From Phanerodontia chrysosporium (Eukaryota > Basidiomycota > Agaricomycetes > Polyporales > Phanerochaetaceae): a DNA stretch of 64,000 nt. The stretch is from positions 310,001 to 374,000 of the forward strand of contig MJGA01000024.1 in assembly GCA_001910725.1 (NCBI GenBank). The letters run 5' to 3'. Both the position numbers and the translations under genes were made by a program. Below are positions 1 through 64,000 of this stretch, one piece after another; position 1 is the first letter of the stretch; every line of letters begins with the position of its first letter. Below the pieces are notes generated by a model. That model was not told where the DNA came from and did no database searches. It was given only the letters and a program-made list of their open reading frames with translations.

Positions 1-1399
1 CACAGCCGTAAGTCACCTGAATATCCCGCCATAGAGCATCTGATCATTCAACCTGGACCATCCACTCCGAGGAATCAAAAGACATCGAACACTGGCAGAG
101 TCGCCTGCACACCGCTTTTAGCGTAGTTCTCACGCAGAGAATAAGTGTTTAACTCTCGCCCCGCCCTCCTTGAATTGGTGCGCAACCTGAGTGATTGCAC
201 CGCCGGACACAGGACCAGGCAGCTGGAGGACAAAGTCCTGAAAAAGCGCCCTTTCTGCAATAAGATGCGGTGTACTCTGGGTCAAACGCCTCGTTGTAGA
301 ACATCGTCGCCGGGACTCGCTCGTCAGTTTCGTCACAGGCATCGTAGCAGTTGTTCACCGTGATGAGCACTGACATCTGCCGGAGTGGGATTGCTGCGGA
401 CGTCACGCAGAGTCAGACAGTGCATAGCAATTCATTTACATCCTGCTCTAGCTCTGCGACGACGGTTCCGCTTCCGGAGACCGTTCGCCCTGCGGTGGGC
501 TCCAAGGTATGTAGCCGCGATGGGCGACAGTGCAGGCAGCCAGAGATGCGAGGATCAAGATGGACTTCGTTGCCAAGACCAGAAGAAGTGCAGTGGGAGG
601 CTGGGAGAACGACGGAGCGCTAGCTAGCCATGGAGTGTGGACTCACTTATGAATGTCTGGCTCGGCGTCCATTATCGCCGCCTGAGTTGCTTCTGGCATA
701 GCGCAGACCACGCGGAGGCATCGTCCGACGGTGCAGAGCCAGTACGTCTGCTAGCAATGCAGGTGGGGCCGCTGGAGTCGCGCAGTGCAATGAGTGTACC
801 AGCAACGCCCATGGGTAGTTCAAGGCTTCCGAAGTCCCACGCCCACCCGTCCGCCGCCTAACCGTGCGCAACCAAAGGCGACCATAGGTCTCCGCTACAC
901 GGTTACCCTGCACGATCGAGACACCAGGGCGAGGCTGTCATAATCGTTGCTCGACGAGTCAAGAGGCACACTTTATGGGCATTCGTCACCATGAATAAAA
1001 CCTGCTCCATCGTACGAAGCTGGGATGGGACTGCCGTCAACGACATCGGTATCACAGCGCCGCAATAGCGAATGGAGTTCAACCAAGACCACGGGCAGCC
1101 CAGGGTTGGGCGGTGTACTGAGACATAAATAGAGTATATTCAGCGTCCGGATATGCAAGTTAGCGAATAATACAGTTTGATTCAAAACATCTGTGCCAGC
1201 ACCGATATTGAATATCGTGAGCATGGATAAATATGACCAAAACTACCCACTAGTCAGCAACGTAGTAGACATGAAGTCACTGACACTTACCGCATGAAAA
1301 TGACTTCGCTGAGGGACTTCAGAGAATCAGACAACCTGTACTCTATACTAGAAGCTACGTCAGGTACCGGTCTGGCGATAATCGGATGGGTGCTGACCT
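1..1399. other. No supportable gene
   Basis: Only short open frames on both strands; none shows a recognisable motif, a run of compatible splice sites or a codon pattern like that of the neighbours. It may hold the end of a gene lying to the left or promoter sequence. I see no repeat or RNA gene here. Confidence 0.5.
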
Positions 1400-2494
1400 T
1401 TAAGAACAACAACTTACGCTCCTCCCCTCCTCCGGCAAAGACCGAATTTCCAACGCCACCGACCCTTCAACCCGCTGCAGGACCCGCCTGACGCTGGCCT
1501 CGCCACCGACCGCGCACACCCGCACCGCAGACACGCTCGGCGGGAGCGCCGCGAGCACATCGAGGCATAGGTCCCAGAACGGGCCGGGCGCAGGCGCGAC
1601 GGGCGCCGCGCGGATCTCGAGCGCCTCCAGGCGCGTGTGCCGGAGCGCAGGCAGCAGGTGCCGCGCGGCCTCGCTGCGCGCAGCGACGAGCCCGGCCTTG
1701 CTGCTGTGGAACGCGTGCGGGAAGCACCGCGCGAAGTCGAGCGTCAGCCGCCGCACCGCGCACCGCGCGAGGAAGCGTGCGAGCGCCGGCAGCAGCGGCG
1801 TGCAGTCGTAGAAGGACACGTGCAGGTGCGTCAGCGTGCCCGGGAGCGTGCCCGCAGCGAACGCCTCGAGGAGCAGTTGCGCGCGGTCGTCTGCGTCGTG
1901 CAGTACGAGCGACGAGGGTGAGAGTGCGCATGGTAGGGGCAGAGTAGGGGCTATGTCGGCATAGCGGGCGCCGTACGTGTAGCGGAAGGAGATCTTGGCG
2001 AGGGTCAGCTCGCATGTCGGTTTGAAGAGGTTGAGAAGGCGAAATATGTTCGCGGGTGCATCAAGGAAGAAGCCGATGCTATTCAATTCGAGGGTCTCGA
2101 GGACGAGAGGATCAAACTTTGGGAGGACAATGGAGCCAAGGTGCGAGATGCGCCAATGATGAAGGTGGAGGTGTCGTAGGCGCGGAAGGCGGACGAGCAC
2201 CGCAAGCAGCTCTGCCAACGGCAGCCTGGCGCCCGTGAAGGATCCGGTGACGACGAGGCGCCTCACAGACCTCCCGACGCCGGGCGACGACTCGAGAAGG
2301 GCCTGGAGGCGAGAAAGCTTTCTCATTTTCTCGGGTTGCGGGTCGGAAATCTGTAAAGTCGCATAGAGGTGCTGGCGAGCGATGGGAAGCCACGCCACGC
2401 AAACAAGAGCGCAGGCGCACAGGGCCTTGACGTCTTCGGGCAGGTCGAGCATGCAAAACACATAGTCGACGAGCTCCGGCGGGAGGTAGACCAT
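1400..2494 (-). CDS. F-box domain protein
   Basis: Single exon, 364 aa from the first in-frame ATG at 2494; the frame is open further upstream without an ATG. Residues about 3-45 (LPPELVDYVFCMLDLPEDV, then an Ala/Cys-rich helix ending in CVAWLPIARQHLY) have the spacing of an F-box, as in the many Agaricomycete F-box proteins. The rest is Leu-rich (LRHLHLHHWRIS, LTHLHVSFYDC) and may form irregular leucine-rich repeats for substrate recruitment. By family knowledge such proteins dock to Skp1 in SCF ubiquitin ligases; the target is unknown. The C-terminal half is very GC- and Ala/Arg-rich, giving long shadow frames on both strands. Confidence 0.75.
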   Translation of the reverse strand: MVYLPPELVDYVFCMLDLPEDVKALCACALVCVAWLPIARQHLYATLQISDPQPEKMRKLSRLQALLESSPGVGRSVRRLVVTGSFTGARLPLAELLAVLVRLPRLRHLHLHHWRISHLGSIVLPKFDPLVLETLELNSIGFFLDAPANIFRLLNLFKPTCELTLAKISFRYTYGARYADIAPTLPLPCALSPSSLVLHDADDRAQLLLEAFAAGTLPGTLTHLHVSFYDCTPLLPALARFLARCAVRRLTLDFARCFPHAFHSSKAGLVAARSEAARHLLPALRHTRLEALEIRAAPVAPAPGPFWDLCLDVLAALPPSVSAVRVCAVGGEASVRRVLQRVEGSVALEIRSLPEEGRSVSCCS

Positions 2495-3715
2495 GGCGGT
2501 ATTCGGTAAAGGTGTGCGGGGAGCGTGGTCGGGGTGGCGTAGGGGAGGCAACTCAAGTATGCCGGCGGGAGTTACCGCAAATTTGCGCAAGCTCCGTCCC
2601 TGAGCGGGTCACTCGTGGGGCTATGAAAGCGTCTGTACAACACGATCAAAGGCACGGGGGCAAGCCAGGGGTGATCAAGGGTGGGGCGCGTCATACGAGG
2701 CACGCAATTGTCGGCTTGTCGGGTTCTCTGAGCTGGTCAAGGGTGCGGATAAGGCAGATCACCCGGTGGCTAGACACTCTGGATGTTAACATTTAGATCT
2801 TCAGCTACGCGATAGGACGATAGAACGCACCTCATACCGACAACGCCTCCAACACGCCTGGCCAACGCGCCGCCCTCTCGCCGTAGCGTTTCTGCTGCTC
2901 AGCAGCGATGATCTAGCCGATGTAGGACCTGGCAAGGCCGTGCAGGATCGATGCGATAGGAAAGCAGGCTGACCGTATGCAAGCACATGTCTCAGGAACC
3001 GCAGAGCGGCCATATCACCTGCACCTCAGCTGCTACCGGTAATTTGACAACCTTCATGATGCCGCATTCTCCGTGACTGCCCGACAAAGCGTCGACTTCA
3101 CAGTGGACGGCCTCGAGAGCCGATGAGAGCGCTATAAAGCTTGAAGTCTTGGCACAGATATGAGAGGTGGAGGGATGGATGGCGAGAGATGGTGGGAGAC
3201 AAGACGAACGTCCTAGACGAGGTAGCAGCCAGCAGTCGGACCTCGGTCTCAAGGACCGGATCAAACGCCACCAGGGTCCCGGTCTCCGGGGGACACCGCT
3301 CCCGATCCTCCTCAGGACTGTAAACCTCGGAGACCATGTCGCTGCTGCGTACGAGAAAGTTGGCCTGGATAGTAAGACTGGCACCGGCCTTGAAAATTTT
3401 CTTTTCACCAGGGCTCAAGGAGCTTCGCGCCCATGGGAACATGTGGTTCAAAAACCCCATATTATTCGGGACCACTGCAAAACCATAAGCGTCTCGGGTG
3501 CATATCGACGACTCAAGACGCATTGACATGTCGAATATGAAATAAAAAATCGGAAGCTTGACGAGAACAGGGTATCCTGAAGCCTGCCTTGCGAGAGTGA
3601 GTGAAAAATCGGATGTTGAGCTGGTGCGAGCGCCGCTGTGAGCCTGCACGTGATCCCGCCCTCTTGCCTCATATGGAGTGCCCGCCTCCGTCCGTCCATC
3701 AGACGCCCTGAAAGT
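2495..3715. other. Intergenic, one doubtful minus-strand ORF
   Basis: This is the promoter space between the F-box gene and the MIS12 gene, which diverge. A minus-strand frame of 183 codons (3649-3098) is open but lacks recognisable domains; its middle part (MGFLNHMFPWARSSLSPGEK) reads like protein, so it might be one exon of an unrecognised gene. I do not call it. Confidence 0.3.
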
Positions 3716-4644
3716 ATGTTTGCACCACCACCATCATCGACAACGACGACGACGACGACGACGACCCCCTCTGTACTGCTTCCCGAGGTCCTTGGCTTCG
3801 TTCCACAGTTTCTCCTAGACGACATTGTCGACACCGCCAACGATGCCGTGCGCCAAGCCGTCGACGCCATGGAGGTCTTCCTCCGCCGCTGGGCCCTCGA
3901 GCGCGAAGACAAGGTCGACCCAGACTGGGACAGCACACAGGAAGTAGAGCAGGGCCTCGTCGCGTTTCAAACACTTCTGAACTCGCACGTTGACATCGCG
4001 TTCGACTTTTTTGAGGCCTGGTCCCTCCGTAACATCTTCGCCGTACCGCCCGACCTGCCCGTCGTCGTCCCACATCAGGCCGGGCTCAACCTCGAGCACA
4101 CTGCAGACGAGGAGACTGCCCTAGTAAACGAGATCCGCGAGCTCCGGCGCAAAATACACGCAGTACGTCCCCCTCCTACCCTCGCCTTTGTCCTCGGCGC
4201 GTCCTGACGCGCGCGCGCGCGCGCGCTACGCAGCAACGCAAGCTCGAACGCCTCTTCTCGCTCGCCGTACGCAAGTCCGCCATACAGCGCGCACAGTCCG
4301 AGCGCCGCCTCGACCGCCTCGCGTTCCTCCGCGCGCCGCAGATGCAGGCCCTCGCCGAGCTCCCCGACGAGTTCCTCGCGATGCACGACGCCGTCGCGTC
4401 CCTGCCCCCGCACGACCCGTCCGCGGACGTTCTCAGTGTGCCCCCGCCCCAGCCTGGGAAGCGTCCCTGGGAGACGACCAGGACCGGCTATCTCAACTGG
4501 GCGATTCAACAGCTGCTCGAACGCGCGAAGGAACGCGACCAAGGTGGTTCGGCAACCAGCGCAGGAGCGTTCCGCATCGGCAAGCCCGAGGATATCGAGG
4601 GTGCTGCAGAGGCTGCAGGGGATGACTCGATGAATGTAGAATGA
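3716..4644 (+). CDS. MIS12: Mis12/Mtw1 kinetochore protein
   Basis: Two exons, 3716-4162 and 4234-4644, joined in phase 0 across a 71-bp intron (gtacgt...tacgcag); 285 aa. After a Thr-rich start the segment LPEVLGFVPQFLLDDIVDTA followed by NDAVRQAVDAMEVFL is the conserved N-terminal helix of Mis12/Mtw1. Further coiled-coil stretches follow (EIRELRRKIHA, then QRKLERLFSLAVRK in exon 2). In yeasts and animals Mis12 forms the MIND/Mis12 complex with Dsn1, Nnf1 and Nsl1, linking CENP-C at the inner kinetochore to Ndc80. The length fits the family. The C-terminus (WETTRTGYLNWAIQQLLERA) is the usual basidiomycete tail. The intron holds a (GC)n run. Confidence 0.88.
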
Positions 4645-5005
4645 GTTTTGGGTCAGCACTTGGTGCGTCGCCAGCTCCTTGATGCGAATCCTTTCCACTG
4701 ACCCCTCTGGCAGTATACCATGTATCATTATCCATTATATCGCTGTGTGTACTATAGGTCTCGCATACCCATAAGCATGTCCGTCATTAAAAACACTCCT
4801 ACAACTCGTCTCTCCCCTTCGCACGGGCACCAGCTGCCCTCCTCGGTGAGGCACGCAGCGCACGGTAGGTCGCCGCGAGCACGAGCACCGCAGTGCACAC
4901 GAGGACGCACGACGCAGCGAGGCACGCCACGCCAGCGTTGACCAGGGGCGCGCTTGACAGGTGCGGTTTTCAGCACGGGTGCAGACGGCACTGCGGGGCG
5001 GGGGC
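4645..5005. other. Intergenic between convergent genes
   Basis: The 3' regions of MIS12 (plus strand) and the first KEN-box paralogue (minus strand) meet here. No gene, repeat or clear terminator is visible. Confidence 0.5.
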
Positions 5006-5730
5006 TTACACCAGGCTCAGCCGGAACGGCGCACACCCGCGCAGCGTCGGCGCCGCGTGTGCGTCGTCGAAGGCGTACGGCGGCTGCGACGACAGCCAGT
5101 GGGCATGTGGTGGGTGTGTCGCAAGTGGTGAGCATGACCGCGGGCTCGATGATTTTCCGCTAGACACCAGGCGGACGCTCGGACGCTCGTACGGTGGTGG
5201 CGAGGGCTCTTCTGAGAAGGCGTCGGGGGTTCGGGATATGGAGTCGGGTGTGGAGGTCTCTTGAGGTACGTCTTTATTCTCGTTTGCAGTGGGTTCGTCA
5301 GTGGCCTGTGGTTGTTCAAGACGTGGCTCTTCGTGAATAGACAGGTCTTTGCATGTAATTTCCGATGCGGGGCAAGGCAGAGGTGCGTTTACGATGTTCT
5401 CGTCGTGTTGCTCAAAATCACTTCGTAGTTCCGCATCGTCGTAACTCTGTAAGACATGACAAACCGAAACACAGGCCATACCCGCTAGGGACTCACCTCT
5501 GGCTCTGCACATGGGGCCCGATTCTCGTCATTCTCCTCCAGAATCCTCTGCTCGACGACACTCTGGATATCCTTTGCGCTCACAAGGCCCTTGCCCTTGT
5601 CTGTAGAAAGCTTTCTACGCAGGACACCAGCCAGCTTCTTCAGCGAGGGCCGCCGCGACACTTTCGGCTTCGGGGTGGCGTTGCTTGGCTTGCTAGCCTT
5701 GTTCTTGGAGGCGAGTGTGAACACGGGCAT
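5006..5730 (-). CDS. KEN-box family small protein, copy 1
   Basis: Two exons, 5730-5497 and 5446-5006, joined in phase 0 by a 50-bp intron (gtgagt...ttacag); 224 aa. The first exon shows the family signature: a basic start, then SRRPSLKKLAGVLRRKLS, an acidic linker and ENDENRAP just before the splice site. In copies 3 and 4 that place reads KENRAP and KENRGP, which are APC/C-type KEN boxes; here the Lys is replaced (DEN). The second exon is acidic and Pro/Ser-rich and lacks the LGDVTDLY motif of the other copies. No enzymatic domain is seen. Function unknown; the siblings suggest a protein turned over in the cell cycle. Confidence 0.7.
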
Positions 5731-6286
5731 GGTGTTTTCGAGTTGATCGTGACTGCCGGCCGGGCTCGTCGTCGACGGGAGACGTGCAAGGCAGCAGGTA
5801 ATGGCGGTTCGGAATCAAGAGGCCGTCGCACACAGACAAGGGCGACCCGCCTCCTTTGTGCAGTCCCGTCCGTCGGAGCTCTAATGCCCCCAGGCGAGTG
5901 GCCTCGGCGGCCCAGACTCTCCGTGCGGCGCCTTCGCCCTCGCCCTCGCTGCGCGCAGCGCCGCTTCGCCGTTGCTGTGGCGACACCGCGCGCGTAATCC
6001 CATTCTGCGGTCGCTCGCCGGCACAGCTGCGACAGCCACTGCGGGCTCGCGACGAGGGTGTGCGGCGACTATGTGTTCCGCACGCAAAGGGTGCGTTGGT
6101 CGCCGGGGACTTCGTGGCGCTTGATCCGCGTAGGTCGGGCGATGGACGTGCGAGCAGGCGCTACAACACGCTTCCAACGAAATCTAGCAGAGATGACATA
6201 GGGTAAAGAACTACATGGTATCGCTGACGAGCATAGCACTGCGGGAACTCATGCAGACGTTACGGTGTACACTTGGATACAGCTGC
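5731..6286. other. Intergenic, KEN-box copy 1 promoter side
   Basis: Contains the upstream region of KEN-box copy 1 and the 3' flank of copy 2 (both minus strand). Only short shadow frames are present; no repeat was seen. Confidence 0.4.
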
Positions 6287-6877
6287 TCATGCGCCGACGC
6301 GGAGAGGTGGGGACGAGCGGTATGCCAATAGGTTGTCCCAGTCGGTCCAGGGACTATACACGAAACCGTCATCCTCGAGCCGAGGAGCCCCGAAATCGAG
6401 CCGAGGAGCCCCGAAATCGAACCGCGGGGCTGTCTGTCTATCATGCGGTTCGCCCGCTGCGGGAGCAAGCACATAGCGTTCGGTTATATCGCCCAGGACC
6501 CTCCGCTGGGGTCGCAATGCCAGAGGCGCGACCAGCGATGGAAGGCTATTGAAGATGCTACCTCCAGAGGACTAGTTTTGGCGCGGTCAGCGTTTGCTCT
6601 CCAGCCGTTCTCTGACATGACGTACCTGATTCTCGTCTTGGGCGTCGTTCGTGTCGTTCTCCTCTAGGCCACCATCCAGACCAGAGCCCCACCCGTCTGT
6701 CGGATCTCGATATACAACAAACGAGTGTCTCAAGGCGTCCTTCACGTGCTCGCAGCGTCGCGTCCAGTCACCCCGTATTCCGAGTGCCCGGATGGATCGC
6801 TCGAGGCGACGACGACTCATGCCCTCCTTGTAGGATGGTTTCGGTCCTGACAGCAAGAGCCGAACGGGAAGGTTCAT
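6287..6877 (-). CDS. KEN-box family small protein, copy 2 (diverged)
   Basis: Two exons, 6877-6626 and 6571-6287, phase 0, 54-bp intron (gtacgt, branch CTGAC, ctag); 178 aa. Exon 1 starts MNLPVRLLLSG and has MSRRRLERSIRALG where the siblings have RRxSLKxW; it ends DAQDENQ where they have KENRAP. Exon 2 keeps the second motif best of all copies: RPQRRVLGDITERY, very like the cyclin-type destruction box RxxLGDI/VxN. A 21-bp direct duplication gives FDFGAPR-LDFGAPR. The C-terminal WTDWDNLLAY resembles YDDWPPREYW of copy 3. A TATA-like TATAAG lies about 70 bp upstream of the ATG. Function unknown. Confidence 0.65.
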
Positions 6878-7179
6878 CGAATGGGATGAGATGTGTAGGG
6901 AGACAGAGATAGAGACAGCGGTCAAAGACTCGGTAGTGCAAGACTTATATCCCTTTGCTGACCCAACACGTGGGCGGGCGCGCCACAAAGCGGCCAGAGC
7001 ATGTGGCGGTGACAATGGATACGGGTGGCACCTTGGCGATCGTAAGCTTCCCAGGTTCGCGTACCTGTATTTCGACGACCTCGACAATCTGACGGATAAC
7101 ATGCAGGACGATTTCATTTCACGATTTATTCCGCATTACTCGCAGTATTGGTACAAGTCCGTTTATCGTGACGGAACCG
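6878..7179. promoter_or_regulatory. Promoter of KEN-box copy 2
   Basis: On the minus strand a GATATAAGTC box lies near 6945, some 70 bp upstream of the start codon at 6877, a normal distance for a fungal TATA element. The rest is the 3' flank of copy 3. Confidence 0.4.
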
Positions 7180-7781
7180 TCAAGGAATCATAGAGTCTCC
7201 GGCTTCCAGCGAGTTTTGGCTGAGCTCATAGTGGCTGTAGGTCCTCTGCTCCCAGTACTCTCTCGGAGGCCAATCATCGTAGGATCGGAAGGAGAGGCGG
7301 ACAGAGTGGGAGTCCTCTTCCATTACCGACTCCACCTCTGGGGGCGTACTCACTGTAGTCATGTACAAGCTTGCAGCGTCGTCGCCTACGCTCGCCTCGA
7401 CATTCGCGGACTGGTACAGGTCTGTGACATCGCCGAGTGGCCCCGCAGCACGCCTCTGGGCAGGCACTGGGACATGGATAGCGACACCTCCGTTAGGTGC
7501 AGGCGCCTGCACCCGAGGCTGCATTCTGTGGTTAGCAACACAGGCCAGATCAGCGCGCAGGAGTGGCGACGAACCTCCGGGGCACGGTTCTCTTTCGTCT
7601 TTTCTCTGGTCTTCTCCAATGCCGCCTCACGTCTCTTCTCAATGGACAACCGGCGGCGGACCGCACCGACGCTATTGCCGAGCCACTGCTTCAGCGACGT
7701 CCGCCGCGTGACCTTGGGCCGCTCAGGCTTGGCGCGTGTTGACGCCTTCGTAGTCTTGAGAGGCCAAGTGAAGGAAAGCAT
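7180..7781 (-). CDS. KEN-box family small protein, copy 3
   Basis: Two exons, 7781-7575 and about 7518-7180, phase 0; the intron has donor gttcgt, branch CTAAC and acceptor atgcag (a second in-frame acceptor lies 12 bp further on); about 182 aa. Exon 1: VTRRTSLKQWLGNSVGAV, a basic helix RRRLSIEKRR, then TKENRAPE. Exon 2 carries PAQRRAAGPLGDVTDLYQ. Together these look like the KEN box and the RxxLGDVxN-type D-box of B-type cyclins, but no cyclin fold follows. TATAAT lies about 95 bp upstream. A strong donor-like gtgagt inside exon 2 (after MTT) could give an alternative isoform. Function inferred only: an APC/C substrate or pseudosubstrate. Confidence 0.7.
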
Positions 7782-8584
7782 GGGTAGGATATTGGGGGTG
7801 CGGTATGAGAATGTCCACGCAGTGCAACGAAGGTTCGTGGGTAGAAGTCACATTGTGCGTGCGCGGCGTGTGCTATTATACTAGCAAGGCGTCGGAGATC
7901 AAATGCTGGTCTCCTTACCGGGCTATCGGTGGCCTGAGGGGCTGCGGCGCATATCGACTGTAGTGCTTTCAGGCTACGCTTCGAGCTGAACAGCTCTTTG
8001 TAAACATTGTGTGACCGCATTGCGCGAAAAACGAAATCATCGCTTACAAATGAAACACGAGGTATAGGAGGTCCCGCTGTTCGACGCCACAAAACGCACT
8101 TCAAAACGCCACCTTCATGACCGGAGCTGTGATCTGCAAGGAGTGCACTGGTGACTCGGGCAGCAAAACGCCACTCACATACAACTCCGAGCTCAAATGA
8201 AGCAGTGGCGTCCGCCTCCTGTGGTCTCACTTCCTTGCGCTGGGGACAAACGTACGCGAGGGTTGGAACGGCTTAAGGGTCTCTGGTATTGATAAGACAG
8301 CGAGCGATACAGCGACGACAAGTGAGCAGATAACGGCGATAGCGTGCGAAACAATGGCGTGGTACAGTAGTGTAAGATATTGCATGCATCCGCGAGAGGG
8401 GCGTGTCCCGAGAGAGAGAAAGGGAAAAGAGTCCATGAGCAGAGAGAATCGTGTCCTCGTAATACAACATGATGATACACAGCGGGTGATTTTGCGGCGG
8501 TCGTGACGGCGTGAAAGGGGCATGGCGAAAGCAGCAGCAACGAGAGCAGGTCGGAGCGGTCACCCGAGGCCGCGTCGGTCACCG
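7782..8584. other. Intergenic, no gene seen
   Basis: Upstream region of KEN-box copy 3 and 3' flank of the Q-rich gene. A minus-strand frame (about 8220-7900) is open but unrecognisable and has no clear start or partner exon. Confidence 0.4.
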
Positions 8585-10357
8585 TCAGCTGGGCGGCGCG
8601 AGGGACGCCATCGGCGGCGGCGGCGGGTCGTCCATGCCGAGGCCGAGCGGGCCCATGTAGTCGAGGGGCATCTGCGCGTCGAGCGCGTTCGCATCGTCGT
8701 CCTGGCCCTTGACCTTGTGGTGGTGCTCGCGGCGAAAGTCCGTCTTCTTCACGAACTCGCCCCAGAGCGCGCCCTCGCCGGGGCCCATGCGCACGAACGC
8801 GTCCTTGAGGCCCGCGTCGGCGCGCTTCCACACGCCGCGGTGCCGGCACACCGTGCTCTTGACGTACCGGCACCCGAACACGCGCTCGAACGCCGCGCGC
8901 TGCGTCAGCGACGGCGTCGCCGCCGTCAGCTTGTCCATCTGCGCGAAGCCCGCCGCGATCTCGCACACGGCGTAGTCGTTTGGCCACCGCTTGCCCGGTG
9001 TGCCCGACGGCGAGCTGCCCACTGCGCCGCCTGATGGTGCGCCAGTCTGGTGCTGCGAGGGTGGACCCCCGACGAGGCCGTCATCGGGGACAGGGTGCAA
9101 CGCGTCGTCGTCGCGTTGCATGAAGGGCGACTGCAGGCCTGCTTCGCTCGGCGAGGGGTTCGCAGGTGCTTGCTGCTGCTGCTGCTGATGTTGATGCTGC
9201 TGCTGCTGTTGTTGTTGCGGCTGTGGCTGCGGCTGCTGCTGCGGCTGGGCAGGCATGCTGGAGGCAAACGTCGGCGTGTGTGTCCCGCTGTGGACGAAGC
9301 CCGCGCTGGACGTGCGGAAGTGCTTCGCTGGCGGCTCCGCGCCCGGGCCGCCGTCGGGCACGGGCCGCTTCGCAGGGCGGTGTGGCGGCGAGCTCGCGTC
9401 CAGCGCGGGGCTCTGTGTGTTCGTGCCTGTGCCCACGCGGGCACCGTGCTGGTGCTGGAGCCGCAGCTCGTGATCGAGTCCCGCACATTCATGATCGGTC
9501 AGGCCCTCGAGCAGGCTCTTGCGCGCGCGGAAGAGCAGCCGCGGAAGCTGGTTCGGCAGGGGCTTGATGGTCTGCACAGCGTTGATGGGCTGCTGGCTCC
9601 AGGTCCGCGACTCGGGGTCGTACGCGTCGATGTAGGACGTGCTGTTGAGCCCGAGCGATTCGGTGATGTCTTTGAAGAAGCCCAGTCGGAAGAGGGGGAA
9701 CGTGGGGACCTCTCTAGTCATGCGCACAGGCTCCATCGCGGCCTGCAGAGATGTATCGGATACAGTCACATTCATGAAAGGAACTGATGGGCGTACCTTG
9801 TACCAATAAACGATGACAATCGACCGTTTGTACGACGCTTCCAGTGTCGCTGCATCCTGCGTGTCCTGCGCTGGTTGATACTGTGAAACGCGTGTTGGAC
9901 TGTGGACAGCTACGGGCGTCGGTCTTTGTGAGGGTACTGCGGAGACGGATTGGCTCTGCTGGCTTTGGTGACTCGAGTGGTTCTGGTGCGCATGGTGTGT
10001 CTGGTGGTTCTGGTGGTTCTGGTGACTCTGGTGGGCCTGGTGGTTCTGGTGGTTCTGGTGTGGGTGGACTTGGGGCACCTGCTGCTGGAGGGGGACCGGT
10101 TGTACATGCTGGACCTGGGACTGCGACGGCGGCGATGGCTGCGGATAGTGAGAATGAAGGGAGTTCTGCAGGGGAAGACTGTACGCCTGCCGCGGGACCA
10201 TGGCGCGTTGGTCCATGAGGGGGTTGGAGACGCCGCCGAGAGCGTTGGAGAGACCGCCGTGGACGTCGCTCGCCGCCGCGCCGAGCAGCTGCACATCATC
10301 GCCGACGGAGGGGACGAGGAGAGGGTCAGAGACGGCGAGGGACGACGGCCGGGGCAC
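8585..10357 (-). CDS. Q/H-rich basidiomycete protein with KRWPNDY domain
   Basis: Continuous minus-strand frame of 590 codons to the stop at 8585. The frame begins directly after a TGA at about 10358; the first in-frame ATG is at 10216, so the protein is at least 543 aa. An upstream exon cannot be excluded, because a gtgagt donor-like site sits at the frame's 5' edge and a TATATAG lies near 10610. Layout: low-complexity NH/QH repeats (HQNHQNHQAHQSHQ), a conserved-looking block SIVIVYWYKVRPSVPF, a polyQ/H stretch, then a C-terminal domain KRWPNDYAVCEIAAGFAQMD ... YVKSTVCRHRGVWKRA. I recall that last signature from basidiomycete hypothetical proteins but cannot name a function. The layout suggests a nuclear regulator; that is inference. 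Confidence 0.65.
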   Translation of the reverse strand: MPRPSSLAVSDPLLVPSVGDDVQLLGAAASDVHGGLSNALGGVSNPLMDQRAMVPRQAYSLPLQNSLHSHYPQPSPPSQSQVQHVQPVPLQQQVPQVHPHQNHQNHQAHQSHQNHQNHQTHHAHQNHSSHQSQQSQSVSAVPSQRPTPVAVHSPTRVSQYQPAQDTQDAATLEASYKRSIVIVYWYKVRPSVPFMNVTVSDTSLQAAMEPVRMTREVPTFPLFRLGFFKDITESLGLNSTSYIDAYDPESRTWSQQPINAVQTIKPLPNQLPRLLFRARKSLLEGLTDHECAGLDHELRLQHQHGARVGTGTNTQSPALDASSPPHRPAKRPVPDGGPGAEPPAKHFRTSSAGFVHSGTHTPTFASSMPAQPQQQPQPQPQQQQQQQHQHQQQQQQAPANPSPSEAGLQSPFMQRDDDALHPVPDDGLVGGPPSQHQTGAPSGGAVGSSPSGTPGKRWPNDYAVCEIAAGFAQMDKLTAATPSLTQRAAFERVFGCRYVKSTVCRHRGVWKRADAGLKDAFVRMGPGEGALWGEFVKKTDFRREHHHKVKGQDDDANALDAQMPLDYMGPLGLGMDDPPPPPMASLAPPS

Positions 10358-10851
10358 TCACTGATGGACGAGGACCGACGAGAGCCCGCAGGGAACGAAG
10401 CGGGGCGGTCTACGAGCCGCTGTGGACGTCGATGAACGTTCCCGGAGACGCAGGGAAGATCCCGAGCCAATCTCGGCATCCGCCACCCGTTTCACCCCAA
10501 TCTGCACCCGATCCGCGTGTCGCCCCGCTTTCTGTCCCAATCTCGCGGAGACCATCACGTGCGTTCGCAACAAACGTTCTGGAGGCGGTCATGGTATTAC
10601 AAGACTATATACAATGGACCCTAAACAGCAAGAACGACGAAGCACAGCCGATGGCAAAGCGGAGGGGGGAAGCAGGCGGTCCGTGGTCTGCACGTTGCAC
10701 AAGATAAGTTACAGGGTTGCGAGGGATATGGAAGATGAGGGGGATATTGAGCGCATGACAAAATAGATGTGGGTGAGATACGGAAAGTACGAATAGGATA
10801 ATGATAGCATGGCAAGAGGTTGTCTAGCAGGGAGTGGCCAGTTTTGTTCAT
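10358..10851. promoter_or_regulatory. Promoter/leader of the Q-rich gene and 3' flank of G-alpha
   Basis: A minus-strand TATATAG near 10610 fits a core promoter. Two overlapping short minus frames (from 10592 and 10555) follow but do not splice in phase to the main frame in any way I could find. The 3' flank of the G-alpha gene is at 10,852. Confidence 0.35.
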
Positions 10852-12989
10852 TCAGCCCACAAAGGCAGCGTCCTTGAGGTGCAGCTGTATGATACCATCG
10901 CGCACCGAGGCGAGGGTTTTCGCCGTCGCCTCAGAGTCCTAAAAGCATGTTGAGAACATCCAGCAGCGAACAACGCCAGAGCGACGTACAATGACAGAGG
11001 TCATGTATCCGTAGAAATGTCGTCGATCAGGCGAGTTTGTGGCCTGGACCTCTTTGAACTTGTTCTTCAGATCTAGAGGGGACACACTGTCAGCATCAAC
11101 CAACTCTTGGCCACCAGGGACGACGCACAGCTCGAGAAGCTCGCAAAATCGTTCGGTCGGTTGCCGTAGCTCGTCATGTAGCGGTTGACTTGAATGCCCG
11201 CCTTGAGCTTGCGCTCGAGGAGGTCACACTTGTTCATAAACACTGGTTCCACGTCAGCAGCCGCCGTCATCGCGATCGGGAATCGACGCACAGATGAGGA
11301 TGACTTTCTTGAGGAGCTCAGACTTGCAGATGCTCTGCCAGAGGATGAAAGAGTCTTCGAGCCGGTTGACCCGCCGGTCTTCTGCAAGGCGCTCGTCGAA
11401 CGCGGAAATCGGAGCGAGGAACAGGATCGCGTGGACGTCCGTGAAGTACGGCAGCCAGGCCGCACGCTGTCAACGCACTGTCAGCAAGGGGAGACGAAAG
11501 CCTCTGCGAAGAATGCACACACCGAAGTCCTCGAGCCGCCGACGTCGTAGATGACCCACTCCCGACCGAGGCCACGGCTGTCGTCTACGAAATCTACAGG
11601 GTTAGTCATCGTCTTGTCCGAGTCTGCGGAATCACGGCGGGAAGTGGTAGGGCCTGGAACCAAGGAGGGGTGCAAGCAGGGTCGAAACACCGGGGCCTGG
11701 AAAACGCGGAACGCCGACGTACCTTCGACTTCGAACAGGAGATGGTACTCCTGCACGCCGAGCGTCCGTATCCGTGCGCGGAGGACGTCGTCGTCCGAGG
11801 GCTCGTAGTCACGTGTAGCAATGCGGCGGATGCATCCCAGGAAGCTGTTCGACGGAAAGCAGCGGCGCCACGACGGGGACCAACAACACGTTTCCGGAAC
11901 AGCGCATGAGGCAGCGTCCATCAGCAAGAAGCACGGGATCAGACGGAGGGGGGGGGGGGGGGGACACGCACTATTCTGCAGAGTCGCCGAGCTGGCTCAT
12001 GAGCCGCCGCCGGCGCACGATCTCGCGCACGAGCGGGTCGAGCCAGAGCGCGATCATGTCGTCGGCGCAGCCCGCGAGGACGTCCGTCGCGCTGTCGCGC
12101 GCGTCGCTCGCGCTCCCGGGCGAGTTCGGGCGCACGCTCGACGAGCGGTCGCGCTCCTTGCGTGCGCGCTCGCGCTCCTTCCACGCGCGGTGCGAGCGCA
12201 CGACGACGTCGCGCGGGTGGAAGCGGCGCGCGGGCGTCGGGTACGCGGCGTCGTCGAACGGCGTCGCCATCATCGCCTCGCCGCTCGCCGCGAGGGACGC
12301 GTCCGTGACCTCGTCCGTGCCCGCGCCGAGCCGCGCCTTGAGGTCGCCCTCGACCTGGCGCAGCGGCGTGAGCCGCATGCGCAGCTTCATGAGCGCACCG
12401 CGCCGGTCCTGGGGAATGACGACGCCGTCGCTGGGTGAGGAGTGCCCCTCGTCGGACGACTGCGAGGACTGCCGGGTCGAGGCCTGGGGCGCGGAGAGCT
12501 CCTCGGCGAGGGCGTCGACGATGGTGTTGATGCTGCGGATGAGGTTGAGCTGGATGACGGCCTTCCAGGACGCACGCTCCTGCGCCCAGGCGCGTGGGGT
12601 GTAGGCCATCTGCATGTCTGTGGGTGCACATGGGTGCGATCAGCCGGAAACGAAGGGGCTGAGACGCCTGGTGCGATACTCACTCTTGAGCGTCGTGGAC
12701 TTGCCTGTGAGCCACCGCGGCCGGGAGGTGTCAGAAGATGATGAGCATGACGGAGGACGGAGTTGCCGGGCGCACCGCTTTCACTCTGGCCCAGGAGGAG
12801 CATCTTCATGACCTTCTTCTTCTTGAGCGCGGCACGCTCTCTGGTCAGGGCCTCGTCTATCTGGTCGCTGACACGCCTCGCCTCCGCCTCGGCACTCAGC
12901 CTGAGCTCTCGCTGCTCGGGAGTCTCGCCCGGGGGCGGCGCCAGCGCACGGGTGAGCGGGTCGTCGGACTCGTGCATGAAGGCTCGCAT
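10852..12989 (-). CDS. Atypical heterotrimeric G-protein alpha subunit
   Basis: Nine exons: 12989-12776, 12704-12684 (21-bp micro-exon), 12617-11972, 11844-11723, 11593-11523, 11466-11292, 11242-11129, 11072-10990, 10938-10852. Seen motifs: P-loop GQSESGKSTTLK (split over the first intron), switch I DYEPSDDDVLRARIRTLGV with the catalytic Arg, G3 YDVGGSRTS, G4 FMNKCDLLERKLKAG, and at the G5 position TSVIDSEATA where TCAT is usual. The helical domain carries a large charged insert (KERERARKERDRSSS). Against the family: the switch II Gln is Ser; there is no MGxxxS myristoylation start (MRAFMHESDD); the tail ends LKDAAFVG, without the usual Cys near the C-terminus. GTP binding looks kept but hydrolysis and receptor coupling are probably altered. 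The start could instead be the Met at 12974. Confidence 0.9.
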
Positions 12990-14286
12990 CGGGCCTGCCG
13001 CAGACGAGTCAAAGTGCACGGTGACTGTGGGGTAGGTCAGCTTGGGCTCGTGTGTGTGCGAGTGCGCGCGCCCGGGTGGGGGCTGGCACTCGAGGGCGAT
13101 GGCAGGGTGTGTGTGGGGGGGAGGACAGGGGGAGGGAAAGGGGGACTGACGTTGGGACAGGCACGGAGGTATAAAGGCGAGCGGGAGCCGAGGCGAGGTA
13201 GCAGCAAAGAGGCAAGCAGCGGGAAGTGATCCTGCGAGCGAGGAAAATTGGTCGCGAGCGAAACGCGGAGGCCGTCACGCAAGCGCAACAAGGGGCGAGC
13301 CGGCCTCTCGGAGGGTGCCCGCCCTCGGCTCTGCCGCCCACCCAGGGGCCCGCTGCGCCTCTCGCGGAAGCTAATCGCATCAGAAACACTGCGCTTGGCT
13401 CGAGGCGGATCACAGGCCGTCACCAGAGATCGAGGAGGAGACCTCCTCCAAGGGCCTTTGTGCTGGCCTCTCTCCGTCGCACTGTGCTCGCAGACTGGAG
13501 AGCTTGACATGCGAGACGTAACCCACGTCGGGCTGCTGATCCGCTTCTGGGCATGCAGGGCCGCCGCTTGCGCCCACAGGCAGCCGTGCGCCCGCAATTT
13601 GTCTCCATCTCGACAACCGCCCGCGCCCCGCAGCGCACCGCGACCTCGCACCTTGCGCGACGTCAGCACGAGCACCTGACGACTGCGACGGCAGTCTTGG
13701 GACTTGCCGTGCCTGCATGATGGGTTCCTCCGCGTCGCGCGACCGTCCGCACATCACGGATAGGGCGGCCTCTCCCCGTACGGCATCCCGCCACCCGACC
13801 TCATTGTCGTGCGCTCTCAGTCGCCCGAGCCCGAGCGGCGATTGCCCCCAAGTCTCCGTTAGAGTTTACGATTCGCTGCCCACTCTAAATGCGCGCGCCC
13901 TGGACGCTTGCCGCAAAGCGAGATCCATGGCGCGCACGGCAGGTGCGCCGCCACCGCACAAAGTCGCTCTAGTGATGGCACAAAGTGACGACGCGACCCT
14001 GCGGCGCCCTGGCCGACATCACGAACAGGTTGTGGGGGACGGCGGTCTCGACCAGAACGAGCCTAGCGAGCCGACTGGACAGCAGATTCCCGTCCGGACG
14101 CATCGCGTGAACACCAGATCTAGAGCGGGACCGAGCTCGCTACCCAACGCACACGAATCTGCGCTAACTACCCTGCACACACCACACAAGTGCGTCCCGA
14201 CCGCGATCACCCTACGCGATCCCCCTATTGTCCTCTCGCCCCGTCGCCGTGCGACGCGTCACCCGTCCTGACGCAGCGCGGCCCAC
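12990..14286. other. Intergenic, C/T-rich leader of the G-alpha gene
   Basis: On the minus strand, 13,170-12,990 is strongly C/T-rich with a TTTATACC box near 13,170 and an acceptor-like site (ccccacag) near 13,025, consistent with a 5' untranslated leader that may contain an intron. The remainder has only shadow frames and no recognisable gene. Confidence 0.4.
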
Positions 14287-16084
14287 CTACGCCAGCTTCA
14301 CCTCCGCCGCCGGGAGCCAGTCGCCGTAGTACACGCACTCCTGCGGATTCACGGGCCCGCCAGCCTTGCAAAAGTCGAACACCGGGCACCGCCCGCACGG
14401 GGCCTGCGCGAGCCCAAAGTGCGCCATCCGCTCCGGGTGCACCGCCCGGTAGACGTTCGCGCCACCGAGCCCGTCCTCGTCGAACGCGTAGTCGTCCGGC
14501 GACGCCTCGCGTTTGGCCCTGCTCTTCGAGCGCGAGCGCGAACGCGCCTTGGGCGCATCCGACTCGCTCCCGCTGTCGCTCTCCGAATCGCTGGACGACG
14601 CGCGCCTCTTGCTCTTGCTCTTCGATCGGCTCTTGCTGCGCTTCTTCTTCTTGCGATCGTCCTCAGACTCGGTCTCGCTCGCGCTCTCGTCAGAGCTATC
14701 GCCCGATCTGCGCTTCTTTGACTTTTTCTTCTTGCGCCGCTTCCCGTCGCTCTCGTCGCCGCTGTCGCTGTCGCTGTCCGTGTCGCGCGCCTTTCGCTTC
14801 TTGGACTTGCTCTTGGACTTGGACCGTTTGCTGCTGCCCTCGTCCTCCGAGTCCGAGTCGCTCTCGTCAGAGCTGTCGTCAGTCTTGCGCCGTTTCTTCT
14901 TCCGCTTCGAGCTCTCCTCCTCGCGCTTGCGCTTCTTGCTCTTCCGTCTGTCCTCCTCGCTCGAGCTGCCGTTGTCCTCATCCAGCGCGGGTTCCCAAAG
15001 CGTAGCTCCGAGTGCGGGTACCTGTCCAGAGCATGAGCACGCCACTAGGTCAATGTACGCAGCTCCCGCACCCTCTCGACCTCTCCGTCCAGCACGAGCA
15101 CGTTCAAGAGCGTCTCGACGTGCTCAACCGTCAGCTGCGTCTCGGTGATCTTGGCCCTGTTCAGGAACGCTTGCACCTGTGCGGCAGTCGGGTACGACGG
15201 TGCCGCCGAGATCGGGTACAGCAGCCGCTGAGACGACTGGCCGGACTTGCTGTGCGGGAAACTCTGCGTGGCGGAGGAGGATGAGCATTGTGGGGGCGGA
15301 AGCACGGCCGCGGGCGTACCCTTTGGCGGATAAACTGCAGGCAGGTAGCCGTTAACGTCTTGATGAACTCGGTGTCGAGCTCCTTGTCCGTGTACCATGG
15401 CCCGCCGGTCATCTCTGTCGACGGCTCGAGGTGGAAGAGCATGTAGATTTTGCGCGTAGGGTGCTACACAGCCGCTGAGCGTCGGCAGTGGCGAAAATTG
15501 CGGAGCAGGGACGCACCTGCACGCTTCCGCTGATGCACTTGACCAGCTTCTTCTGCGTGAGCGACTTGAGGCAGCGGTCGATGACCGTCTGGTGCAGCTC
15601 AGTCTTGACCTTGATGTGTTTCGTCCATATGCCTGCCACCAGGGCCGTCAGGCTGCGCAGACCGAGAGAGAGAGAGATGCGCGCGCACCTTCATTTCCCG
15701 CAGCCTGGATGTGACTCAGGACGAGAGACTCTTCCCCAGAGAGGTCCTTTTTACTGCAACGCACGCAGAAAAGCGTCAGAGACAGAAAAGACATCAACGG
15801 GAGAGGCCACGCACGCGTCGAGCTCCTTCTTCACCACCGCCCGGAACGTCAGTTTTCCGCTGCTGTCCTTTAGCACCTTCAGCAGCCCGGCACCAAGCAG
15901 AAAGTTGATCGCTGCCGTGCGTCCCGCCTGGTCTGGCGCGAGGGCCTCGAGCTCCTTGTTGGTGATTGTCTGCGAGCCCGGTCAGCAGTGCCAAAGGAGT
16001 TCACGGTATGATACAAACCCGTTCATCTGCAGCGAGCGCGGCCTGGTGGATCTTCTGCTCGAGGGCGTTGAGCTTGCGGGACAT
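14287..16084 (-). CDS. RPC34: RNA polymerase III subunit RPC34/RPC6 with large insert
   Basis: Seven exons: 16084-16019, 15969-15815, 15753-15689, 15632-15517, 15463-15320, 15263-15072, 15021-14287; 490 aa. The N-terminal winged helices are clear: ITNKELEALAPDQAGRTAAI, KVLKDSSGKLTFRAV, IWTKHIKVKTELHQTVI, then MLFHLEPSTEMTGGPWYTD and DTEFIKTLTATCLQFI. The C-terminus PCGRCPVFDFCKAGG ... ECVYYGDWL holds the four Cys of the RPC34/POLR3F Fe-S motif. Between them lies about 190 residues of Lys/Ser/Asp/Glu/Arg low complexity (KSKKRKREEESSKRKKKRRK and DSDSDSGDES blocks), which makes the protein half again as long as the human one (about 316 aa, from memory). RPC34 opens promoter DNA and contacts TFIIIB. 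The insert is in frame within the last exon, so it is real coding sequence. Confidence 0.92.
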
Positions 16085-17707
16085 TTTGGAGATGGGCAGG
16101 TTGCACGCGGTGTTCAAAGCATGTGAGGGAGCACCCGAGAGGCACCTGCCCGCGCGACTCGTCGAGGGACGGAGATGGTGGTGGAAGCGAAGGCGCTGTC
16201 GAGGTTAGGGTCTGATGCGCTGATGCGCCCTTCCTTTTTTTGGAAGACAGCACGCAACTGCCGCTCACTGATTCGTGTTTGCCCACGCCCACCATCCAAA
16301 CAGCCTGTATACGAACATCATGCGACTGCCTAAGGGCCAAACCTACTCAGACCGTCTTCGCTGCTTGAACGAGTCTCACGTCAGTCTTGCTTGTCGGCGC
16401 CCATGTCATCGAAGCTGACGTGCGGCCAACCCTGCACCTTCAAGGCACTGCAACGACCACCCTCGCGAGGGTCATGACCTGTCTTTCCGGATTGTGAAAC
16501 TTGAGTCTTTCCGAAGAAACACCGACGGCTGCGTCGAACGTGCCCAGGGCCAAGCTGGAGCCTTGCGGAGACCTCTCGTCTGTTCTGGATACCGCCTTCT
16601 ATCAAGCCTGTATTGGTGGCTGCAACCTGCCGAAGGCTCCTGTAGCACCTCAGGACGCATATTTTGCTCTTCATGGACCTACGAGACGAGCCGTCTTTAC
16701 TTCTATCATTCGCACCCGCAGGATGAACCTCGTTCACGAGCTGTCAAACCGTGCCGCCAATCAACCGATCCTCGTCTAGAGGTATAAACGAGGGCAGGGC
16801 CACAACTCTGATCTTCTCAATTCGCAGGAACACCCCGAGATGCTCCGTTTCACTGCAGCGGTACACACCCTTCTGTTCATGTTGGTGGTGCGTGCCGTTT
16901 TCTTCGAGCGTGTTCTCCCTCTGAGACACAGCGCTGCAGATGATGAGCATGTCTAGGCCCGCACATGCTTACACGAGCTCGACATCCTCTACTTGGGGCG
17001 GGCCAGTTTATGCACCGTCGACGTCGTCGACCATCATCGTCGAGCACACCCTTTATCAGAAGACGAAGTGAAGTTGCAGACTCCGGAATCGGACCTTCCG
17101 GAAGTATAGAAACATGTACGTCCTTGGCATCTCCATCCTCGCAATCATCCCGGACCGAAACGAAACGAAAGTGTAGGGTATCCTTGGCCGCATGAGCTAT
17201 TCAAAGACTGGGACGTGGCGCGCCTAGTTAGGTCCATCGGTAACGTTGACCGTGCAGTGTATAAGCAGAGCGCAGTGCTAACCGCATCGCGCCTCCCAAC
17301 CTCCGTGATGTACTCGGGATGCACAGCGCGCTGCGCCAAAATATGTCTGGTCGGACAACAAAGACCGCTGCTGTACACAGCAGCGTCACTGACGTCGTCC
17401 TTTGCAAGCTCGGGCAGTCGGGTAGCGCAGCCTCTCGAGCAAGGGGATCCGTAAACCTTAATCCGCAGCGCAGAGACCGTCTGAAAGCGCCGGAGACGAC
17501 CCCGAACACCTTGCACCGCACGCGCGATGCCGAACATGCCGAGGAGCTTGAGAACGACTGTATTAGATGCATACGCGTTTGCTGGAGTAAGATAACTAGT
17601 AGTGTAAGCACAAGAAGTATAGCGAAGTATATACTATGAAGCCGAGGGCAAAATCTATGTGGAACGAACGGCTGGGAGTGCTCTGCGCAGCGGGCATTCA
17701 TGGGGAA
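16085..17707. other. Intergenic, no supportable gene
   Basis: Several frames of 60-130 codons overlap on both strands without domain signatures or consistent splicing. The part near 16,085 is the promoter of RPC34. The rest ends at the 3' side of the transposase-like gene; no repeat is evident. Confidence 0.45.
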
Positions 17708-20700
17708 TTAGAAGAGATTAATCTTACGTCGTTTGGCCATTCGAGGGTTGTTAGAAGGGCTACCACGCTTCTGTGCACAAGGTGTGGAAGTGTCTGGCGC
17801 CGTCTCAATGTCCCCAGATGGAGTAGGGTAGTGGCGCGTGGCATGGGGGGCAATGCGGCGGAGCTCGGGGTCACTAATAGCTATGGACGTCCAGAAGTCC
17901 TTGCCTATCCCCTTGACCCGGCCTTGAGTGGCATCCCAATGGTCAGGATGTGTGGCTTGTATATGTTGAAAGATGTTGTACTTCCAGAACACCGGTTGAA
18001 TCCGTGCATCCGGCTGCTTGGGGCATAACAGGCAGGGAACTGGGACATTAGTCGAAGGCATCCGCTTACTGAACTGCTTCGCATTGTCAAATGCAAAGTT
18101 GTGTGCATGGTGGCAAGCCGATTTGACGACGTTGAACTTGGAAGACCTCGGCCCGGAGGCACTCAGCTCAACCGCGCAAGTCGTGACCCCACAGAATCCG
18201 CAAGGGTTCGAAAGCGCAATCTTGAACACATACAATGAGTGAGCAGATGACTCGGTATGATCTTTGTCACTGAACGGTACTCACCTCTTTCACCAGGGGC
18301 TGTTCTTCCGCTTGCCCAACCATGGAACGCAGGATGTGCTCACCGACGTGGCTACGGAAATCCTTAGGCGGCAGGAGCTTCTCGCACAGAGGACAGGGCC
18401 TGCTTTCCATGTTTGTCGCCTTCTCTAGCAACTTCGTGGGTTCGTCGAGAATGAATCTGGTCTCATCTAGCAGATGGGAAGCTTGTCAGTAATGTCGGAA
18501 AATTATTTCGCGAATCCTGAGGGGTCTTGAGCAGTCGCGAGTGCCTGAGCGCTGAGGGTGATCATGAGAGGAAGGAAATCTCTCGTGATCAACTCGTGAG
18601 CGCCCCCTTGATCATCATGAGACGCTCGTGATAAACAAGGGCGTGCTCGAGATAAGATGTTGAGCAAGCTAGGTATCTCATGATAGCCCGTTAAGGCAGG
18701 TTGATCTTGAGCAATCATGATGGATCAAGAGCGACCAGGAACGCCCAGATCAACCACGAAAAATAATACACGCCCGTATTCTTATATAGGGACTTACTTA
18801 CTCTTGTTTCCTTACCTACTTACCCCTGTTTCCTCATTTACTGACCCGCTTACTTACTCACCAACCTTACTTACTTACTCGCTGATCTTACCCACTCACT
18901 AACCTTACTTACTTCCTTACTTGCTGATCTTACTTACTCACTGACCTTGTTTGCTTACTCGCTGCTTTTATTGACTTCTTACTTCTTATTAGACTCTGTC
19001 TTACCCTATAACTATTCTAAGATATGGACTCTGCAGGATTCGAACATGCGACCTCGTGTGGTATAGAACTAAAAGACTCTACTCGCTGTGCCAGGCAGCT
19101 TTAAATACTTTCAACTGCGGATATATACAGCACGTTCCTTGGGCTCTCAAGATCGCTCAAGAGTGACCATGACCATACATTCACAGGATTGCAGGCAGTA
19201 CCTCATACAATTGCAACAATGAGGTCACACAGTGTAGTTGCACGTACTCAGAATAATAAAATTGCGGGAATTATATATTACAACAAGGGAACATCGTATT
19301 AAGGTAGCCTAAGAGCCGCTCACATTGCGCGCACTGCGACGGACTCCAGCAGCCGCGGAAGCGGGCTTCGCGGCAGCTGCCTTCAGAGCTTTAGAGGCCG
19401 CTGCCTTTGAAGCCTTTGACGGCTTCGCTGCTGCTGCCTCCTCTACGTCCGCAGCGTCTGCGGCTTCCTGCTGCGCCTTAGCCGCTGCCGCCTTCTGCGC
19501 CTTGGTCGCCGCTGCCTTCTGCGCCTTCGTCAATGGCGCGACCTTGCTCGCAGTGGTGGCCTCTGATGCCCCCTCGGTGTCAGACATGGTCTGTGGCGTG
19601 ACCGGCAGGACACGCTTCCTTGGGAGGACCTTGCGGGGTGCCGGAGCGGCAGGTTCGAGAGAATTCTCACGCAGTGCAAGGCCTGCGAGACCGTCGTCGA
19701 CTGCTTGCAGTGCATCTTCGTCGCCATCCCCGTTGCTGGTTCCGTGGCCAGGGTCGTCGTCTGGTACCTCAGGGGCAACAATGCTTGCAGAGACTTGGCG
19801 GCGGCTAGAGGCAACTGAGAGGATGCTTTGAGCGGACGAAAAAGTGGCAGGTTGCGTGAGCTCAGGCTCGGCAGAGTTGCGTGAAGCGGGGAGTTGAGAC
19901 ACCGGTCGACCAGCTGAGTGAACCGTCTCCGCGACGGAAATCGCAGACGAGGGAGATTGGCCAGTGACAGGCACGTGAGATGTGGTGGTCGGAGGTACTG
20001 AGGCCGAGAGGTGTCTAGAAAGTGTCGGAGTGGGAACAGTGGGAACAGTCGTGGTCGTGGAAGAGGTCGCCTCTTGAGCGGCAGCCATCCATTCGCGTTT
20101 CTCCCGCGCGTACGCCTCAGCTGCTGCGCGGCGAGCTGCCGCTTGGTCAAACTCCTCGGATGCCGCCTCGATGCTTCTGCCGTTGAATATAATTCCATCG
20201 CACCACTGCCGGAGACGCACAAGGGGGGGGAGCTCCCACATCTCCATGAGCGAGAACAGGGTTTCGTTGAAGTGAGCCTCGGGTGAGAAATCGTCGGGGT
20301 CCTTCAGAGTCTGCCCAAAGCTGAGTGAAGCAGAGTAGCGAAAACGGATCTACGTGAAGTTAAGCAACTCTCTTTTAGAATACTGCTGAGGGCAGATAAA
20401 CTTACTGTGGCGAGGGTAAGCGCAATGATTGCTGGAGAAACGGTGGTGATAGACTTGAGGTAGCTGCTCCCTTTGGCTCGCTTTGCGCCGTCACCTGAAC
20501 GGCCGAAAAGCCAGTCCCGAATGATCTGCGCAATATTCAGTAGCCATCCTGCCGCAGAAATCAAGTTTCACTTACGCAGGGCAGCGCTGGGATGAAGCCG
20601 AATGAGTTCTTGTCCCGCTTATCCCCGTTCGGGTAATAGCAGGGAGGCAGGTCGTCGTATCTGCTGCCACGCAGACGAATCGCGTCAGGGTGCTTCTTGC

Positions 20701-23700
20701 GGGTCCCAGGATCCAGCTTGAAGATGTGCGCATGCTCGGGGGCATAGATTGGAAGCATGTCCTTGACGTGGGAGGTGTAGTAATTGCGTGTATCCCGAAG
20801 AGTTTCGAGCCACTGTAAAATAGTTTGAGCTCAAAGGTGAAGGTGCTGATGATATGGAAACGTACCACGACGCCGACATACGAAACCCGACCCATAAACT
20901 CAAGAAGCCTGTTTTCAGGGCCGAGAACCGCAAACACTTCCGATGCATGCACCAGAAGCTGGGCTCGGTCGCTGTAAAACTCGCCAAACTCGCCCGCAGT
21001 GCGATCCCAGTGGGCTCTGACGTCCAAGCGGTTGAAGCCGGTCGGCGCTGACAAGAACTGTTTCTTCTCGAAGACTCGTTCGTCGAGCCATGGGCGATAG
21101 AGGAAATGAGTAAGGTTTGCGCACTTCTCGATTTCTTCCTTGCAGTCGACGACGGTGTTAGGGGCTTCCGCGGAGGCCTTCACCGCTTTCCCCCGCCGAG
21201 TCTTTGGCATTGTCTTCTTCAACTTCTCTAGCTCAGCATTCTTCTTTTTCAGCTCGAGCTCCAGATCGCGAATGCGAAGCTGCAGCTTGCCAACATACTG
21301 CAGGGACGAACAGTTAGCGACATACTCAAGAATACCGTCAATAGGTTACACACCGATCTCCACTCAGGGTCCGCCTTGGCGGAAGATGACGGAGGCAGAA
21401 GCGGCTCGAAAGGCGACGAGTCTGAGCCTGCGCCATCATCAACTCTCTCCTCGTCTGCTTCCGCGCCGCCATCATCGCGCCTGGGGCTGTCATCCAGATC
21501 GCTCTCATTGTTTGAGACGGCGGAGAAAGGGGGCATGGTGTCGATTTGGCAGTGTGCTTGCGAAGACTGAAGAACAGTTAGGGTAAGAACACTGAGAAGA
21601 CGGCCAGTGAGCCCGTGCTCACCTTTGTATGCTCGGAAGACGGCAATCGCCACTGCCGCTCCATACAAAACCGCGGCCATTAGTGGTGCGCGGTGATCAC
21701 GTTGAGTGCGCGAGGATGTAATGAGATGGACGGCACCATGATTCAGAGGTGATGTCTCATGCGCTGTGACGTCCTGAGACACGCGGACTGCATAGAATTA
21801 TACTACACGTGGGTTAGGTGTCTTGTAAAAAGCCTATCAACACGACGGCGGCGGAGACATCCCTGAAGCTACTAGCATTAGAAATATAATCTCCAGCGAG
21901 GTTGCATCACGTACCTTGACATGGAAAAGACTAAATTGGGCTAGGAAGGAACACATATCTGCGTGAAGCAGACAAATGGCCATGAGACGCAGCCATAAGG
22001 GACGCTATAACGACGTTTCGGTTATTGAGCACAATGCCGGTGTAAAATGAGGGCGTACTGATTTGTCAATCCTAAGAGGGGGCGCGGGGATGCTGTGTTG
22101 CGGCACGCTGGACAGGCGAGTTGAAACCGGGTGCCTCGACGATCAGGAGCCGGTATGCACGTAAATTCCACAAGCTAGTACTCACAGGAGGTAGGTGGTC
22201 ACATATGCCAGCAGCCATGTTGCCTGCCACTCGCAGGAGACGGCGCATGTTGTACGAGCTGCCACTCGGCGTGTCAGCCTAGACCTCGTGGTGCCTGAGG
22301 TTCAAGGCGAGGTGGCGGAAGTTGAGGTGCACTGCGCGGTCGCCGTCATTGAATGGCCCACAGCCGCCACTAGATGGCCTTGCCGGACATGCGTTCGCAG
22401 TGTCCAATCTTCCACGGTGGTAAAGCAGCTAGCTTCACCCAGGCCTTGTTCGATACGAGCGATCTTGCATGAATTTTGACGCAAAGATCAGGCAGATGAG
22501 GAAGGCGCCGGGCCGACGCAGGCAGAGAAGAGGGGAGGGTAGCGGCGGAAGAGGAGGAAGAGGGCCCGACGGCATTTTCGACGAGGCGTGGTGCACAGGA
22601 GGCGGAACGGCAAGGTCGTCCTTGGCACTGATAAGCTCGGTGGGCGGCGCGGTAAGAGGCTCCTGCGGGCAGATGTCCACAAGCGTCGTCGTTGACATAC
22701 CGGACATTGTCGTGACGTCCGTGTCGGTCTCGCAAGCGTGAGACGCTTCCGATGCCCTGATCCAAGGCAGATGCGAGAATAATTCGCTCAGGTGTCTTCC
22801 TCCGCGAAGGCTTCGGGAGACTGCTTGAGCCGTGCTGAAGGACTCCCGGAACTTTCGAACGAATGGCCTCCAGGTAGCATAACGCCGTCTGCAGGACACC
22901 CGTCGATGTGTGCGACTGGCGGAGCACCTCACGCACGAATCCTCGGATAGGCACGAGGTGGTCAGTCCGGACGCAGCCACTTGGACAGGAAGTCTGGTGG
23001 GGAAAGAAGGCGAGCAAAAGGGTGACGCTTGAGACGACGGCGATATGGGCGATGGAAGCTGGGAGTTTCGCAGGGGAAGACGCATGAGGGGGGTCTCGTT
23101 GGGGCTTGAGTTGTTCTCGCAGGCAAACGCGGCAGCACCATTGTCATGAGGACAGACCTGGAATGCCTGGGAGATGTCCTCGGGGTCACTGCCAGATCTC
23201 GCACAGAGACTTCGCAGCTTGATCTATTGTACACCAAAATCGACATGAGCGCTGCTCAAAAATCCCGACGATATGCGGCTGGGCATAAATATCAGCGCCG
23301 CGGACTCACCGACGAATCAAGTGACATGTTTGTTCTTCTGTGCATCTCGAACGGGATTGGCCTGCGTCTGCACAGGTTGGGCGGCAATGGGGACACTGCA
23401 GGCACTTGCTTGCGAGTTTGGTCGATGTGCCACACAGGACTGATGTGGCATGCGGGGGTCGCAAATATGACAGACGAAGCGGGGGTGTGTAAGTAAGACC
23501 GAGCGGAGCGGTGTTGAGTCGAGCGGCTGGGATTAAGAGCAGTATAAGGTTGCCAGCAGGACCTGGCACCTTGCGCGCCAGGGCCCCGATGGGCGAGCGA
23601 ATGGGAGATTGCATGCATTTCGGGTCGATGTTGGATCGGATAGCAAAGAACTTGAGTTGGAATTTGGAGAGACAAAACTGCGGCAAGAAAGTCTTGAAAT

Positions 23701-26700
23701 CTACCGAGAATTGGCGGTAGCGATATCGAGACAGAGGAGACACGAGACGTGGAAGCGAGGACGGGGGATGACGGGTGCGGGCATCCTGCGACTAAGGGAC
23801 CAGGCGAGGGTCTGAACGCCTCGTGCGACTACAGTCGGATGTGGGCGCGACGCAACGTTCATGGTTGACAGTCGAACAAGAACGTTGAGATCTGATCGCA
23901 ACGGCGTGGTGGCGCATCACGCTCAAAACGGTGACGCGCACAAGCACAGTGTCTGCAGACTACTCACTCCTCTGCTAAGTAGTGTATTGCAGACATATCT
24001 GTAGCCATGTACATAGTATATTAAAAATCTTCTGGGTGCATGCGACGGATTCGAAGGAACATGTCTCCATCTACTGTGTCTACGACGACATACTCGTTTG
24101 GGTTCTTCGAGTCTTGGATAAGGAGTGCGCCACGCTCAACGGAGCGAAGCGGAATAAATCTCGACTTTGCACGTTCCCGGAGCTTGACACGGTGGAACTT
24201 GAAGTCAATATCGACTCTGCGCCGCCGTCCACTTATGCCGACGTCATACGGCTGTACCAGTGCCATCGGGAGTCGGTGTCCATCGGTTGAGCATATGAAC
24301 ATGCAGATGAGGCGTGCAATGCTGTACGTATCTTCGCCGTCACGGAATATGATGTTGTCGTGTCGTTCGTGCCCGTGAAAGTCAGGATTGCACCGTAGGA
24401 GGTCTTCAGTTACCTCCCAAGTCACGCTGGACTCGTATTCCACTTCGAGGAGTCTACACACGATGATCTAGGGCGGTGAATAGAGTAAGAAAGTATAGCA
24501 TTTCGTAGAAAGGGGAATCGACTCACGGTATGATTGGCAGTGAGTTGAGTAGTGTACCTGTAGTCAGCGGGCTCATCCTCCCACTCGGAATGCTTGCGGT
24601 TCGCCGGCTGGTTCAAGAATAATTGCAGAAACTGGTTGAGCTTGATCCTGAACCGCTTAAACGCGACGTCGCCCTGATTTTCGTGCTCGAGAGCAGCGAA
24701 AGTAACCGGTCGAGACGGGGCCCCAAGGTAGACTTGCTCCCAACGGTTCAGCTCCTTTCCCTTGGTCTTCTTCCTCCCTTCCGCAACCTCTTTCTCCAAA
24801 TTCTCTTTCTCCAGAGCCTCCCGTTGCTGCTTAACCGTCTTCTCCCAGTCCTCGATACTCTCAGAGATGGCGTTCGCAACAAAGAACCTATGATCCCACT
24901 TCGCAAGCTGCGGTGAGGCTCAGTGAACTGCGTGGTAGTACTGGTGGAGGTATTAATAATGACTCACCTGCTCCATGACGTTCTTGAAGTTCGTGCGGTT
25001 GAGGTAGTTCTTGCGCATAGGTCCGTGAAACTTCTCGGATTGCTTGGTGGTCATGCTGAGCAGCGTGCCCTTGAGCTTGACGTCACGGCTTATGTGCGTC
25101 TGGAGATGCATCTTGACGAAATTCCAGTCCTTTCGCTTGATGTCTGACTCGCCGTATTGTTCGTACTCCTAAGAATATCAGTATATTCGCTGCTGTCATT
25201 GAAACTGTGGTACGAACCTCCAGGACGTCAGCAAACTGTAGAATAGCGTCTTCCAAAGCTCGAAGAGTTTCTTCAGTCTGCACTTCGAAGCTGCCAAGGG
25301 TCTTGCAGATTGTGTATTGTCGAATGAGGCGCATCAAAGTATGCTCTCGTGGGCAGTCAGACTTCGGGAAGACATTATAACATGCGTGTACGAGGATCTC
25401 GTCCGATATTAGCTAGTGTACTTCAAATGTGTATTCGCACTTACCTTTGCAAGATCGTCGTGCTTCGACCCATCCGTGAAATTGATCTTGGTGAAGCCCT
25501 GCTCGAAGTGGTGCAGATTGCGCCAGCGTGGCACCGTCTTGATGCTTAAGATTAAATTAGTGAGGCAGCAGTATCAAGCTTACGGCCAGCTTACCATTCA
25601 TCCAGGAGCACGTTGAATTCCCGGCCGTCCGCGGTGTATGCATCTAGGCACTTCTTGAGCTCGTTCTTGCAGTGGTATCCAAAGACACCGTTCCCGAAAT
25701 AATGCAGCTCATCGAAAGAGCTGGCCTTGAAGTAGTCTGTGTGCGGCCAAATCCACATAACGTTCTAGTAGCCGCCACTCACGTGAGATCACTTGTATAA
25801 TATTAATCATTCACTGCCGGCTCACCTTGAGAGGTCGGAGACCGAGCTTTGCGCCCTCCTCGTCTCGCTCGGAAGCAAGTCTATGCTTGAGGAGATCCTT
25901 CGTTTCGTCCATGTTCCGCTCGGGGTGCGTCTGGTGCAGGTACTTGAGCTCGTCTTTCGGCACCAAGCAGACCGGACACGGATGCAAACAATTGTTGCCG
26001 CGGATAAGGCACATACATGCTCTTGAAAATAGCCGTTAGCACCGAATTTTCAGTCAGACCATTGACTTACTGCTCCTCATAGTCTCCAGCAAATATATTC
26101 ATGAAGGTGTAGAAGCAGCGCTCAACGGTATCACCGCAACGGACAGTCATACCGCAGTCCAGATTCTCTTCTGGAATCAGCGGCTTGATGATCTTCTCCA
26201 TGGCCGCGTGCCAGACCTTCCTCTTGTGGTTGGCCCAGGAAGTCGTCCCCGCGTACTGAGCCGGGTCGCCGACCTGAATCAGCGATTAGTTTAGAAGTAG
26301 CTGGCTGCGGGACTAGATCACGTACGTCAGGGAGAAACCCGACGATATGCCCACCACCGATACCTGCTCCGTGCCGTATATCTGCCTCCAAGTTCGTGAT
26401 TCGCATGACGACAGGGTAGCCTTTCTGCGTGCCAAACGACGATAACTTGTTCTTGTCGGCATACAGATATATCCCGAGAGGGGTCCCGCCCTCGGGGATT
26501 TGAGACTATGAAGTTGTCAGCCCTCTACCATTAGATATGGCAATAACGATTACTGACCTGTACGTCCCACATGTACTCTCCAGTGACCGGCTCTGCCTCC
26601 CAGAACTGCACCCACTCGGTCCCATTCCACTTGTACATACGTCGAGCGTCCCATTGGAAGTGCGGCGCGAGTTTCGGGTCTTCGAGCATCGTTTTAACAA

Positions 26701-29700
26701 GATGTTCTGTGTCTCGGGCGAACACTTCATACTCAATATCTTCGCCTTTGTGACCGACAGTGAATTTATGCTTTTTAAACTACATATCTCGGTTGCAATG
26801 AATATAAAGTACAGCTGTATATTTACGAACTGCGCACCCCGGGATAGCCATCGCACGCAACGCGCCAAGCGTCCTCGACATCCTGGAACGTCTTGAAGGA
26901 GAACTCGGAGCGACGCTGCGCGATACGTTGCATAATGTCCAGCACCGTGGTAATCTGCTTCGGCTTCATTCCACCCTTGAGGACGGCATGGGCAAACTCG
27001 AAGTCGTCTCGACATGAGAACGGCTTCCAAGGCTCGAAGTCCTCGACTTCAACGACAGGACGCTCGCGAGCGTAGTCGTGGAAGCGGTAGGACTTAGTGT
27101 CCCGCCCGCTGTTGGGGTGATACTCGACCTTGATGTCGTTTATTTTTGGCGGTTCGCCTTCCGGGACAGGTTTCGGTCGTGCGTGCTGTTGCCCGGTGGC
27201 GGAAGGGGTGCTTGTCTGTGAGGTGGAGTCAGGCCGGTGCTCATCGGATAGAGGTACTGGGGCTTGAGCTGGGGTTCACACTTGTCAGGTAGTAATGTAG
27301 TTGAACGCGAATAGCAACATACCGGGTGGGCTGCTCAGATTGAAGGGCATCTCTGAGTCGCCGGCGGGCGGCGGTGAGGCGAATTGCGTGCCCGATTCTC
27401 TCTGAGAAATTCCAGAGGATCCTGAGCAGTTGCGTCAGTTTCAGACCGTGCGGGACGCTTGAAAGAAACCGACCTTCAGCAAACAAAGCTGCACTGGGTG
27501 ACTCCATGCCCGCAGTCTCGTCCACGGAGCGTCGAGTGCGAGCTTCGATCCTTTAGCTAGCACCAGTAAGAGAAACGTATCAGATACCTCTTTTTGCTTT
27601 CCGCCCCTCGCGTTCTAGTTCGATTTCCCGCAAAGCTTCTTCATCCTGCCTCTTGCGCTCCGCCTTAGTCTCACAAGCCTTGACGTGTTGGGAGAACCCC
27701 CTCGTCGAGGAGAAGAACTTCCCGCACAACACGCAGCTGGCGGTCTTCGAGTTCTTGTGATGTCCTCTACCAGTCATCGAGAAGGCAGGAGGGTGCTCCG
27801 CCTGCGACGAATCAACTATACCACGGAGCCGCGAGCTTGTTTGGAATCTGCTTACGCTGCAGTGTTATATTATACCGACAAGAGTTATCCAGATACAGGA
27901 GAGACGATATTGTACAAGAGACGAGAGGGGGAAATGATGCGCAGGATACAGCAGCTCAGCGTTGAACGCTGAGCGTTGAGCGGTCGTTCCACGGCAAGTG
28001 ATGCAATGCGGATTGTGCGCGGAGTGTCAATCCCGATTAAGCAAGATACTGATCATCATTATCTTGATCAGTCTTGAGTGAGCGCTGAGCAGCCAGGCTG
28101 CTCGTGAGAGCATCGTGAGCGCTCCCTGAGCACATCTCGAGCGTATCTTGAGCGCCGTCTCTCATGAGCGTTCTCAGATTTTTCTGACATAAGGACATTG
28201 TTCGTTTGTAAGTGCTCACGCACCTGATCTGTTGCGATATGGCAAGCCGTCCGAGCATCCGTATCGCTTGCTGAACTCGACGACGAGCTTAGCCTCTATG
28301 GCATCGAATATGGGCCCCGCGACTCGTGCTAGAGTATCCGATGGGAAGCCGTATGATTCTCGTAGCTGCCGTGAACGCAAGATGTGCTGGTCGACGCTTG
28401 ACAAGAAGGTGAGCGGCAAGAGGGACATTGCAATCGGTGTGACGCCGAGCCATCCGGGTACACTGACAGAGGTGATGGTTCGCGTGCTGTCGTTGAGCGA
28501 GGGGTCCTTTGGTGCATTCAGTGGCTGAAATTCGATGTAGCGACCCGTCCAAAACCAGTAGGCTTGAGTTTCGATTGTGTCGAGTGAAGCTGAAGTTTCG
28601 GTCGCTTCGTTAGGCGCTTGCACAACGTTGACCTCGACCGCCACCTCCTGCATGTCCAACACCTGCCCCACGACCACTACCCCCTGCTCCACGTCCTCAA
28701 GCTTATCAACACATACCTGCAAGACCCTCCTTCCGTGTACCTCGATCGCAGTGACGAACATCACAGCAATGGCAATGCTGTCGCCTGTACGGACTGGTGC
28801 GAGAACATGATCACGAAGCTGCAGCATTTCCCCCTCTTCCCCCTCAGTTGCAGACGCCATCGATCTTCGAGTCTTCTGAAAGCGCAGCTTGAGAAGACGA
28901 TCCACAGGCATAGGATTAGCCCCGGGGTCATCGAACATGGTGCGCACGATTGCCGACTTGTGTATCCGCTTCGTCCTTGACTCATCTCCATTGATAGGCA
29001 CCTCCAGCCAATCGTCGGGATTGTCGTCCTCAAAACCTGCACCTTCGTCGTTGTAATCAAGTCCCTCATCGTCGACGTTGAGAATCGGAAAGGGGGGAAC
29101 GTCTTCATAAGGTGTGTCACCATCGTTGTCGCCGAGACCTGGGGTATCTTTCCCCTCTAATTCCGACCCGACAGGCTGCAGCTGAATGGCGTCTTCATCG
29201 TCCTCCAGCATGGATCTATCGATGCAGATATCTGTCGAAACACCTGGATATCTCCCATCTCCCCACGGCCGCATGAAGTCCACGCCAGGTTCGCTCAAGA
29301 CTGCGTCGAAGTCGAAGTGAATTCCCCATCTCCACAAGATGTTGCTTGTTCGCAAACGCCCCGCGTTCCAACAAGTCTCAACATCTACGTCGCCGACAAT
29401 CATGTTGCCCTTGAAGTACGCCGGGTTCACATGATCGTCTCCCCGCCCAGTCCAGTCTAGTCGTTTAGGCCCTCGGTACCAATCTGGATGCTTCTCGTAA
29501 GTCGCCTGGTCATCATTCGAATTTGCACATCGATGTGAAAGTTGCAGGACATCGCAGTTGCGGTCGTGCGATTGGGTGCGAACATCTGAAAAGACCTCTT
29601 CGACGGGGTTACTGCCGAGCTGGTAAATGTAGAGGGGCTGTGTAGGATCGAGCAGTTGCTGACGCTTGACACAGACGAATGGGGATCTGGACATGGCGTG

Positions 29701-32331
29701 CGAATCACTATAGAGCTGGCCGCACATGAACTTCGAGCCCCGGTTAAGGCGATATAAGGCGAAGAGTAGGTGAGCGAAGGCCGACAAGTATTCCAGTTGC
29801 TCGGAGAGGCTAAATTCACGGTTCAGGAATGTTTGCAAGAGAAGATCCCAGAGTTCGGAGAGCAAGCAAACCGAGCGGTGCGTGAGTTGCTTTGCCGGCT
29901 CCATCCTCGCCTGTTCAAGTGTCCGAACCTGAATCAGAGCTTTCAGCAGCTTGATCGTTCTCGGCACATTCTGGTGGTCGGCCGGGTCAAGAAGAAAGTC
30001 GACATTGCTAAGAGATTGCCCCGGAAGCTCTGCCAGCGCCATTGTAAGTAGTCCTCGGTTGACTATCAAGCCGTCGATGAGCGACCCCTCTGCACTCCGA
30101 GCATGCGTTGCCGCACCTGAAAATCATGTCAGAAACCTTCTCGTCATTTGAAGACGTCGATAAACTCACGTTTGAATAGGTGCTTCGGGTCTGGGCAGTG
30201 AACAATCCCTCGAGGACCGCATTGCTGATTAAACCCCTTCAACCGCGCTAGAGTTTGACCAAGCTCGAGATCGCATTGGCCGAAGGTAACGCACATGAGC
30301 TTCATGTAGCAGGCTCCTCGGAACGTTGACGCTCCATCACAGCAGAACGTCCACAGGGGACCGTGAGTGGAATCCCGATCGCTTTCAAGCCAAGCCTCCA
30401 TTGCGTTCTCCAGGATCTTTGCGAAGTCTGGCGCCTTCTCAGCCCCGCATGACGACGAGATAAATAGTGTGGTAGGCCCGTAGTTGCTCTTGTCGTATGC
30501 GGTTATCACCCCGACGGTTGCGCGAGACCCTCGGTGAGCTTGCGGTGGGTCACTCTTGATATGTTCAGCAACCTTTCTGACGGCCTCGTAGCTTGTCACA
30601 TGTAAGTCAAGGTCACCAACATGCTCACGGCAAACATTGAGTATACACCCTGTCTTGCGGCAGTAGACCATATCTGTGCGTATCGCGATGTCGTCAACAA
30701 TCAACGAATGGCCGCGGCGCTTCCTGGCCAGTCCGTCGACAGGTGTGGGGAACATCTTGCGTACGTTCGCAGTGAGTTCTTGCCGTGTTGGCTGTTTGGG
30801 TGATGGTGTAACAACAGGCACCTTCGAGCGAGCCGACGTAGTTGATGGAGATGGGAGACCGAATACTTTTCCTGCGAGCCAGAGGGCTTTGTGACCGCCT
30901 ATATGCCTGAGAAGTCGAGCCAGTTCAAAGTCCTCATCGGTGAAGCCCCGCGCAGCGTAGAGATCTTCGGCGGCATCAAGGACTCTCGTCAAGACCTCGC
31001 GTATACCAACGTTCTCCTTCTTTGCACGCTGAAGAAGGTGAGCGATCCGCTTAATGTCTTTCTTTGACAGAGCGTCCAGCAGCCGTTCATGGTCGGAGAT
31101 CCTGATCTCCCGCCGCGCAACTTTCCTCCTCTCGTTGTAGAGCTACCGAATGTGCGTCAGCGCCAGCAGTAGCTTCTTTAGGTATTATCATTCCGCGTAC
31201 CTTCTGATTCAGGTCAGTAATGGTGTCTGCTTTGCTTCGGAGTGCTTCAGCTGACTGTATTGCATTGAGATAGTCGTAGTTCGTTCGCTGCCGCCACGGT
31301 AAACCAGCGCGGTGGTCAAGTCCAATGAGCTTCCCCGAGGTTTCGACCTCCCGACAAGCGCAGCACGGTACGCCTAAGCTTTCCTGAACACCACTGCACT
31401 GGGTTGACTTGAGCCAGAGCTCCGTTCCGCCATTTCTGATACTCTCGACACGAAAGCCAAGCTCCTCTTCCCGCGTCGCCATTGTCGCAAACGGAAATGT
31501 GTCCCAAACAGTCCCAGCTGTCCATGAAACCCGGGCACCTTCGCAAGCTAAGCTGTCGGCGTGGCTGTGCAGGCCGACCATGGAAGGGCCTGTCGTAGCA
31601 TGGCCGTAGGTTGTGTCGCTCTCAATGCCATCTGCGGCATGTACGGCTGACATCCCATGCAGCGGGTCTGGCATTGCTCGGCGTGGATCCCAAGCTGCTG
31701 GCCACCGGGGCTCGCCGAAGAGTGCAAGCCTTTGGATATCTGCGGCAGCACGTTCATCGACCTCGAAGGCTTGGACGGTCTTTGACTTGCATTTCTTCCC
31801 TCGTAAGTGCTTGTTTAGATGGTATGTCGGGTTCTGCTCAGGGACTTTTAGGGCTTGCCCGCAGCTGGGACACTGATAGTGTACGAAACGGGGTGTCGGA
31901 TGGCAGGGATGTGCAGATGATGTGCTTGCCTGTGAACTTGGGTCTTCAGAAGAGTAAGAGGCCAGTAGTGAGTCCTCTCGTGATCCTCCGTGTACTCTGC
32001 TGACTTCTCGGGGTCTTTCACAGGAGATTGGCGAGGCATAGCATGTGTCCCGGTCGTCAAGATTTGCATTATTATCCCAGAGGACGTCTTTGGGTGTGTT
32101 GTATAGTGTATAGTCCGTTTCATCAAGGGGTGTATATGTTGGAGAGTACTCTGGTGAGGTGTGGATTGGTAGCAGGCATGTCTCGGGTACCCGGTTGTCC
32201 TGTTCAACTGCGCGAGCAGCGTGGTGGGTGTCAAAGAGAACATCGGGGAAAACTTCACGTATACTTGGTAAGGAAGGTCGTGGGTATTGTGCAAGTGGCT
32301 CGTCATTGACAGTATAGTGATTAGAGGTCAT
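17708..32331 (-). CDS. P-element-like transposase gene split by a 9.8-kb intron
   Basis: Five exons: 32331-31201, 31142-30170, 30116-28224, 18466-18285, 18220-17708; 1563 aa if spliced. Introns 1, 2 and 4 are 58, 53 and 64 bp; intron 3 is 9757 bp, with good ends (gtgcgt; branch CTGAC and ctgctag) and phase-1 joining (RNRS-D-ETRF). Features in order: a CxxC...H zinc motif (CPSCGQALKV), the RNase H-like set VDDIAIRTDMVY (about residue 527), FCCDGASTFRG (about 646) and HCPDPKHLFKR (about 695, like DPPHLLK of P-element/THAP9 transposases), then DHVNPAYFKGN, an acidic region, and a C-terminal cysteine domain (PCPLCEKLLP, NPCGFCGVTTC, VPCLLCP). I recall this as a multi-copy Agaricomycete family. 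Transposase assignment is inference from the D/D/DPxHLxK pattern; both halves are needed for the family's usual length. Confidence 0.62.
18540..18740. repeat. CTCAnGA-type motif cluster, right end of insertion
   Basis: About ten degenerate 8-mers related to CTCATGAG or its variants (TCGTGAG, TCTTGAG, TCATGAG) occur at short irregular spacing. The same motif class recurs at the other end of the giant intron. I read both as subterminal repeats of one inserted element. Confidence 0.5.
18770..19110 (-). repeat. tRNA-derived SINE-like repeat
   Basis: Read on the minus strand, 19093-19077 is a good Pol III A box (TGGCACAGCGAG) and 19045-19036 a B box (GTTCGAATCC), 41 bp apart between the boxes as in tRNA genes. 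The acceptor arms do not pair and the T stem has a mismatch, so this is not a working tRNA. Downstream follows about 230 bp of imperfect GTAAGTAAG repeats. Head plus repetitive tail is the layout of a tRNA-derived SINE. No second copy lies in the window. Confidence 0.5.
19309..21536 (-). CDS. Agaricomycete-expanded family protein, function unknown
   Basis: Five exons: 21536-21354, 21297-20866, 20812-20576, 20525-20406, 20349-19309; all phase 0, introns 50-56 bp; 670 aa. An acidic start is followed by a coiled coil (LELELKKKNAELEKLKK), a basic KTRRGKAVK stretch, then a folded core: FLYRPWLDERVF, SYVGVVWLETLRDTR, SSYLKSITTVSPAIIALTLA, IRFRYSASLSFGQTLKDPDD, LFSLMEMWELPPLVRLRQWC. The core reminds me of the DUF6698-type proteins abundant in Agaricomycetes, but that is recollection, not a search. 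The tail is Ser/Thr-rich and ends in an Ala/Lys repeat (KAQKAAATKAQKAAAAKAQQ). It lies inside the giant intron, so it may be passenger cargo of a mobile element. Confidence 0.7.
21537..22354. other. Intergenic inside the giant intron
   Basis: Promoter region of the expanded-family gene and 3' flank of the cyclin pseudogene. The minus frame continues open upstream of the ATG but without a recognisable sequence. No repeat seen. Confidence 0.4.
22355..23085 (-). pseudogene. Broken PCL/Pho85-type cyclin
   Basis: Fragments of one cyclin lie in successive frames on the minus strand: HPFARLLSPPDFLSKWL, then in another frame VPIRGFVREVLRQSHTS and TGVLQTALCYLEAIRSKVP, then in the next MPSGPLPPLPPLPSPLL and FLICLIFASKFMQDRSY, then SNKAWVKLAALPPWKIG. 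They match the order and motifs of basidiomycete PCL-like G1 cyclins (cyclin box with TxxVLQTALxYLEAIR and the ASKFMQD helix). At least three frame changes cannot be explained by introns, and a TAG (22372-22370) stands where the family continues WRLW. The gene is dead. It sits in the giant intron and was probably carried or caught there. Confidence 0.72.
23086..24020. other. Intergenic inside the giant intron
   Basis: Between the cyclin pseudogene and the 3' end of the Plavaka gene. Short frames only; no coding signature. One end of the Plavaka element should lie here, but I could not find matching terminal inverted repeats by eye. Confidence 0.4.
24021..27777 (-). mobile_element. Plavaka-type DNA transposon, transposase apparently intact
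   Basis: A chain of minus-strand exons runs from ATG 27777 to the stop at 24021. Order: a C2H2-like finger (SCVLCGKFFSSTRGFSQH), a Pro-rich linker, DFEPWKPFSCRDDFEFA, WNGTEWVQFWEAEPVTGEYM, PLGIYLYADKNKLSSFG and VVMRITNLEADIRHGAG, then HPCPVCLVPKDELKYLHQTH, WIWPHTDYFKASSFDELHYF, FEQGFTKINFTDGSKHDDLA, STTKQSEKFHGPMRK-type sequence, and the closing block VVDTVDGDMFLRIR. These are hallmarks of Agaricomycete Plavaka transposases (RNase H fold, cut and paste). I saw no internal stop that an intron could not explain. Exon ends were not all fixed. It lies within the giant intron of the P-element-like gene, same strand. Confidence 0.82.
27778..28039. other. 5' flank of the Plavaka gene
   Basis: Promoter and element end. 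A small hairpin, CTCAGCG-TTGAA-CGCTGAG followed by GCGTTGAGCG, lies near 27,953-27,985. No matching inverted terminal repeat at the other side was found by eye. Confidence 0.35.
28040..28170. repeat. CTCAnGA-type motif cluster, left end of insertion
   Basis: Repeated degenerate 8-mers (TCTTGAG, TCGTGAG, CTCATGAG, TCTCGAG) at short spacing, the same class as at 18,540-18,740. It lies about 55 bp inside the donor site of the giant intron. Confidence 0.5.
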
Positions 32332-33474
32332 TGTAAGCGTGCCCGATGCCTCGCCACCGGGGCAATGGCAGTGGACGGACGGTCGCTGCTCAGCATCGCG
32401 ACTACCCAGGAGACGCTAATTGGATGACACAGACCGTTTTTGTCATCAGATTTCCATAGCGCCTACGTCCAATCGTGCACTTTTGCTGTACGCTCGCACG
32501 CTCATACCAATGCAGGCATATTTTGTGCTAGCTAGATTATTTGGGCCATAGAGAAACCCGTTCAAATGACAGTACATCGACACAGGCCCTCTGTCGTAGG
32601 GTACGAGCTAAACCGTCACATCAAAGACCCCGGAGACTAGCCCTCAATTAATTGACGATTCCTCTGTTGTGAGATTTGGGATCTCTGGGCCCCCCTGCTC
32701 TCGAGTGGGCGACTACATCGGCGGCTGAGCTACATACGGTGGAGTCGATCTCAGAACGTCACCCTCCGATCCATTCTCGACCCATGAACTCGGCTCTGGG
32801 TCTTGCTCTGGTACCGTCGGCAGTGTATGGCGGTGCAGAGGGGCGGTACTTTCCGCGGGGCAAGAGAGCCGGAATGCAGAGCGGGCGCTCCGACAACGCC
32901 ACGCCATGACTGGGCCGTTGCGGCGTCGCCCCGTCGCGCGTCCAGGCCGCCATTGGACGCTAAACTGTATATCGTACTGAGCCTGCGTATGTCATCGCAT
33001 TGCGTGGGACGGGTTTGCATGCCCTGCGAGGCCGCGCTGTACGGTGATATCTATCAAAGCGCTGAGGTCAGGTGAACGTGCTTGGCGAAGAGGAGAACCC
33101 GAGGCACCCACTTGCAGTGTGCGTTCTGCAGGTACCACAATCAGCATGGGACCCGTGCAAAATGGGACCACTGCCGGCTTGGTGCGATCGACGAGCACAT
33201 GCTATCCCGGACGCGCAGCGCTCGGATAGACCGGCGCCGAGCTTCGCATTTCACTAGCCTGCGGCGAGAATCGCCGCTAGCTGGGTAAAGATACAGCTGA
33301 GGCCCGTCCGGCCGAGCGATCGACAGGGCCTAGCTGGGGTATATAGCCTGCCTGTGCGCCGCCCTGGACAGTCCGTCGTGTCCTTCCGACTCACTCAACA
33401 CCCTTACGCCTCAAAGCGTTCCCAATTCTTCTTCTTCTTCTTCTTCGTTCACACCCACGCTTTTACGATTCGAG
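32332..33474. promoter_or_regulatory. Promoter region of the first Kre9-like gene
   Basis: No gene is visible over 1.1 kb. A TATATA box at 33340-33346 lies about 130 bp upstream of the ATG at 33475, followed by a pyrimidine-rich (TTC)n leader near 33,430. The far end is the 5' flank of the divergent P-element-like gene. Confidence 0.55.
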
Positions 33475-34038
33475 ATGCTGTTCACGAAAGCCGTTGCTGC
33501 TCTGCTCCTTGGTGCCCTCGCACAGACGGGCATGACCTCTGCTGCCCCCCTCGATAAGAAGGACGTCTACGTCCCGAAGGTGCTCTACCCCCACAGCGGC
33601 ACCGTCTGGTACTCGGGTCAGCGTCACAACGTGACCTGGTGCGTCTCTCGCTGCGTCCCCATCGGTCCTTTTGCTGACTCCAGGCTGCTACGCTTCTAGG
33701 GACAACTCGAACCCGCCTAAGCAGATCTCGAACGGGGCCTTCATTCTGCTCCGCCAGAACAACTATGAGATGCCAGGTGCGTCCCCTTGTCCTGTTCATC
33801 ACGCATCGTGTTGAACCAAGCCCAACTTCACAGTTGTCCTCGCCCACGACTTCGACCTGCGTGCCGGTCGTGTCGAGGTCACGGTCCCCGACGTGATCAC
33901 CGGCAACTTCAGCATCGTCCGTGAGTACTCCTCGTTCCTGTCCTCTCGTGAACATTTCTCACATGCTCCTGCACAGTCTTCGGAGACTCGGGCAACTGGA
34001 GCGAAGACTTCCTCATCAACGGAGTCGTCGACTTCTAA
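33475..34038 (+). CDS. Small secreted Kre9/KNH-like protein, tandem copy 1
   Basis: Four exons: 33475-33638, 33700-33776, 33834-33920, 33977-34038; introns 56-61 bp; 129 aa. An N-terminal hydrophobic signal (AVAALLLGALAQTGMTSA) precedes KVLYPHSGTVWYSGQRHNV and TWDNSNPPKQISNGAF, then FDLRAGRVEVTVPD and VLFGDSGNWSEDF. This is the beta-sandwich domain of the fungal Kre9/KNH1 N-terminal type (Ser-Thr-rich GPI-anchored membrane family), found in many small secreted basidiomycete proteins. There is no GPI tail, so it is probably released to the cell wall or outside. The neighbour at 35,015 is a close duplicate with the same exon layout. Confidence 0.82.
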
Positions 34039-35014
34039 GCCATCCTCGAACGTCCCTTGACGACCTCGACGACTCACACGGACTACCCACGATTCCTCAC
34101 GAACTTTCGCATGCGCATCCCGAGCAATTCGGACTTCGTTGCACACGCTTCGGACTTCGCACAATGGACTCTTGCTAGTGCACTTGTGTTAGTAGTAGTG
34201 TCATGCTTGGATCTTTCGGACCTTAGCATACGTAATTTGTAACGCAATACTAATACACTGATTGGAACCAAGATGGAGAGACATTTGCCCTCACATGGTG
34301 CGCCCTTATGCGCAAAACTCCGGAGCGTTGGCGTCCCACGTTCCAAAGTACTGGTGACTAGGTCGCTTCCTTCTGAGGTACCAGGGGCCGTCACAGACCT
34401 ATCGCGGACGCACGTTTGGGTCTCTCAACTGCCGGTTACCGATATCATCACCCACAGGTCTTCGAGCCTTCGACCCGCAGAATCCGTCTTCGAGCTTCTC
34501 GATATTTTGACAGCACAGGGTCATCTGGAAGGACGGACCTACGGGCTTTCAACCGGCTTGGTCGGCGTTCCGGACTTTGCGACGTGACAGCTCTGGCTTC
34601 GACCCAGCCTTCCCGTGCCGTCCACGAAGATGAGGTGCGTGGATGTAGAGTCGTCCGTTGCGCTGCGCACCTCGACGTACCACGAGCAGGCTCCCCCTTC
34701 AGCAAGGGTTGCATGTGCAGATGACATTGCCTGCCACGAAGCAGTACAGGTCAGACGGGCTGGGCAACGAGCTACTGAATGCAGGACGCACCTGCAGATT
34801 GCTGAATCGCACTTGCATTCCGTGGCGAGGATACGCCGGTAAGTGGAGGTTCAAGCTGGCTCGCGGGCAGCTTGGCCGTCGACACTGAACGTGGACGCAT
34901 CTGAGGCCCTTCTGGATAGCCCGTGGACCGCATGCTCAGCATATAAAGCCCATGTTTTGCGCACCTTTGACCATTCCTAAATTTCAAGCTACTCGCGCTA
35001 TACTCATACTCGAG
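34039..35014. promoter_or_regulatory. Gap between the tandem Kre9-like genes
   Basis: Contains a TATAAA box at 34942-34947, about 70 bp upstream of the second copy's ATG. The rest shows only short frames on both strands, several of about equal length, and no repeat. Confidence 0.5.
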
Positions 35015-35560
35015 ATGATCGTGAAATCACTCGGCGCGCTCCTCCTCTCCGCGCTCGCTGCGAGCGGGGCTGCCTTTGCCGTGCCCGTAGAAACACGAGA
35101 TGTATACTCGCCCAAGGTGCTTTACCCGCACAGCGGCACGGTGTGGTACTCGGGCCAGCGGCACAACGTGACATGGTGCGTCTATCCGTCCTGGTACGAC
35201 ATGCTGAGTGGTCGCTGATCGTCGAATGAAGGGACAATTCGAACCCACCGCAGAACATCTCGAACCGCGCGTTCATCATCATGCGCCAAAACAATATCGA
35301 GATCCCCGGTACGTCGTGCTGGCGTGTTGCTTGTCCGGGTGCTCACCATGTTCGAAGTCGTGCTTGCGAAGGATTTTAGCCTGCGTACAGGCCGTGTCGA
35401 GGTCACGGTCCCTGACCTCATAACTGGCTACTATAGCATCGTATGTGAGTCCTTCGGCGCCATTGCGGTGGAAGCAAATACTCAACTGTCACGCTCTGCA
35501 GTGTTTGGGGACTCAGGGAACTGGGGAGACAACTTCCTCATCAACGGAGTCATACCCTAA
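35015..35560 (+). CDS. Small secreted Kre9/KNH-like protein, tandem copy 2
   Basis: Four exons: 35015-35175, 35232-35308, 35358-35444, 35502-35560; 127 aa. Exons 2 and 3 have exactly the same lengths as in copy 1 (77 and 87 bp), so the pair arose by tandem duplication. The signal peptide (LGALLLSALAASGAAFA) is followed by VPVETRDVYSPKVLYPHSG, TWDNSNPPQNISNRAF, FSLRTGRVEVTVPD and LFGDSGNWGDNF. Cell wall or extracellular role inferred from the family. The acceptor of intron 1 (atgaag) is weak but is the only one that keeps the frame. Confidence 0.8.
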
Positions 35561-35967
35561 TGGCCGTCGCGTTTCGACAAGCTCGTTGTGTCTCCTCCAT
35601 TACCCGTATCTCTGAACAATGCTTAGTCAGACGCACCGAATTCCGAAGGTAGCTATGGTGCTGAACAACGTACCGGATTGTTAGTATATATGTCTCTTAA
35701 TCGAATCGATCTGGTTCATGTGGGTCTGCACGCTTGCAATGTCGGAAGACGACGTGCATTGTCACTGCAAAGAGATGAGTACATGCACATGAATGAGTAT
35801 GCCACACATACCCGATGCCACTCCGCACCTTTTTTGCAACGGGAACTGGGCGATATATAAATACGCGAGGGTCAACCGCTCACTATACACCCCCCCAGTT
35901 CTTATACTCCCAACAACTCACTTGACACGCCTCGTGTTCGCAGCATCTATCATCATCTCAGACGAGC
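35561..35967. promoter_or_regulatory. Promoter of KEN-box copy 4
   Basis: TATATAAA at 35854-35861 lies about 110 bp upstream of the ATG at 35968, in a suitable place for a core promoter. No gene is otherwise visible. Confidence 0.55.
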
Positions 35968-36479
35968 ATGAATACCACGAGGATTAAACAAGCAAAAAGC
36001 GCACCGAACCTGAGACTTCCCCGACCCGAGCTTAAGCGTTCAAACTCACTCAGAGAGTGGGTCGGAAGGCGTGTAAGCACGTTACGGAAGACACTGTCAG
36101 GCCCAAAGGATAAGCGAAAGGACACTTCGAAGCGGACTTACAAGCAGAACAAGGAGAACCGGGGTCCTAAGGTGCGCAGGCTCTCGATAAATGGCTAGAC
36201 TGGAAGCTCACAAAGGTGCAGGACAAAGAAGAGAGTAAGGAAGAGGGGAATGACGACGACGTGAATGAAACAATCGAGGTGCGTGGGGAGGGCGAGGCGA
36301 ACAGAGAGAATGGACAAAGTGGGAGAATTGGCGAGAATGAGCGTCGCCCGACGAACAGAGACGGCGGCATCCATGTCCGTGTGCCTGCAGAGCGCAGATG
36401 CGGAGCACCACTCGGCGAGGTTACGGACCTGTATCCCACGGACGGAGAAGTAGTTAACGTCGTGTACGACGTTCTGTAG
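35968..36479 (+). CDS. KEN-box family small protein, copy 4
   Basis: Two exons, 35968-36171 and 36222-36479, phase 0, about 50-bp intron (gtgcgc...gtgcag; two nearby in-frame acceptors exist); about 153 aa. Exon 1: ELKRSNSLREWVGRRVSTLR, KTLSGPKDKRK, then KQNKENRGPK. Exon 2: an acidic stretch, then GGIHVRVPAERRCGAPLGEV and TDLYPTDG. The same two short motifs in the same two exons as copies 1-3, which lie 28 kb away on the other strand, show one dispersed family. A clear TATA box lies upstream. Basic N-terminus plus KEN box fits a nuclear, cell-cycle-degraded protein; this is inference. Confidence 0.75.
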
Positions 36480-37206
36480 TCTGTCGGCTGCGACACTGGT
36501 GGCAAGCAGCAGCTCAAATCGCCTAGTAGTTTCGACTCAGGGGCTGGCAATGTCGTTTTTTGCGTAACTGCGTGTGTGTGATATATGTCAGCTCTTGGGG
36601 ATACTTGATGGACGACTTTACGCACATCTTCTACGAGCCTAATCGACGTATCTTGAGCTCGATGGGCCGTACATCCTCGTGTGCAACGAGTGAGAGGCGA
36701 TTGAGGTTAGGGTCGGCCGCAAACAAGACCAAACAAGCCTTCCCGTCCACCTCGCGCCGTTGCGGCGTGCATGCTCGAGTATCAGGGCCTTATTCGAGCC
36801 TCAGGACTGCCTGACAGTCGTTGAAACCAGGTGTTATTTCGTGCTTGCCTCCATTTTGACGCTTACAAAGAGTTCCTAGTCATCAATTGTTCCAGGCACG
36901 CTCCCGTGTTTTCTCCTTCGACGCTTCCGGCCTGTCGTATTCGTGCCCACGTTCCTCAAAACGACGTGCTGCGTGATACTTCTACAGCATCCAGGACGTC
37001 TATGAGCTGGTAGAAGTCACCCGAGTCTGCGGCTTTGGCAGACGCCGCCTCACAGGCGTTCCCAGATGTATCATCGCGTCTTTGCAGACGAGCGTTTCCG
37101 AGCCTCGAGGCTGAGCATATAAACCTTCCTGCCCTGTATTCGCTGTCGCGCGGTAGTCATCTCTCCCTCATCGTCTCTCATTGTCGTCTGCAAATCCTTT
37201 GCCTCG
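36480..37206. other. Intergenic, upstream of the dynamin-like gene
   Basis: Short frames only. A C/T-rich stretch near 37,140-37,200 (tctccctcatcgtctctc) directly before the ATG looks like a fungal pyrimidine-rich transcription start region. Confidence 0.45.
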
Positions 37207-40200
37207 ATGCCTGCGGCAGGATTTACTTCGGTCGAAGCCATGCCTACAACCATGGCGCAGTCGGATTTCGCGGTTCACGATCGCAAGATGATCGCTTTGA
37301 TCACCAAGCTTAGAGCACTTGGGTATGCTTGTGCACACAGCCCTCTCTCACTTCGCTGATAGCCTCCTCATAGAGCGGAGGCAGACATCGATCTTCCGAA
37401 AATTGCGGTCATAGGCAACCAGAGTGCCGGCAAAGTAAGCAGCTCTAGTTAGCAGCTGTGCGCCACAGATACTAATATACTTACTAGAGTTCCCTGGTGG
37501 AGGCTATCAGTGGGGTCAGGCCTTTATTTGAGTCTGAGTATCTTCCCACTCATATTTCCGTAGATCACGGTCCCCCGTGCCCCTGGCAAGGCCTGCACCA
37601 GGTAAGCCAGGGCCTGATTCTCAGTTTTTCACGAATATTCTCCATCCTAAGTACCACTCAGATGCCCCATGGAATGCCGATTGTCGAACAGCGATGGACC
37701 GTGGCAGTGCCAAATCCTGCTACGGCGTGAGTTCGACAAGAATGGCGAGCGAATCCATTCTGTCGAGGAGGAACGTTTTGGGCCGGTTCTTTATGACAAA
37801 GCTGAACTCGAGGAGATGATCCGCCGCGCTCAGCTTGCCATTTTGAACCCAGGCGCGCTGAAAGAGTCCTTCGAAACATTAGACACCACCTCATTGAGAC
37901 GCGGGGAGAAACCGGACATATTGGCTGGCCAGCTCCAGTTCTCTCGTGATGTTATTTGCCTTGACATCGCCGACTCTGACCTTCCAAACCTGTCATTCAT
38001 TGACTTACCTGGTATGGACTGTACCACTTGCTCCAATCGGATTTTGGCTGACATGGCATAGGCATCATTTCCGCAGTTGAAGAGGGTGAAGACGAGCGCA
38101 ACATTGATGCTGTCCGGGGCATGGTGGAAGACCATATACAGGGCAAGACACTTATCTTGCTAACGATTAACATGCGCGGTGTGTTGTTCGCTCAGGATAT
38201 TTGCATGTAATTGATGACAGCTCGAAGATGATACCAGCAACCAAGGCGCCGTTCGCCTCGCAAGGCTTGCCGATGAAGCGGGAGATAGGACGATTGGTAT
38301 GTAGCAGCATAGCTATTATTGTTGTCTCTCGCTAAGGCTTACTCCAGGCGTCCTCACGAAAGCTGACCTAATCCAAGAAGGAGAAGAAGATGGCTGGCTC
38401 GCTATCCTCGAGGGATCAAGCCATTCGCTTAGACGTGCGTTGTCCTGTTGATGCCCTGCTCGACAGTCGATGATGGTTCACAGACGGATATTTCATCACG
38501 AAGCATCCCTCACCCAAAGAGCTGGAGAACAAGATCTCGCACTCTGAGGCTCGTGAGCTCGAGGCGAAGTTCTTTCGAACGCAAGATCCGTGGAGGAAAA
38601 GACAGGACTTACAATCGCGTATGGGGACGCCAAGACTCACGAAGGAGCTGAGTAACCTCCTCGGCGCTCTGATCAACCAAGAGTATGTCTTCGACCAGGA
38701 ATTGTGCTTGCCGGACTCACGATCTGGCGCAATAGGTTGCCGAAGTTACGCAAAGAAGCGAAGGAGTCACTTGAAGTTGTACGAGAGCAGCTCAGCCTAT
38801 TGCCGCCTCCCCCGTCAGACAATCCAGCCGGTGAGCTCCTTCAGATGGTGACGTCTTTCTGCGCCGAAGTCCAGTCTCTCATCCGGGGGCCGAGTCGCAT
38901 AAGCAACTCCTGCAGAAATGCCGCCTTGCGTACCGAAAATTCAAGAGGGACATCCGGAGGACCGCGCCCAAGTTCGAACCTTTCGAGAATGCCCGCACAT
39001 GTCTAATTGATGACGGGCCCAGCATTGATAGTGAAGATGAAGAGTTCGAGGACGACATCGAAAGAGTTCCGCCGATGTATCTGCCTGATGTCCGCCGGCA
39101 TATCGAAGAGTGCGTCTGTCCCAGCTAGTCTTCGAATCCTATCTTCAGCTGACAAGTATTAGTTCGCTGACACGCGAACTACCCTTTAACGTGCCATTTT
39201 CTGCCAAGGTAGCACTCATAGAGAAAATCTTTGGGTCCTGGGAAGACCACTGCAATGACTGTTTCACCACCATCTATGAAGCGACGACGGAAGGACTTCT
39301 GCACCTTACCGAACAGAAATTTGGGAACTTCTCCGCCACTCCTTTACTTGACCATGTCCGTTCGCTGGTCGAGGAGCAGGTCGAAAAGGCTAAACTGAAG
39401 ACTGTGGAACGGATACACTGGATGCTGGAGCTGGAATATCCACCATTCACCCTGAACGACCACTATTTCGCGTCATACCGGGACAAGTATCTGGCTCGCT
39501 ACAGGAGTGCTCGCCAAGTAAGTGTGAGCATGGGTTGTATTGCGAAGCAAGCCTAATTTCAACGTGCAGCCAGACATGGTAGTGCAAGATACCGAGCTTC
39601 TACAGGAAGCACTGGGGCTACTTGTACAGCTCGGGTACCCGACTGCCTCCGAGGAAACCCTTGGACGGCTCCATGGACCAGACGAGTACGAGCAGGAGCT
39701 GATCGTCATGGCTGAGACATCCGCGTACTTCCACATCTGCTATAAGGTAGAAGCTTTCCTCGTCCTAACCGCGTCATTCTACGATCACTAACAATAGAGA
39801 GCATAGCGCATCATTGACAACATTCCTCGCGTCATCGACCACGACTTCCTCCGCACCATCGAGGAAGAGTTACAACAACATTTGATCAAGGGGCTGGCAC
39901 TGGGAGCTGACGGGGCTGCCGAACGCGCTTCCATATATCTCGCGGAGGATCCGCAGGTGGCCGCGAGGCGTGGCCAGTTGATCCAGAAAGAAGAAAGGTT
40001 GAAGAACGTATTGAATGAGTTGTATGGCTTCCAGGTGTAAGTGACCTTTTACTCCCGTCTGAAGGACGATACACTGAGCGTTCTCGCACATAGTCCTTCT
40101 GGTTCGTCGTCGGTCTTCGCGCCTGGGCCCCCAACAGCACTCCGCTCGAACACCAGGAGGGTTGCTGACTATTCGTCCACGGCGCGTTCTGTTCCTGCGA

Positions 40201-40778
40201 GTCCTGCGACACGCAGACTGCCGACGACGGATAGTTCCCCGCGACCGGAGTCCACATCTATTCAGCCATCTATTAGCAAGAAACCAGTTCGCGCCACACC
40301 ATCGACAGCGAGCACGACTCGGGTCGTCCCCGCGGACGCCATGCACGATCCGGAAGCTCGCCGCCATGCACCTCCGGGTGAGGTCATCGCCTCTGCCACT
40401 GTGAGCAAGGTATCGGGCGCGACGGTTGCACCCACAGCATCCCGTCGTGAAGGCATTCCGACACCCCAGACGGCAGGAAACGCGAAGAAACAGACGCAGA
40501 AGGGGAAGCAGAAGCAGAAGGCTCGGACAGGATCTGCGGGAGCACAGTCCATGGCATTTTCGCCTGCACCTGCCGTTCAGACCGCCCTGCGCGCGAGCGC
40601 GAGCGAGTTCACACCGACCTTCGGTAGTATCTCGCCCTCTCAGTGGGCTCCCTCTCCGACACTGGTGGAGTCGGCAGGCGTCTCCACTCGCCGCGTTGGT
40701 TCTCCGACGCTTACGGAGCTGGCCTATGGAAGGCATAGGTATAGTGATATAGAATTTGAAGACGAATACGAATGGTAG
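37207..40778 (+). CDS. Dynamin-family GTPase with disordered tail; one frameshift
   Basis: Fourteen exons: 37207-37322, 37374-37434, 37488-37514, 37564-37601, 37662-38011, 38062-38178, 38228-38296, 38348-38434, 38484-38682, 38736-39109, 39163-39517, 39570-39746, 39807-40036, 40094-40778. GTPase motifs are complete: GNQSAGKSSLVEAISG, CTRCP, LSFIDLPG, GVLTKADLI. The stalk and GED follow (FCAEVQSLIRG, CRLAYRKFKRDIRRTAPKFE, KRIIDNIPRVIDHDFLRTIE). About 227 Pro/Ser/Thr/Lys-rich residues are appended after the GED, in place of a normal end. Exon 10 cannot be read through: after LIRG the frame must shift by one base at a run of five G (38885-38889) to reach ESHKQLLQKC. No intron fits there. Either one G is missing in the sequence or the allele is broken. 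The type resembles fungal Mx/Vps1-like dynamins. Confidence 0.85.
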
Positions 40779-40989
40779 CCTTACAATTGCGACGTACGTA
40801 TTGCAGGTAAACTTTGCTTGCCAGAGGCGCACAGAGGGTAGCAGATGATGTGTAAATAAATGTACAGATGCCTGCATTCTTTGCGTCTGAGGACACAGAT
40901 ACATTTTTACAACACAAATCAGCACACTTCTTCCCTCGCCTTCCACACTGCCGTATCACGATCTACGACTGCGCGCTGGCACATCGCCC

Positions 40990-41871
40990 TTAGACGTAGG
41001 AGACGGTAACGCTGGAGCCCGAGGTCGAGACGCTGGTGAGGACGCGGCCGTTCTGCTCAATGTCGATCGTGTTCGCGCTGCCGGGGCCGACGCTGCCGCT
41101 CGCGGTCTTAGCAGACGCGCCAGTGAAGGTGACCGTGCCGAAGTTGGCGAAGGGCACGAGCGAGTTGCCCTCTTCGAAGTCCTCGACGATCCACTCCGCG
41201 TCCTGCTCGCAAAGAGCACTCCTGGACGTGATCTGCTTGGTGACGGTCTTGCCCTTGCTGTTGTTCGTGATGACGGCGGTACCGGAAGTGGTCGAGGACG
41301 CGGTGACGGTCAAGGTGACGCTGTCGCCAGGGCTGAAGCTGATGCCCGAGAAGTCGTACGCGTAGTCGGGGTACCACTCGTACCAAGCTATGGAGTACTG
41401 TGTCAGCGCGACTGTCCACCGAAAGGTATGCTGAAACGTACCGTCGTAGGAGACGGAGTTACCCTGAACGTTGAAGTCGACGCCGGTCTGGAGGATGGCG
41501 TTTCCGCAGGTGTCACCATCGATGCCGACCCAGGCAGAAGCAGAGTACTCGGTGCGGCTGCTGCTACCCGAGGGCGCCTTGGGAGTCGGGACGGTGAATG
41601 TCGCAGTAACGCTCTTGTACGTGCCCTAGGAGCGAGATATTAGCCGCGAGCACCGAGAGAAAAGTGACGACCGTACCCTGGCCGAGTTGTAGACCGCACC
41701 AGCCCAGTTAGAGCTGTACTCGGGGTGGGTCTCATTGCTGATGCGAGGATGAGAGGCACGAAGGCCGCCAGAACGGCGGGCAACACGGGCTTCGTAGCGC
41801 TCCCTGCTGGAGGGAACGGCGAGCGCGGCGGTCGCGAGGAGGGCCTGGACGAAGAGGGTGGTGACGAACAT
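40990..41871 (-). CDS. Secreted glutamic peptidase (A4/G1, eqolisin)
   Basis: Three exons: 41871-41677, 41625-41442, 41387-40990; introns 51 and 54 bp; 258 aa. Signal peptide LFVQALLATAALA, a short propeptide rich in Arg, then the mature enzyme from about SSNWAGAVYNS. Family motifs: SAWVGIDGDTCGNAILQTG contains the catalytic Gln and AEWIVEDF the catalytic Glu of the scytalidoglutamic peptidase/aspergillopepsin II fold; AWYEWYPDYA is also typical. The enzyme is an acid-active extracellular protease. The length matches. On the minus strand TATAAAG (41977-41971) stands about 100 bp upstream of the start. Confidence 0.9.
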
Positions 41872-43376
41872 GGCGAGGGTGCAAAGCTGAGGTGTCGAGG
41901 CTGAGACCTTTTGCGAGGGCTACTGAGTCGAGAGACCTGGAGCTGGAGTTCGACCGTGCTCGAACAGAGCCTTTATACTCTCGAGGGCGACATCCTCGTC
42001 CTGCCGAAGCGGTTGTGCATATCGTTCGCCAGATGGTCCTCTTGCTTCTTTGTGTCTGCAGCATATGCCTTCGTCGCCCTCCAAGACGTCACTTTGGCAG
42101 GAAGCACGACGCAGGCCCTTACACCTGACTGGCGTGCCGAGAACCCGAGCTCCAGGTTGATGCGTACGTAGAACCTGGTTTCCAGTTGATGTCCTGTCAC
42201 ATGTTCGAGTGGAAGGGGTACAAAGGATCGCCGCATGGACGGCTCGGCACCGACATGCGTGAATTCGGCACGGCACTGATAACTAGCAGCGGGCGCGGAG
42301 AGGACACTTCGGAAGCGCTTGGCATCGCGAATAGAGCGACAGATCCACCGAGTGTCGAGGCGAACCACAACTTTCCAAAGCATTCTATCGCGACTTGATG
42401 AGCATAAGACCCATGTGGTAAGATCAATAACGCTCACAGTACGAGTACCGCCCGGCCCACCGTCGCAGAATGTCGTAGAACGGCATCACAAAGAGGAAAT
42501 ATTGCGCCTCACATCACATCTCACGAACACTACCGACATACTGCAGTGCAGAAGGTCAGCGGCACTGCGGCAGAAGTGCACGGGGCTTATTCACCATCAT
42601 CCTAAGAGCAAGTTTCTGTCAGAGCAGCACCGAACAAACCACGTCGGGGCTCGGTAGATAGCGGTGTGCGCAGGCTGTTCGGCACGCGCTGGACGGGTAG
42701 GTATCAGGATGATTTGTAGAGGCGGTACGTCGGGGCGCGTGCAGGGTGCAGCGTCCACGAGGGCCCCGGGAGGGCACGAAGACGCGCCGCGCCGTCGAGT
42801 TCGGGGTATCCTGCAGAGATTCAAACATTGTAGCTGATTCGAGATGTTCAAACCTGACCAACCTGCGAGTCCAAGATGCGGAGTGCTTCGTGTGTCGCTG
42901 TTGGCGTGGGATACGGCCACACCGATCTCGAGAGCAAAATTGAGAACTGGCTTGGAGGATATGCGCCCTGCGTTCTGCGTCAGGGACGACGGGCTCGTAC
43001 AAAATTGACTTACCAGAAGGTTCCCAATAATAAGATGACGCGATGGGCAGACGTCTAGATCTCATTCTGCGACGCAGCAGGCGCATATGCTTGAAGATAC
43101 GGGCAGGATTCGGTCATCTGGCGCTTCGGCCGGAGGATAGCAGGTACGACGGGATGGCGAACGCGCGGTAGACGTAATTGCGCGTGAACGTGCTGCTGGA
43201 CATCGAGACGAACGACGAGGACGAAGTGGCGGTGAACGTTGGGAGCAAGCGAGGTCGGTCAAGGCCGAGTGCCGCCACGAGCGCCATCCGCAGTACCTGT
43301 AAGATGCGCATCACACCTTGATCCTTGTCTCTCATTCTCCCTGCTCACCCCACGACACCGTCTTGACGGTTGTGCT
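41872..43376. other. Intergenic between divergent peptidase and VPS74 genes
   Basis: Holds the peptidase TATA box at 41971-41977 and the VPS74 promoter. Several overlapping frames of 70-155 codons lie on both strands, none with a domain or splice support. No repeat seen. Confidence 0.45.
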
Positions 43377-45155
43377 ATGTCGTCTGCTGGCGGCCTTCAA
43401 CGACGACGCGTTGCAAACTCATCTACCCAGGACGACGAAGGCGACGCATGGGGCCTCAACGGGAACGCGACTTCTAGCAAGCACACACCGACCGCGAGTG
43501 TATCTGGCTCGATACATGCGTCGAGCTCACATGCGGGCTCGGCCTTTGAGGGCGGCAGCAAGATTGCATATGACCCACGAGACCTCATAAACCAGGATGA
43601 GGAGGACGCAAAGCAAGGAGGCAGGGCACCAAGGCTCACGATCATGGAGGAGGTTCTGCTCCTCGGTCTCAAGGATAAGCAGGCGAGTCGTCTCTCTCTT
43701 GTCGCGTTTCGGTTGTGCAGCAGACTCTGCCGCGTCCCTGTTCCATCTCGAAGCGGCCGGTTGCCGTCGGAACCCACAACTCGGGATACCACCTCGTTCC
43801 ACCACGCTTCCGTGCACCTCGGCGAGGGTGAATCTCCCCCTTCGTGGGCACTCCTACTTCCCAACACCCTCCATCAGACCCTCCGAGGTCAGACGGATCT
43901 GCAGCGACCAGTGGGACCCGCGCCTGCCGAAGCTGCTCGGCCTGAACAGTGCCAGCAGCACCGTGCCACCGCCTTCGTCGCTGCTCGTCTGATCATCCCG
44001 CCTGAATACATTTCTGGCATTTACACATCCGTGAATGGGGTAGAGTCGTCCCATGCTGACTGTTATGGTATTCGGCCGCCCACCTTCGACATTTGCTCCG
44101 TGATGTCTTGGTGTCCCCTGCCCGCCTTCACTCTATTCTGAGCTTCCAATGCCGATCGACCGTCTAATCTCCTTCTTTGTAGGGGTACCTGTCTTTCTGG
44201 AACGACAATATATCATACGCGTTGCGAGGTTGCATCCTCATTGAACTCGCACTCCGAAGACGCATCGCGCTCGTCAAGGATCCAGCACGTCGGTCGCTTC
44301 CACCCTCGGAGCGGATCGTAGAAGTCATCGATACCCGTCTCACTGGAGAGACGATACTAGACGAGACACTCAAAATGATGAAGCAAACAGAGGCAGCGGG
44401 CGAACGTATGGCTATAAATACCTGGATAGACCTTCTCAGCGGTGCGTAGTCTACGTTCTCCTCACCCTCTTCCCCGCCATGCCGACGTCCCAGAGTCGTC
44501 AATGCTAAGAACTGTCGGGCTGATCGCTGTTTCGTACTCTCCAGGCGAGACATGGAACGTGATGAAGATCGGATTCCAGCTCAAGCAGGTCCGCGAACGG
44601 CTCGCAAAAGGGCTCGTCGACAAGGGCGTCCTGCGCACCGAGAAACGTAACTTCATTCTCTTCGACATGGCCACCCACCCCGTCGCAGACGTGCGCACGA
44701 AAGAGAGCATCATCTCGCGCGTCACCGCGCTCCTTACGAGCACTACCTCCGCTGTCCCGCCTGCCGCGCTCGACAAGGAGGGCACCCAGGCCCGCGCGAT
44801 GCGTGCGGTCTGCCTCGCTGCCGCCGCCTATGCCGCGAGCGTGCTCGACAACGCGTTTGGTCGCCTCACGTACGAAGAGCGGGAAGCCGCGTTCCAGCGC
44901 TGCGAAGACCTCATCCAAGAGTTCGCAACTTGGCCGTTTGGCTCGGCCTCCGGTTCACCCAACGGCAGCAGCGCAAGGGCAAACGGACGTCGCGCTGCGC
45001 AGCGTATCGGGATGGGTGGGACCGGAAGCGGTAGGGAGGCTATCCTCGGCCTCGTGCAAGAGGTCAAGAAGGAGATGTTCAGCGACGAGGACCTCTGCTT
45101 CGAGCTCGTCGCCGGCGTGTTGGAGGTGCTATCGAAGTTGGATTCACTACTATGA
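43377..45155 (+). CDS. VPS74: VPS74/GOLPH3 Golgi PI4P-binding protein
   Basis: Three exons: 43377-43682, 44183-44441, 44545-45155; 391 aa. After a Ser-rich start come [95 protein letters not shown] and [13 protein letters not shown]: unmistakable GOLPH3/Vps74. The family binds PI4P on the Golgi and retains glycosyltransferases through COPI. Intron 1 is unusual: 500 bp, with a GC donor (CAG/GCGAGT) instead of GT; the acceptor is ttgtag. The frame stays open far into it. The C-terminus ([13 protein letters not shown]) is typical. Confidence 0.93.
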
Positions 45156-46559
45156 CATACAAATAATGCACATTCTTGGGTCCGTCGGAATACCTGGTAT
45201 CATATATGCTTGTTGATCGGTTACTACGCATTTGTCCTCTGTAAGATATATATTAACTTCAATCTGTCTCTTTAGAGTGGGAGTGTGGTATCACGGTTTG
45301 GCCTGAGGTGAGTCTAGGTTTTACTAACACCATTTCAATTGTGTCCTTCTGGAATCTAACCTTCCGTCCTGCCAATTTGCCTGTCGACCTACTGGAGTCT
45401 TTCTGTGCGCGCTCCGAGTCGCAGGTATGCAGCTCAACTCGTGGCTATTGGAGTCGCCTTTTCAGCTGATTCCCTCTAGAAGAGATACTATCATTAATCG
45501 GGTCTTTTAACGTTTTCACTGCAGAAATGGTGCAGCTCCCGTGCCTTCACATTCGAGCACTAAAATACCTGGGCCCTATACACTGGCATATGGTGCACCT
45601 TTGACTAAATCCACGGAATATTTGACCAGAAAATGAACGAGAGGTGCCCTCTTTTAATGCACCTGCTCTGCAGGGACCAGTCTTTGAAAAGGGTCACACA
45701 TCAGTCACAGCGAGATTTAAGCAGCCCGATGCCGTGAAACGGCCAGCGCCTCCGCCAGGTTTGGAAGGCTTCGTCACGCCATGCATCAACATGCATCAAC
45801 CAGCTGTTCATGACTCTTTTCGTTTTAATCCACACCATCCACACACGTCGTCTGTATAATACCGTAACAGAAGTCTTCTAGGTACGTCTAGAGAGCCATA
45901 CAGAAATCCTGAATTATTTCGGCCAAGTGGAAAGTGCTGGGCACTGGTGTTTTCACGCGGAACACATTTAAAAAGACCCACTTAATGATAGTAAGTTCGA
46001 GGACAGGATCTCACAAGAGATGAGCATGGCGTTGTGCGCAGCAGTGGTACCATTTCTTAGTCTCCTGAAACAGATGTTATATCAAAGATACAACCTCTAT
46101 TACGAATTGAACACCGTTGGCAGGAGTCCTAACAGCTGTTTGCATATCGGTGTAGCAGTCCAAAATAATCAGCAGAATATCACGTTTGCTGTAGTGTTGC
46201 TGCAAGGCGAGGTCGAGGGACCTCGAGGTTGTGAAGTTTGGACCTTAAGAAATCTCGAGGTTCCTTAAGGTCGGCTTAAGGTCGCCTCAGATGCTTAAGG
46301 TAAGGTCAGTTGATGTGACCTTCTATTTATGACCAACAGACTGTCACATCGAGGATGGTCTTTCACTGAGCAAGAGAGCCAGAGGTGCATCACGGGACAT
46401 GCACGAGACATAGCACTGAGATAGCATTTATAACTTAACTACATGCCCCAGTCAGATTCATATGGGTCAATGAAATCAATCCTAGGTTTCTGAAGGAGTG
46501 CACCTGCCAAATTTGCTGCCAAATTCTCTCGTTCGATGCAAGTATAGTGTGCATGTCCA
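45156..46559. other. AT-richer intergenic stretch with AAGGTC repeats
   Basis: Base composition drops here compared with the left part. A cluster of CTTAAGG/AAGGTC motifs at 46,200-46,320 (four near-identical units) could be the subterminal end of the decayed hAT element that follows. No gene is supported. Confidence 0.4.
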
Positions 46560-48260
46560 TCAATGGTGGATGATTGACATCAGTACCATTGACCTCGGGT
46601 TCCGTGCAGTGCTTTCCATAATGAGCCAGTCCTCTGAAAAATTCAAAAGTTCACAGCTGTAGTTATGCTTGAGGAACTGTATGATCTCCATCGTGAGTGG
46701 ATCCATCTTGCTGTGCTGACAAAGGGTGTCAGTCTTTTTGGCAGATGAGAAGATCTGCTCGCATGGGACAGCCGATGCTTGAATGGGAAGGTCGTCTATA
46801 GCAACAGCGAAGATGGTAGGATATTCTGCTTCTCCCTTGTCCTGGGGAAATGCCATGTTAGCGGTGTGGCTGAAATGAATGAAAATCTTGTGTACCTGCC
46901 AGTATGTAAGGCAATTGAAGCCTGGGATTATAGGAACAAGACCCAATATGTTATAGGAGGCAATCTCGGCATTAACTTCAAGTCAGTCTTGCTCTTCCGC
47001 AAGACGTTCAGCGTCTTCTGGAGTTGCTGACATGACGCTTGACTGAGACGAGGTTACAGTGTCTAAAGGTCCTGTGGTCTGCTGCACTCGTTCAGAGATA
47101 CTGCGCTCCAGTTCTGCAAGCTTGGCTAGGCCAGCTACCTGTGCTCTCGCTGCACGAGCAGCATGTGGTGTTGTGGTGGGCGCTAGTGGCACTGTAGGGA
47201 GAGAGGAAGCTGTCACCTCGACAGCAGCCAGATTCACTTCATGTTTGGCCTTTTTGTATCGCAGCATTTGTACCGAGGGATTAGCATATATCATTTGACC
47301 ATCTGTGTAAACTCACTGCAGTGCAGAGGTGGGATTTTGCAGCCTTGTACTCAGTAGCTGACCAGTTCTCTCAGATCCACTGCCGCTTGATAGTGGGGTT
47401 AATGACTTTGAAGCATAGTTAGCAAGAACACACTACAGATCAATAAGGGGTGATGTACCCATTGCAAGCGCATAGACAGGGTTCACCTGGGCTGCCTTCA
47501 TATACGCACTGATGGCGTTCAGGGCTTCGGTGACTGCATGTGCAAGCAAGGGATACAAGTCTATCACCTTCTGCAGAAGCAAAATGAGCCTCTCGTAGGC
47601 TGGGAGAACATGACATAGTGTGGGTGTATACTCCGCTGATAGGACCTCTTGTATGGTATGTGGCACTTCTAGCACGGTATGGAGGATATCAAGAACCTCA
47701 AGCTCGATCTCTGTCAGCTGAACCTGAAGGCGTTGTGACTCTGAAAGATGCCGGTCAAGGAAAATGATAATAGCCTGTTTCCAACAATTAGCAGGAACTC
47801 TGACAATCAGGTAAAGTAACTTACAGGATACAGTTCGAGTACACGGTCAACCATAAAAAACTTGGCAGACCAGCGTACATCATAGTCATAAAGCAGTTGC
47901 GACTTCAGGTCAATGATTTCATGTTCACCAGCCCCAGTCTGCCCAAATGCATGTCGTTCGTTGGCCGCCTCAATACATTCCTCAAAGTTTTCATGACGTA
48001 AACCTGATGCTCGGACGGCAGTGACGACATTCTGACATCTTGCAATGATGTCTCCACGGAGTACCTCGAGGTAGGTCTGATTGTCGCAGAGCTAGGGCTC
48101 AATGCTACACGAGGGAGGGCAGATGGGGACGACGATGACGAGGTGCAGCGGAGCGAGTCACGCAGCGACAAACAAACTTGTTCAGCTGTCTGTATTGACC
48201 AAGATAACATTAGCAAACTATTCTACCATATAAGCTGGGGCTTACCTGTTCGTATTGACC
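46560..48260 (-). pseudogene. Decayed hAT transposase
   Basis: Minus-strand exons give DYDVRWSAKFFMVDRVLELY, AIIIFLDRHLSESQRLQVQ, LPAYERLILLLQKVIDLYP, NPTIKRQWI, and at the C-terminus the hAT dimerisation block YPTIFAVAIDDLPIQASAVP followed by CEQIFSSAKK. Functional-looking introns remain (for example gtaagt...aacag before AIIIF, and gtacac, branch CTAAC, ccccag before DKGEAEYP). In-frame TGA codons stand after NPTIKRQWI and after AERLAEEQD, and the N-terminal half with the BED finger and first catalytic residues is missing. A duplicated 18-bp segment around 48,186-48,260 marks the truncated 5' side. Confidence 0.72.
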
Positions 48261-48271
48261 AAGAGGTCGAG

Positions 48272-49105
48272 ATTATGCCTAGTATATTGCTGTTGGTTTA
48301 GGGTACATGTTGAGTTCAGGATCGGGCTAAGTACAGGTTCATGGTTGTTAATGGGTTAAGGTGGATTCAACTAGGGTTGAAGGTGAAGTATCTGAAGTGG
48401 TGTTGAGACAGCCTATGTGCCGTGAATGTTTTGAAACACTCGCGGCGATGCCTACCATTCTTTGCGATCATGAGCATTTGCAGCAGCCTGAGCCATTTTG
48501 TAAATTAAATAATAATCATATCTCATCCAAATAAAATCGCACAAATTGGCATAAATCGCCGCGATTGTTTCGTGACATTTGTGGTGATGCCTACCATTTT
48601 TCGCGATTTTTCCACGGACATTCGCAGTCAGGATTAAATAGTTATTCAAGAATGAAATCATAAATTATTATACTGGGTTTTTATTGGTTGTTTAGGGTTT
48701 AGGTCACCCTTAAGGCATAGCCTCGCACATTTGGAGAACCAGTTTGTATATGAATTAGCATAGTAAAGGTGCTTAAGCTGAAAGTGACAGATGAAGTGAT
48801 TAAAAAGAATAGTGCAATTTGAGCGTACTGACTCATGTAAAACATGCAAAAGAAGCAATTCTGCCGATCACTGTTCGATCAGGGGTCAGGGAAATAGACT
48901 GATAATTGTCAAAGGTGAAATGAACTTAAAGTCTCCGATCGCTGTTCGAGCAGCAATCGGAGAGGAAGGGTTATTCCGTGATTTCATTATGCCTAGATTC
49001 TTGCTGTCGGTTTAGGGTACATGTTGGGTTCAGGATGGGGCTAAGTACGGGTTGAGGGTTGTTAATGGGTTAAGGTGGGTTCAACTAGGAGATAAGTATA
49101 GTACA
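48272..49105 (+). repeat. Direct repeat pair with a third inverted copy
   Basis: About 110 bp at 48,272-48,385 recur at 48,990-49,105 with some 85-90% identity by eye (shared blocks include GGTTTAGGGTACATGTTG and TTGTTAATGGGTTAAGGTGG). A third, more diverged copy lies inverted near 52,140-52,060, upstream of small paralogue B. The repeat precedes each of the two convergent paralogues and ends near palindrome copies. Confidence 0.65.
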
Positions 49106-49403
49106 GGTAGGTTATGGTTACAGAAGGGGTACAGGGTGTAATATGGGTCCTGGGTAGGTAAAAGAAGGGTATATGTAAGGTTTTGATAGGGTTGAAGGTA
49201 AGGAATGTGAAGTAGTGTTGAGACAGCCTATGCGCCGCGAATGTTTTGAAACACTCGCGGCGAAGTGACATAGATGATGATGGAGCCATATGGACATGAG
49301 TCAGCCGCGAATGTTCTGAGACACTCGCGGCGGACTGACGTGATGATGAGTGATGGAGCCATATGGACATGGGTCAGCCGCGACCGTTCTGAGACACGCG
49401 TGG
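48420..49403. repeat. Degenerate family-B palindromes
   Basis: Copies at 48420-48445, 49235-49260, 49305-49330 and 49378-49403, plus a poor one at 48559-48584. The half-site reads CCGCGAATGTTTT or near, against CCGCGCGTGTTTC in the perfect copies at 58.6-62 kb. The outer CCG...CGG is kept. The last two are 70-75 bp apart with related linkers (GATGGAGCCATATGGACATG in both). Confidence 0.75.
48864..48960. repeat. Palindrome family A, cluster 1 (2 copies)
   Basis: Copies at 48864-48889 (poor) and 48935-48960 (half-site CCGATCGCTGTTC and its near-complement). Located upstream of small paralogue A. Confidence 0.7.
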
Positions 49404-49738
49404 CTTTGGGGGGCCCAGAACGCAGATGAGAATTGATAGGTGTCGAGAGGGTTAAAAGAGGGGTTAAAGAAGGGATTTGTGCCACGACAAATTTTACAGA
49501 CTTTTGTGTTGGCCAAATAGTACAGATTATACTATCTGGGATGTCAGAAAATGCATATGTCTGCCACAAACATATTAAAAAACAAAGGCAAAGGCGGATA
49601 TGTCCATTGCATAGCCATCAGCTGGTCAATATATCTGCAAACAGGTGCATACAACATGTGATCAAATTCTGATCATTAGCGATCTCGCACAAGGGCAGTG
49701 CTGAGTGACTTGGAAGACCACCACCACCATCCACCCTG

Positions 49739-50397
49739 ATGATGTCCAGCACTACCGATTCGCGTGCCGTTCCCGAAGAGGTCGAGGATGGGGAGCATGT
49801 CTCACCTGGCGTAAGTAAGGTTTTCGCCGAGTTGAAGATGGTACTGATGAAGAGTTTGGCAGAACGGAGATGGGAGCCCGGTGCGCAACCGACAATACGT
49901 GTTTGAGGAGCATTGGAAGTTCGAGGGTTTGTCTGGGCCGTGGTACCGCGATCGAAATTGGGACAACTTCGAGGGAGATTTCGCAGAGTACGCACGGCAG
50001 AACGATGACGCTGAGGACGTCAAGAAGGCCAGGTTCGTGCGCATACTCCACAGCGCGCGGGCGATTGCTGGAATGATCCTGAGGATGAACCTGAATATCA
50101 ACGATATGTCGCGGGGTGACGAGGCCTGGACGACGATCCGTGACACCGGGGTGAATTCGTGAACGACATTGATGCATAGTGTGAAAGCGGGCTTACTATC
50201 GAATCCAGACGTATTGTCGGGAGCATTTCGGACCGAGTCCCTGGAACATTGCGATGTATCACCTCGTGCGGAGTCATGGTCTGCACTGGCTTAGGACCTT
50301 TCAGCGCGATTTCATTTTTACTATGTCCGAGAGTTTCGACTTTGAGTTCACATTGCATCAGGAGCTCGCGCAGCACGAGAAATGTTGCTACTTGTAA
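49739..50397 (+). CDS. Small island paralogue A (about 182 aa)
   Basis: Three exons: 49739-49810, 49863-50150, 50209-50397; phase-0 introns of 52 and 58 bp; 182 aa. The start is the ATG before MSSTTDSRAVPEEVEDGE. Exon 2 holds the family core: KFEGLSGPWYRDRNWDNFEG, DFAEYARQNDDAEDVKKARF, VRILHSARAIAGMILRMNLN. Exon 3 begins TYCREHFGPSPWNIAMYHLV and ends with a Cys pair (EKCCYL). It is mostly helical with no known domain, signal peptide or membrane segment. Paralogues B and D share the three-exon layout; exon 2 has the same length (288 bp) in A and B. Transcribed towards B. Function unknown. Confidence 0.8.
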
Positions 50398-50503
50398 CTA
50401 GTATCCCTCGTTATTGGCATGTTTGGTCGTGAAAATCTACAACTCGGGGTCAGTTATGTATGCTGTAACAATGAGATCAAATACATGAAAAGCGACTAAA
50501 TCT

Positions 50504-50739
50504 CCGATGGCTGCTCGAGCAGCGATCGGACAGCGTACACTGATGAGAGGTGACAACGAATAGAACCAGTGTGGCCATCCGATTGCTGATCGAGCAGCGA
50601 TCGGGTGACAACAGATAATGAGGTTGGTAAGGTCACCCGATCACTGTTCGAGCAGCGGTCGGGGAACCACCAACAATTGAGGGCATTGGAGAGAGGCAGC
50701 ATACCCATGGGCCCCGATCGCTGCTCGAGCAGCGATCGG
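50504..50739. repeat. Palindrome family A, cluster 2 (4 copies)
   Basis: Copies start at 50504, 50579, 50637 and 50714 (26 bp each; spacing 75, 58, 77). The last is a perfect palindrome with half-site CCGATCGCTGCTC centred on an XhoI-type CTCGAG. The cluster lies between the convergent 3' ends of paralogues A and B. Confidence 0.92.
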
Positions 50740-51101
50740 AGAGAGGCATTCATTGTGCAGAAGGCACTTTGATCGCTCCCCATAGCAGGCACAGTAACAA
50801 CCACTTATCACACACAAGCCACAATAGTCTTCATATTACGACATGCTAGGTTTCAAGTTACGGGTGCCTCAGTTATGTAACAACAAACAGAGATTGTGAA
50901 TCAGTGTCAGTAGTATGCAAATGTGACTGCTGGAAGACAACAAGTCGCCTTTCATCATCGATGTTAGAATACAAGCAGTTTATATGAATGTGACCTTATC
51001 TCAAAGCCCACCATAAATCACACAAATTATTTCTCTTCCTCGGGATAGACTGGATACATTTGAAACCGATTTGTACAGCAGATAACGCACATAGCAATGA
51101 G

Positions 51102-51769
51102 TTATTCATAGAAGCAGATGCACCTTTCGATCTGAGAGAGCTCCTGGTGGATTGAGTCTTCAAACGGGAGCGCGTAGTCACCGGACCACTCATACTTGAA
51201 CTCGCCGTTGAAGTTCAAAAGCATCCGCAGACCATGACTCCACACGAGGTGACGCATGGCAATTTCCCACGCAGTCTCTCCGTATTTCTGGATACACTCC
51301 AGCTGGGTTCAACAGTGAGCTCGCTGTCACACTATGCATCATTATCGTCCATCAACTCACCGCGAAATCGCGGAGGGCGGTCCATGCCGGGTCGCCGGAA
51401 GTCATTCCGTTGATATCCAGGTTCATCCTCAGGATCTGGCCAGCAATCGACCGCGCGCTGGTGAGTATGCGCACGAACCTGGCCCTCTTGACATCCCGGG
51501 CATCATCGTTTTGCCGAGCGTACTCTGCGAAATCTCCCTCGAAGTTGTCCCGATCTCGTTCGTGGTACTTCTCCCCAGACAAACCATCAAAGTCCCAATA
51601 TCGCTCAATCGCGTATTCTACCTCGCGGAGCATCCTCCCACGTCGATCCTGCCAAACTCTTCATCAGTACCCTCTTCAGTTCAGCGAAAACCTTACTTAC
51701 ATGAGATGAGGCACGCTCGCCATCGTCGACCTCTTCGGTCACGGCACGAGAAGGAGCGTTTGTGGACAT
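51102..51769 (-). CDS. Small island paralogue B (about 185 aa)
   Basis: Three exons: 51769-51701, 51648-51361, 51302-51102; introns 52 and 58 bp, the same lengths as in A; 185 aa. Start MSTNAPSRAVTEEVDDGERA; core YWDFDGLSGEKYHERDRDNF, EGDFAEYARQNDDARDVKRA, RFVRILTSARSIAGQILRMN; exon 3 LECIQKYGETAWEIAMRHLV ... ERCICFYE. The introns are also close to those of A in sequence (gtaagtaaggttttcgc at the first donor), so duplication is recent. It faces A across palindrome cluster 2 and has cluster 3 upstream. No function can be assigned. Confidence 0.82.
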
Positions 51770-52316
51770 TATGATGAGGGGGTGGTGGTGGTTGTCTTTC
51801 AAGTCGCTCAGCACTGCCCTTGCGCGAGATCGCTACTGATAAGAATTTGATCACATGTTGTATGCACCTGTTTGCAAATAGATTGACCAGCTGATGGCGG
51901 TGGAATGGACATTCCCGCCTTTGCATTTGTTTTCGTTTTTAAATATGTTTGTGGCAGACGTATGCAATTTCTGACATCCCAGATAGTATGATCTCTACTA
52001 TGTGACCGACACAAACATTTGTAAAATTGGTCGTGGCACAAATGCCTTTTCGTCAACTCCTCTTTGAACCCTCTGAACCCCTAACCCATTCTGAACCCAA
52101 CATCTACCCTGAACCGAGGGCAATTTATTCGAGGCATAAACACTTCTGACATTTATTCACGATCTCTGTTTGTGGTTACATGATTGAGGGACTGGTGACT
52201 TGAAAACCAGCATGTCATGATATGTAGACTGTTGTCGCTTGCGTATGACAATTTGTTGTCACTTTGCCTGCTATGGGGTGTGATCGAAGTGCCTTCTGTG
52301 CAATGAAGCCCTCACT
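51770..52316. promoter_or_regulatory. Promoter of paralogue B, inverted copy of A's promoter
   Basis: About 250 bp (52,050-51,790) match 49,480-49,720 in inverted orientation (shared CACATGTTGTATGCACCTG-type blocks, a GATCTCGC stretch and a CATCCCAGATAGTAT block). The promoter is therefore part of the duplication that made A and B. The diverged third copy of the 110-bp repeat follows at 52,140-52,060. Confidence 0.6.
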
Positions 52317-52551
52317 CCGATCGCTCCTCGAGCAGCGATCGGGGCTCATGGGTATACTCGCTCCCTTTGCTGCCTTCGATTGTCGGTGCTTCCCGATCGC
52401 TGCTCGAACAGCAATCGGGTGGTCCTACCAATCTCGTCAGCTGTCGCCACCCGATCGCTGTTCGAGCAGTGATCGGGCGGTAACACTGGTTCTACACAGT
52501 GTTAGCTGCCATGACTGGACCGTTTCCGATTGCTGCTCGAGCAGCCATCGG
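52317..52551. repeat. Palindrome family A, cluster 3 (4 copies)
   Basis: Copies start at 52317, 52393, 52451 and 52526; spacing 76, 58, 75. The cluster and its flank are an inverted duplicate of cluster 2: the outer flank of each shares GCACTT..GATC.C.CCCCATAGCAG-type sequence and the spacings mirror each other. Here every copy has one or more mismatches between its arms. Confidence 0.9.
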
Positions 52552-53126
52552 AGATTCAGTCACGTTTCATACGGTCGATCTCATCTTTGTAGCATAAATA
52601 ATTTGTATTTCCCGCTTACGTAATTCGACATAGACTGGAATGTGTCGAGGATACCCCCTTTTACTTCGCAAAAAATAAAAGTCAAAGCCTGGAGGGTGAC
52701 CGAGGCGCTGAGGTACCGGTAAAAAACCGCTTATTTTGAAGAGTTTATTAATTGAATTCAATGGAGGGAATGGATGGAAGTTGCGGCTTCCCCGGTCGGC
52801 TGACACCAGAAGGGCGGGCTGTCTGCATGAATGCTAAATAACAAAATTGGGCCTTGTTTAAACGAGAGGAGGGTCAGGATGCGCAGAATGAGATGGGACG
52901 GTCAGAATCTGTCAATCCGTGAAGCAATCAAACCGTGCGTGTTCCGCTGTCGCGTCTTCCTGGCGTGTGATAAATGGAGTGTCATGTGAGAAATTCATAT
53001 GAGTGGACAGGGCCCAAGATTAGATTGTACATGCTTGGCGCTCTTTCTTTATTGTACTGTTACTGTGGATGGTAGGCGACAGGATGCTCTCCGTTCGCCT
53101 CCCCCCCTTCTCTTTCACGGACCACG
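52552..53126. other. Intergenic before the SAM-like gene
   Basis: No gene or repeat seen. It contains the promoter side of the next gene; a pyrimidine-rich run (cctcccccccttctctttc) lies just before the start codon. Confidence 0.4.
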
Positions 53127-54061
53127 ATGATTCCGGTTCCAAAGTCGACATCGAAGTTCCGCAGGCTCACTTCGATTGAAGGAATGACGGCAGGAGAGAG
53201 GAGGGAACTGATCGTGCGTTGGTGAAGGAACTTGGAGGGTCGATTGAAAAGCTAATTGCAATATTGTTGTTGAATGGGCAGAAGGTGGCGAGGGAGGAGT
53301 ATCCACGGTTCATCCCTTTGGAGAGGCGTTGGGGTGATCGGTCTGCAGCAGAATACGAGTCACTGCGGAACAAAGTGAGTGCTGAGTAGGCTGAATTGGA
53401 AGGGAAAGATAGAAATATAGCGAGGTGCTGATGTACAATATAGGTGATGGAGAGATGCCCGTTCCTTGGACGGTACGAGGAGGGGTGGCCGCTGGAGGTG
53501 TATCTACGAGCACACGTGACGAGCCAGCAGTGGCGGGCTGAACAATCGTTGAAGAAAAAAGGCAAGGGGCGCAAGGCGAAAGAGAGTGAGGAGGAGAATG
53601 AAGAACCTATGGATGAGGACGAGGAGGAGGAGGAGGAGGAGGAGGAGGAGGAGGAGGAGGAGGAGGAGGAGAAGAACGAGGAGGAGGAGGACGAGGACGA
53701 GGAAGATGAACTTGTTGAGGAGGAGGACGAGCAGGCTCAGGGAAGCAAGAATGGCAAGGTGATGGAGACGATGCAGGCTGATGAGCCTGAGGAGGTCGGG
53801 AGTAGCATGGCTACTCAGGATGCGAGCGCTCCAGTCGAGTCAGGTGGGGCTGTCCTGGAGTTTCTCCGAAACCTGCAGCTCCCGCTTGACACGTACCTCG
53901 ATCGGTTCCTGGAGGCAGGTATTCGGACGGAGGAGGATTTGCGCGCGGTGGCGAATCTAGGTGAGGATAATTATTTGAAGATGCTCCGTCATAATATTGG
54001 GATGACGCTTCTCGACTCCCGCCGTGTTGAGTCTCGGTTGCGGGAATTGTATCTTCACTAA
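53127..54061 (+). CDS. Acidic protein with SAM-like C-terminus
   Basis: Three exons: 53127-53213, 53282-53374, 53444-54061; phase-0 introns with gtgcgt and gtgagt donors; 265 aa. Start MIPVPKSTSKFRRLTSIEGM, then VAREEYPRFIPLERRWGDRS and CPFLGRYEEGWPLEVYLRAH. A (GAG)n microsatellite encodes a Glu run of about 20. The end, VLEFLRNLQLPLDTYLDRFL then EAGIRTEEDLRAVANLG and RVESRLRELYL, has the pattern of a SAM domain, which usually mediates self-association. An alternative start at 53069 in another frame meets TGA at 53177, so I prefer the spliced model. It sits in the island between palindrome clusters 3 and 4. Function unknown. Confidence 0.68.
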
Positions 54062-54148
54062 GTGCCATGTAATGTAACAATAGTTGTCTGTTTGTAGTAG
54101 ATATTGTTGGCCAACTTACGAGAGTTTACTGTTGAACGGTGCGAGACT

Positions 54149-54234
54149 CCGATGGCTGCTCGAGTAGCGATCGGGGGATGGCGGACATTGAGATTGGTGC
54201 TAAGTCCCCCGATCGCTGTTCGAGCAGCGATCGG
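54149..54234. repeat. Palindrome family A, cluster 4 (2 copies)
   Basis: Copies at 54149-54174 and 54209-54234, 60 bp apart, in the 333-bp gap between the SAM-like gene and paralogue D, so within the promoter of D. Confidence 0.88.
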
Positions 54235-54394
54235 AGAGGCACTACCGTTCAGTTCAAGACAGTGCGCAGGAACGATAAACACGTGCTTTGGCTATCAAGC
54301 ATGGGAACAATTAGTAGATTACAAATCGTCACATCGCCCGTTCGCTGTCGAACGCAGCTTCAAGAGTACCACCACCTCATCGAAGTTAGTTCAT

Positions 54395-55051
54395 ATGGCA
54401 CAGAACAACCAAGGCGAGGGATTGAACAGAGGAGAGCCCGAGGCGAGGAGAGCGGTGAGCCATTAAGCTAAATGAGGTTATTGAGGTTAACGTGGTAGGA
54501 TAGGCTTTGGGGGAGGAGGCAGCGATGTCCAACGATGGGAGGGAATCGGCCTTTGACGGGCTATCAGGTGAAGCTTATGGAGAGGAAGCATATGACCTGG
54601 CGGACGGTATAAGCGAGGACAACATGGTTGGGAACGCCGAGGAAAGAGAAGTTGCTTTGAAGAAGGCGAGGCTGAGGCGAATCGTGTCAAGTGCTTGGCA
54701 GATTACGTCGAGGTTGCTAGAGCTGGAGAAGTTGATCCCTGATATGCAGGCAGGAGATCTGACTTGGTTGGTAGTCCAACATGAAATCGTAAGTGACTGG
54801 AGGACTGAAAGTCATTGATGGAGGACTGACGGAGCGGTGGTTGTGGACAGAGGCAGTCCATTGCTCGATACGGAATGCATGCGTGGCAGCTGGCTGCCTC
54901 TCATGCAATCGAGTTTCATGGACTGGAGCGATTGGGCCAGTTCCCAGCGGCTTTCTACTTCGATCCTGAGGTGGGAATTGTTCATGGATACCGAAGGATC
55001 GCGCGAACGCTTATGGAACGGGATGACCGCTGCTACGAACGTCGAGAGTGA
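54395..55051 (+). CDS. Small island paralogue D (about 181 aa)
   Basis: Three exons: 54395-54454, 54504-54788, 54851-55051; phase-0 introns of 49 and 62 bp; 181 aa. More diverged than A and B but clearly related: SAFDGLSGEAYGEEAYDLAD, EVALKKARLRRIVSSAWQIT, SRLLELEKLIPDMQAGDLTW; exon 3 RQSIARYGMHAWQLAASHAI ends RDDRCYERRE. The shared pattern across the three is FxGLSG ... VKxARxxRIxxSA ... I/L ... DxxW and, in exon 3, a YG...AW motif followed by SHG/FHGL. Flanked by palindrome clusters 4 and 5. No domain recognised. Confidence 0.75.
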
Positions 55052-55347
55052 ATTTTATTATGGGTATCCATCATCGAAACTCAATTCAATAATAAATTTC
55101 ATTGTGTTCTATTTTATATCGGACGAAGAGAAAGAAATGAGACGAGATTTCAAATTTGTGAAGAAAAGGATGGGGTTGGCTAAGGCCTGCAGACTGCAGG
55201 CCAGTGTGAATGGGATGGCCTGACAGGATGTGAAGCGTGATACAGGCGCCCGAGCAGAGCTTGCGAGTTAAGACCAAAGTCAAAACAAACCATTCACAGA
55301 AATGGCCATGTTTGCAGACGGAGCGTTTGCAGAGATAGAATATCCTC
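55052..55347. other. 3' flank of paralogue D
   Basis: AT-rich 3' region with an imperfect palindrome around GGCCTGCAGACTGCAGGCC (55,183-55,201). No gene. Confidence 0.45.
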
Positions 55348-55666
55348 CCGATCGCTGGACGAGTAGCGATCGGAGTGGCACAACGAGAATGGATGCAATC
55401 ATCCGATCGCTACTCGACCAGCGATCGGAAAAGAGGCACCGTATTGGCGCAGGATTGAATTGAGAGGTGTCACCGACCGCTGGTCGAGGAGCGATCGGGC
55501 CATGAGGCAGCATCCCCAAATTCCTGCTCAATCCGATCGCTGCTCGACCAGCGGTCGGAAGAGCGAGGTGAATTTGATTGGACAGCGTAGTGACAGCCAA
55601 ACACGCATCGAAATTGCATTCTCGCCATTCCTGAATGCTCCCGATCGCTCCTCGAGCAGCCATCGG
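55348..55666. repeat. Palindrome family A, cluster 5 (5 copies)
   Basis: Copies start at 55348, 55403, 55473, 55533 and 55641; spacing 55, 70, 60, 108. Outer half-sites are mostly intact (CCGATCGCT...AGCGATCGG) while the inner four to six bases vary without compensating changes (for example ACTCGACC, GGTCGAGG). The cluster separates paralogue D from the first GGQHR gene. Confidence 0.9.
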
Positions 55667-55914
55667 GAAGACACAAAAAGTTATGTCCACATTGAGCCTT
55701 ATCAAATAAATTAATTAGTTGTGTTAATTCCAAATCTGGACGGCGTGCAATCGATCGCATGCTGATCGAGGCGTTTTTTACTCACTCAACCACCACTCGG
55801 TCGAGAAACTCGCGAACAACAGCAACAGCAACAGCAACAGCAACAACAACAGTAAGTGGGACATTGTCATTAGGGTGCAGAGCAAGTCTGACAGGGAAGG
55901 TCGCCCTAGGAAAC

Positions 55915-58081
55915 ATGTCTGAAAAATCGAAATCTGGTACACGGAAGGCGAGGACGTCTCTCGCAGCTGCACCTGAGGCCGGGTCGTCGGCGACAGGGCG
56001 CGGCAGCAACGTGGCGGGAGATCGCCCTGGAGGATCGGAAGGCAAAGGAAAAGGGAAGGGAAAAGGCAAGAACGTGACGATCGACGAAACTACGGTGCGC
56101 TTGATACGTCATGGGAACTCCTGTTGGGAGTTCCCTGCAGGGTAAAATGAAGTGCTGACGTGATGAACAGAAGCAAAAGGTTGACGCGGAGATCCAGAAA
56201 AAGACCAGCGAGCTGGAGAGGACGCACACAGAGCGGCTGCAGCAGTTGTCCAAGGCGGCGAAGAAGGCACTGCTCGGACATGCGCGGATGAACTTGTCAG
56301 AAGGCGCGTTGGTCGAGCTCGAACACGGTATCTACAACACGCGCGCGCTCCTGAAGCAGGCTACGCAGAATCTCAAGAACGGCATGATCGAGGCTGGCAT
56401 CCAGCGCTGCGACGCGACGTCGGTGATTCTGATTCCGGTCCACGTCAAGACGCAGCTGAAGCCCGACGCGGTCGAGCGGCTGAGCAAGTGCCGGGACCTC
56501 GACCGACTGCGCGAGCTGTCGATCTCAGAGGCAAGCGAAGAAGAGTGGCCGACGGTCGAGTCGCTCGTCAAGGAGGACGTCAAGATGTTGCCCTTTTGTG
56601 GCGGACAGCACCGTCAAGCGGCGCTGCGTGCGGTTCTCAAAACTGCGGAGACGCAGATCGCGGCGGCGATGCAACGCTACGCGACGATCGAGGCCGATCT
56701 GGGGACGCTTCAGGACCAGGCCTTGAAAGAAGACCTCGCGAGCGAGAAGATCGGCGCGGAGCAGCCGTCGGCACGGCGCAAGATCTTCCTGGAGGAGGAG
56801 AGAGACAAACTGCTCATGTCGATGGCGAAGTGGGAGAGGATCCGCAAGGATGGCGGTCTCTGGACTGTGGCTTTGTATGACGCTGGTGAGTGCGAGGCTC
56901 GAGTGGAATGCGTCTCGAGGGAGCTGAAAATTGTGCGCAACAGATTTATTGGCTATGGACGATTTGTACGCTATGGCAAGGAACGAGGCGGACCCCAAAT
57001 ATGTGGAATCGAACGAGGAGTTCTTGGACATGCTGATGGTACAGGTGGCGCAGATGCGGGACCGCTACATCTACGGCGAAGGCGAGGACGGCGAGGCGGC
57101 GGCGGCGGCGGCGATGGCTACAGCGGCAAGCGAACTGGAGGGTGTGCCGCACGCAGTCCAAGAAAGCAATCGGCTCAAGGAGAGGGCGCGGCTTGCAATG
57201 GAGGAGGTGAAGACACTCGAGGCGAAGATCAAGGCCGCGTCGAAGGCGAGGCAAGACGTGTCGGCGTTGAAGCAGGAGCTCGCGGCGGCGAAGGTCGAGG
57301 CTTCAGAGGCGAAGACTGCTGTGAACGAGGCAGTCGCGGCAGCTGAAGCAGCGCGGGTGAAGGAGACGGAGGCCGCAATGAAGGAGAGGAACATGAAGGC
57401 GCGGGGCGTCATGGACACGCTGAAGCAGAAGGCGAACGACAGGGCTGGCAATAAACCGGGCCCTGTCATAGGCCTGGTACGTTGCGAGCATGCGGTCGCG
57501 TTCTTGATCCGTGTGGTGCGTGGATGCCGTGCGCTGGCTCGGCATCCGCTGTGGAAGGTCCCGGAGTTGTTCGCGCATCTGCTTGGAACGTCTGGAGCGG
57601 TGAGTTTGGGAATTTTTTCTTTTCGTGCGAACGAACTGAGATAATGTATTTGTGCGGGCAGATTACATCGGAAATAGTCGACACGCTATGGGAGTGGATG
57701 GACGCTATGGGGCGTATGGTGGCGGAGTGCGGCTCGCAGCAGGAGGTGAGGACGTGGGTGCAGAGCCTCGTCGAGAAGAGCGACACGCTGGATGAGAAGG
57801 CGTTGAAGCAGAACGAGGAGGAGCAGCGTGGATGCTGGCTGCGGTACCTGGGGAACCCTCGCCAGAAGCCGTCGTACGACATCCTCGAGGACCTGCTGCC
57901 GGTGATCGACGAGGCGTACCTGGAGGCGTTCCCTCGTACATCGGACGGCGAGCCGAGCGACGCGATCATGGCGCTGACGGCGGATGGAAGTCAATCGCTG
58001 GGCGAGGAGAAGATTATATGGGAAAATCGACTGTGGGTTCAGGGTTCTAGGTGGGTTATAGGTTGGACCACTTTTTGGTAG
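55915..58081 (+). CDS. GGQHR (ParB/DndB-like motif) protein, truncated paralogue
   Basis: Four exons: 55915-56094, 56171-56885, 56944-57599, 57662-58081; about 656 aa. Start MSEKSKSGTRKARTSLAAAP with a KGKGKGKGK run. Exon 2: KALLGHARMNLSEGALVELE, LKPDAVERLSKCRDLDRLRE, EEEWPTVESLVKEDVKMLPF, then CGGQHRQAALRAVLKT. GGQHR resembles the DGQHR/GxxHR core of ParB- and DndB-like folds. Exon 3 has DDLYAMARNEAD and a long Ala/Lys/Glu coiled coil; exon 4 VDTLWEWMDAMGRMVAECGS ... DEAYLEAFPRT. The downstream paralogue continues for 700 more residues; here the frame runs into a GGGTAC-rich minisatellite and stops (last residues VIGWTTFW). So it is either a short isoform or a broken gene. A (CAACAG)n tract lies just before the start. 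Confidence 0.72.
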
Positions 58082-58560
58082 TGGGGTTTTGGGGGTACAT
58101 AACTGGAACTGGCGCGGGAAAGGGGTACAATTTGGGGGTACCCAAGAATCAAGGGTGAACCCAGGGCAAGGTACATAGGAGGTACAAGTAAGGTACAATA
58201 AGGGTACAATAAGGGTACAATAAGGGTACATGAAGAGTACAAGTAAGGTATAGGTAAGGTACAAAGGGGTACAAGGAAGGTATAGGTAAGGTTCAAGGGG
58301 GTACTAGAAGGGTAACAAGAGGGTACAAGGGGGTACTAGAAGGGTAACAAGAGGGTACAAGGGGGTACTAGAAGGGTAACAAGAGGGTACAAGAGGGTAC
58401 TAGAAGGGTAACAAGAGGGTACAAGAGGGTACTAGAAGGGTAACAAGAGGGTACAAGGGGGTACTAGAAGGGTAACAAGAGGGTACAAGAGGATACCAGC
58501 AGGGTAACAAGAGGGTATGGATAGGGTCCAGGTAAGGCTCCAAGAGTTCGCGGAAGGTAT
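58082..58560 (+). repeat. GGGTAC-rich minisatellite (32-bp unit)
   Basis: Six 32-bp units (GTACTAGAAGGGTAACAAGA plus GGGTACAAGGGG) start at 58301, 58333, 58365, 58397, 58429 and 58461. Before them come shorter GGTACAATAA units. It abuts the end of the truncated GGQHR gene and leads into the family-B palindromes. Confidence 0.9.
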
Positions 58561-58596
58561 AAGGGGTTTGGATAGTGTTAAATATACATGACCTCC

Positions 58597-58908
58597 CCGC
58601 GCGTGTTTCGAAACACGCGCGGAGAGTACAGCGTATCCTGTGGTGTTGGTTGGTAGAGGGTACAAAGAGGGTACAAAGAGGTCCAAGGTCTTGAAAAGGA
58701 CACTACGCTACACGTCATCTCGATCCGCGCGTGTTTCGAAACACGCGCGGATGGATGCATGAAAACGGACATGTCCATCCGTGCGTGTTTCGAAACACGC
58801 GCGGTGATGGACCGATGTCAGAACCTCTCCGTGCGTGTTTCGAAACACGCACGGATGGACATGTCCATTTTCATGCATCCATCCGCGCGTGTTTCGAAAC
58901 ACGCGCGG
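58597..58908. repeat. Palindrome family B, intergenic cluster (5 copies)
   Basis: Copies start at 58597, 58725, 58779, 58829 and 58883. Half-site CCGCGCGTGTTTC, centre TTCGAA; copies 1, 2 and 5 are perfect, copy 3 has one arm mismatch, copy 4 is a perfect palindrome with CCGTGCG arms. The last four copies are nested: 58725-58802 is the reverse complement of 58831-58908 with one or two differences, giving a 184-bp inverted repeat that also includes GGACATGTCC and ATGCAT palindromes. Confidence 0.93.
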
Positions 58909-59177
58909 ATGGGCGCCTTGTTTGATATGATCTGATTTGGATGTCCGACAAGCCCCATATCTGGGCATACAAATTATTAATATTATATTCTCATCAATTG
59001 ATACACCCAAAACGGGACATATGCCATCGATCGATGGATCAAGGCTCCCTCGTCGATGTCGCCTCTCGCTCTCTACCTTCACCAACACACCAGCAGACCC
59101 TAAATATACTGTTTGTGAGTGCAGTGCAAATTGATCTTACTACTAAGTTACTCACTGTGGTGTTAGTTTGCTTAGAA
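58909..59177. promoter_or_regulatory. Promoter of the second GGQHR gene
   Basis: AT-rich 270 bp between the palindrome cluster and the start codon at 59178, with ATATTATATTC near 58,980. The palindromes thus lie 270-580 bp upstream of the gene. Confidence 0.45.
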
Positions 59178-62100
59178 ATGGCCCCCAAACAGTCAGCTAA
59201 AAGCTCTGTTTTGAAAAAGGCGATCAAGCTGGCCAAGGCCAACCCTGCCAGTGATCCCAAGGCGCTGCTCACTTCGCTTGCCAAACAGGGGACTGCAAAG
59301 TCCTCGGATGCGAATGCTAAGGCGTCTGGGAGCCAGCACACTGCGCAGGCGGACGCTGCGGACCCAGAGATTGCTGTTCTGAGCGAGGAGAGCGAGAAGA
59401 GCGAAGGAGAGAAGGATGCAGAGCAGGCCTCAAAGGGAAAGGGGAAGGAGAAGGCAACGGACGAGGATGTTTGGGTAGACGAAGTCCTCACTCCCGAGGA
59501 ACAATACGTACGTGCTACATTGAACTAAAGCAGCGAGGTATATTAAATATAGATCGTATTCAGTCGAAGGAGCTCATGGAGGTCATGAACGAGCTATCCA
59601 AGCTCCCCGAGGACAAGAACATCGTCGACCCGCACGTCATTGTGAAGATGCGGGTGAACATTCACGCGGCGTTCCTCGGATACGCTCGCGTTAACTGGAT
59701 CGCACCTGAGTCAGTCCGTGCCGAGTTCGGCATGTGGGTCAGGCGTTTGGTTCACAGAGTCGGTGTCTCGAACCTGGTGAGGAAGTTCGACGAGGAAGAG
59801 ATTCGACGCGTCGACTTGGAGACGATGTTCAAGATCCCGCTGAGTCCGGCGACGGACCTCAAACCGGACGCGGTCGAACGACTCCAGCGGTGCGCGAGCT
59901 TCGCAGCACTGCAGAAGCTCGACATCGTCAAGGCGTCGGAAGAAGACTGGCCTACGCTGGACTCGCTGGTGAAGGACGGCACGAAGTACGTTGCTGTCTC
60001 TGGTGGACAGCATCGTCTCGCCGCGCTTCGGGAGTACATGAAGATTCTGAACGTCCGGCTCGTTCAAGGCGCGGCTCAGATTCATGCGTTGCGCGCGGAG
60101 GCCGAGCGGCTGAAGCCGCTGGTCGAGAAGGAGAAACTCGACGGCCCGCAGGATACTAGCACCCTCCCGTACGCTCGTGAATACAAGGTCGTGCTCGACG
60201 ACTTGGAGAGGGTGACTGTGCAGACGCGGAAGTGGGCGCAGATTCAGAAGGCGAGCGGATGGTGGCTCGTCGCGATTTACGACTATGGTGAGTGGCGAAT
60301 TACTGGTAGATGCTATTAACGAAGCTGACGGACAAGTTACGACTTGACAGACAAGCTGACCTCGGACGATCTCTACGAGATGGCGAGGAACTTCCGGGAG
60401 ATGGTGCGCGGAGAGACTCCTGAGGAGTTTCTGGAGATGATTCTGGGGCTCCTCGGCATCGAACTGGACAAGCTCGTCTATGGCGAGCAGAAGAACGACG
60501 CGAGCAAATTGGTGAGTATCGCGGTGAAGAATCTGGTAACGACGGCGACTTCAATGAAGGACGCGAACGCGCCTCCGGCGGAAGCTGAGAAACTCCGCAT
60601 GGACGCCGAGGAGGCAGACGCGAATGCGGGTGGCGCGAACGAGGACGCATCTGCGCCCGAGACCTCGACGAAGCAGACGAAGGCGGCCGCAAAGGCAGCT
60701 GCTCAGGCTGCGAAGACTGCAGCGAAGGCCGCGAAGGCCAGCAAGGCTGCGAAGGGCGCGAAGAAGGACACGACTCAGATTGTCGACGCTGCGACAGCCA
60801 TGGCCGAGGTCGCGAAGCAGCAACTGGGTCAGCCGCGAAAATCGGCGGCGGTGACTGCGCTGCTTCGCTCGGTGCATTCGCTCAGCCTGTTGGTTCGCAT
60901 CGCACATGCGAAGGACGGGCTGGCGAAGCACGCGATCTGGAAGGTGAACTTGTTGCAGAAGCATTTGCTAGACGTGTACGGAGCGGTAAGTTCGCTCGCA
61001 CGTGCGAGGCTTGGCTTGACGTGCATGGGGCGTTGCTGATTTCTTTGGAACGCAGCTTGCGTCGACGATTGTGGGGACGCTCTGGGTGCATTTTGATGCG
61101 ATGGGGCGGGTCATCAAGGACTGCCCCGACATCAGCACTCTGGACAACAGCATCGGCAACTGGACCCAGCAGGGTGCTTCGGAAGTCCCTGAAGTGGTCG
61201 CGCAGTCGAGGAAAAGCTGGCGAGGAATGTACAAGCTCATGCTGGGGAACAAGACAGAACGCCCTTCCTATGAAATACTCCCTGACATCATGGCCTTGGC
61301 GGACGAGGCGTACATGCATGCTTTCAAGACTGACAAGAAGCGCGTCGAGCTGGCGGACGTCGCGTTGTTGCTGACGAATAAGACTCTGCGCAACAACGAC
61401 GATCAGGCCCTCGTCCAGCATGCGCTGGAGATGTACCTGACGAAGCTGCGCGAGCTCGTCTCTGCGAAGTGCGAGAGCGTGAAGGCGGACGACAGTGCGT
61501 CGCAGCACTCGAAGGATCTCTGGGCGCAGGTCGAGGCGAAAGCCGTCGTCTTTGTGCTCTCTGGGCAGCAATGCCACGAGAACTTTGGGCCGATGCCGCT
61601 TCCCAGCCTCACGTTCGTCATGGACACGTTCCGTCGCTTGGAGTTTTGCAAGGACGCCTTATCTGAGGTGAGTACGGCGTTATCTTTCTTCGTATAGAGT
61701 TTGGGTGCGATTCCCCGCGTGTGTTTCGAAACACGCGCGGATGAGTACGCCATTTTAGACCCAAGACTTCCTTCATGTCGTTCGAGCCCACGAAGGCGAG
61801 GATGGGGTGGTTCCCCGCGCGTGTTTCGAAACACGCGCGGATGACCGCTCCGTTTTAGACCCAAGGCTTCAACCTTGTCGTTCGAGCCCACGAGGGCAAT
61901 ATGTGGGTGGTTCCCCGCGCGTGTTTCGAAACACGCGCGGATGACCACTCCGTTTTCGACCTCAGGCTTCTTGCTTGTCATCTGAGCCAGCGAAGGCGTG
62001 AATGAGCGTGGTTTCCCGCGCGTGTTTCGAAACACGCGCGGTGACTTGGTCGATTTATATGCACGGTCCCCTTTTGAGCTCGTTTTTTCAGTTGTAGAGT

Positions 62101-64000
62101 GATCAACTGACACAATCATCTTTGCAGATTCTCCCCTTCTTTGACCGCTCGATACCGTACATCATCACGAAGAACTTCTCCCCGTACATCGCACGCGACT
62201 TCTCCGAGGGCGTCATCGCCGCCTTTCGCAACCCCAACTCAAATATCGTCCCCAAACATGTCGACAAGGCAGTGGAAGCGGTGTGTCATGTCATGGCTAG
62301 GACTATCCGTCGTGCATACATTGTACTTATGCCTCGATACAGCTGATGTGGACGCTGTACAACGAGGGCCCGCGAACTATCTACTTCATCGAGGACAAGA
62401 TCAAGACCCTTGTCCCGCCTCGCCTCCTCGCCAAGGCAGAACAGGGCGCAGTCCTGTCAGATGCCTGGTTCAACAGCAACGTCCAGGATATTGACACAGC
62501 GCGCACCGATTACAACGCCCGCCGCACCAACCGCACGAATAACCGTATGCTCACGAGCCTGAACGAGCAGCTCAACAAGTTGCCGCGAAGTGGCCGTACT
62601 GCCGTCGTCCAGCAGAGCGCGAAAGCAGAGACAGCAAAGGGCGGCAAGGGCAAGGGCAAGGGTAAGGGCAAAGCAGCGGACACCGCCACCACGACGGCCA
62701 AGGGCAAAGGCAAAGGCAAGGGCAAGGCCAGCAAAGCGACCGCAGAGGAAGCTTCCGACAACGCCGCCTACGTCCCCCCCACCACCACCACCGAGCCTAG
62801 CGTCCAGACTGTCGAGTCTGCGATAACCTTCGTCGACATCGCGCCTTACCAGGACTGGCTGAACTCCGACACCTTCGACCTCCTCGAGGCCCTGACATCG
62901 TACAACACCGAGCGCGAAGCTCTCCAGAACATCGTGAAGCTTTGGATCAAGGACCCCGAGAAGAAGTGGAGCGTACGCCACCAGGCTGTCACGTCAAGTC
63001 GGTCAGACGCAGGCCGATGGACACTGCGGTCCCACTACCTTTGGCCTGCGTTCACTGGGAACAGCATGAACGAGCAGATCAGCACGTTGTTCCTCGCCAT
63101 GATTTTCGAGAGCACGCACAGCAAAGTGGTGCTCCCGAAAATCATGGATGATGAGCACATGCTGCAGCTTCGTGCTTCGATCGAGGCCGCGCTCGACCCT
63201 TACTCCCAGCCTGCCCTCGTCGCCACCACGAAGTCCGTCCGGATGTTCATCTGGCCGGACGGCGCGCGGTCGGCAGAATCCATCGAGAAGAAGCGCGAGG
63301 CTGCCTTGCGCGCACGGCGTGAGCGAGCAGCCGCAAGAGCTGCACGGAATACGCGCCTGAAGGGCAAGAAGAAGGCTAACGACTCTGGCGACGTCGAGGA
63401 CCAGAACGAGGATGAAGACGGCGCGAAGGGCGAGGGCGACGAGGAAGACGAGGAAGAGAACGAAGGCGACGAGAACGAGGAAGAAGACGAGGACGACGAG
63501 GATGACGAGGACGACGAGGACGACGAGGACGATGAGGACGACGAGGATGAGGAGGACAACGACAACGACAACGACGAGGACGCAACATCGGCTTCGTCGA
63601 GCAGCGACGGTGGGTCTGAGATCTCCGCGTACACCGACGCGGAGGATGAAATCCCCATGCCGTTGGAGATGCTGCGGGCCCTCATCCTCTACCATCGCGA
63701 AATCCGCGCCGAGGTCGCCAAGGTCGAGGTAATCTTCCGACGCCTTCTCTCCGTCTCTGGCGTGTACGCTGTACACCCTGTAACCGGCATGATCGTTGTG
63801 AAGACCATCTCGAAGGCGGTCATTCAGGCACTTCAGGCAGCGTGGACAGTAAGTAGAACGTTTATTGAATGTCAGTCAAACTGAAGTATTGTATTCAGGT
63901 CATCATGGAGAATCTGGAGCGCCAGCGCGAGATCAAGGTGGGCCACCTCGACGGCTCTGACGCAGACGAGGACGAGGACGAGGACGAGGACGGTGGCCAC
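59178..64000 (+). CDS. GGQHR (ParB/DndB-like motif) protein, long paralogue, partial at window end
   Basis: Exons: 59178-59511, 59553-60287, 60351-60985, 61056-61667, 62128-62280, 62343-63848, 63899 to the edge; at least 1359 aa. The first splice is uncertain (a 41-bp intron keeps the frame; the better donor 4 bp earlier does not). N-terminus rich in Ala/Lys/Ser; YARVNWIAPESVRAEFGMWV; LKPDAVERLQRCASFAALQK; EEDWPTLDSLVKDGTKYVAV; GGQHRLAALREYMKI at about residue 262; DKLTSDDLYEMARNF; VGTLWVHFDAMGRVIKD; DEAYMHAFKTD. The C-terminal half has two KGKGKGKGK runs, a core SVRHQAVTSSRSDAGRWTLR and a Glu/Asp-rich tract. The ParB/DndB link rests on one motif. Intron 4 (460 bp) contains four family-B palindromes. 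Nuclear DNA-associated role inferred. Confidence 0.72.
61668..62127 (+). other. Array-bearing intron of the long GGQHR gene
   Basis: Donor gtgagt after DALSE and acceptor tttgcag before ILPFFDRS, phase 0. At 460 bp it is far longer than the gene's other introns (41-70 bp), and nearly all the excess is the palindrome array. Confidence 0.8.
61715..62041. repeat. Palindrome family B, intronic tandem array (4 copies)
   Basis: Palindromes start at 61715, 61815, 61915 and 62016, a period of 100, 100 and 101 bp. Copies 2-4 are identical and perfect; copy 1 differs by one base. Linkers are related (TTCGAGCCCACGA and GGGTGGTTC in several) but carry many substitutions and small length changes. Confidence 0.95.

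Follow-up and report, generated by a model that had tools for sequence, protein, structure and literature searches.

Why should every gap in one short run of fungal genes carry copies of a 26-bp palindrome? The question arises in the last part of a 64,000-nucleotide stretch of Phanerodontia chrysosporium DNA (the window, on contig C63). Here a sequence-only reading had described six genes (small paralogues A, B and D, a SAM-like protein and two GGQHR proteins) with a palindrome cluster in each of the five gaps between them. It proposed that the palindromes go with this gene set and not with the genome at large, most simply as a system of proteins plus cognate DNA sites, with a mobile-element family as the main alternative. 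The features of this part of the window are as follows, in window coordinates; those listed without a strand have none.

48420..48584: two degenerate P2/P3-group sites
48864..48960: P1 cluster of two copies, at 48864 (degenerate) and 48935, upstream of gene A
49235..49403: three degenerate P2/P3-group sites, 70-73 bp apart
49740..50397, plus strand: gene A, for a small protein paralogous to B; approximate ends, main exon at 49851-50159
50504..50739: P1 cluster in the A-B gap, 4 copies, spacing 75/58/77
51105..51770, minus strand: gene B, inverted paralogue of A; main exon 51355-51660, ends approximate
52317..52551: P1 cluster in the B-SAM gap, 4 copies
53444..54058, plus strand: last exon of the SAM-like gene, with an acidic repeat and a weak SAM_2 match
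54149..54234: P1 cluster in the SAM-D gap, 2 copies, one exact
54395..55050, plus strand: gene D, ends approximate; 37% identical to B over 81 aa
55348..55666: P1 cluster in the D-GGQHR1 gap, upstream of GGQHR1, 5 copies
55918..58014, plus strand: GGQHR1, P1-class, truncated; homology to the copies on C116, C44 and C113 stops at C63:368014
58170..58556: GGTAC-rich minisatellite, 32-bp unit
58597..58908: P2 cluster in the GGQHR1-GGQHR2 gap, upstream of GGQHR2, 5 copies
59178..64000 and on to ~66097, plus strand: GGQHR2, P2-class, predicted 8 exons and 1844 aa
59553-60287, plus strand: exon 2 of GGQHR2, with the GGQHR motif
61668..62127, plus strand: predicted 460-bp GGQHR2 intron, holding the second P2 cluster
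61715..62041: P2 cluster within that predicted intron, 4 copies, ~100-bp spacing

All five gap clusters, and the extra copies upstream of gene A, lie where they had been described. The single palindrome system of that description divides, however, into two distinct 26-bp palindromes in the window gaps from 48.4 to 62 kb, P1 (CCGATCGCTGNTCGANCAGCGATCGG) and P2 (CCGCGCGTGTTTCGAAACACGCGCGG), and a new third type, P3, found elsewhere in the genome with class-III GGQHR genes; degenerate copies of the P2/P3 group are present in the window at 48420-49403. The copies said to lie inside GGQHR2 exist, four in number, but in a predicted intron rather than in the gene interior. GGQHR2 has two arrays in predicted introns, and its predicted exons hold no P2 sites. 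As had been claimed, the first 48 kb are free of these palindromes: with up to 7 mismatches allowed, P1 gave a single match (7 mismatches, at 39358) and P2 none. When near-perfect palindromes were sought de novo (arms of 12 bp, no more than 2 mismatched pairs), the window gave 31 positions, of which 23 belong to the families described here; ten Markov-shuffled windows gave 1-5. Genome-wide, at up to 3 mismatches, there are 526 copies of P1 and 71 of P2, and none of the reversed patterns. In most islands read an array comes up every 1-3 kb, and many clusters consist of tandem units with variable copy number.

Among the genes, the paralogy of A, B and D was borne out (A and B are 65% identical over 102 aa), while the SAM-like protein has a match that is present but weak (E 0.0042, below the Pfam cut-off). 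GGQHR1 is cut short within an exon at ~58014, where a P2-type segment joins on, and the predicted GGQHR2 extends beyond the window, to ~66.1 kb. Gene A is multi-copy, being present in other islands; A, B, the SAM-like gene, D and others are passengers of the P1-type islands, in which P1 arrays also flank genes other than GGQHR.

The contig of the window ends in a telomere repeat, (TTTAGGG)n, at 442099 of 442101, 68 kb beyond the window end; the gene run described here makes up the inner part of an island in the subtelomere. (The repeat is TTTAGGG; TTAGGG gave 0 matches.) The complete list of exact P1 copies has 45 entries, every one of them no more than 82 kb from a contig end. Such islands are multi-copy, with long stretches mostly 94-98% identical between chromosome ends, and inserted retroelements and joints mark active rearrangement. 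They also adjoin a telomere-associated retroelement, whose copy at C21:4696-9000 encodes a reverse transcriptase (RVT_1, E 2.1e-6; 28.0 bits, just missing the curated cut-off of 29.6) and which we take, from its motif, to be Penelope-like; a short TTAGGGTTT/TTTAGGG-like tract is found at its joint in C21, C114, C44 and C33. On C113 there are two SNF2-like ORFs, and no transposase appeared among the part of the island ORFs scanned with Pfam. The ratio of observed to expected CpG is 1.09 in non-palindrome island DNA (no CpG loss) and 0.56 in the nearby hAT stretch. This test is weak, because three retroelements are not CpG-poor either (0.94 in a Gypsy-like stretch, 1.07 in another retroelement, 1.13 in the Penelope-like element) and the spacers between palindromes are somewhat so (0.84). 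The mobile-element alternative is weakened for the palindromes, which occupy fixed homologous positions, but not for whole islands, given their copy number, their 94-98% identity and the adjoining retroelement.

There are three main classes of GGQHR gene, with 31-57% identity between them, and to each belongs a palindrome of its own. Genome-wide searches support the view that the palindromes go with the gene set: 23/23 GGQHR exon loci share their contig with the class-matched type, which in 22 cases is no more than 2.2 kb away. An exact P1 site lies 1.9-2.04 kb upstream of the exon at 11/11 P1-class loci and 0.68 kb upstream at the P1-prime locus, and a P2 site 647-692 bp upstream at 5/5 P2-class loci. 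P3, which was first noticed at two class-III genes and then at a third before the genome was scanned, lies 0.7-2.2 kb upstream of all five class-III exons of full length, one of which has an in-frame stop; a class-III fragment at C79:17956 has its closest listed P3 copy 13.7 kb away. Exact P3 sites (42/42) are confined to C21, C73, C79, C82 and C117, precisely the five class-III contigs, and a copy with 1 mismatch occurs at C55:714000, on a contig without a class-III gene. None of the 77 clusters with at least 2 copies at up to 3 mismatches is mixed in type; mixed P2/P3 labels do occur in six clusters whose copies are degenerate, at 4-6 mismatches. The same pairing is seen inside the genes: a homologous predicted intron near GGQHR2 residue 772 carries P1-type arrays in four P1-class copies and P1-prime, and P2 in four P2-class copies, a comparison confined to these classes as the three class-III copies read are cut near this intron by inserted elements.

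Three protein classes thus co-vary with three site types, a pairing observed as linkage, which suggests a protein-plus-matching-site system; the co-variation could partly stem from linked descent. Alternatively, a factor other than GGQHR, either a host protein or another island product, might bind the palindromes, which would act as insulators or position-effect blockers of subtelomeric genes; the types would then differ solely through the divergence of the islands as linked blocks. Sites that lie between the genes of the islands read, close to chromosome ends, are what such a factor would lead one to expect, as are the P1 arrays around non-GGQHR genes and the lack of a recognised DNA-binding domain in GGQHR. 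A single host factor, however, would have no need of three dyads, and within an island the dispersed sites are all of one type, those of two predicted introns among them. Moreover, an A/B-type gene with 93% DNA identity has P3 on its flanks in class-III islands but P1 in P1 islands, following in each case the GGQHR class that is present. We regard this explanation as rather unlikely, yet deserving serious weight.

Both sites and protein are constrained. In nine comparisons of older duplicates the sites are 94% identical and the spacers 68%, with a positional check in agreement. Among the most recent copies, variable columns number 32/598 in sites and 155/1329 in spacers with the A-B group included, and 21/494 and 58/1077, which are not clearly different, with that group left out; the site constraint among very recent copies is therefore carried by the A-B group alone. 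The GGQHR exons are under purifying selection by the measure of codon substitution, with dN/dS of 0.12-0.34 within classes and in the P2-P3 and P1-P1prime comparisons; values are 0.74 for the P1 and P2 domains, where dS is near-saturated, and 0.72 for A and B. Passive palindromes with no recognised function, which slippage had amplified and exchange between chromosome ends had homogenised, would fit the tandem clusters of varying copy number, the long near-identical segments at different ends and the evidence of active rearrangement. They would not explain why sites are kept while spacers of the same array diverge, why clusters are unmixed, or why the rest of the window lacks copies and exact P1 occurs near contig ends only, and we consider them quite improbable. 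Nor do the changes within sites favour RNA hairpins acting in termination, splicing or as small-RNA precursors, to which perfect palindromes able to fold and the two GGQHR2 arrays in predicted introns might point. Across 80 distinct P1 copies, 167 changes are one-sided, 21 symmetric and 10 two-sided but non-symmetric, and the 21 symmetric double changes are no more than shuffled copies can give (mean 15.6, maximum 26); moreover, there are arrays upstream of genes. The hairpin explanation is highly improbable.

What kind of protein might GGQHR be? Scans of Pfam and NCBIfam recognised no DNA-binding domain in it, and GGQHR2 had no relative at E<=0.001 or E<=0.1 in a set of 5.8 billion proteins (in one run, among the best 7997 candidates), an absence that is weak evidence as the search had no positive control for close fungal relatives. 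The single NCBIfam match below E 0.001 was to G3PDH_Arch, a 502-position aldehyde-dehydrogenase model, over 53 residues of P1-class exons (GGQHR1 E 5.7e-5, the C44 copy E 3.7e-4; 22 and 19 bits, cut-off 780). We set this kinship aside as chance, without proof; the other six exons lacked it, and a PDB aldehyde dehydrogenase reached E 0.26 with an eight-exon profile. GGQHR could also act in ParB-like partition or tethering, loading on palindromes, spreading along the island and clustering chromosome ends or aiding segregation. The motif is similar to GQHR/box-II of the ParB/sulfiredoxin fold, structure models predict, at very low confidence, the order strand-helix-strand-GGQHR-helix, and the P2 core TGTTTC/GAAACA resembles parS halves, a likeness absent from P1; the recurrence of arrays every few kilobases would suit spreading. 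Against this, ParB had no match in Pfam, NCBIfam or PDB sequences, its N-terminal domain PF02195 had none at E<=1 in 8/8 GGQHR exons, and the models have pLDDT of 52.7 and 45.2, the first giving nothing in Foldseek at E<=0.001. We hold ParB-like partition to be very unlikely.

The explanation we prefer, at a probability of roughly 40%, is that each GGQHR protein recognises the palindromes of the island that encodes it and keeps this island active, much as VANC does on VANDAL transposons. Subtelomeric islands would carry a long GGQHR gene, to which the P1 type adds passenger genes, and the protein, probably as a dimer, would recognise the 26-bp dyad of its own class in arrays upstream of its gene, in island gaps and, for the P1 and P2 classes, within two long introns of that gene. 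By coating the non-coding DNA of the island, it would keep up expression at an otherwise silenced chromosome end. Direct binding, dimerisation and the anti-silencing outcome are steps that we infer from this arrangement. More tentatively, and with more doubt than belief, we suggest that at least three mutually orthogonal pairs of protein and DNA address coexist in one nucleus, that GGQHR is a new eukaryotic dyad-binding family, and that the palindrome of each class, in introns and gaps, marks, defends and perhaps spreads its own chromosome-end territory among telomeres. If the pairing is true, a single genome would contain three natural pairs of protein and site that have diverged to different degrees (domain identity 57% and 31-35%; half-sites differing at 2 and 6 of 13 positions), so that swaps could test how DNA-recognition specificity evolves; sequence-specific self-encoded anti-silencing would reach beyond plant transposons to chromosome ends, and a function would come within reach for subtelomeric gene families, which often are unexplained.

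Several known systems share parts of this arrangement. ParB-parS combines dyad sites with a protein encoded beside them, and GGQHR likewise has dyad sites and a GGQHR-type-motif protein encoded alongside; it differs in being eukaryotic, in its dozens of sites per island and in showing no sequence match and, for the one low-confidence model searched, no fold match. Telomere-associated Penelope-like elements are known as Coprina of basidiomycetes and Terminons of rotifers, and a Penelope-like-looking reverse transcriptase element with short TTTAGGG-like tracts adjoins the islands, yet in the copies read it is separate from the GGQHR/palindrome unit. The subtelomeric RecQ helicase gene families of fungi are multi-copy near telomeres and variable between ends, as the islands are (PMC7473861); the word palindrome is absent from that paper, and RecQ had no match among the few island ORFs scanned. 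Among the titles and opening lines of abstracts surveyed in open-licence literature, no comparable system besides VANC came to light. In the VANC/VANDAL system of Arabidopsis (PMC5735166, PMC10398659), as in GGQHR, a protein with conserved and repeat-rich parts is encoded by repetitive, selfish-looking DNA. Motif arrays stand in non-coding DNA there, introns of the VANC gene among it, and the motif differs between VANC proteins (PMC5735166); GGQHR has tandem-repeat arrays likewise placed (its introns being predicted) and, by linkage, P1, P2 and P3 for its related proteins. The VANC motif is of 9 bases and on transposons, VANC itself being encoded on a MULE transposon that has a VANA transposase, whereas GGQHR has 26-bp palindromes in the subtelomeric islands of a fungus; and VANC is described as binding and demethylating, whereas GGQHR is known from DNA alone, the likeness being one of arrangement.

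The 26-bp palindromes reported by the sequence-only reading are real, and a cluster lies in every one of the five gaps between genes that it named, at the positions it reported; however, the window holds two different palindromes rather than a single family. P1 (CCGATCGCTGNTCGANCAGCGATCGG) occupies the gaps between gene A and GGQHR1, and P2 (CCGCGCGTGTTTCGAAACACGCGCGG) is located upstream of GGQHR2 and within it. Near-perfect palindromes occupy 31 positions of the window, 23 of which belong to the two families or their degenerate relatives; shuffled windows (n = 10) contain 1-5 such positions each. The class-III genes first examined, on contigs C117 and C73, are without P1 and without exact P2; a third palindrome, P3 (CCGCGAGTGTCTCGACACACTCGCGG), was noticed there in 52-bp units ~700 bp upstream, then likewise at the class-III gene of C21, after which the genome was scanned for it. 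Genome-wide, P1 has 526 copies and P2 has 71 at ≤3 mismatches (reversed-pattern controls, 0 each), and P3 has 188 at ≤2 mismatches with the centre left open (control, 0). Among 80 distinct P1 copies, half-site positions 1-4, 8, 9, 12 and 13 are almost fixed and 5-7, 10 and 11 are variable. Changes are largely one-sided, with symmetric double changes no more common than in shuffles, a pattern that fits recognition of a dyad by a protein better than it fits stem folding.

Searched in six frames, the genome matches the GGQHR2 domain exon at 23 loci; with the GGQHR1 exon as query there are 24 matches, among which a single gene appears as two pieces.

GGQHR loci by class
P2-class, close to GGQHR2 (93-100%): 5 loci
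Class III, 57-58% to GGQHR2: 6 loci, of which one is a fragment and another has an in-frame stop
P1-class: 11 loci, one a fragment
P1-prime, 62% to GGQHR1: 1 locus

All 42 exact P3 copies are on C21, C73, C79, C82 and C117, the five contigs bearing class-III genes, and among the matches listed (at least 50) exact P2 occurs only on the five contigs that bear P2-class genes (C63, C85, C93, C116 and C117). Upstream of the domain exon, an exact P1 copy is present at 1.9-2.04 kb in 11/11 P1-class loci and at 0.68 kb in the P1-prime locus. Given these distributions, the class-matching palindrome is on the same contig at 23/23 loci and within 2.2 kb at 22; for the class-III fragment at C79:17956, the closest listed P3 copy is 13.7 kb off. 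The stretches read contain 77 clusters with two or more copies at ≤3 mismatches, and none of them mixes types. The original observation is confirmed in a stronger form than was claimed, and its suggestion of proteins with cognate sites is well supported as co-variation, binding itself being inferred. Two findings count against the pairing: C55:714000 has a P3 copy with 1 mismatch and no class-III gene was found on C55, and six degenerate clusters (4-6 mismatches), several near P1 genes, receive mixed P2/P3 labels. Further degenerate P2/P3-group palindromes, some in 143-bp units, are at C63:376323-377240, C55:714000 and 10332-10897 of L033 (a stretch of C73); no GGQHR class belonging to them has been found so far, and they are perhaps relics of a fourth type.

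The half-site consensuses of P2 and P3 differ at 2 of 13 positions (proteins 57% identical), and those of P1-P2 and P1-P3 at 6 (31-35%), such that half-site differences seem to track protein divergence, on three points and with no statistic. For the domain exons, dN/dS ranges from 0.12 to 0.34 when members of a class are compared, as it does for P2-P3 and P1-P1-prime (dS is zero for the C21-C73 pair), and 0.74 for P1-P2, at near-saturation; for the passenger pair A-B it is 0.72. We take the GGQHR motif to be reminiscent of ParB/sulfiredoxin-like folds; no such match was found in Pfam, NCBIfam or PDB, and structure models were poor. A protein database search found no GGQHR homologue.

The predicted GGQHR2 gene begins at 59178 and, with the window numbering carried on past 64000, ends at ~66097; its 8 exons encode 1844 aa, and its introns measure 41, 63, 70, 460, 62, 50 and 639 bp. 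The palindromes previously placed inside this gene are present, but in a predicted intron; P2 arrays occupy both long predicted introns (61715-62041 and 64949-65401) and no predicted exon. GGQHR1, a P1-class gene, is truncated at ~58014; up to this point the sequence is homologous to other P1 islands, and beyond it to the P2-type island of C117. In the C116 copy of GGQHR1, the intron matching the predicted 460-bp intron of GGQHR2 holds seven palindromes of P1 type, which depart from the P1 consensus at 3-4 positions. A GGTAC-rich minisatellite with a 32-bp unit (58170-58556) adjoins the truncated gene, and a stretch resembling it adjoins a retroelement near C63:394.0-394.4k. Among the passengers, A, B and D are paralogues of one another, as proposed, and the SAM-like match is present but weak.

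Linked blocks would also co-diverge through shared descent. Three added facts point to a shared recogniser or to strong homogenisation. Within a class, a single palindrome type is found both upstream and, separately, in two predicted introns; the intron close to residue 772 has kept its position and carries P1-type arrays in four P1-class copies and P1-prime, and P2 arrays in four P2-class copies. The class-III islands on C21 and C117 contain an A/B-type gene that shares 93% identity with its counterparts in P1 islands and is flanked by P3 arrays; on C21 its homology ends 16-39 bp short of the arrays on both sides. In older duplicates (nine comparisons), palindromes are 94.1% identical (1028/1092 columns) and spacers 67.9% (1673/2465). 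Because these sites had been called by similarity, the comparison was repeated with sites defined in C63 alone: across 5 P2-gene comparisons, the mean best match was 23.4-25.8 of 26, against 19.8-21.7 for spacer 26-mers, the weakest being upstream of the C93 gene. In recent copies, the site-versus-spacer difference is due solely to the A-B group.

The assembly comprises 39.0 Mb in 145 contigs. C63 (442,101 bp) terminates in (TTTAGGG)n, which places the window end 68 kb from the telomere. Telomeres in this genome carry the repeat TTTAGGG (triple repeat: 107 forward matches, 1 reverse); TTAGGG was rejected, as four tandem units gave no match. Exact P1 has 45 copies over 19 contigs (complete list for a narrower pattern, 70/70 rows), the deepest, at 81.4 kb from a contig end, being inside the window. 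Among 100 of 108 TTTAGGG matches listed, seven contigs have an array at the very end; exact P1 copies lie towards that end on five (C55, C57, C60, C63 and C64) and are absent on C51 and C121.

Adjoining the islands is a reverse-transcriptase element (RVT_1 E 2.1e-6), presumably Penelope-like by its look and linked to island DNA via short TTTAGGG-like tracts.

Copies of the reverse-transcriptase element
L034 (a stretch of C21), 4696-9000
C114, 3566-7871
C44, 864317-866625
C33, ~4661-5290

On C21 it interrupts a class-III gene at an exon end. Two more class-III copies are broken, one (L032, a stretch of C117, 1-3460) by an element of copia type (RVT_2 E 6.7e-76) and the other (L033, 3001-4980) by sequence resembling Gypsy gag by eye, with no Pfam match, just within the intron bearing palindromes in other classes. 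At 2746-3660 and 8543-9472 of L029 (a stretch of C113) there are ORFs for two SNF2-like ATPases (E 6.1e-5 and 2e-5, slightly under the Pfam cut-off), close to the start of this 1.57-Mb contig and beyond the palindrome area.

Observed/expected CpG is 1.09 in non-palindrome island DNA, 1.72 in palindromes, 0.84 in spacers and 0.56 in the hAT stretch; three retroelement stretches (0.94-1.13) are likewise without depletion. The hAT-remnant stretch (window 46001-48400) has a TpG/CpA value of 1.34, and the first 47 kb has CpG of ~1.07; the depletion of the remnant points to cytosine methylation in the past or to a mutator of similar kind. We propose that each GGQHR class would bind its own palindrome arrays and may hold its islands open near the telomere, with which the CpG values weakly agree. 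This putative binding and anti-silencing is modelled on the VANC anti-silencing proteins of Arabidopsis VANDAL transposons (PMC10398659).
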